Shown here: piece by piece, positions 1-33,125 of the stretch
Layout of the letters: each line of letters starts with the position of its first letter
How positions within the stretch are numbered: the stretch's first letter is position 1
Source of the DNA: a virus
Direction: 5' to 3' (one strand)
Virus record (IMG/VR): IMGVR_UViG_3300024273_001931
Coordinates: 1 to 33,125 of that record
Length of the DNA stretch: 33,125 nucleotides
Position numbers and translations under genes: made by a program
Notes under the pieces: generated by a model
What the model saw: the letters and a program-made list of their open reading frames with translations, nothing else
Database searches by the model: none
Told to the model about the DNA's origin: nothing

Positions 1-145
1 TAACCAGACCGAAATGAATAAAAAGCTAGATCAGTTAAATAGTACTATGCAAACAGTTGCAGCTTTGTTAACCGAAAGCGTAACTGTACAGAGAAAAATG
101 AATAGAGGAATCGGCGGCATGGGCACCGATTTAATGAGAGGATAA
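1..145 (+). CDS. C-terminal end of an unrecognised upstream gene (partial)
   Basis: An open frame enters from the left edge (first full codon at position 2) and stops at TAA 143-145, three bases before the portal start. About 47 residues are visible. They are polar and heptad-like at first (MNKKLDQLNSTMQTVAALL), which suggests a short coiled coil, and end in a Gly/Met-rich tail (GIGGMGTDLMRG). No start codon is in the window and I do not recognise the family. In T4 the gene before the portal is the tail tube gp19, but this tail does not look like gp19. The ribosome-binding site of the portal gene lies inside its last codons, so the two are probably co-transcribed and co-translated. Confidence 0.6.
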   Translation, partial: NQTEMNKKLDQLNSTMQTVAALLTESVTVQRKMNRGIGGMGTDLMRG

Positions 146-148
146 CAG

Positions 149-1870
149 ATGAGTTGGAAGAAACACTTTACTCCGGTTCCGACGAGTATGAATACTTCAG
201 GGAGCTACAGTCCGTTTAGTTTTTCTAAAGGCACAGGACTAGGACCAGCAGCAGCAAATTACAGTTCGCATCTTCCTGATGTATATCTAGGATCTCCAAA
301 CCGTATTGAAAGATACGGTCAGTATAATACTATGGACAGTGACAGCGAAGTTAATGCAGCACTAGACATCCTTGCAGAATTTTGCTCGCAAAAGAACAAG
401 GAAAACGGAACACCGTTTCAAATTAAATTTAGTTCGTCTGCTACAAACAGCGAAGTACAAATTCTTGGGCAATACTTAAAGCAGTGGTGCAAAATACAAG
501 AGTTTGACAAGCGTATCTTTAAGATTATACGCAACACATACAAATACGGCGATCAGTTCTTCATTAGAGATCCAGAAACACTAAAATGGTTTCATGTTGA
601 TCCTGCTAACCTAACAAAAATTATTGTTAATGAAAGCGAAGGCAAGCGTCCAGAGCAGTATATTGTAAAAGACATCAACATTTCATTTGAAAAATTGAGT
701 GCAACAAAGATCAACACCAACAACGCATATGGTCCAAATGGCAATCAAGCTGGCTACCAAACAGCTGATCAAAAATACATGACAGGGCAGACTCCTGATT
801 CTGGAACCAATAGATGGAGTACAGAAACAAACGAAACTGCTGTTGATGCACAGCATGTCGTTCACCTTTCAATGAACGAAGGCCTGGATCAAAACTTTCC
901 ATTCGGTAATAGTTTACTTGAAACTATTTTTAAAGTGTACAAGCAAAAAGAATTACTCGAAGATGCTATCATCATCTATCGCGTGCAGCGTGCGCCAGAA
1001 CGTAGAGTGTTTTACGTTGACGTGGGCAACATGCCAAGCCACCTTGCTATGCAGTTCGTTGAGCGGGTAAAAACGGAAATACATCAACGACGTATCCCAA
1101 GTAAGACCGGCGGCGGACAGACTGTTATTGACAGTAGTTACAACCCACTGAGCATCAACGAAGACTACTTCTTTCCACAAACAGCAGAAGGTCGTGGATC
1201 TAAAGTTGAAACACTTCCGGGCGGTACTAATCTAGGAGAGATTGATGACCTTAGATACTTCACCAACAAGTTAGTACGCGGTCTGCGTATTCCAAGTTCG
1301 TACTTGCCAACTGGAGCAGACGATGCTGCCAGTCAATACAATGACGGCCGCGTTGGAACAGCATACATTCAGGAATTACGCTTCAACAACTACTGCGAGC
1401 GTTTGCAAACTCAGATAACTGATGTGTTTAACAATGAATTTAAATTATATCTAAGTAAAAAAGGTGTAAACATTGATTTGTCGATGTTTGACCTAATGCT
1501 ACAACCTCCACAAAACTTTGCAAGTTATCGTCAAGCAGAACTTGATAACAATAGAATTAGTACGTTCCAGTCAATGCAACAAGTTCCGTTTATATCAAAC
1601 CGTTTTGCACTTTCACGTTTCCTTGGTATGAGCAAAGAAGAAATTGCAGAAAACGAAAGAATGTGGAAAGAAGAAAATGACGAATTGTTTAATCCAGGTG
1701 CTCCTGATACAAGTTCTAGTATGAGAGACGCTGGAATTACTGGCGCAGACATTTCAGGCGATTTAGAAACAGCTGAGGGCGACGAACTTGATACAGCAGA
1801 TGATACTGCTGCTGGGGTCAACGGAACTACAACGGGGGACGCGGGCGGCACTGAAATGCCAACTGCATAA
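149..1870 (+). CDS. 20: Portal vertex protein, T4 gp20-like
   Basis: This is the portal protein. As known for the family, it forms a dodecameric ring at one capsid vertex, nucleates prohead assembly, and is the channel through which terminase pumps DNA and to which the neck attaches. The product is 573 aa, somewhat longer than T4 gp20 (524 aa). The most diagnostic stretch is near residues 366-391 (DDLRYFTNKLVRGLRIPSSY), the gp20 signature. An upstream segment (DAIIIYRVQRAPERRVFYVD, about residues 273-292) is also typical. The ATG at 149 has an AGAGGA site 6 bases upstream. The last 40 residues or so are an Asp/Glu/Gly/Thr-rich tail that looks disordered and may account for the extra length. 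It heads the head-morphogenesis cassette. Confidence 0.95.
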   Translation: MSWKKHFTPVPTSMNTSGSYSPFSFSKGTGLGPAAANYSSHLPDVYLGSPNRIERYGQYNTMDSDSEVNAALDILAEFCSQKNKENGTPFQIKFSSSATNSEVQILGQYLKQWCKIQEFDKRIFKIIRNTYKYGDQFFIRDPETLKWFHVDPANLTKIIVNESEGKRPEQYIVKDINISFEKLSATKINTNNAYGPNGNQAGYQTADQKYMTGQTPDSGTNRWSTETNETAVDAQHVVHLSMNEGLDQNFPFGNSLLETIFKVYKQKELLEDAIIIYRVQRAPERRVFYVDVGNMPSHLAMQFVERVKTEIHQRRIPSKTGGGQTVIDSSYNPLSINEDYFFPQTAEGRGSKVETLPGGTNLGEIDDLRYFTNKLVRGLRIPSSYLPTGADDAASQYNDGRVGTAYIQELRFNNYCERLQTQITDVFNNEFKLYLSKKGVNIDLSMFDLMLQPPQNFASYRQAELDNNRISTFQSMQQVPFISNRFALSRFLGMSKEEIAENERMWKEENDELFNPGAPDTSSSMRDAGITGADISGDLETAEGDELDTADDTAAGVNGTTTGDAGGTEMPTA

Positions 1871-1878
1871 ATAACATT

Positions 1879-2127
1879 ATGATACTACGAGAATTATATT
1901 ACTTTGATAAAGACACAATGGAACCCGTTGAGGATAATCGTTATGATGCCAAGGACGATGTTTCTGTGATGACTACTTCGGATACACGTAAAACACGGTT
2001 AACATTAAAAGACATCAACAAAGCTAGACGTGCAGACGACATGCATAGAAAAGAAACTGTTAAAGATTTAGTACATGTTCGCGCAATGTATGGCATGGCT
2101 GCACAGGGCGGCGAAGAACTAGTGTAA
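1879..2127 (+). CDS. Small head-cassette protein in the gp67 position
   Basis: An 82-aa charged, mostly hydrophilic protein lying 8 bases after the portal gene, where T4 carries the small prohead core gene 67. The N-terminus is YYFDKDTMEPVEDNRY, followed by a basic segment (DTRKTRLTLKDINKARRADD) and a C-terminal helix ending RAMYGMAAQGG. I do not recognise it as a true gp67 homologue from sequence. The assignment is by position only, and small conserved proteins of this style sit after gp20 in marine T4-like phages. No clear ribosome-binding site precedes ATG 1879, so translation may be coupled to the portal gene. A role in the prohead core is an inference. Confidence 0.7.
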   Translation: MILRELYYFDKDTMEPVEDNRYDAKDDVSVMTTSDTRKTRLTLKDINKARRADDMHRKETVKDLVHVRAMYGMAAQGGEELV

Positions 2128-2137
2128 GGTAAGTCCG

Positions 2138-2878
2138 TTGTCTAAAAAATATATTCTCGGCGAAACTAAACAACAACGAAAACTACGAAAAAAACTAGAC
2201 AAAAATAAATCAGCAATAATTTCTGTTGCAGCACCGCCTGTGATAACTTCAGCTAATTATCAAAAGCCTGCTGTTAACAATACCTTTAACAAAGTTGCAT
2301 TTGTATTAGGAAATGGAAATAGTCGTTCTGAAATAGATCCACTTAATTTAAAAAGATACGGAAAAATATACGGATGTAATGCACTGTATAGAACATTTTC
2401 TCCAGACTTTTTAGTTGCAGTTGACACTAAGATGATTAAAGAAATAACCACAGCAGGATATCATAATGCCAACGAAGTTTGGACGAATCCAAATAGATAC
2501 ACTAGAGAGATTGCCAATTTAAAATTATTTAACCCTAACCTAGGGTGGAGCAGCGGACCTAGTGCATTGACATTAGCAAGCTCTCACAGCTACGACATAA
2601 TTTATATACTTGGTTTTGATTATGTAGGCTCTGGAAAAAACAACGAACTTGTTAATAACGTTTATGCAGGAACACATAATTATAAGCAACTTACAGAGAA
2701 ATCAACATATTACGGAAACTGGCAAAGACAAACCGCAACTTGTATTAAAAAACATACAAAGGTTAAATACGTTAGAGTAATTGATACATCATCAAGTTAC
2801 GTACCAGAAGGCCTGATAGGATTGTCAAATTTAACGCATTTTACTGTGGAAGACTTTAAAAATAGGTTTAGTATATGA
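2138..2878 (+). CDS. MptE/DUF115-like (glycosyltransferase-fold-like) protein inside the head cassette
   Basis: A 246-aa protein starting at TTG 2138. The next in-frame ATG is about 98 codons in, past conserved motifs, and AAGGTAAG at 2126-2133 is a reasonable ribosome-binding site, so TTG is the best start. The first 45 residues are basic and linker-like. A globular domain follows with VLGNGNSR (about 57-64), YGCNALYR (78-85) and FLVAVD (91-96), then LGWSSGPSALTLA and IIYILGFDYVG. This G-x-G-x-S ... C-N-x-x-Y-R pattern recalls the DUF115/MptE-like proteins and the nucleotide-sugar-binding fold of GT42 sialyltransferases, which share a Rossmann-like design. No catalytic assignment is possible by eye. 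It interrupts the T4 order between the gp67 position and gp68, so it is probably an accessory insertion. Its codons look AT-richer than its neighbours. Confidence 0.75.
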   Translation: MSKKYILGETKQQRKLRKKLDKNKSAIISVAAPPVITSANYQKPAVNNTFNKVAFVLGNGNSRSEIDPLNLKRYGKIYGCNALYRTFSPDFLVAVDTKMIKEITTAGYHNANEVWTNPNRYTREIANLKLFNPNLGWSSGPSALTLASSHSYDIIYILGFDYVGSGKNNELVNNVYAGTHNYKQLTEKSTYYGNWQRQTATCIKKHTKVKYVRVIDTSSSYVPEGLIGLSNLTHFTVEDFKNRFSI

Positions 2879-2977
2879 TAGCTGCTTTTAAACGAAGCGG
2901 TTTTGACCCCATTATACCTGTATATTTTAGAAAACGAGTAAATATATCTGACAGCCTTGACTATGAAGGAGAAAACA

Positions 2978-3988
2978 ATGACTGATCGCAATAAATTTGA
3001 GGAAATGCTTGAGCTTCTTATCAATGAAGATAGAGAAGGCGCTGAAGCACTTTTCCATGAAATCGTGGTAGAAAAATCACGTGATATTTACCAAAGCATT
3101 CTCGAAGCAGAGGACGAAGACCTCGACGAGGATGAAGATGAAGACCTAGATGAATCAGACGATGAAGATCTAGACGAATCAGATGACGAAGACCTAGATG
3201 AATCAGACGATGAAGATCTAGACGAGTCGGATGACGAAGACCTAGACGAAATGTTTGGTCTGGACGAATTCGAAATGGAAGCCGACCCAATGGCAGCAAT
3301 GGGCGGAGACGCAACTGACGACATGATGGGCGACATCGAAATGCCATCAGACGACGGCGACATGGACGACATGGACGGCGGCGACGACGTTCAGGATCGT
3401 GTTGAAGATCTTGAAGATGCACTAGAAGCACTTAAAGCAGAATTTGATGCACTAATGTCAGACGAATCAGATGACATGGGCGACGAAGAAGCAGACGACA
3501 TGGGCGACATGGATGACATGGACGACGAAGAAGGTGACGACGAAGACGACACCGACGAGTCATACGCTTTTGAAGCCGAAGAAGAAGAAGTCGACGAAGG
3601 CGCTCACAAGAAAAACTACAAAAAGTCTGAGTCAGAGCAAATGCGCGAGTATGTTGAAAAAGTAGCACCAGCAAAAATGGGCGACAACGGCACGAATGCC
3701 AAGTCAATCGTAGCCGGTAAAAACGACATGGGCGGCACAACTGCAAATATCCTACGTAGCGATACCGAAACAGGTACTGAAGCTAACAAAGGTCAACTAA
3801 AAGGCAATGGCGTATTTAAAGGTACTGCCAAAGTAGATAACGCTGGTAACGTAAACGTTCCCGGCGCGAAAGGTGCCACTAAGATGGCATCAAGACCTGG
3901 CCACGGCGCTGAGAAAAAGGGCAAGCCAGAGACTGCTGACAAATCAGCCGGCAGTATGTTAAACGGCGCTCCAAGAAGAGCAAAGTAA
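2978..3988 (+). CDS. 68: Acidic prohead core protein, gp68-like
   Basis: A 336-aa protein from ATG 2978, which has AAGGAG 6 bases upstream. An in-frame TTG at 2957 would add seven residues but lacks such a site. The N-terminus (FEEMLELLINEDREGAEALF, then HEIVVEKSRDIYQSILEAE) matches the style of gp68-type prohead core proteins of marine T4-like phages. Residues about 46-90 are a pure Asp/Glu-rich block with DLDESDDE repeats. Residues about 125-180 include a short coiled coil (VEDLEDALEALKAEFDALM), followed by a second acidic block (to about residue 205). The C-terminal 120 residues are Lys/Gly/Ala-rich and look disordered. Very high negative charge suits an internal core protein that is degraded or expelled before DNA enters. 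It is immediately followed by the protease. The gp68 name rests on position and N-terminus. Confidence 0.75.
   Translation: MTDRNKFEEMLELLINEDREGAEALFHEIVVEKSRDIYQSILEAEDEDLDEDEDEDLDESDDEDLDESDDEDLDESDDEDLDESDDEDLDEMFGLDEFEMEADPMAAMGGDATDDMMGDIEMPSDDGDMDDMDGGDDVQDRVEDLEDALEALKAEFDALMSDESDDMGDEEADDMGDMDDMDDEEGDDEDDTDESYAFEAEEEEVDEGAHKKNYKKSESEQMREYVEKVAPAKMGDNGTNAKSIVAGKNDMGGTTANILRSDTETGTEANKGQLKGNGVFKGTAKVDNAGNVNVPGAKGATKMASRPGHGAEKKGKPETADKSAGSMLNGAPRRAK
3143..3250 (+). repeat. 48-bp tandem repeat coding DLDESDDE units
   Basis: Two 48-bp copies (3143-3190 and 3191-3238) are followed by a 12-bp partial copy (to 3250). I see only two A-to-G differences between the full copies. Each copy is itself two 24-bp half-units (GACCTAGATGAATCAGACGA and a variant with GATCTAGACGA). 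The array is in frame and encodes four DLDESDDE octads in the acidic core protein. Its near-identity suggests recent slippage or unequal recombination. Confidence 0.9.
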
Positions 3989-4002
3989 AGTAAGGACAAC
4001 TG

Positions 4003-4620
4003 ATGAATAGATTAACCGAACATTTGAGTTTCGACCAGGCTAGAATGGTTGTGGAGTCTGCTGATGAAGGCAAGAACCTTTATATGAAGGGAATTGTTAT
4101 TCAAGGTGGAATACGCAATGCAAACCAGCGTGTTTATCCCGTAAATGAAATTGGCAGGGCTGTCAACACTCTTAACGATCAGATAGCCGGCGGGTACTCA
4201 GTATTAGGTGAAGTCGATCATCCAGAAGGCCTTAACATAAACTTAGACCGTGTAAGTCATCTAATCACAGAAATGTGGATGGATGGCCCTAACGGTTATG
4301 GTAAACTAAAGATACTACCTACTCCGATGGGACAACTAGTTAAAACAATGCTGGAAAGCAGCGTTAAGCTAGGTGTCTCGTCGAGAGGCAGTGGCGAAGT
4401 AACTGAAGGCGGCGATGTTTCCGGCTTTGAGATCATAACAGTAGATGTAGTTGCCCAGCCAAGTGCTCCGGGCGCCTATCCAACACCGATATATGAACAC
4501 CTAATGAATTCGGCAGGTGGTTATAAGGCAATCCTTACTAGTAAGGAAGTTCAAGGCGACCCAAAGGCACAAAAATACATTGCAGAGAGCTTATTAAACA
4601 TAATAAGCAAGCTCCAATAA
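4003..4620 (+). CDS. 21: Prohead maturation protease, T4 gp21-like
   Basis: This is the prohead protease. In T4-like phages it cleaves the core and shell proteins after Glu in (L/I)-x-E sites, then cleaves itself. The product is 205 aa against 212 in T4. Probable catalytic residues in this serine-protease family are His73 in LGEVDHPEG, a Ser at 126-127 in GVSSRGSG, and possibly Asp148 in ITVDVVAQPSAPGAYP. ATG 4003 has TAAGGA 6 bases upstream. It lies 14 bases after the core protein and 13 bases before the scaffold, its main substrate, so all are probably made together. The short C-terminal tail (about 165-205) is where self-processing could occur, but I see no definite site. Confidence 0.93.
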   Translation: MNRLTEHLSFDQARMVVESADEGKNLYMKGIVIQGGIRNANQRVYPVNEIGRAVNTLNDQIAGGYSVLGEVDHPEGLNINLDRVSHLITEMWMDGPNGYGKLKILPTPMGQLVKTMLESSVKLGVSSRGSGEVTEGGDVSGFEIITVDVVAQPSAPGAYPTPIYEHLMNSAGGYKAILTSKEVQGDPKAQKYIAESLLNIISKLQ

Positions 4621-4633
4621 AAGGAGAAATAAT

Positions 4634-5725
4634 ATGGAAGCACTAAAAGCCCTTTTTGAGAGCAACGCAATTTCAGAAGCAATGAAAACTGAACTTGAAG
4701 AAGCATGGAACAGCAAGATTAAAGAAAATCGTATTGCTGTTACTACTGAACTACGTGAAGAATTTGCTAAAAAGTACGAGCATGACAAAACTGTTATGGT
4801 CGAGGCTATTAATACTTTGGTTGGTGATAAGCTATCCGAAGAAATGGCAGAATTTCACGAAGATCGCAAGCAACTTGCAGAAGCGAAAGCTAAGTACACA
4901 GTTGCAATACGCGATAATTCAAACTTGATGGCTAGATTTGTAAAAGAGTCACTAGTCAAAGAGGTTTCAGAACTACACGAAGATCAAAAATCAATTGCAG
5001 GCAAATTTGCAGTTCTTGAAGATTTTATTGTAGAACAACTTGCTAACGAACTTGTAGAGTTCCAGGAAGATAAAAATGATTTAGCAGAAACAAAAGTACG
5101 CTTAGTACGTGAATCTAAATCACACTTGGCTAAAGTTAGAACAAACTTTATTCAAAGAAGCGCAGCAGCAGTATCGGAAACAGTTGAGAAGGGTCTCCGT
5201 TCGGAAATCTCACAACTTAAAGAAGATATTAATACTGCTCGCAAAAACGATTTTGGTCGTAAGGTATTCGAAGCATTTGCATCAGAGTATATGCATTCGC
5301 ACCTTAACGAAAAATCAGAAGCAACTAAATTACTTAAAGTACTCGAAGCGAAAGACAAGCAGATTGCAGAAGCAAAGTCATTTGCAATAAAAGCAAAGAC
5401 CCTAGCAGAAGCAAAAACCAACCAGGTTAAGCGCTTGGTTGAATCGCAAGAACGTACCAAAGTATTAAACGAGCTTACTGGCCCTCTAAGCAAGGGACAG
5501 AAAGAAATTATGACAGACTTACTGGAATCAGTACAAACTGCAAAGCTACGCTCTGCATTTGGAAAGTACCTACCAACAGTTATTGACGGTAAATCTCCAG
5601 CCAAGCAAAAGGCAATACTATCAGAGGCAAAAGAAGTAACAGGCAACCGACAGAATAGTACGATCGACGCAAGCGAGGTGTCCAACAATGTAGTTGACAT
5701 TAAGCGACTTGCCGGTTTAAATTAA
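4634..5725 (+). CDS. 22: Prohead core scaffolding protein, T4 gp22-like
   Basis: A 363-aa, strongly helical, charged protein in the gp22 position between protease and capsid protein. The scaffold fills the prohead, sets its shape and is digested to small peptides by gp21. Long heptad-like stretches rich in Glu, Lys and Ala run from about residue 15 to 300 (EMAEFHEDRKQLAEAKAKY; QLKEDINTARKNDFGRKVFE; EAKDKQIAEAKSF). Internal near-repeats of the form E-x-x-E-(F/L)-x-E-D-x-K occur near residues 70, 115 and 140. The C-terminal part (LTGPLSKGQKEIMTDLLESV and onwards) is compact and typical of the marine T4-like family. ATG 4634 has AAGGAG 7 bases upstream. T4 gp22 is 269 aa, so this version is longer. 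Confidence 0.88.
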   Translation: MEALKALFESNAISEAMKTELEEAWNSKIKENRIAVTTELREEFAKKYEHDKTVMVEAINTLVGDKLSEEMAEFHEDRKQLAEAKAKYTVAIRDNSNLMARFVKESLVKEVSELHEDQKSIAGKFAVLEDFIVEQLANELVEFQEDKNDLAETKVRLVRESKSHLAKVRTNFIQRSAAAVSETVEKGLRSEISQLKEDINTARKNDFGRKVFEAFASEYMHSHLNEKSEATKLLKVLEAKDKQIAEAKSFAIKAKTLAEAKTNQVKRLVESQERTKVLNELTGPLSKGQKEIMTDLLESVQTAKLRSAFGKYLPTVIDGKSPAKQKAILSEAKEVTGNRQNSTIDASEVSNNVVDIKRLAGLN

Positions 5726-5735
5726 GGAGATTACT

Positions 5736-6911
5736 ATGTCAGAACTACTAGAATCACGCTGGCAGGAAACCAAAAACGCACTTCTTGAAGGCCTACAGGG
5801 CAACAAGAAGGCTGTTATGGCGACCACGCTAGAAAACACCCGCAAGTACTTGTCAGAAAGTGCAACCTCAGGCGCAACGGCTGCTGGAAACATCTCAACA
5901 CTGAACCGTGTAATCCTTCCAGTCATCCGTCGTGTAATGCCAACAGTCATTGCAAACGAACTAGTCGGTGTACAACCACTAACTGGTCCGGTTGGACAGA
6001 TCCACACTCTACGTGTTCGTTATAGCGATGCGTACACTGGTGATCAAGGCGGCAACGTAACTGCTGGCGAAGAAGCACTAAGCCCATTCAAGATCGCAGA
6101 AGGCTATTCAAGCACATCCGGCAACGACCGTGCTGCTTCTACTGCTGCTCTTGAAGGTACAGCTGGCAATAAAATGTCAATCCAAATCATGAAACAGACT
6201 GTTGAAGTAAAATCACGCAAGCTATCAGCTCGTTGGACTTTCGAAGCAGCACAAGACGCACAGTCACAGCATGGTATCGATGTTGAAGCAGAAATCATGG
6301 CAGCACTTGCTCAAGAGATTACTGCTGAAATCGACCAAGAAGTACTACGCTCACTAAGCAACCTTGCTGGTTCGGCTGTAGAAACTTACAACCAAGCTGC
6401 TGTTTCAGGTACTGCTACTTTCGTTGGCGATGAGCACGCTGCACTTGCAGTTCAAATCAACCGCGTAAGCAACTTGATTGCACAGCGTACACGTCGTGGC
6501 GCAGGTAACTGGGCAGTTGTTTCTCCAACTGTACTAACACTTCTACAGTCTGCAACTACTTCGGCATTTGCACGTACTACTGAAGGTACTTTTGAAGCAC
6601 CAACAAACACTAAGCTAGTTGGTACTCTAAACAACAGCATGAGAGTATATGTAAACACATATGCAGCAAACGACGATGTAATCATTGGTTACAAAGGCGC
6701 AAGCGAATCAGATGCAGCGGCATTCTATTGCCCATACATCCCGCTAATGAGCTCAGGCGTTGTACTAGATCCAGCAACATTCGAACCAGTTGTTAGCTTC
6801 ATGACTCGTTATGGTTATGTAGAACTAACTAACACTGCTTCGTCACTAGGTAATGCTGCTGACTATCTAGGTAAAGTTGGCGTTACAACTGCAAACCTAA
6901 GCTTCAGCTAA
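5736..6911 (+). CDS. 23: Major capsid protein precursor, T4 gp23-like
   Basis: The main shell protein, with an HK97-type fold by family knowledge. The precursor is 391 aa, shorter than T4 gp23 (521 aa) and without the insertion seen there. The N-terminal region is helical (SELLESRWQETKNALLEG). A gp21-type cleavage motif L-S-E is at residues 39-41 (KYLSE before SATSG), so mature protein would start near Ser42. Diagnostic segments are VNRVILPVIRR-like (here LNRVILPVIRRVMPTVIANE), GPVGQIHTLRVRYSD, and KSRKLSARWTFEAAQDAQSQ near residues 155-175. The C-terminus carries VSFMTRYGYVELTN. AAGGAG at 5724-5729 overlaps the scaffold stop codon and gives coupled translation. Codon usage is smoother and more GC-rich than neighbouring genes, as expected for the most abundant virion protein. 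A strong terminator follows. Confidence 0.96.
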   Translation: MSELLESRWQETKNALLEGLQGNKKAVMATTLENTRKYLSESATSGATAAGNISTLNRVILPVIRRVMPTVIANELVGVQPLTGPVGQIHTLRVRYSDAYTGDQGGNVTAGEEALSPFKIAEGYSSTSGNDRAASTAALEGTAGNKMSIQIMKQTVEVKSRKLSARWTFEAAQDAQSQHGIDVEAEIMAALAQEITAEIDQEVLRSLSNLAGSAVETYNQAAVSGTATFVGDEHAALAVQINRVSNLIAQRTRRGAGNWAVVSPTVLTLLQSATTSAFARTTEGTFEAPTNTKLVGTLNNSMRVYVNTYAANDDVIIGYKGASESDAAAFYCPYIPLMSSGVVLDPATFEPVVSFMTRYGYVELTNTASSLGNAADYLGKVGVTTANLSFS

Positions 6912-6933
6912 GTTTAAGCTACACCTTATATTA

Positions 6934-6960
6934 AATAGGCCCTCCGGGGCCTATTTTTTT
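6934..6960 (+). terminator. Intrinsic terminator after the capsid gene
   Basis: A perfect 9-bp stem, AATAGGCCC (6934-6942) and GGGCCTATT (6947-6955), with loop TCCG, runs straight into a T run ending at 6960. It lies 23 bases after the gp23 stop and closes the head cassette. Confidence 0.95.
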
Positions 6961-6974
6961 GGCTAAGTATTATT

Positions 6975-7172
6975 ATGAAACACACAGGACAAATATACAA
7001 ATTTACAGGACCGATAGGATTAATCAGGCCTGACACATTTGGACAATCTAGAAGAGATGTTCTTTTCAACAAGCATGAACACGATTTAAAAATTGGCGAT
7101 CGAGTATCCTATGATCAATTTGAAAAGAATCAAAGACGGTATGCTGATAATTTACAAAAATTAACGACATAG
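6975..7172 (+). CDS. Small cold-shock-domain-like (OB-fold) protein
   Basis: A 65-aa protein whose pattern follows the cold-shock domain. It has a G-x-I-x-x-F first strand (GQIYKFTGPIGLIRPD, residues 5-20, in the RNP1 position where Csp proteins have KGFGFI), a D-V-L-F strand (28-31, in the RNP2 position of VFVH), then LKIGDRVSYD (38-47) like L-x-x-G-Q-x-V-x-F, and a C-terminal ADNLQKL like AANVxxL. The usual aromatic RNA-binding residues are largely replaced (GLI for GFGFI; N for H), so it may be a divergent or non-binding OB fold. Cold-shock proteins bind single-stranded RNA or DNA. It sits alone between the capsid terminator and the next promoter-like site, with no good ribosome-binding site before ATG 6975. 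Confidence 0.6.
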   Translation: MKHTGQIYKFTGPIGLIRPDTFGQSRRDVLFNKHEHDLKIGDRVSYDQFEKNQRRYADNLQKLTT

Positions 7173-7180
7173 TAATTCAA

Positions 7181-7204
7181 TTTTACAAAAAGGATAAATA
7201 CTAT
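7181..7204 (+). promoter_or_regulatory. Late-promoter-like element with upstream TTTTACAAA
   Basis: GATAAATA at 7193-7200 is close to the T4 late promoter TATAAATA. It is preceded three bases earlier by TTTTACAAA (7181-7189) and followed by CTAT. The same three-part arrangement recurs at 17549-17573 before the second giant fibre gene. It lies in the gap before the four-gene structural block. Confidence 0.55.
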
Positions 7205-7210
7205 ATCAAG

Positions 7211-7236
7211 ATAAGAACCTCTTGGTGAGGACTTAT
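7211..7236 (+). promoter_or_regulatory. Leader hairpin upstream of the structural block
   Basis: ATAAG (7211-7215) pairs with CTTAT (7232-7236), and CCTC (7218-7221) pairs with GAGG (7227-7230), around a 5-base loop TTGGT, with a small AA/A internal loop. It lies about 11 bases after the GATAAATA box and about 46 bases before the chosen start codon, so it would be in the 5' leader of the transcript. Confidence 0.45.
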
Positions 7237-7282
7237 GCGGACCCGCCGCGTAGACCTAGAACGTCAAATTAAGGAGAAAACA

Positions 7283-7675
7283 ATGGGACGTCCACTTAAC
7301 AAAAGATACTTCGGTACAATAGCCAACGCAGACGGCGGCACTATGCCAAACGGTGATGCAGCATTCAATGTTACTGTTGCAGCAGATGTAGGCAACGGCA
7401 TCGTTGAACAATCGTACATTCTAAATCAACGCAGCGAAACTAAATTTACATGTTCAGATGGCTCAGATAGCCTGTCATGCACACTAGTTAATAAAACAGC
7501 AGCAAATTTAGCAGTTGGTGAAATGCGTATTTTAGGATATGTAAATGCTTCGGGCGACGGAGTTGCTATACGTAAACTTCAGAATCGCACTTGCTTTGAT
7601 TTTGACAACAATCGTTATACTTGGGAACTACAAGACGACTCAACAGAAACATTGTTAGTACTAACTGCTATTTAA
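7283..7675 (+). CDS. Small virion structural protein (MGRPLNKRYFG type)
   Basis: A 130-aa protein. ATG 7283 is chosen over the in-frame ATG 7235 because AAGGAG sits exactly 6 bases before it, and because the 16 extra residues (MRTRRVDLERQIKEKT) would fall in the leader. The N-terminus MGRPLNKRYFGTIANADGG is a style seen in small structural proteins of marine T4-like phages. The rest is beta-rich, with AFNVTVAADVGNG and an alternating hydrophobic pattern to the end (ETLLVLTAI). Function is not known. It is the first of four closely spaced genes ending in the giant fibre, so it is probably made late and may be a head-decoration or fibre-associated protein. Confidence 0.8.
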   Translation: MGRPLNKRYFGTIANADGGTMPNGDAAFNVTVAADVGNGIVEQSYILNQRSETKFTCSDGSDSLSCTLVNKTAANLAVGEMRILGYVNASGDGVAIRKLQNRTCFDFDNNRYTWELQDDSTETLLVLTAI

Positions 7676-7685
7676 GGAGTGAGTC

Positions 7686-8714
7686 ATGTCAACTAAGATA
7701 GCCAACTATGGTGTAGACTTATATAAAATAATATTAAATGAAAACGGTGTCTTTGATATTGACATCGGCGGCCCTAACGGCGTCCTTAATATTAACGGTA
7801 ACTTAAATGTTACTGGTGCGACTTCATCAGTTGGCTCATCTGAACTTATTGTTGCTGATAATACTATTACGGTAAACAGTGGCGAAACAGGAGCAGGTGT
7901 AACACTTGGAACTGCTGGTCTAATTGTTGACCGAGGAGTGTACTCGGATGCAGAGTTTCTGTATGACGAATCTATAAACACATATTTAAACGGAGTTGTA
8001 CAATCATTTGACGGTGTGTTTGCTTTTAGAAAAGCAAACAACACTCCGGTTGGAATTTACACTTCTAGTATTAATTCGGGCGAAGGAAATGATTTAAACT
8101 TACTTCCTGGGCAAACAACTGGTGTTGTAAATGTTACTGGTACGCTCGATTACGAAAAACAAGTTTTTCCGTATTCGGGCAATGCCATACAAACAAATAT
8201 CAGTAACTCAAACAGACTTGCAGCACCGTTTGATGACGACATAATTCCAAATATTAAAGCAGTAACCGACTACGTTAGAGATTATCATTTGTACAATTGG
8301 CAGGCTGCACTTAAAGCACCCACGCCAGATGGAAATACAAGTGTACAAGTATATGATACCGAAGGCGGCGATGCAACTAGCCGTTTTGATGTTAACATCG
8401 ACGGCATAACCGTTGCACAGTTCTTCGGAACTCAAACAAATATTGAAGAAATTAAAATTGAAGATGCAAGTATTGCAACAGTAAGCATCAATGGCAACCT
8501 AACGTTAGCTGCCAATGGTACCGGAAGTGTATACACATTGTTTCCATTTAATTTTGCAAAGAGTTTGGATCCATTAGCACCTGCAGACGGTGTTAAGGTT
8601 TACAGCAAAACAGAAGCCGATGGCGGCACTGGGTTGTTTTTCATAAACGAGAATGGAACCAACGACGAGCTTATTAGTAGAAACAAAGCATTATTATACA
8701 GTATTATATTTTAA
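7686..8714 (+). CDS. Fibre-like virion structural protein, 342 aa
   Basis: A 342-aa beta-rich protein with AAGGAG 6 bases before ATG 7686. The N-terminus (MSTKIANYGVDLYKIILNEN) is followed by short beta-repeat motifs (GVLNINGNLNVTGATSS, then LIVADNTITVNSGETGAGVT near residues 52-72) like those in both giant fibres. The C-terminus (FFINENGTNDELISRNKALL) is a recurring ending in structural proteins of marine T4-like phages. No enzyme motif or coiled coil is visible. It probably forms a trimeric or baseplate-attached fibre segment. Its shared NLNVTG-type elements suggest kinship or contact with the 2806-aa protein downstream. Confidence 0.8.
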   Translation: MSTKIANYGVDLYKIILNENGVFDIDIGGPNGVLNINGNLNVTGATSSVGSSELIVADNTITVNSGETGAGVTLGTAGLIVDRGVYSDAEFLYDESINTYLNGVVQSFDGVFAFRKANNTPVGIYTSSINSGEGNDLNLLPGQTTGVVNVTGTLDYEKQVFPYSGNAIQTNISNSNRLAAPFDDDIIPNIKAVTDYVRDYHLYNWQAALKAPTPDGNTSVQVYDTEGGDATSRFDVNIDGITVAQFFGTQTNIEEIKIEDASIATVSINGNLTLAANGTGSVYTLFPFNFAKSLDPLAPADGVKVYSKTEADGGTGLFFINENGTNDELISRNKALLYSIIF

Positions 8715-8725
8715 GGAAGTAAAGA

Positions 8726-9058
8726 ATGGCAATTAACAACGCACTAATATTAGACACAGATACGACAATTCTAAGTGTTCCTGCAGGGAAAAAGTATGCC
8801 ATTACTACCTTATTGGTCTGCAATTATGCTGGCACAATTAGTACTGCAAATGATTCAAGTTTTGACATGCATGTAATAAAAGGGTCAGGAGGAGTAAAGA
8901 GTAATACAAATTTAATTTTGAATACTATTGAAATGCCAGCTCAGGATACTTTTACATTCAATGTAGAAAGATTAATTTTAGAAGAAGGTGACAGGATTGT
9001 ATTAAATAGTCCAGATGCCGACCTATTAAGCGCAACAATTAGTTATTTGGAAGTATAA
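8726..9058 (+). CDS. Small beta-rich structural protein, 110 aa
   Basis: A 110-aa protein with AAGGAA 7 bases before ATG 8726. Alternating hydrophobic residues through most of its length (ILSVPAGKKYAITTLLVCNY; LILEEGDRIVLNSPDAD) suggest a compact beta-sandwich. No family can be named. Small proteins with the S-V-P-A-G-K-x-Y-x-I pattern often accompany phage fibre genes. The stop TAA overlaps the start of the giant fibre as TAATG at 9056-9060, so the two are translationally coupled. A role as a fibre-joining or adaptor protein is only an inference from context. Confidence 0.8.
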   Translation: MAINNALILDTDTTILSVPAGKKYAITTLLVCNYAGTISTANDSSFDMHVIKGSGGVKSNTNLILNTIEMPAQDTFTFNVERLILEEGDRIVLNSPDADLLSATISYLEV

Positions 9059-12000
9059 TGAAGTACATAAAGAAGCAAGTATTACACGACAGAAAAATCG
9101 GAGATCGTCAGCTGGTTATAACTGGCGATGGAAATATCGAATTAACTCCAAATAGCGGCGTAGTTTCAATCAACGGTGATTTAAGAGTTACCGGAACTGC
9201 AACAGGCGCAGTTAACGAATTAATTTATTATGTTTCGCTAGACGGTGATGATACCAACGACGGCCTTGGCGGCAGTTCTGATCGTGCAAAAAGAACTATT
9301 AAATCAGCAGTTGCGGCTGCGCCAGAAGGCGCTACTATCAAACTTGCGCCGGGTGACTTCTACGAAGATAATCCAATTACTTTAAAAAGAAGACAAACAG
9401 TGCGTGGAGACAGTCTTCGTAACTGTCAAGTATGGCCGCTGAACAAAGGCAAAGATTTTTTCTTTATTGATAATGCTTGTTACATTTTCCAGATTACCTT
9501 TAGAGGTATGAGTGATCCGGGCTGGTGTGTGAGAATTAGTCCGGGTGCGCTAGTAACTACATCACCATATGTACAAAACTGCTCTAACATCAACGGGCCT
9601 TGGTTAAATGACGGAACGGAATTTATTCCTTACGAAACTATACAAATAGAAGGCTATGCGCCAGAATCAAGACCTATTATTAATAATCCAGAAGTTCCAC
9701 TTGGGAAACGTGTAAACGAAACAGGTGGCGGCAACGGCATGCTGGTTGACGGTAATGATTACGATCAACGCTCTCTTGTATTTTCGATGGTTGCCGATGC
9801 GTTTACTCAAATTGCACAAGGTGGTATCGGTTACCACATTACTAACTTTGGTTATACACAGATTGTTAGTTGCTTTACTGTTTTTTGTCGTACAGGATTC
9901 TTAGCTACCAACGGCGGCTACTTGTCAATTTCCAACTCTGTATCAGACTTTGGTACGTTTGGAATTATTGCAGACGGCCTGTTTGATAAAATTTACACCA
10001 CTGCACGCCCTACTCAAGATTATTATTCTACAGTCGGAAGTGCAACTGTTAATAGCCCAGGTGCTGGTTATACAAGTGCCCCACAGGTGACGATTGATCC
10101 CCCGACTACACTAGGCGGAGTACAAGCAATAGCAACAGCCGGTATTGATGCTACTACTGGTAAACTTACCTCAGTTGCTATTGATAATCCTGGAAGCGGT
10201 TATGACTTTGTGCCTACTATTACATTTACAGGCGGCGGCTTTAGTTTGCAGGCAACTGCAACAACTAACTTAACAACTAATAAAGTTATAACAGTTAGCA
10301 GTTTACGTGATCAGCCACAAGTTGGATCTATTATTCAGTTTGTCGGCGACAGCACCAAATACTATGTTACATCAACAAATGTAACTACACAACCATTTGT
10401 TTACAACGAAACTGTATGCCGTAGAGATGTTAGACGTATGGTTGATGCTATTGCAGGCGATATGGTTATGGGCACCAACTACCAAGCACTGGCTGCTGGC
10501 AGAAGTTATTTACGTTCAACATCTACAAAAGTTTTACAACAACAATTAGCACCTACAGTATTTGGTCTTGAAGCAGCTAGAGACGAAGTGCTTGCTAGAA
10601 TTCCTGATATCAATCCAACAAACCAAGCTGCAAGATATGCTATCATTGAGGGTTTTGCAACAGCTATTAATATTATTGAGCAAGGCGATAGTACTGCAAC
10701 GCCGGACCTATTACTCAACGATTTAGTTACTATTGACAGTGGAGTAATTACTGCTAAAGACAACATTCTTGCTAACAGAGAATTTATCGTTAACGAAATT
10801 ACTGCTTATATTTCTGAGCAATTTACAGACTTGTCTTACAATCAGACTACATTTGAAAAAGACATTACACAAATTACAATTGGCAATTCCTACGATGTTG
10901 CAATAGGAACAAATTATAATGCAGTTGTTAGTGGCATTACTTATTCTAGAGGATCTAGTACTTCTATTGAAGGAAGATTAAAAACACAAACAATTGCAGC
11001 TCTTGAATATTTAAAAGGCAGAATTACTGATTTATCTGCTGTGTCTGCCAACGCAATTGCAACTACAAGAGCCGAAGCGAATATCAATGAGATTGTTGAT
11101 ATTATCAACGGACTGGATTATGACCAAGCAATATGCCGTAGAGATATTGGTTATATTATTGAAAGTACTGCATGGGATGCTGCACTTGGAACAAATTATA
11201 ACGCAGTAACTACAGGACTATCATATCAGCGTGCTCCTAGTGCATATGTATTAAGTGATCAATTCCAACAAACAATTGGTGCAATTGAATATTTAAAAAC
11301 AGTAGCAGCAACATATTTGTCAGCCAACGCAACCGCAGTAGCAAGATCAGATGCTGCATTTGATGAAATCCTAGATATTATCGAAAATGGCGTAGTAAAT
11401 GCTGATACACTCACTTGGACAGATCCAGGAGTCAATGCAAACAAAGCATTTGCCAGAATATTACTGCAATTAAACAGAGAATTCATTAGCTCAGAGCTAA
11501 CAATTTGGATTAACTCAAACTTTCCATTATTGACATACAATGTCGAAACTTGCCGCCGCGATGTTGAATACATTGTTGATGCATTGAGTTTTGACGTACA
11601 ATACAACGGCAACTTTGCAACCAGTAGAGCAGCAGATGCGTACTTCAGTAGTGCAGTAAGTGTACTACCAGTTGACCAAAAAGCAGCAACCGCCGCAGCA
11701 ATGGCACAACTTGCAATCATTGTAGCAGATATTGTTGAAGAAGGTTATGCAGGACAAACTACTACAGGAAATCCTGCAAGTGCAACTGAAGCAACTGAAG
11801 TTGACGGTTTAGTACAAATTATCGAGGATGTTGTAACTGCTGACAGTCTTAGCGGATTGCCAGCACTAGTAGAACCTAGTACTACTTGGGTAACTACTGG
11901 AATTGCAAATGCTGTTAATTTATATAAAGATCTAAACAGTCAGAATCTAATCAAAGACGATGTTATTGAGCAAATTAATGTAAGTATTACCAATGCAGAT

Positions 12001-15000
12001 TCGATTAGCTGGAATGAGCCAACTGGAGTAGTTGTAACACGAGCAAATGCAAAAGATCAGCTTGCTGCAAACAGAACTTTTATTGTCGAAGATGTGATTG
12101 CATATTTTAATGCAACAAATCCAGAAGTAGTATACGATGAAAAGCGTTTTCGTAGAGACACTGGTTACATTGTAGATGCGTTAATTTATGATGTACTTTA
12201 CGGAAGTACTAGTGCAACTATACAAGCTGCACAGTCGTATTTTACAGTAACATTAAGTCAACTAGGAGTAGAGCAAACATTTGCTACAATTGAGAGTTAC
12301 AGCAGACTACAATCTCTTGTAAGTTCAATTGTTCAAGGACAGCTTGTAACACCTACAACTGGAAATATACTAACACAAGATACCAGCAGCAATAACGCAT
12401 CTGGTGTCGAGAGTGATAAACTAACTAGACTCATTCAATACGTGATTGATGTTATGGAAGCAGGTAGTGTAGATGTATTGCCAGCAGTAACATATCCGTT
12501 GATCAGTTGGGTGTTTGGAGAAATTATCGATGCTTCAACAGCAATTTATGCGCAACGAAACAACTTTGCATCCGATACTACAGACTGGATACTTGCAAAT
12601 TATCCAGACTTTACATATGACAGAGTAAAATGCAAACGTGATGTAAGTCTAATAGTTGATGCAATTGCTCGCGATATTCGTTTAAATACAAATCACAATA
12701 CTATTGTTGCAGGCAACGCATACAGAAGAGGCACTGCTAGTGTAGTAGATGCTGGCCAACTGCCGGCAACTATTATGGCAATTAGATATCTTGGTACACT
12801 AATAGAAGATGCAGTTGCATCTAGTCCTACGCTGGTGCCTCGAGTAACTGATAGAATTGAAATATTAACTACTATCATGGAATATGGCACGCAGCCAAGT
12901 GAAGGTACAACATACCCTGCGCCGAGTATTGCAAGTCAAGAATTAATTGATAGTGCTAGACAGTTGCAAGATAACAGAACATTCTTAATTGAAGAAACTA
13001 TTGCATACACAAATTTCACATACGGGTCATTGGTTTATGATGAAGCCAAGTGTCGCAGAGATACAGGATACTTGATTGATGCTGTAACACACGACATGCT
13101 GTACGGTGGAAATCGTAGTATACTTATTAGTGCAAGAAGTTATTTTGATGACGGCGCAAGCCAAATTATTGGACAAGAATCTGAAACTATTGCTTCATTA
13201 GAGCATTTAAAAACAGTATCTACTTCAGTAATTGAAGGTATCGCAGTAACTCCTACAACAGGCAACAGCGAATCTCAAGTACTAGACGCGGCCTTCGGTA
13301 CATCAACTCAAAGTACAATTTCAGAAGGATTGTACGATGTAGTTATTAATGCAATCACAGCAGGTAATTTAGTAGGAACTCCGTCAAATAGTGATCCGGA
13401 TTACAATTGGTTGCCAGCTGCAATTCAAGAAGCTGCAAACAATCTAATATCATTGAACGCTACATTACAACAACAAGTAATTGATTATATCACTAATAAT
13501 ATTATTTCGTTTAGCTACAATGTTGCAAAATGCCAACGAGACACTAGTTATATTATCGATGCTGCATTATACGACATGATGTATGGCGGCAACAAGCAAA
13601 CTCGTCGTGCTGCCGAAGCGTATTATAGTAATGCTGTTATTGTAGGTCAAGAGTCTATTACTGAATTCACCTACAAATATCTAGCGTTGGTGCTAAGTAA
13701 TGTTGCACAAGACATTGCAGTTACTCCTAGCTTTGGAAATATCACGTCGCAAGTTATAAGCGGCAACGCTGGCAGTAGTGCAGCAGGTGCATACATCTTT
13801 ACTATGGTAGAAAAGATTGCAGACGTTATTAGACTAGGCAGTACTAGTTTCCTACCAACTGAGGAAAATCATTATTATTCAACACTTGGTGATACAGATC
13901 TTAATGTCAGACGTGAAATAATTCTTGCAGACCTTGCTGCAATTGAAGACGAATCTATTAGATTGCTTAACTTGGAATTTGGCGGAGTTGCAGAACTAAC
14001 CCTATTCCCTGGAGTACGATCAGTTGTTGAAAACACGCTAGGCAGTATGCAAAACGTGTCAACTGTAAGTACTTCGGGTCATGCATTTGAATATGTCGGT
14101 GCCGGTATTACATACAACGCACTTCCATTCTTTGGTGGTAGTCCGATTCCGGAAAACGAAATTATTGAAACAGACAGCGGCAAAGTATTTGCAGGCGGAA
14201 CTGTTGACCAAATTGGTAACTTTAGAGTTGGTAATTTCTTCCAAGTTAATGCACTCACTGGTGCAATTACACTTAATGCAAACGAAATTAATTTAAGTGG
14301 TCTTAGTAGTATTGGCCCGTTCCAGCGTGATGGTATTCCGGTTGGAGTGCAACTTAAAGAAGTCAGCAACAGCACAAACTTGGTTTCGTCACTTGGTCAG
14401 CCAGACCAAAACACTGTTCCGACACAGCTTGCAGTTGTTAGCTATGTCGAAAATAGATACTTGAATAAACTAACTGGCGGAACAGTTAATGGCGATGTTA
14501 CGTTTGCCGAAAACATCACAGTCGACGGCGGCAACTTAACAACAATTAGTACAACATTCAGTCTAATCGACGACAATGCCAATATTGTTAATTTTGCAGG
14601 CGGCGCAACTGAAATCAACATCGGCGCACCAATCGGTACAACCACTATCAACAACGATGTGGTAATTGACGGTACCGCTGATATTACTGGCGATGTTTCG
14701 ATCATAGGTGACTTTAACTTAACTATACCGGACGAAGTTAGTCAGGCATTTAATGTTTCACAGGGAACCGAAGATTACATCAGCATAGATACACGAACCA
14801 ATCTTGAAGTTGTTGCTTTTGGATCGGCTCCTCGTGTTGAAATTAACAATACAACCCAGTCTGACACTGGCACAGTTAACACAGGTGCATTAGTAGTTGC
14901 CGGTGGCATAGGTATTACTAAAAACCTAAATGTCGGCGGCGACATTTACTTTGAAGGTACTATTATTAGTACATCAAGTTCGTCACTAAGCCTGTTTAAC

Positions 15001-17478
15001 GATGTTGCCGGCTCAGTAGACATGCTCGGAGCAGCCACAGAAATTAATATAGGTAGCGCCGGTATTACCCCGGGTACCTTTACTGTAAACAACGATTACA
15101 TTGAATTTACTAGTGTTTACAATTTAGTTTTACCATCTGGTGTTACAGGCGAACGTGGCATTTCAGCGTCCGGCGCAATACGCTTCAACACCACACTTGG
15201 ACAATTTGAAGGCTACGACGGAATTGCTTGGAATACCTTAGGTGGCGTCCGTGACGTAGACGGCAACACATACATTCTGCCAGAAACATCACCTGGTTCA
15301 AACGAAAACGACTTGATGTTCTACACAGACGGACTAGAGCGCATGGTTCTAGGCAACGGACGTTTACGTGTTGACAATACCATTACATACGTACACATTG
15401 AAGGAACAACAGAGTCGACTAGTCCGGATACTGGACAGTTAGTAGTCGAAGGCGGCGTTGGAATTGAGAAAAACTTAAATGTCCGCGGCAACGCAAGAAT
15501 CTACAACAATGCATTAATTGAAGGCAATACAACTATCACAGGCGACCTAACAGTTGGTACATTTGATAGCGTAGTAGATACTGTAACATTTAATGCCAAC
15601 GCTGTTTTAAATGTTTGGGATAATACTGTACAAGCGTTCGAAGTGCTTGAAGGTGCAAACAGTTATTTTAAGATTACAACCACTGATGGCAACGAAGTTG
15701 CAGAATTTAACATTCCAAGAGTACTAATTAATAATACTACAGAAAGCACAGATTTTGAAACCGGTGCAGTTGTAATTGCAGGCGGAGTAGGAATTGCAGG
15801 CAACTTAAATGTTGCAGGCGGATTTAATGTAAGCGGAAGTATTACATTTGGCGACGATGTTGAAAACGACACATTTACAGTTGTTGGTGATACGGACTTT
15901 ACTATTCCGGATAATACAGTTGATTCATTCCGCATCCGTGAAGGCACAAGTACATACCTAACATTCACTACAACCAACGGCAGCGAAGTTGCAGAATTTG
16001 GAACTGTTCCACAGGTTGTAATAAACAACACAACAGACAGCTCGAATAAAGACACTGGTGCATTAGTTGTAGACGGCGGCGTCGGTATCGAACTCAACGC
16101 TAACATTGGTATTGATTTAAATGTAGGAAGAAATACTGTATTAACAGGCGATCTAGCTGTTAATGGCGGCGACTTAACTACAACTGCTGCAACATTCAGC
16201 TTACTTAATGCTAATGCAACCACTGTAAACTTTGCAGGAAATGCTACTGCAATCAATGTTGGCGCAAGCACTGGCTTAGTTACATTTAATAATCAACAAG
16301 TGATATTTAACAGTGTTAAAACTATTCAAATTCCAGTTGGCTCGACAGCCGATCGTCCAACTGCTGCAACAGGCCAACTGCGTTTCAACTCTGATACAAC
16401 AGTGTTTGAAGGATACGATGGTAACGTATGGGGATCACTAGGCGGCGTTAAGGATGTAGATCAAAATACATTTATACGTCCGGAAACTACTCCAGGTGCC
16501 AACAATGACGAACTAGAGTTCTTTACAAATGGTGCTCAACGTGCGATAATTGGAAATACCTATTTCAACATCAATGACACTGTGGTAACAACATTTAACA
16601 ACACTACTGTAAGCAGCAATTTCCAAACTGGTTCGGTAGTAGTAGTTGGCGGAGTTGGAATTGGCGAAGAACTGCATGTTAACAAGTACATTGGTGGCAA
16701 TACAGCAGGCGTACTACAACTTACAAACTATGCAAGCGATAAGATTCTTATTAACGCTGCTACAATCGAATCACCAGAAGAGATCAGATGGATTGCAAAT
16801 TCACCTGATAGTAGTGCAGACGATATTGTATACCCAGTTTCATTTGCACACCATACTTTAAGTGGAACTCCGGTAATTGGATCCGGTACAGGCATTAAGT
16901 TTGAACTTGAAACTACAAACGATAACTTTGAAACAGGCGGCCAGATTGCTGTAGTTGTACAGGATATCACAGGCGCTCAAGAAGACTTTGATATGATCTT
17001 TAGCACAATGATTGCTGGATCTGCAGGAGTTGAAAAACTACGTTTAGGTGAAACTACCAGTACGTTCTCAACAGACATCACCATCAACAACAATCAGTTG
17101 TTAACAACACAGACTGCGTTTAACTTGTTGAACGATACAGCAACTACCATCAACTTTGCAGGCGCTGCTACTGTACTAAACATTGGTGCAACAGGCGGAT
17201 TAACAACTATTGATCAGAGTGTACAGGTTAACGAAGATGTAACAATCAACGGAACTCTTGTATTAACAAACATTGATCTTGAAGTACAGTATGGCGGTAC
17301 TGGTGTAAGTGCATTTACTGAGAACGGCATTGTTTACGGCGACACTGCTAACCCAATGAAAGTTACTGATGCTGCCGGAACTAGCGATGCAAGCAACAGC
17401 TTCCAAATACTAACTGTAACAAGTGCAGTTGATGCAACACCGGTTTGGACAGATACTATAGATGGCGGAACTTTTTAA
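9058..17478 (+). CDS. Giant repetitive fibre/adhesin-like protein 1, 2806 aa
   Basis: Layout by residue. About 1-55 is a short NINGDLRVTG-type lead-in. About 55-310 is a right-handed beta-helix of pectate-lyase style (YYVSLDGDDTNDG, FYEDNPITLKRRQTVRGDS, TTSPYVQNCS). About 328-390 is a GAGYTSAPQVTI / GSGYDFVPTITF pair. About 447-1600 holds eight helical-looking repeats with a Y-N-x-x-x-C-R-R-D motif. About 1665-1800 is a junction shared with the second giant protein (ending VPTQLAVVSYVENRY). About 1800-2750 is a beta-shaft with five GG(V/I)GI units and four NFAGxATxINIG units. The C-terminus ends TPVWTDTIDGGTF. Catalytic residues of pectinases are not evident. No S74 chaperone domain is present, unlike its paralogue. 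It is probably a virion fibre that contacts the host surface or binds glycans. It is coupled by TAATG to the 110-aa gene. Confidence 0.9.
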   Translation: MKYIKKQVLHDRKIGDRQLVITGDGNIELTPNSGVVSINGDLRVTGTATGAVNELIYYVSLDGDDTNDGLGGSSDRAKRTIKSAVAAAPEGATIKLAPGDFYEDNPITLKRRQTVRGDSLRNCQVWPLNKGKDFFFIDNACYIFQITFRGMSDPGWCVRISPGALVTTSPYVQNCSNINGPWLNDGTEFIPYETIQIEGYAPESRPIINNPEVPLGKRVNETGGGNGMLVDGNDYDQRSLVFSMVADAFTQIAQGGIGYHITNFGYTQIVSCFTVFCRTGFLATNGGYLSISNSVSDFGTFGIIADGLFDKIYTTARPTQDYYSTVGSATVNSPGAGYTSAPQVTIDPPTTLGGVQAIATAGIDATTGKLTSVAIDNPGSGYDFVPTITFTGGGFSLQATATTNLTTNKVITVSSLRDQPQVGSIIQFVGDSTKYYVTSTNVTTQPFVYNETVCRRDVRRMVDAIAGDMVMGTNYQALAAGRSYLRSTSTKVLQQQLAPTVFGLEAARDEVLARIPDINPTNQAARYAIIEGFATAINIIEQGDSTATPDLLLNDLVTIDSGVITAKDNILANREFIVNEITAYISEQFTDLSYNQTTFEKDITQITIGNSYDVAIGTNYNAVVSGITYSRGSSTSIEGRLKTQTIAALEYLKGRITDLSAVSANAIATTRAEANINEIVDIINGLDYDQAICRRDIGYIIESTAWDAALGTNYNAVTTGLSYQRAPSAYVLSDQFQQTIGAIEYLKTVAATYLSANATAVARSDAAFDEILDIIENGVVNADTLTWTDPGVNANKAFARILLQLNREFISSELTIWINSNFPLLTYNVETCRRDVEYIVDALSFDVQYNGNFATSRAADAYFSSAVSVLPVDQKAATAAAMAQLAIIVADIVEEGYAGQTTTGNPASATEATEVDGLVQIIEDVVTADSLSGLPALVEPSTTWVTTGIANAVNLYKDLNSQNLIKDDVIEQINVSITNADSISWNEPTGVVVTRANAKDQLAANRTFIVEDVIAYFNATNPEVVYDEKRFRRDTGYIVDALIYDVLYGSTSATIQAAQSYFTVTLSQLGVEQTFATIESYSRLQSLVSSIVQGQLVTPTTGNILTQDTSSNNASGVESDKLTRLIQYVIDVMEAGSVDVLPAVTYPLISWVFGEIIDASTAIYAQRNNFASDTTDWILANYPDFTYDRVKCKRDVSLIVDAIARDIRLNTNHNTIVAGNAYRRGTASVVDAGQLPATIMAIRYLGTLIEDAVASSPTLVPRVTDRIEILTTIMEYGTQPSEGTTYPAPSIASQELIDSARQLQDNRTFLIEETIAYTNFTYGSLVYDEAKCRRDTGYLIDAVTHDMLYGGNRSILISARSYFDDGASQIIGQESETIASLEHLKTVSTSVIEGIAVTPTTGNSESQVLDAAFGTSTQSTISEGLYDVVINAITAGNLVGTPSNSDPDYNWLPAAIQEAANNLISLNATLQQQVIDYITNNIISFSYNVAKCQRDTSYIIDAALYDMMYGGNKQTRRAAEAYYSNAVIVGQESITEFTYKYLALVLSNVAQDIAVTPSFGNITSQVISGNAGSSAAGAYIFTMVEKIADVIRLGSTSFLPTEENHYYSTLGDTDLNVRREIILADLAAIEDESIRLLNLEFGGVAELTLFPGVRSVVENTLGSMQNVSTVSTSGHAFEYVGAGITYNALPFFGGSPIPENEIIETDSGKVFAGGTVDQIGNFRVGNFFQVNALTGAITLNANEINLSGLSSIGPFQRDGIPVGVQLKEVSNSTNLVSSLGQPDQNTVPTQLAVVSYVENRYLNKLTGGTVNGDVTFAENITVDGGNLTTISTTFSLIDDNANIVNFAGGATEINIGAPIGTTTINNDVVIDGTADITGDVSIIGDFNLTIPDEVSQAFNVSQGTEDYISIDTRTNLEVVAFGSAPRVEINNTTQSDTGTVNTGALVVAGGIGITKNLNVGGDIYFEGTIISTSSSSLSLFNDVAGSVDMLGAATEINIGSAGITPGTFTVNNDYIEFTSVYNLVLPSGVTGERGISASGAIRFNTTLGQFEGYDGIAWNTLGGVRDVDGNTYILPETSPGSNENDLMFYTDGLERMVLGNGRLRVDNTITYVHIEGTTESTSPDTGQLVVEGGVGIEKNLNVRGNARIYNNALIEGNTTITGDLTVGTFDSVVDTVTFNANAVLNVWDNTVQAFEVLEGANSYFKITTTDGNEVAEFNIPRVLINNTTESTDFETGAVVIAGGVGIAGNLNVAGGFNVSGSITFGDDVENDTFTVVGDTDFTIPDNTVDSFRIREGTSTYLTFTTTNGSEVAEFGTVPQVVINNTTDSSNKDTGALVVDGGVGIELNANIGIDLNVGRNTVLTGDLAVNGGDLTTTAATFSLLNANATTVNFAGNATAINVGASTGLVTFNNQQVIFNSVKTIQIPVGSTADRPTAATGQLRFNSDTTVFEGYDGNVWGSLGGVKDVDQNTFIRPETTPGANNDELEFFTNGAQRAIIGNTYFNINDTVVTTFNNTTVSSNFQTGSVVVVGGVGIGEELHVNKYIGGNTAGVLQLTNYASDKILINAATIESPEEIRWIANSPDSSADDIVYPVSFAHHTLSGTPVIGSGTGIKFELETTNDNFETGGQIAVVVQDITGAQEDFDMIFSTMIAGSAGVEKLRLGETTSTFSTDITINNNQLLTTQTAFNLLNDTATTINFAGAATVLNIGATGGLTTIDQSVQVNEDVTINGTLVLTNIDLEVQYGGTGVSAFTENGIVYGDTANPMKVTDAAGTSDASNSFQILTVTSAVDATPVWTDTIDGGTF
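10396..13900 (+). repeat. Eight C-x-R-D repeats in giant protein 1
   Basis: Eight protein-level repeats begin near 10396, 10829, 11115, 11533, 12130, 12613, 13033 and 13513. The consensus is Y(N/D)xxxC(R/K/Q)RDxxxI(V/I)DAxxxD, then GTN or GGN and an AxxY element. Most are followed by an ATI-x-x-x-x-L-K helix and preceded by an NR-x-F-I-x-x-E linker. Copies 2 and 5 lack the Cys (FEKD, FRRD). Spacing is about 95-200 residues. DNA identity between copies is low, so they are old. Confidence 0.85.
14850..16680 (+). repeat. Five TGALVVxGGVGI shaft repeats in giant protein 1
   Basis: The motif N-T-T-x-S-x-x-x-x-TG(A/S/Q)(L/V)VVxGG(V/I)GI recurs near 14850, 15405, 15730, 16020 and 16590. Units are usually followed by K-N-L-N-V-G-G-type strands. 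Between them lie four NFAGxAT(E/A)INIG units (near 14527, 14980, 16165 and 17095). These are beta-repeat elements of fibre shafts. Confidence 0.8.
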
Positions 17479-17504
17479 AGTTACTGAATAAATAAAATAA
17501 TAAT

Positions 17505-17531
17505 AAAAAGGACCTCAACGGGTCCTTTTTT
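17505..17531 (+). terminator. Intrinsic terminator after giant protein 1
   Basis: A perfect 10-bp stem, AAAAAGGACC (17505-17514) and GGTCCTTTTT (17521-17530), with loop TCAACG and a T run. The A/T-symmetric ends mean it could also work on the minus strand. It lies 26 bases after the stop. Confidence 0.93.
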
Positions 17532-17548
17532 ACTGAATGCAGTAGCCA

Positions 17549-17573
17549 TTTTACAAACTTGATAAATAACTAT
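17549..17573 (+). promoter_or_regulatory. Late-promoter-like element with upstream TTTTACAAA (second copy)
   Basis: TTTTACAAA at 17549-17557, three bases, then GATAAATA at 17561-17568, then ACTAT. This is the same layout as at 7181-7204. It follows a terminator and precedes the second giant fibre gene, which is where a promoter is expected. Confidence 0.6.
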
Positions 17574-17621
17574 GTAGCGATTTCTATCGTATAGTTTTGG
17601 GCGTCTATATAGACTTGACCC
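17568..17621 (+). promoter_or_regulatory. Two leader hairpins before giant protein 2
   Basis: Hairpin A: AACTAT (17568-17573) pairs with ATAGTT (17591-17596) and CGAT (17578-17581) with ATCG (17586-17589), loop TTCT. Hairpin B: the palindrome GTCTATATAGAC (17603-17614), which can fold as GTCT/AGAC, is flanked by GGG (17599-17601) and CCC (17619-17621). Both lie between the promoter-like box and the GGAGG ribosome-binding site at 17633-17637. Confidence 0.4.
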
Positions 17622-17645
17622 GTACCAATATTGGAGGCGGCCTTA

Positions 17646-20600
17646 ATGGCAACAAGAATTAAACACAAGCGCAGCTCAGTGGCTGACAAAATCCCTTTAG
17701 TTTCTCAATTAGAATCAGGTGAATTAGCACTTAACACCGCAGACGGTAAAATTTATTTACTGCGCGACGATAACACAGTGCAAGATATCACAAAAAGAAT
17801 TTTCCAAAAAGATACTCAAGTTCTTGTAACAGATGACGGCGATAGCTCACAAGCAACAGTTAGTGTACAGCTTAACGGAACCGAACAACTTAGTATAACA
17901 GAAGCCGGTCTAAATGTCAAGGATAATCTTGACATGGAAGACGCAAAACCAATTACCTTTAGAGAACTTACTGCGTCTGGCGAAGACGGTATTAGTATTA
18001 AAGCACCGGACACGTTGCCGCAGTCTTATTCATTAACACTGCCTCTTATCAACGGTACTATCGGACAACTATTGCAAACAAATGGCGCTGGCCAACTTGC
18101 ATTTGTGGATGCTGACTTGTTTGGCGGCAATGTTGTTTACGTATCAGAAGAAAACGGCAATGACGTAAATGATGGACAGAGCGCTCCGGTTAGAACACTC
18201 AAGCGTGCGTGCCAAATTGCATCAGGTATTGTTTATAATGCAGACGGCACACTAAGTAATAAGCGTGTTAATATTAAAGTTGCCGTTGGTGACTATACAG
18301 AAGACAACCCAATTGTGGTTCCGGATAACACAGTTATTAAAGGTGACGGTTTACGTGGTTGTATTATTCGTCCAGCTAATGCCAACTTGGACATGCTACG
18401 TGTACGTAACGCTTGTTACTTTGGTGAATTTACATTCCGTGACGGAGTTGATGCAAACTTTATTCCGCTTATTACAGCTGACTATGCTGTTGCATTTGAC
18501 GATCCGTATGATACAAATACCAGTCGTGTAGGTTATATCAATCTACCAAATACTCGCCCAACTATTACAACCTCACCGTATGTGCAAAACTGTTCTATTA
18601 TTTCGTTCTTAGGAATGAACGGCGCTAAGATTGACGGCTCCAAAGTCAACTCTCCAAACGTGCCAGTGTTTTCTATCGAAGCTGAAAATCCTGTTTTTGG
18701 ACTAACTCCTGAACAAGGTAAGTCGATGGTTGCAAACGCATTTACCATTCTCAGCTTTGGCGGCACAGGATGGCGTTTGACCAACGATGCATATGCACAG
18801 ATCGTTTCCTGCTTTGAGATCTTCCTGCTCAACGGTGTTTACACTCAGTCAGGCGGATATTGTTCAATCACCAACTCTGCTACAAACTTTGGATTGTACG
18901 CACTACGTTCAAGCGGTTACTCACCAAAGGCATTTGTGTTTGATCGTTCATTTGTAACCAGCACTGGCAGTTTTGAAGGCAATCAGACTATTAGTATTGT
19001 CGGTATTGAACGCGAGTCTCCGGTTGAAGAATTTGTAGTACGTTTCCGCAACCCAGAATATAAAACTGCATATACATTATTAAACTTGTACAAAGATGAT
19101 ATTGCGCAAGAGACTGTTGACTGGATCAATTTACAGATTGCCGGCGCAAGTCCGAGCATATGGGTGTCGTTTGATTACAATCAAGATAAATGTCAACGAG
19201 ATGTACAATTAATTGTAGATGCGCTTGCATATGACATTATGTTCAACAGCAACTACAGAACTATTAATGCAGGACTGGCTTACTACAGAGGCAATGCAAT
19301 TAACGTAGTAGACGACCAAAAAGCACAAACGATTGAATCTTTACAATATTTAAAAGATGTAATTGTTGGGGATGTATTTGGTAGCTCTGGAATAGCAGCA
19401 TCGAGAGCACAAGCTCTTATGGACGAATTAATTGATATTATTGACAACGGTACGGCCGCAGCTGACGTATATAGTTATCCAGACCCTACTGGATATAATA
19501 CTAGTTTCTTAGTTGGTTTTGGAGATGCAAGAGCGCAACTTACTACCAACAGGACATTCATTCAAGACGAAATCATTGCATGGGTTAATGATCAAATTGC
19601 AGGTGCTATCGACCCGTACTCAGCTGGATTTACCTACAATGAAGCAGCGTGTCGCAGAGACACTGGATTTATTCTTGATGCACTTACGTATGACCTAACA
19701 TACGGCGGCAACTTGCAAACTTACGATGCTGCACTTGCATATTTTGTAGGAGCAGTTGCTCAGTTTGGCCCAGGACAAAAAGATGAAACTATTGCTTCAT
19801 TCCAGAGATTGAAAATAGTCATCGAACAGGTAGTAGCAGAAACTGCGGTAAGTGTATCGTCGGGCAATTCAACTACCCAAGATACCAGCGGAACTCCGGG
19901 TAGTGCAGAAAGCATTACATTTGTTGGTAACAGAATAACTGATATCATCAGTTATATTGATTCCGACGGCGCAGTTCTTCCAACAAGACTTATTCCTGAC
20001 ATTTCGTGGGTGTCGGCAGAATTACAACAAGCAGGCAATGGACTGATTGCTGATAAGATTTTCATCAGCCAAACTGTTATTGAATATATTAACACACAAG
20101 TACAAGCAAACTTATGGTATAACTTTACATACGATTCTGTAAAATGCTACAGAGATACTCAACTTATTGTTGGAGCAGTTGCCCAAGATACATGGGATAC
20201 TGGCAACAGATATTCTCGTAGTGCCGGTCTTGCTTATTATAATAAAAATCTACAAGACAGTACGCAAATTAGTATTAGTGGACAAGAGCTACAAACAATT
20301 GCAGCAATTGAACAAGCAAGTGTAATTGCAGCTGGATATATTTCAGATCTTGATAACAACGTAAAGGCGTTTGTTGATAGTAAATTTGATATTGTAAAAA
20401 CAATAATAAATGATCCTACTGACTTGCCGGATCCGACCGAAGTAAGCTCTGAAGGCGATACTACCAACTCATTTAAGCCTGTGCCAACTCAGCAAGAATT
20501 TGATGCAGGTAGTCAAGTTAATGCCGATATTGATGTTATTACAATTGTTGATCACGGATATACAAACGGCGAAAAAGTTATTTATAATCCAAACGGAAAT

Positions 20601-23600
20601 CCCCCAATCCAAGGGCTTGATGCTGAACAAAACTATTATATTAAACTTATTAACCAAGACGAATTTAGTTTAACATTTGACGAAAGTCTTACATTTGATG
20701 TTAATATTATAAGTGCAAGCACAGGTACTCATAAGTTCTTGTCAAATGTTATTGAATTTATGATCGAAGAAGTACTTAGTACACACAGCTTATATCAGAC
20801 TCTTACTCTTGCATCAGGAACAGAAGACCACGTGTTTGTACCAGGACGTGCAATTGCAGGAACAACAGGTGCGTCAAACAACAGTGCAATTGTGTACATT
20901 TGGGAGCCAGCAGAACGTAGACTTGTTGTTAGTGTTGAGGAAGTGTTGGTTGGTAGTTCTTTGCTGCGCATACAGTTTGACGCAACAAGTATAATAACAA
21001 GTGACCATGCTGCATCACCAAATACCAGCATTGGTGTTAATGAAGCTTCTGCTCGTACAGGGCTAACTTCTAGCACATTTACTGTTACTGCTACAGATGG
21101 AAGCAGTAGTTTAACTAACTTAGGAAGTTTGCCAGAACAATCAATTTGGTTCCACAGACCGAGTATTGTTAACAGTTCGTCACACACTTGGGAATATGCA
21201 GGTTCTGGTACAGACTACAACGCTCTTCCACAAAACGGCGGCAACACCAGAGCAGAATTTGAACAGTTTGAAGAACTTCCGGGTCGTGTTTATTCGTCAG
21301 GTACAAACGAACTTGGTGACTTTAAAGTTGGTGACTTTATTACAGCGTTCAACAGAACTGGTAACATCACGTTCCGTAACAAAGTTCAAGTAGACGAACT
21401 TGATGCACTGCGTCTAACACTTTCGGACATTGCTATTGAAGAAATCTCAGCCAATGTTAATTTAGGCGATAACGAAATTGGCGGATCAAAAGATAGTAGA
21501 CTTCCAACTCAGCTTGCTGTTCGTAGTTTTATTGCTAACAGACTAGGCGGCTTTGTTGATAAAACAGTTTCGACCGCAGCAGTTCCAGGAGCAATTGTCC
21601 AACTTAACACCAACGGTCAGCTCAATGGCGACCTTATTCCTGCAACACGTCAGTTTACAAGCACAAACACTTTTGGATACTTGTCTAAACTAGATCAAGT
21701 TAACGAAATTCCGGCAGTTGATCTTAAAGCAGGAGATATTGCTACTGAAGAATACGAGCAAGTAGAACTTACACTGGATGCAAACATCTCTGCTGCCGAC
21801 GGTGCTGTTATTACACAGCCGGGCATTACCGGAGCAATTGGATATGCAAAAGGATCATATACATCCAGCGGAAACATTCTTGTTGCAAGTATACTTGGAG
21901 AATGGCAAGCCGGCGACGACAGCACTGGAGATCCTTGGGATGTTAGCGGCACTGCGCCAACTCTTTATATTGACGGAGTTGATTCGGGAATTAAGCCTAC
22001 TGTAAAAGGATCGAGTAGTGCAATTATAGACAACTTCTTCTTAAAAAGATCAGTCAGTAGTCAGTATTTGCTTTTAGAAAGCGATCAAACTTATACGTTT
22101 ACTAGTGTAGATCTTTCAAATGTAGAACGCATTAACGATGTTTCAACTTACACAACCAGCACTAATCATGACTTGAATGTAGGCAATACTGTACAAGTAC
22201 TATGTCCAGACGATGTGACATTTGCTGAAAACGGAATTGTTATTAGCACACCGAGTAATACTACATTTACCATGGCTAATTCTGATCCAATAGAGCCGAC
22301 CCTTGCAAGCAAAAGTACAACTGGTACAGTAAGAACTATTGTTACTAGTGCAGACGGCAATGCACAAGGTGCTGTAACTGAATACAGAGAAGGTATTGCA
22401 ACCAATGTCGACAACGCAAACATCTCCGGTGGCAGTGGCTATAGCCCGACCACTGCCAGAGCTACAGAAGTATATTCGTTTGTACCTCTAACAAGTATTA
22501 CAGGTACCGGTACCGGCGCATCTGCTGACATTACTATAACTGCCGGCCAAGTCACTGATATTGACATGCGCCGCGGAGGCATTGGATATAGCGTTGGAGA
22601 CCTACTCGGAGTTTCAGCAGGCAACGTCGGAGGTCAGGGCAGCGGATTCCAAATTGAAGTAACGGCAATTGAAACTCGTGTTTATGTAAATATTGTCGGC
22701 GGCGAACTGTTTGTTGCAAGTGCTTCGTCAGTTGACTTTATTGAAGACAACGAAGCAGTTACTAATAAATTTAATATTTCTCTAGATAACGTTATTTCCT
22801 TTAATTTCTTAGCAGGCAGCGACGGCGCTGGCGGCGCAGTTGATTACAGTGGAAACAGAATTAATGTTCCTGGACACGGATGGACTAATGGAGATCCTGT
22901 AACATACAACACAGCAGGCAATGTTCCTATCGGCGGAATGGTAAACAACTCAGTTTATTATGTAAAGTATATTGACAACGATACTATAGAAGTTTACGAA
23001 GATTACAGTCTTTTAAACAAAGTTGAATTCTTAACAACACCAGCAAACAACAATCACAATTTAACAAGATACGTAGTTAACACAACTGACAACAGTATTT
23101 TAGTATTAGGCCACGGACTAACGAATGGCGATGCTATTAGATTTGAATTAATAAATGCAGACGATAGTGCAAGTGTTGAATTATTCTCAGTATCCGGTGT
23201 TCCAATTATATCCGGCTCGCGATTCTTTGTAGGTAGTGTAACTACTAACTCAGTAACACTACACGGGCTACGCAGTGATTCGTTAAGCAGTATCAATGGA
23301 CTTGTTACAAACGCAAAAGATATTGATGCATCGGGCCAAGGCGATGTAGATATTATTCCAAACAATACACGAGTTAGTGAAGTTATTAATACTTCGAGTA
23401 GAATTAAAGACAACTGGAATAGTCTTGCAGTTACTAATATTGACGCAAGCAACATTATTAGTGGTACTATTAGTCCAAGCAGACTAGGAGCATCGGGTGT
23501 TGCAAGCACTGATACTTTCCTAAGAGGCGACAGTAGCTACAGCGTTGTAGTACAAACACTTGCAAAGCAAACCAGCACAGACAATCCGATTACCATAGTA

Positions 23601-26600
23601 GGTAGTAGTTTAAGTGGCGAATATTTTGGCGCAGTTGATATTGGTATTGCAAACGCAGACTACGCACCAGGCGGCACATTCTCGACTCTGGGTACAAGCA
23701 GATTCTTGCAATCACAGTTTGACGTTAGTGTAGGAGGAACCGGCGAAGTATTCATCAAATCTGGCGTTGTCGATGCCGGTACACTTGATAACTTAGATAG
23801 TGCGTACTTCTTAAATCCAAATAACTTATCTTTAGCTGTGCCTGTAACACGCGGCGGCACAAACATCACAACCTATGCGCAGGGCGACTTGCTGTACGCA
23901 CAAAGTACAGGTAGTTTAAACACACTAAACATTGGTAGAAGCAACAACTTCGTTAAGTCAAACGGATCAACTCCGGAATGGGGAACTGCACTAGATCTTG
24001 CAGAAATTCTAGATATTGGCTCTGCAACACTGTCGTCAATTAGTACTGGTTCGGGTAGTTTGTACAATACCAATGTATCGAGTTTAGACATTGGCGGCGC
24101 AGCAGAAAACATCAAACTAGGTGCAAGTACTTCCACAAGAAATATTACTAGCTTTATATCAAGTTTTGATGCAACCGTAAGTCAAGATGTTGCTGTAAAC
24201 CTTGGTAGCTTAACACAAGCTACTAATGATAATATAGCAAACGGTGAAAAAGAAATACCAATGGCAAGCACTGCTGGTATTCTATCAGGCATGATTGTTA
24301 CAGGATCAGGAAACATTCCTGCAAATACAACAGTTAGTGGTGTTACAGCTGACTACATCTATCTAAGCACAGACACTGTAGGTACACTTCTAACAGGAAC
24401 TACACTAACGTTTGCTTACACTCCGTTTACGCTAGGCATCAAAGCAGGCGACACAATTAATATTGCAAGCAGCACTGTAACCAACCTCGACGGTAGTTGG
24501 CCAGTAAGCGGCGCAACAGTTAATGCAACATCGTTTACAGTAAGAACTAATGCAAATGTAACAGCAAATCCAAGCAATGGCAAAGATTTAGCATTGGTGG
24601 TTACTAAAGATAATACAATGGTTATCAAAAACCGTAATGTAATTTTTGGTAGTGCAGAAGCAAGTTCGTCTCCAGTTGACGCAACTCTAAGAGGCGAAGA
24701 TGCAATTGGTGACAACACCGCAGGCGGCAACTTTGTTGTTCAAGCAGGCATTGGTACTGGTAATGCAACAGGTGGTAGCTTTGTTGTTAAAACTGGACAA
24801 ACCAGCACAACCGGCGATATTAAGCATACTGCAACCGAGCGTCTACGTATCAACACTGCTGGTAAAGCAACCTTTACAGGTGAAGTTGCGGTTGCCGGAA
24901 CACTAAGCACAACCGCAACAACTGTAAACTTGTTGGATACTACAGCAACAAGAATCAACATGGGTGGCGCAGCTACTATTGTTGAAATAGGTGCTGCTAC
25001 TGGTACAACTACTGTACACAACAATGTTGATATTGACGGTGATCTAAATGTAGACGGCGGCGATATTAGAACCAATGTTACTACATTTAACTTGCTAAAC
25101 ACCACTGCAACAACTGTTAATGCGTTTGGTGCAGCAACAACAATTGAAATTGGTTCTGCCACAGGCACTACTAATATCAACAACAACCTAGTAGTCGAAG
25201 GCAACCTAACTGTAAACGGCACTACTACTACAATGAACAGCACAACTATTAGTGTTGATGACAAAAACATTGAGCTAGGAAGTGTTGCTTCGCCAACTGA
25301 TGTTACAGCCGACGGCGGCGGCATTACATTAAAAGGCACAACTGATAAAACTATTAATTGGTTGAATGCAACCGACAGCTGGACATCAAGTGAAAACTTT
25401 GAACTAGCAAGTGCCAAGGCATACCGCATCAACAACATCAGTGTACTTAACAGTACAACATTGGGTACAGAAGTTGTAAACTCAAGTCTACAACAGCTTG
25501 GCACAATCAATACTGGTGTGTGGCAAGCCAGTGTTATCAACAGTACATATGGCGGCACAGGTGTAAACAACGGTGGCAGAACTATCACAGTTGCAGGAAA
25601 CTTTACTACTACTGGTGCCAACACACTAACACTTAATACAACAGGCGCAACAAGTATTACATTACCAACAAGTGGTACACTTGCTATTACAGGCAATCCA
25701 CTAAGTCAATTTGCTTCAACTACTAGTGCGGAACTACGCGGCGTATTAAGTGACGAAACTGGCACAGGTGTTGCAGTATTTGCTACAAGCCCGACATTTA
25801 CTACCGGTATAAATGCTGCCAACACAACAATGTCATTGTTTAACACAACTGCATTGGCTGTAAACTTTGCAGGTGCTGCTACTAATATTCAAATTGGTGC
25901 TGCTACAGGTACTACTAATGTCAACAACAACTTGGATGTTGATTTGGATCTAAACGTAGACGGCGGCGACATTACAACTAATGCCACATCGTTTAATCTA
26001 ATCAATGCTAATGCTACAACTGTAAACTTTGCAAAAGCAGCAACTACATTGGATATCGGTGCAGCAACTGGTACTACTAGCATCAACAACAACTTAGATG
26101 TTGACTTGGATCTAAATGTAGACGGTGGAGATATTACAACCAACGCTGCTACATTTAACCTGATTAATGCTAATGCAACAACTGTAAACTTTGCAAGCGG
26201 TGCAAGTGTTATTAATATGGGTGCAGCTACAAGTTTAATTACAATGGCTGACGACCTAAGAGTTAATGGTAATATCACAATTGGACCAGGTGGTAGTTTA
26301 ACACTTGACAATATCAACGATACACCAATTGGTAATGTAACTCCAAGCACCGGCGCATTTACTACACTTACTTCAAATGGATTAACAACATTTACTAACA
26401 GCACTGCTTCAACTAGTGTAGCAAGTGGTGCAGTTGTTGTAACTGGCGGAGTAGGCGTTGCAGGAGATGTGTATGCTAATAAATTCGTTGGAGATGTTCC
26501 GGCATCAAACCTATCAGGCACAATTGCAAATGCTCGTATTTCTGCAAGCAGTGTTACACAGCATCAGGCAAGTATTACTGGAACCGGCACACTAAACTCA

Positions 26601-29321
26601 GGTAGCATCTCTACTGGCTTTGGCAACATCAACATCGGAACTAGCATATTTACTGGTGTTGGCAGTGGATTAACTACTATCAACGCAAGCGAATTAACAT
26701 CTGGTACTGTACAAGGTATACGACTGGGTGGCAACCAATCAATGGCTGGTGTCAAGACATTTACTGATGCTACAGATGCTACAAGCACAGTTGGCGCAGC
26801 AGTTGTCTTAGCCGGCGGCCTGGCAGTTGCAAAAAATATTAGATTTGGCGGAACTATATTTGGCAACGGTAGTGGTCTAACTACTATCAATGCTACCAAC
26901 ATCAGCAGCGGTACTATAAATGATGCACGTCTTCCAACTACACAAACTGGAAAAACATTCAGCAGCGATATTACTACTAACAGTCACAAAGTTGGAAGAG
27001 GCGGCGGCAACAGTGCAACTAACCTTGCAGCAGCAGGTGGCCAATTAATTAGTTCAGGAACTGACAACAGTGTATTTGGTGTTGGGGCAATGGCAGGACT
27101 TGTTACTGGTACTGACAACACTGCACTTGGTAATAGTTCACTTGCTTCACTAACTGGCGCAACACACAACACTGCGGTAGGTAATGACAGCCAGGCACAA
27201 CGAACTGGTATTGGCAGCTACAACACCAGTGTTGGTGCTCAGAGCATGGCAAACAGCACAGCAGGCGCAAGCAACAGTGCATTTGGATATCAAGCCCTGG
27301 AGTTAACAACTGGTAACAACAACGTTGGTATTGGTGCGCTAGCTGGTGACAGCTTGACCATCGGTAATGACAACATTATTATTGGTTATAATGCGCAACC
27401 TAGTACAGTACTTACCAGCAACGAAATTACAGTTGGTACTGCAACTCAAAACAGTTTGAGAGTACCGGGTGTAAATTTAAGTGTAAGTACAACAACACTT
27501 AACTTCGGTGGTACAACAGGCTTCGGTGGTATCGGTACTAACCTAACTGCACTTAACGCAAGCAACTTGTCAAGCGGAACTGTTCCAGATGCACGTATAG
27601 CACAAACAAGTGTAACACAACACCAAGCGGCAATTACCGGAACCGGTATTCTAAACTCAGGTAGTATTACTAGTGGGTTTGGAAATATCAACATCGGTGC
27701 ATCCAGCCTAACTGCAACTGGTACTGTGAGCCTAGGCGCAACTAGTTTCAACGCAAGTGATGTTACTGGTATTGCTGATTTGTATGTAGACGACCAGATT
27801 ATTTCAACTGGCGATACAGACACATACTTGCAATTCCATGCACCTGATCAATGGCGTGTTGTCACAGGCGGTGTAGAAAGACTAGAAGTCAGCAACACCT
27901 CAGTTATTATTGCTAACGATCTTACTGTAAACGGCGCAGCCGGAGTATCGGGTGTTGGTACCAACTTAACTGCACTTAACGCAAGCAACTTGGCAAGCGG
28001 AACTATTGCAAACGCTAGAATAAGCGGTAGTTACACAAGTATTACAGGCGTTGGCGCACTTGCTGCTGGACAGATTACATCTGGCTTTGGCAACATCAAC
28101 ATTGGTACAAGTATATTTACTGGTGTTGGCAGTGGTCTAACCAGTGTCAATGCTGCTACACTAGACAGTATTGATAGTACAAGTTTTGTACGCAGTGATG
28201 CAAACGATACTGTAACCGGATTACTTACACTAAGTCGTAGTGGAGAAATGCTACGATTTGAAGATACAAATGCAGCTGGATCTCCGTATCTAAGTTTCTA
28301 CCAGGGTGTTACACGCCGCGGCTATGTACAAATGCTAAACGGCGGCACAATGCGTATTGCTAGTGATCAATTAGGTACTAGAGTTGATATTGGCACTGGG
28401 ATATCTGGCCTGACATACACGTCGGGCGGCACTCACACAGTATGGCACAGTGGCAACGATGGCGCTGGTTCGGGACTTGATGCTGATACACTAGATGGCG
28501 TTAGTAGTGCTAGTTTCTTACGCAGTGATGCTGCTGACAGCTTTAGTGGAACATTAAGTGGTGCTGGCAGTATCAACATCACTGGCACTGTACAAGCTGC
28601 TAGCTTTACTGGTAGCGGTACTGGATTAACTGGTATTACTGCTGATAATGCTAACACACTTGATAACTTGGATAGCACTGCATTTTTAAGAAGTAATGCC
28701 AACAACCTATTAGCTAGCGGAACCTACAGTACAAGTGGCAACATCGAAGCCGGTCGTGGATCGGGCAGTGTTGCTATGACTGTAAATGACGGGTATGGTA
28801 ATGCAAACGTAGCATTTAATCACAATGCCGGAATTCCTGGTACCACTGGCAGTAGTTGTAGAATTGTAACAAACGTTGATACTGCAACTGCCGGAATGGC
28901 ATTCCAATTGGGCAACAGCACTGTAGCTGGAGTAGCAATTGGGTTAACAGCTATACTATCATTAAATACAAGCGGCGCATCTGTTAACGGTTCGTTTGTT
29001 GCATCCGGAGAAGTAACTGCTTATTCAGACGCACGCCTAAAAGAAAATGTAAAAGTTATTGCCGATCCACTAACCAAGATACTAAGTATACGCGGTGTAA
29101 CATTTACTAGAAACGACCTAGAAGATACTGATAGAGTTCATATGGGTGTTATTGCTCAAGAAGTCGAAGAGTATTTCCCAGAAGTTGTAAACACTATGGA
29201 AGATGGTACTAAAACTGTTAACTACGGTGCTATGGCAGGTGCGTTTATTGAATCGTTCAAAGCTCAGCAAAGTCAAATTGACGAACTCCGTTCTATGGTT
29301 CAAAAATTACTGGATAAATAA
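17646..29321 (+). CDS. Giant fibre/adhesin-like protein 2 with C-terminal S74 self-cleaving chaperone, 3891 aa
   Basis: ATG 17646 (MATRIKHKRSSVADK) is chosen over the in-frame TTG 17631 because GGAGG lies 8 bases upstream. By residue: about 1-60 is an N-terminal attachment-like domain with ESGELALNTADGKIYL, common in phage fibres. About 160-435 is a beta-helix (VGDYTEDNPIVVPDNT, TTSPYVQNCS). About 508-900 holds three C-x-R-D repeats. About 1175-1310 is the junction shared with protein 1. About 970-1890 also carries four HG-x-T-N-G-type domains and a GGIGYSVGDLL-type domain. About 2420-2870 is a tandem beta-shaft. About 3140-3250 has YadA-head-like NTALGNSSL / NNVGIGALAG repeats. Residues 3794-3891 are the intramolecular chaperone, with SDARLKEN and GVIAQEVEEYFPEVV. 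Ser3794 and Lys3799 fit the S74 dyad, so a 98-residue fragment would be released after trimer folding. Confidence 0.93.
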   Translation: MATRIKHKRSSVADKIPLVSQLESGELALNTADGKIYLLRDDNTVQDITKRIFQKDTQVLVTDDGDSSQATVSVQLNGTEQLSITEAGLNVKDNLDMEDAKPITFRELTASGEDGISIKAPDTLPQSYSLTLPLINGTIGQLLQTNGAGQLAFVDADLFGGNVVYVSEENGNDVNDGQSAPVRTLKRACQIASGIVYNADGTLSNKRVNIKVAVGDYTEDNPIVVPDNTVIKGDGLRGCIIRPANANLDMLRVRNACYFGEFTFRDGVDANFIPLITADYAVAFDDPYDTNTSRVGYINLPNTRPTITTSPYVQNCSIISFLGMNGAKIDGSKVNSPNVPVFSIEAENPVFGLTPEQGKSMVANAFTILSFGGTGWRLTNDAYAQIVSCFEIFLLNGVYTQSGGYCSITNSATNFGLYALRSSGYSPKAFVFDRSFVTSTGSFEGNQTISIVGIERESPVEEFVVRFRNPEYKTAYTLLNLYKDDIAQETVDWINLQIAGASPSIWVSFDYNQDKCQRDVQLIVDALAYDIMFNSNYRTINAGLAYYRGNAINVVDDQKAQTIESLQYLKDVIVGDVFGSSGIAASRAQALMDELIDIIDNGTAAADVYSYPDPTGYNTSFLVGFGDARAQLTTNRTFIQDEIIAWVNDQIAGAIDPYSAGFTYNEAACRRDTGFILDALTYDLTYGGNLQTYDAALAYFVGAVAQFGPGQKDETIASFQRLKIVIEQVVAETAVSVSSGNSTTQDTSGTPGSAESITFVGNRITDIISYIDSDGAVLPTRLIPDISWVSAELQQAGNGLIADKIFISQTVIEYINTQVQANLWYNFTYDSVKCYRDTQLIVGAVAQDTWDTGNRYSRSAGLAYYNKNLQDSTQISISGQELQTIAAIEQASVIAAGYISDLDNNVKAFVDSKFDIVKTIINDPTDLPDPTEVSSEGDTTNSFKPVPTQQEFDAGSQVNADIDVITIVDHGYTNGEKVIYNPNGNPPIQGLDAEQNYYIKLINQDEFSLTFDESLTFDVNIISASTGTHKFLSNVIEFMIEEVLSTHSLYQTLTLASGTEDHVFVPGRAIAGTTGASNNSAIVYIWEPAERRLVVSVEEVLVGSSLLRIQFDATSIITSDHAASPNTSIGVNEASARTGLTSSTFTVTATDGSSSLTNLGSLPEQSIWFHRPSIVNSSSHTWEYAGSGTDYNALPQNGGNTRAEFEQFEELPGRVYSSGTNELGDFKVGDFITAFNRTGNITFRNKVQVDELDALRLTLSDIAIEEISANVNLGDNEIGGSKDSRLPTQLAVRSFIANRLGGFVDKTVSTAAVPGAIVQLNTNGQLNGDLIPATRQFTSTNTFGYLSKLDQVNEIPAVDLKAGDIATEEYEQVELTLDANISAADGAVITQPGITGAIGYAKGSYTSSGNILVASILGEWQAGDDSTGDPWDVSGTAPTLYIDGVDSGIKPTVKGSSSAIIDNFFLKRSVSSQYLLLESDQTYTFTSVDLSNVERINDVSTYTTSTNHDLNVGNTVQVLCPDDVTFAENGIVISTPSNTTFTMANSDPIEPTLASKSTTGTVRTIVTSADGNAQGAVTEYREGIATNVDNANISGGSGYSPTTARATEVYSFVPLTSITGTGTGASADITITAGQVTDIDMRRGGIGYSVGDLLGVSAGNVGGQGSGFQIEVTAIETRVYVNIVGGELFVASASSVDFIEDNEAVTNKFNISLDNVISFNFLAGSDGAGGAVDYSGNRINVPGHGWTNGDPVTYNTAGNVPIGGMVNNSVYYVKYIDNDTIEVYEDYSLLNKVEFLTTPANNNHNLTRYVVNTTDNSILVLGHGLTNGDAIRFELINADDSASVELFSVSGVPIISGSRFFVGSVTTNSVTLHGLRSDSLSSINGLVTNAKDIDASGQGDVDIIPNNTRVSEVINTSSRIKDNWNSLAVTNIDASNIISGTISPSRLGASGVASTDTFLRGDSSYSVVVQTLAKQTSTDNPITIVGSSLSGEYFGAVDIGIANADYAPGGTFSTLGTSRFLQSQFDVSVGGTGEVFIKSGVVDAGTLDNLDSAYFLNPNNLSLAVPVTRGGTNITTYAQGDLLYAQSTGSLNTLNIGRSNNFVKSNGSTPEWGTALDLAEILDIGSATLSSISTGSGSLYNTNVSSLDIGGAAENIKLGASTSTRNITSFISSFDATVSQDVAVNLGSLTQATNDNIANGEKEIPMASTAGILSGMIVTGSGNIPANTTVSGVTADYIYLSTDTVGTLLTGTTLTFAYTPFTLGIKAGDTINIASSTVTNLDGSWPVSGATVNATSFTVRTNANVTANPSNGKDLALVVTKDNTMVIKNRNVIFGSAEASSSPVDATLRGEDAIGDNTAGGNFVVQAGIGTGNATGGSFVVKTGQTSTTGDIKHTATERLRINTAGKATFTGEVAVAGTLSTTATTVNLLDTTATRINMGGAATIVEIGAATGTTTVHNNVDIDGDLNVDGGDIRTNVTTFNLLNTTATTVNAFGAATTIEIGSATGTTNINNNLVVEGNLTVNGTTTTMNSTTISVDDKNIELGSVASPTDVTADGGGITLKGTTDKTINWLNATDSWTSSENFELASAKAYRINNISVLNSTTLGTEVVNSSLQQLGTINTGVWQASVINSTYGGTGVNNGGRTITVAGNFTTTGANTLTLNTTGATSITLPTSGTLAITGNPLSQFASTTSAELRGVLSDETGTGVAVFATSPTFTTGINAANTTMSLFNTTALAVNFAGAATNIQIGAATGTTNVNNNLDVDLDLNVDGGDITTNATSFNLINANATTVNFAKAATTLDIGAATGTTSINNNLDVDLDLNVDGGDITTNAATFNLINANATTVNFASGASVINMGAATSLITMADDLRVNGNITIGPGGSLTLDNINDTPIGNVTPSTGAFTTLTSNGLTTFTNSTASTSVASGAVVVTGGVGVAGDVYANKFVGDVPASNLSGTIANARISASSVTQHQASITGTGTLNSGSISTGFGNINIGTSIFTGVGSGLTTINASELTSGTVQGIRLGGNQSMAGVKTFTDATDATSTVGAAVVLAGGLAVAKNIRFGGTIFGNGSGLTTINATNISSGTINDARLPTTQTGKTFSSDITTNSHKVGRGGGNSATNLAAAGGQLISSGTDNSVFGVGAMAGLVTGTDNTALGNSSLASLTGATHNTAVGNDSQAQRTGIGSYNTSVGAQSMANSTAGASNSAFGYQALELTTGNNNVGIGALAGDSLTIGNDNIIIGYNAQPSTVLTSNEITVGTATQNSLRVPGVNLSVSTTTLNFGGTTGFGGIGTNLTALNASNLSSGTVPDARIAQTSVTQHQAAITGTGILNSGSITSGFGNINIGASSLTATGTVSLGATSFNASDVTGIADLYVDDQIISTGDTDTYLQFHAPDQWRVVTGGVERLEVSNTSVIIANDLTVNGAAGVSGVGTNLTALNASNLASGTIANARISGSYTSITGVGALAAGQITSGFGNINIGTSIFTGVGSGLTSVNAATLDSIDSTSFVRSDANDTVTGLLTLSRSGEMLRFEDTNAAGSPYLSFYQGVTRRGYVQMLNGGTMRIASDQLGTRVDIGTGISGLTYTSGGTHTVWHSGNDGAGSGLDADTLDGVSSASFLRSDAADSFSGTLSGAGSINITGTVQAASFTGSGTGLTGITADNANTLDNLDSTAFLRSNANNLLASGTYSTSGNIEAGRGSGSVAMTVNDGYGNANVAFNHNAGIPGTTGSSCRIVTNVDTATAGMAFQLGNSTVAGVAIGLTAILSLNTSGASVNGSFVASGEVTAYSDARLKENVKVIADPLTKILSIRGVTFTRNDLEDTDRVHMGVIAQEVEEYFPEVVNTMEDGTKTVNYGAMAGAFIESFKAQQSQIDELRSMVQKLLDK
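19169..20300 (+). repeat. Three C-x-R-D repeats in giant protein 2
   Basis: Copies begin near 19169 (CQRDVQLIVDALAYD), 19629 (CRRDTGFILDALTYD) and 20124 (CYRDTQLIVGAVAQD). They share the layout of the eight copies in giant protein 1, including the NR-x-F-I-x-x-E linker before copy 2 and the Q-x-x-T-I-x-x-x-x-x-L-K helix after copies 1 and 2. The third copy is the most divergent. Confidence 0.85.
24903..26250 (+). repeat. Tandem beta-shaft repeats in giant protein 2
   Basis: Five units carry the pattern T-T-x-x-x-x-L-(L/I/F)-x-x-x-A-x-x-(V/I)-N-x-x-x-x-A, then a(T/N)xx(E/Q/D)IGAATGTT, usually with N-N-N-L-D-V-D-L-D-L-N-V-D-G-G-D linkers. DNA similarity is high between the units around 25920-26060 and 26080-26200 (shared stretches such as TTGGATCTAAA and GCTAATGC). 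Confidence 0.85.
26541..28160 (+). repeat. Three dispersed GFGNINIG shaft units
   Basis: Copies near 26541-26690, 27606-27710 and 28038-28160 share S-I-T-G-x-G-x-L, SGFGNINIG and (copies 1 and 3) TSIFTGVGSGLT. Copies 1 and 3 are close to identical at DNA level across CTTTGGCAACATCAACAT and the following 50 bases. Confidence 0.85.
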
Positions 29322-29329
29322 TAATACAC

Positions 29330-29356
29330 AGGATAGCCGGATTTACCGGCTATCCT
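29330..29356. terminator. Strong perfect hairpin after giant protein 2 (terminator-like, no T run)
   Basis: An 11-bp perfect stem, AGGATAGCCGG (29330-29340) and CCGGCTATCCT (29346-29356), with loop ATTTA. It begins 8 bases after the fibre stop. Unlike the terminators at 6934 and 17505, it is followed by ACTTGAC rather than a T run, so it may instead stabilise the 3' end of the transcript. Confidence 0.6.
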
Positions 29357-29358
29357 AC

Positions 29359-29387
29359 TTGACAACAATTAAATAGTGTGTTAGTAT
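29359..29387 (+). promoter_or_regulatory. Sigma70-like promoter before the right-end cluster
   Basis: TTGACA (29359-29364), a 17-base spacer, then TAGTAT (29382-29387). It directly follows the hairpin and precedes the 54-aa gene by about 20 bases. A TTAAATA box at 29369-29375 inside the spacer could alternatively act as a late-promoter-like element. Confidence 0.45.
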
Positions 29388-29407
29388 AAACTAATATAGG
29401 AAAACAA

Positions 29408-29572
29408 ATGGCTTTACCACCAACAGGCAGTGCAATTACAATGAGTGCAATCCGAAATTACTTCGGTGCAGGCACTGGCACAATTGCAATGGGTACATTA
29501 GGCACTTATTTGGGTATTAGTGTAGGAACTACGATTCAAATGAGTGTGACGTTTGGCGGCCAAGGCACTTAA
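29408..29572 (+). CDS. Short structural-like protein, 54 aa
   Basis: ATG 29408 to TAA 29570-29572, with AGGA 6 bases upstream. The sequence opens MALPPTGSAITMSAIRNYFG and is rich in Gly, Thr, Ala and Met, with no charged cluster. The L-P-x-x-G-x-I-(T/S)-M-S-x-(I/V) pattern recurs as a short module in structural proteins of marine phages, and a similar role is likely. It is the first gene after the promoter-like site and lies 12 bases before the next gene, whose AGGAG site follows its stop. It is too short to assign further. Confidence 0.7.
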   Translation: MALPPTGSAITMSAIRNYFGAGTGTIAMGTLGTYLGISVGTTIQMSVTFGGQGT

Positions 29573-29584
29573 CAGGAGCACACT

Positions 29585-29962
29585 ATGAAAAGCAAATACG
29601 AAGTACTAAATGTAGACTTAGCACAAGAATACACAAAAGTAAGAAAACTAGAAGCACTAAAACATCTAGGGCTTGATGAAGCACTTTATGATCTGGTAAT
29701 TGGCGATATCAACGCACTTGATATACCAGAGGACGATGACCGGTTGCACTGGATCAATGTGATTGCAGCAAAGGCAGCAGCAGATCTTTTAACAATTGGC
29801 AAAGTACAGCCAGAGCATATGATGGCAATGGCAGCATTACCTGCAATTGACTTTAAAGAATGTGTAAAAATTGCAACAACCAACGCACGTAAATTGAACA
29901 CTGATACAATTGATGCAGAAAAATCATTAAATATTGACACTCTTTCAAACGCAGTTGTTTAA
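29585..29962 (+). CDS. Unrecognised 125-aa helical protein
   Basis: A 125-aa acidic, mostly helical protein from ATG 29585 with AGGAG 6 bases upstream. Segments such as YTKVRKLEALKHLGLDEALYD, cut short of a clear domain, and DRLHWINVIAAKAAADLLTI suggest a small helical bundle. No signal peptide or membrane segment is seen. I do not recognise a family. It ends in TAATG, overlapping the glycosyltransferase-like gene by one base, so the products are probably made together and may act together. Confidence 0.75.
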   Translation: MKSKYEVLNVDLAQEYTKVRKLEALKHLGLDEALYDLVIGDINALDIPEDDDRLHWINVIAAKAAADLLTIGKVQPEHMMAMAALPAIDFKECVKIATTNARKLNTDTIDAEKSLNIDTLSNAVV

Positions 29963-30576
29963 TGAAAATTGCAATATGCGTTCCTGCACGTGATACTGTT
30001 CATGTGGGGTTTGCTATTTGTTTAGCAAACCTCACTGCATCACTACAAAAGAACAACATTGAATATCATTTGCTGGTCAATCTTGGAACAGTAATTCCAC
30101 AACAACGAAACACTCTTGTGGACGAAGCAATACAAGTAGATGCTACACATATTCTTTGGCTGGACAGCGACATGCATTTCCCGTCAACTACTGTGCAGCA
30201 ATTACTAGCACATAATTTGCCTATAGTTGCAGCAGCATACAGCACACGACTAAAGCCGCAAAGAAGTGTTGCGTTTTTAGACAAGGACGATCTAACAAAT
30301 CGTCTAACCAAGAACACCGGTGTACATTTGGTATTTGCAGTTGGTATGGGATGTATGTTAGTTGATATTGAAGTATACAAGTATGTTCAAAAGCCATGGT
30401 ATCAATACTTGTACAACAAAGACACACAGGACTTGAGTGGCGAAGATATATATTTTTGCAAAACAGCAGGCGATGCAGGATACGACATTTATATTGATGC
30501 AGACTTGAGTAACGACATTGCACATTACGGAACAAAAGCATTTTTGATAGGCGAAACAGATGACCACAGCATTTGA
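29962..30576 (+). CDS. GT-A fold glycosyltransferase-like protein, 204 aa
   Basis: A compact GT-A-type glycosyltransferase candidate. The N-terminal strand is MKIAICVPARDTVHVGF (residues 1-17). IPQQRNTLVDEA (45-56) is the R-N-x-(L/I)-V region before the donor site. HILWLDSDMHFP (63-74) carries a D-S-D at 68-70 fitting the metal-binding DxD. SGEDIYFCKTAGDAGYDIYI (159-178) is the acceptor-side E-D motif typical of phage GT2-like enzymes, and H188 lies in AHYG. It is expected to use a nucleotide sugar with a divalent metal in the host cytoplasm. The acceptor is unknown; virion protein or DNA are both possible. At 204 aa it is minimal, with no membrane segment. It overlaps the next gene by 17 bases. 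Confidence 0.8.
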   Translation: MKIAICVPARDTVHVGFAICLANLTASLQKNNIEYHLLVNLGTVIPQQRNTLVDEAIQVDATHILWLDSDMHFPSTTVQQLLAHNLPIVAAAYSTRLKPQRSVAFLDKDDLTNRLTKNTGVHLVFAVGMGCMLVDIEVYKYVQKPWYQYLYNKDTQDLSGEDIYFCKTAGDAGYDIYIDADLSNDIAHYGTKAFLIGETDDHSI

Positions 30577-33125
30577 CCGATTTGATCGATTTGGACAAAA
30601 AACATATCAAGCACAGGATATTCTAAAAAATCATATTTTAGAAAAATTTCCTGTGCATTATACAACTGATGTAGAAGATTATAGTGTTGTTGAACAGTAT
30701 GCTGATCAACACGAATTTGTCTGGCTTGTAGAACAGGGTATTGAATCACCAAGAAGTTTTCCTTGGTTTTTTAAACCGTCCAGCGAACAAAAAGATGCTG
30801 TACACTTGTTTCCTTACATCTATAAATCAAGCAAGCGTGTTAAAAGTTGGAAGAAAGTTCAGCTGGTTCCTACAAGAATCAAAACAGATAAAAAAATAAA
30901 ACAAAACCATATTTGTGGAATTTACGATTTCTACAACGGAAAAACCAAGTTTGATATTTTTTATCTAGGTGACGAATCTGAGCAGTATACTAGTTTGGCA
31001 GAACGTTTTAGAAATATCAAAAGAGTCAGCAGCTATAATCAAGCAAGAGAGCTTTCTGAAACAGATATGTTTTGGGTAGTGCCCAACGATATTGATGTAA
31101 GTCCTATATTTAAATTCAGCTATCAGCCCGACGACTGGAGTCATAAATTTACCCACGTGTTTGTAAATGGAAATAGCTTTAGGGATGGAATTATTTTAGC
31201 ACCTAAAAGTTACGAACCGTCTGATAGAGAATTAAAATACAGATATTTTGCAAATAAAAAAGAACTTAACATTGTTGCAAGTTATCCTAAAAAGTATCCA
31301 ATGTATTACTTTAACAGTTATGAAGAATACAAAACTGCACTTGAAACAGAACAAAGCGATTTGTTTTGGTGGGTACCCGGTGATGTAGAAGTTGAGAATC
31401 CATTGGTGTTTACAACTTATTTTGAACATAAAAATCAATACGACAGAACTTCCAACCACGTATTTTTAAACGGAGATGCATACGACGGAATTGCGCTGTT
31501 TAGTAAACATAGTCCTGTAACTGAAAAAGAATTTAATCACAGGTTTTATGCAAATAAAAAAGAACACGAGGTACTTGCAAGTAGGCCAAAAAAGTTTGAT
31601 CAGTTTGTAGTTACTACTTACGCTGACTACAAACTGGCAAAGCAGCATAGTAAAACAGAAATGTTTTGGTGTATTCCTGCTGATGTAAATCCTGTGTTTG
31701 AGTTTGAAACTTATTTCACACATCATAATCAATATGATCGTAATATGACACACGTTTTTTTAAACGGTGAAACCTATGACGGCATTGTATTGTTTAGTAA
31801 AAATATTGATATAACTGAAAAAGAATTTAATCATAGATTTTACATTCAACAAAAACAATGGAAAGTTTTAGCCAGTACTCCTATCCTGTACGATGTGTTC
31901 TTAATAGACAGCTACGACGAATACCTACACGCATTGGAAAACAGCACAACTGATATGTTCTGGATGAGCAGCAGAAATATTGCACCTAATAATAAACTGC
32001 TTGATACATATTATATTTCTCACCACCAATCACAAGATAAAAGTAAAACACATGCATTTGTCCACCAAGTACAAAATAAAAATCTGTACAACGGATTGTT
32101 CCTATGTAGTAAGCAGAATCTTCTATCACAGCGCGAAGTAGAATATAGATTTCCTGCAGAACGTATTGAGCACGACGTTGTAGGAAGCTGCGGCGCTGCG
32201 TATGATGTATATGCTATTGATTCATATGACGAATATTTAAACGCATTAGAAACCAGTACCACCGAAATGTTCTGGATGAGTAGTGCTAATATCACTGCTA
32301 CAATACCAGACATGTATTTTACGCATGACAACGAATACGACAGAACTCAAAATCATACGTTTTTGCATTACAACAACAAACGTAATGGGTTATTTTTAAT
32401 GAGCAAACATGCAATTGCTACACAAAAAGAAATTGAACATAGATTTCTTGTTAATGCAAAAGAATGGAATATTGTAGCAAGTGGTAGTGTTGAGTATGAT
32501 GTATTTGAAATTGATAGTTATGAAGAATACCTAACTGCATTAAATGAATCAAACACCGAAATGTTCTGGATGAGTAGTGTTAATATTTCTGCTACAATAC
32601 CTGACATCTATTTTACACACGACAACGAATACGACAGAACTCAAAATCATACATTTATACATCGAGTAGACAACAATGACCATTACAATGGATTATTTTT
32701 ATGCAGCACACATACTCCTCTTAGTAAACAAGAAGTAGATCATCGTTTCCTTGTTAATGCAAAGCAATGGGATATTGTTGCAAGCGGTAGTGTTGCGTAT
32801 GATGTATATGCTATTGATTCATATGAAGAATACCTAAATGCATTAGAAACCAGTACCACCGAAATGTTCTGGATGAGTAGTGCTAATATCACTGCTACAA
32901 TACCAGACATGTATTTTACGCATGACAACGAGTATGATCGCAAACAAAATCATACGTTTTTGCATTACAACAACAATCGTAATGGGTTATTTTTAATGAG
33001 CAAACATGCAATTGCTACGCAGAAAGAAATTGATCATAGATTTATCATTAATGCAAAAGAATGGGATATCGTAGCAAGTAAAGAAGTGCAATATAATAAG
33101 TTTACAATTAATAATTATAACGATT
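30560..33125 (+). CDS. Large tandem FW-repeat protein (partial, runs off the right edge)
   Basis: An uninterrupted frame from ATG 30560 (MTTAFDRFDRFGQKTYQAQD) to the window end, at least 855 codons with no stop. The start overlaps the end of the glycosyltransferase gene by 17 bases. After a first, degenerate unit (around 30640-30890) come seven roughly 100-residue units. Each has DSY(D/E)EYxxALExSxTxMFW at the front, YF-x-H-x-N-x-YDR and (N)H-x-F in the middle, NG(L/I)(F/L)L-x-SK, (E)(I/V/F)xHRF, and closes with E-W-x-I-V-A-S and YDVF or YDVY. Repeats of this kind sit beside glycosyltransferases in marine phages, but I cannot name the family. Antiparallel frames over the repeats are shadows. 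Unit boundaries are near 30952, 31301, 31607, 31901, 32212, 32506 and 32812. Confidence 0.9.
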   Translation, partial: MTTAFDRFDRFGQKTYQAQDILKNHILEKFPVHYTTDVEDYSVVEQYADQHEFVWLVEQGIESPRSFPWFFKPSSEQKDAVHLFPYIYKSSKRVKSWKKVQLVPTRIKTDKKIKQNHICGIYDFYNGKTKFDIFYLGDESEQYTSLAERFRNIKRVSSYNQARELSETDMFWVVPNDIDVSPIFKFSYQPDDWSHKFTHVFVNGNSFRDGIILAPKSYEPSDRELKYRYFANKKELNIVASYPKKYPMYYFNSYEEYKTALETEQSDLFWWVPGDVEVENPLVFTTYFEHKNQYDRTSNHVFLNGDAYDGIALFSKHSPVTEKEFNHRFYANKKEHEVLASRPKKFDQFVVTTYADYKLAKQHSKTEMFWCIPADVNPVFEFETYFTHHNQYDRNMTHVFLNGETYDGIVLFSKNIDITEKEFNHRFYIQQKQWKVLASTPILYDVFLIDSYDEYLHALENSTTDMFWMSSRNIAPNNKLLDTYYISHHQSQDKSKTHAFVHQVQNKNLYNGLFLCSKQNLLSQREVEYRFPAERIEHDVVGSCGAAYDVYAIDSYDEYLNALETSTTEMFWMSSANITATIPDMYFTHDNEYDRTQNHTFLHYNNKRNGLFLMSKHAIATQKEIEHRFLVNAKEWNIVASGSVEYDVFEIDSYEEYLTALNESNTEMFWMSSVNISATIPDIYFTHDNEYDRTQNHTFIHRVDNNDHYNGLFLCSTHTPLSKQEVDHRFLVNAKQWDIVASGSVAYDVYAIDSYEEYLNALETSTTEMFWMSSANITATIPDMYFTHDNEYDRKQNHTFLHYNNNRNGLFLMSKHAIATQKEIDHRFIINAKEWDIVASKEVQYNKFTINNYND
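30952..33125 (+). repeat. Seven-unit FW repeat array
   Basis: Units of about 294-349 bases start near 30952, 31301, 31607, 31901, 32212, 32506 and 32812. The 290 bases from 32198 match those from 32795 (offset 597 bases) nearly exactly, while the unit between them is clearly more divergent. The last unit is cut by the window edge. Confidence 0.9.

Follow-up and report, generated by a model that had tools for sequence, protein, structure and literature searches.

The window analysed here is the whole 33,125-nucleotide stretch of IMG/VR record IMGVR_UViG_3300024273_001931, and the genes considered lie on the plus strand at its right end. An ORF of 125 aa (29585..29962), similar to phrog_1409, a family without assigned function, has a stop codon that shares one base with the start of ORF A; it is the conserved first member of the cluster and precedes ORF A in most of the loci that cover this stretch. 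ORF A (29962..30576) encodes a putative GT-A glycosyltransferase of 204 aa, with the DSD at residues 68-70 noted in the initial annotation, both D being invariant in 13 homologues. Since ORF B opens with an ATG at 30560 and ORF A closes with a TGA at 30574-30576, the reported overlap of 17 bases (30560..30576) is confirmed, and the ORF B frame is open from there up to the window edge (30560..33124), the expected minimum of 855 codons being the first part of an inferred gene of ~1377 codons that continues in positions 1-1623 of another contig, L009.

The two genes are placed between giant tail-fibre-like genes and genes for neck, tail-sheath-stabiliser and tail-sheath proteins, and within the lineage of the window their synteny with virion genes is strict. 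This location alone shows neither that the ORF B protein is incorporated in the virion nor that a virion component is its acceptor. The repeat-array gene is carried by uncultured bacterial viruses of aquatic origin, most of them T4-like. The T4-type late promoter TATAAATA has one match in the window vs. 2.7 expected, and none near ORF A and ORF B; with matches so few and distant from the two genes, late transcription is unsupported.

Architecture of the repeat gene

The repeats of roughly 100 residues that had been said to fill ORF B were recovered with a profile HMM built from other contigs only, which found seven full units (E 1e-18 to 1e-40) and the opening 16 residues of the next one; 100 shuffles and the reversed ORF B protein gave no matches. 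The N-terminal region (30560..30991), conserved in 12 homologues, may contain an extra degenerate unit (VWLV...FPW...LVPT), for which the alignment to the unit (hhalign 16%, E 0.0016) is a hint only. Unit 1 (30992..31279), with VVPND at the place of DxD, forms with the ~15 preceding residues the most complete GT-A-like copy (positions 6-93 of the HMM of the C-terminal domain described below, E 5.7e-8). It is followed by unit 2 (31280..31579; DLFW, WVPGD), unit 3 (31580..31873; EMFW, CIPAD), unit 4 (31874..32182; DMFW, MSSRN), unit 5 (32195..32479; EMFW, MSSAN), unit 6 (32483..32782; EMFW, MSSVN) and unit 7 (32786..33076; EMFW, MSSAN), all six delimited with the unit HMM and the last three, beginning with unit 5, included in the AlphaFold model. 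Units 5 and 7 are 92% identical and, on sequence grounds, are the product of a recent duplication.

The 3' end of the gene, sought past the right edge of the window, was located in L009, whose first 55 bases are exactly identical to the last 55 of the window (33071..33125); this assembly junction leads to three further units and a C-terminal domain (CT). An uninterrupted homologue of 1372 aa in L162, 77% identical, is colinear with both the window ORF B and L009. The complete protein of ~1377 aa is thus composed of the N-terminal region, 10 repeats and a CT with a conserved D[GA]D, and this architecture is secure. Among homologues with arrays of at least two units, 120/125 end in CT and three of the other five run off their contig, while L180 holds a 2-unit array without CT. 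The number of units varies from 0 to 16, therefore the core formed by ORF A and CT does not require the array; in the tree, forms with no repeats are nested among repeat-bearing ones, and bacterial outgroups are repeat-free.

The (M/L)FW motif, initially described as invariant, is present in every full unit of the window; across 239 units with mutual identity below 70%, F was conserved in 96% and W in 92%, hence the motif is nearly but not strictly invariant. The polar residues H60, E84 and K94 are near-invariant in the same diverse set. FW corresponds to a strand running into the DxD position, and at this position DxD is absent from 235/235 units, including in every case its first D, while a D or N persists at its last position in 158 of them.

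ORF A and its pairing with ORF B

ORF A matched the profile of phrog_1574 over residues 2-195 (E 1.1e-22) and Pfam Anp1 with 27.4 bits, just below the gathering cut-off of 28.8, and its profile also retrieved the Mnn9 structure 3zf8 from the PDB (E 1.2e-6). The residues invariant in 13 sequences (D68, D70, G160-E161-D162 and H188) would constitute the motif set of an inverting GT-A enzyme, i.e., DxD, an acidic catalytic-base motif and a C-terminal His. With Mnn9/Anp1 (GT62) and the phrog_1574 proteins, including cyanophage ones annotated as glycosyltransferases, ORF A shares the DxD and the profile match; as compared to Mnn9/Anp1 it has half the length and no described transmembrane anchor, does not reach the Anp1 cut-off and is paired with a repeat gene.

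Homologues of ORF A occur in 93 phage records, and the pairing with ORF B, whose recurrence elsewhere had been an open question, is almost universal: in a search started from ORF A alone, a B-type gene immediately follows in 97/98 relatives, and it carries repeats in 90 of them and none in seven. ORF A and the repeat gene overlap in 89/90 pairs, by 1-58 bases and mostly by 4. The repeats were retained in all 13 loci of the window's lineage that were first scored with an upstream gene present, and seven of the eight ORF A relatives without repeats kept CT. A homology between ORF A and CT was considered and rejected, as no similarity was detectable (hhalign 0.1%); the two enzymes therefore belong to different families.

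Origin and constraint of the repeats

A unit HMM built without CT recovered 7/7 CT domains (E 5e-9 to 6e-8 for six of them, 9e-4 for the seventh) and gave no match among 80 neighbour proteins; direct alignment of unit and CT profiles gave 96% (hhalign, E 4.5e-9). By these profile comparisons the repeats and CT are paralogous and share a common ancestor, the repeats being truncated. The AlphaFold model of the units (pLDDT 95.6, pTM 0.87) has its secondary-structure elements in the order predicted for CT, minus the C-terminal helices and the a1-b2 segment, which is part of the nucleotide-binding half. The best Foldseek rows for the units were GT-A glycosyltransferases, with E 0.07 at best, and so were the best VIA rows, where Z reached up to 6.6 (under 8) over 96 residues at 3.2 Å. 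The CT model (pLDDT 92.4) gave a Foldseek E of 9e-6 and a VIA Z of 11.5 to B4GALNT1 over 141 residues, and its fold was matched almost as well by the nucleotidyltransferases IspD and MobA. No lectin is among the structural matches listed for the units, and lectin folds may lie beyond those listed. A GT-A fold is hence predicted for both, and the earlier suggestion of a string of degenerate glycosyltransferase-like domains is supported by the homology to CT and by the predicted fold. The supposition that the unit corresponds to no well-described domain holds by sequence, as no credible known family was found in Pfam, PHROGs or NCBIfam; by predicted fold the unit is a GT-A domain minus the catalytic motif.

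The dN/dS of the array was 0.08 and 0.03, and that of CT 0.05 and 0.07, in the same sequence pairs, with dS of the array up to 1.1; on these ratios the array is under purifying selection. A neutral decay of the repeats was accordingly rejected.

Both D of the CT DxD are invariant in the 59-row alignment A4, and D[GA]D is found by strict regex in at least 82/88 CT proteins. No family of Pfam, PHROG or NCBIfam reached threshold with CT, the best being Glycos_transf_2 (E 0.0018-0.0044; 17.4 bits vs. a cut-off of 23.3), matched below threshold in 12/18 members, and PDB sequence searches with CT profiles returned no match. The case for glycosyltransferase activity is therefore built on the fold and the DxD, and CT is probably an active sugar-attaching enzyme. 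CT occurs in at least 595 IMG/VR loci, and tblastn with ORF B, CT and a stand-alone paralogue returned no match in 50,697 deposited phages.

Possible roles of the two-gene module

In the initial annotation the repeat protein was proposed as a sugar-binding scaffold, an acceptor or a string of degenerate domains that positions the enzyme on virion fibres. The array may well have a scaffolding role, and it may also act as a lectin or acceptor or provide such positioning; as ORF B bears past the window a DxD glycosyltransferase domain of its own, it is an enzyme plus an array and not merely a scaffold for ORF A. On balance we favour an operon of two glycosyltransferases, probably devoted to virion decoration in a T4-like (jumbo-related) phage. 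ORF A, as a small GT-A enzyme, would provide another transfer step, while ORF B would be a second GT-A enzyme whose catalytic CT is preceded by truncated units that lost the metal/nucleotide motif. The row of dead units would then act as a non-catalytic scaffold, binding the acceptor or setting its spacing and keeping it in place for CT. The likeliest acceptor would be a repetitive fibre protein of the virion or the glycan growing on it, and coupled translation would keep the two enzymes together. A more specific and rather doubtful version sees the array as a modular rod of 1-16 dead units, an acceptor-binding ruler on virion fibres; if so, it would define the sites of glycosylation or the number of residues modified, and unit number would be an evolvable dial of length or specificity.

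The position between fibre and neck/sheath genes, the variable, fibre-like number of units, the near-invariant H60, E84 and K94 in units devoid of DxD and the units retained without CT in L180 would also suit a virion-associated adhesin, where dead GT-A units act as lectin-like carbohydrate-binding modules through which the particle attaches to glycans of the host, CT being either a passenger or a receptor trimmer. We consider this unlikely: the near-constant pairing of the two genes and the persistence of CT in 7/8 repeat-free cases indicate that it is the enzyme that stays constant, these proteins are also found in radical-SAM gene clusters distant from tail genes, and no S74-like chaperone was seen in the ORF B protein. 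Equally improbable is that the two genes serve superinfection exclusion by altering glycans on the host surface (LPS/O-chain), with the array only anchoring or spacing the enzyme. In other lineages the CT gene does adjoin radical-SAM and other modification genes, and a precedent exists in pelagimyophages, marine T4-like phages whose host-recognition cluster includes glycosyltransferases with superinfection exclusion as their proposed role (PMC7029224); the strict synteny with virion genes in the window's lineage stands against it.

That the units are still active, or bind the donor by a mechanism independent of DxD, making ORF B a polymerase with many active sites, is very unlikely. The predicted GT-A core topology, a dN/dS as low as that of CT and the last D or N kept in 158/235 units would be in line with it, whereas the first D is missing throughout, as are the a1-b2 segment and the C-terminal helices. 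Least probable of all is a functionless, neutral expansion: the range of 0-16 units and the recent duplicates 5 and 7 could be so explained, but the low dN/dS of the array (0.03-0.08, at dS up to 1.1) makes it implausible, and the repeats were kept in 13/13 loci.

Comparison with known systems

GT-A enzymes are ubiquitous, but long tandem arrays of shortened GT-A domains that lost the catalytic motif, standing before a working copy, are not known to us from any other protein; a literature search on tandem or non-catalytic glycosyltransferase domains in phages found nothing relevant. The extant intermediates of 0 to 16 copies offer a natural series for the passage from an enzyme fold to a repeat-protein scaffold, and the family named here is a large one that sequence libraries miss. 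CT resembles GT2-like GT-A enzymes in the PDB (SpsA, WrtF, SunS/ThuS, B4GALNT1) in the predicted fold (Z 10-11.5) and in a DxD after a hydrophobic strand, and differs from them in an unusual conserved helical C terminus (FREC-KL...W), in the N-terminal tandem pseudo-domains and in having no family model at threshold. E. coli chondroitin polymerase K4CP, heparosan synthase and human CHSY3-CHPF, which appear among the structural neighbours of units or CT, also have more than one GT-A domain per chain or complex; these are two full-size domains, whereas ORF B-type proteins carry up to 16 truncated units before one full domain.

The module points to a systematic, possibly virion, glycosylation in uncultured aquatic jumbo-related phages, a group in which little is known about glycan decoration. 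Glycosyltransferases are conspicuous as accessory or core genes in large aquatic myoviruses, being core genes in moraphages (PMC12619734); unlike in ORF B, neither repeat arrays nor tandem domains derived from GT-A were found in the accessible parts of the accounts of pelagimyophages and moraphages (PMC7029224, PMC12619734). In the lineages where the CT gene sits amid radical-SAM genes the acceptor could be something else. In Photorhabdus, repeat-free CT homologues adjoin other apparent glycosyltransferase genes, which speaks for the reading as a two-glycosyltransferase operon.

Extent and domain structure of ORF B

Two points are established. A conserved pair of genes encodes two distinct DxD-bearing proteins of the GT-A kind, and in one of them the domain follows an array of shortened copies of its fold that lack the motif and are under purifying selection. 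In the window, the putative small glycosyltransferase gene ORF A (29962-30576, plus strand, 204 aa) is overlapped by 17 bases by ORF B, which starts with an ATG at 30560 on the same strand and remains open for 855 codons up to the right edge. The overlap, the open frame and the FW repeats had been described correctly in the initial annotation: an HMM built only from the repeats (hereafter units) of other contigs recovered seven units at E 1e-18 to 1e-40, together with the 16 residues that open an eighth, and had zero matches in shuffled (n = 100) or reversed ORF B protein. Units 5 and 7 share 92% identity, and the remaining ones 29-71%.

The rest of the gene was located beyond the right edge. 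The window corresponds to a linear virus record, 33,125 bases long, whose final 55 bases recur without mismatch as bases 1-55 of a second contig, L009, where the reading frame continues through three further units and a C-terminal domain (CT) of about 235 residues, carrying VDADA, before the stop. Since assemblers can be misled by repeats, an uninterrupted homologue was sought, and L162 (ORF A 85% identical, DNA 77%) carries a single colinear 1372-aa ORF of 10 units and a CT. The window portion aligns to its residues 1-850 and the L009 portion to residues 833-1367, the 18-residue overlap corresponding to the shared 55 bases. In L010, whose homologue has 11 units and a CT, the first four units pair in the unit tree with window units 1-4 and the last three with L009 units 1-3. 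From the L009 join, L162 and L010 we therefore infer a full ORF B of about 1377 codons, composed of an N-terminal region, 10 units and the CT.

Origin of the FW units

A unit HMM containing zero CT sequences matched 7 of 7 CT domains, with E of 5e-9 to 6e-8 for six and 9e-4 for the seventh, and had no match among 80 other proteins of those contigs; reciprocally, a CT HMM matched the units, most strongly the first ones, and profile-profile comparison of unit and CT gave 96% with E 4.5e-9. In the alignment the unit strand T-E-M-F-W falls on the CT strand T-D-M-[IF]-W-[IV]-V-D-[AG]-D, which makes the FW motif the strand that, in the parent domain, runs into the DxD, and MFWVVDGD is indeed the actual sequence in many CT domains. 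The DxD is retained in at least 82 of 88 CT domains, six being missed by the regular expression, and occurs in 0 of 235 units.

AlphaFold2 models of three window units (pLDDT 95.6, pTM 0.87) and of the last unit with CT (pLDDT 92.4, pTM 0.85) predict that the unit has the helix and strand order of CT minus the first helix-strand pair and the C-terminal helices. The CT model resembles GT-A glycosyltransferases (Foldseek E 9e-6; Z 11.5 to B4GALNT1), with nucleotidyltransferases sharing the fold ranking close behind. In the structural comparison of single units, a check that the initial annotation had proposed, the best matches were also GT-A chains, albeit weak (Foldseek E 0.07; Z 6.6 over 96 residues, 3.2 A), so that it is chiefly homology to CT that supports the assignment of this fold to the units.

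ORF A matches phrog_1574 (E 1e-22), falls slightly below the cut-off of Pfam Anp1, and its profile matches yeast Mnn9 (E 1.2e-6); the DSD, the GED and a C-terminal His are invariant. Relatedness between ORF A and CT was undetectable.

Pairing and genomic context

In a search seeded with ORF A alone, a repeat gene lies immediately 3' of ORF A in 90 of 98 relatives (overlapping it by 4 bases in 55 pairs and by 17 in 4), and a B-type gene in 97 when array-less forms are counted, the suspected pairing with a glycosyltransferase candidate thus being recurrent. Four of the eight downstream proteins lacking repeats were read: three consist of the N-terminus and CT, and one has no recognisable CT; the other four were assigned to the former kind by length and first residues, and are included as such in the 97. 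On this survey, what stays constant is the pairing of ORF A with CT, and what varies is the array, from 0 to 16 units. In L180 (2934-3977) the gene 3' of ORF A encodes the N-terminus and two units, the array being kept without the enzyme domain. A seven-unit array in L173 (6590-9136) has a stop right behind unit 7, followed immediately by the NUDIX gene; CT is absent there through either true loss or deletion.

Where sequence covers these stretches, the recurrent order is a phrog_1409-like gene, ORF A, ORF B and NUDIX. Directly upstream of the cluster in the window are two giant ORFs (9058-17478, 2806 aa; 17631-29321, 3896 aa, ending in a Peptidase_S74 chaperone domain), likely fibre proteins and obvious candidates for a glycosylated acceptor. 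Farther upstream are portal, head protease and major head protein genes, the last having its nearest relatives in jumbo phages, for example Vibrio phage 2.275.O, PA5oct and GAP32 (65-70%). Downstream, L009 and its relatives carry the NUDIX gene, a tail sheath(-stabiliser)-like and a virion structural gene encoded on the opposite strand, a head-tail adaptor and a tail sheath. A third sugar-transferase candidate (2138-2878; phrog_30607, E 3e-31) lies among the head genes, and its product weakly matches an alpha-2,3-sialyltransferase (phrog_4603, E 1.4e-4).

Possible role of the array

Between L002 and L003 dN/dS was 0.076 for the array (1127 codons) and 0.051 for CT, and between L003 and L005 0.033 and 0.067, respectively. 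Among 239 units of <70% mutual identity, H60, G70, L73 and E84 are each 99% conserved and K94 91%. Judged from these values, the array is not decaying, and its units appear to keep a specific role, structural or binding, without the catalytic motif.

Extra GT domains are in general use in multi-domain glycosyltransferases. Together with the genomic location and the conserved non-catalytic residues, this suggests that ORF A and CT may both be active enzymes, that the array would bind or space the acceptor, and that this acceptor would be a virion component. Less probably, ORF B acts as an adhesin, or ORFs A and B modify the host surface. GT-A enzymes as such are already known; for a long row of shortened, dead GT-A units ahead of a probably working domain, the parts of the literature searched hold no description.

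Distribution in other lineages

CT is encoded at at least 595 IMG/VR loci, at none in 50,697 deposited phages at the sensitivity used, and at 12 in 84,980 bacterial and archaeal genomes. In the tree, the CTs of Photorhabdus, Bdellovibrio-like and other bacteria fall outside the phage clade and have no units; three MAG loci nest within it and may be viral contigs.

Outside the lineage of the window, a CT paralogue of about 300 aa precedes 23 of the 34 repeat-bearing CT genes with the upstream gene or gap scored, and some of these CT genes sit amid radical-SAM (twitch-domain) genes. In L008 (e.g., 1848-2768, 8025-9944, 10536-11822), L004 and L006 the repeat/CT gene is clustered with several twitch-domain radical SAM proteins and with B12 radical SAM, methyltransferase-like, acetyltransferase-like and desaturase-like genes, which together make up a large modification island in other phage lineages. 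On bacterial MAG contigs the paralogue and CT are adjacent as separate genes (L094; L095, 5039-6684) or fused in one ORF (L092, 3051-4637; L093, 5125-6675), with radical-SAM-like genes nearby in L092, L093 and L095. Three Photorhabdus species carry a stand-alone CT homologue (L099, 5998-6702, in Photorhabdus bodei; L100; L101), which, as judged by reading, adjoins other apparent glycosyltransferase genes and transport genes, and which offers a culturable source of the putative CT enzyme.
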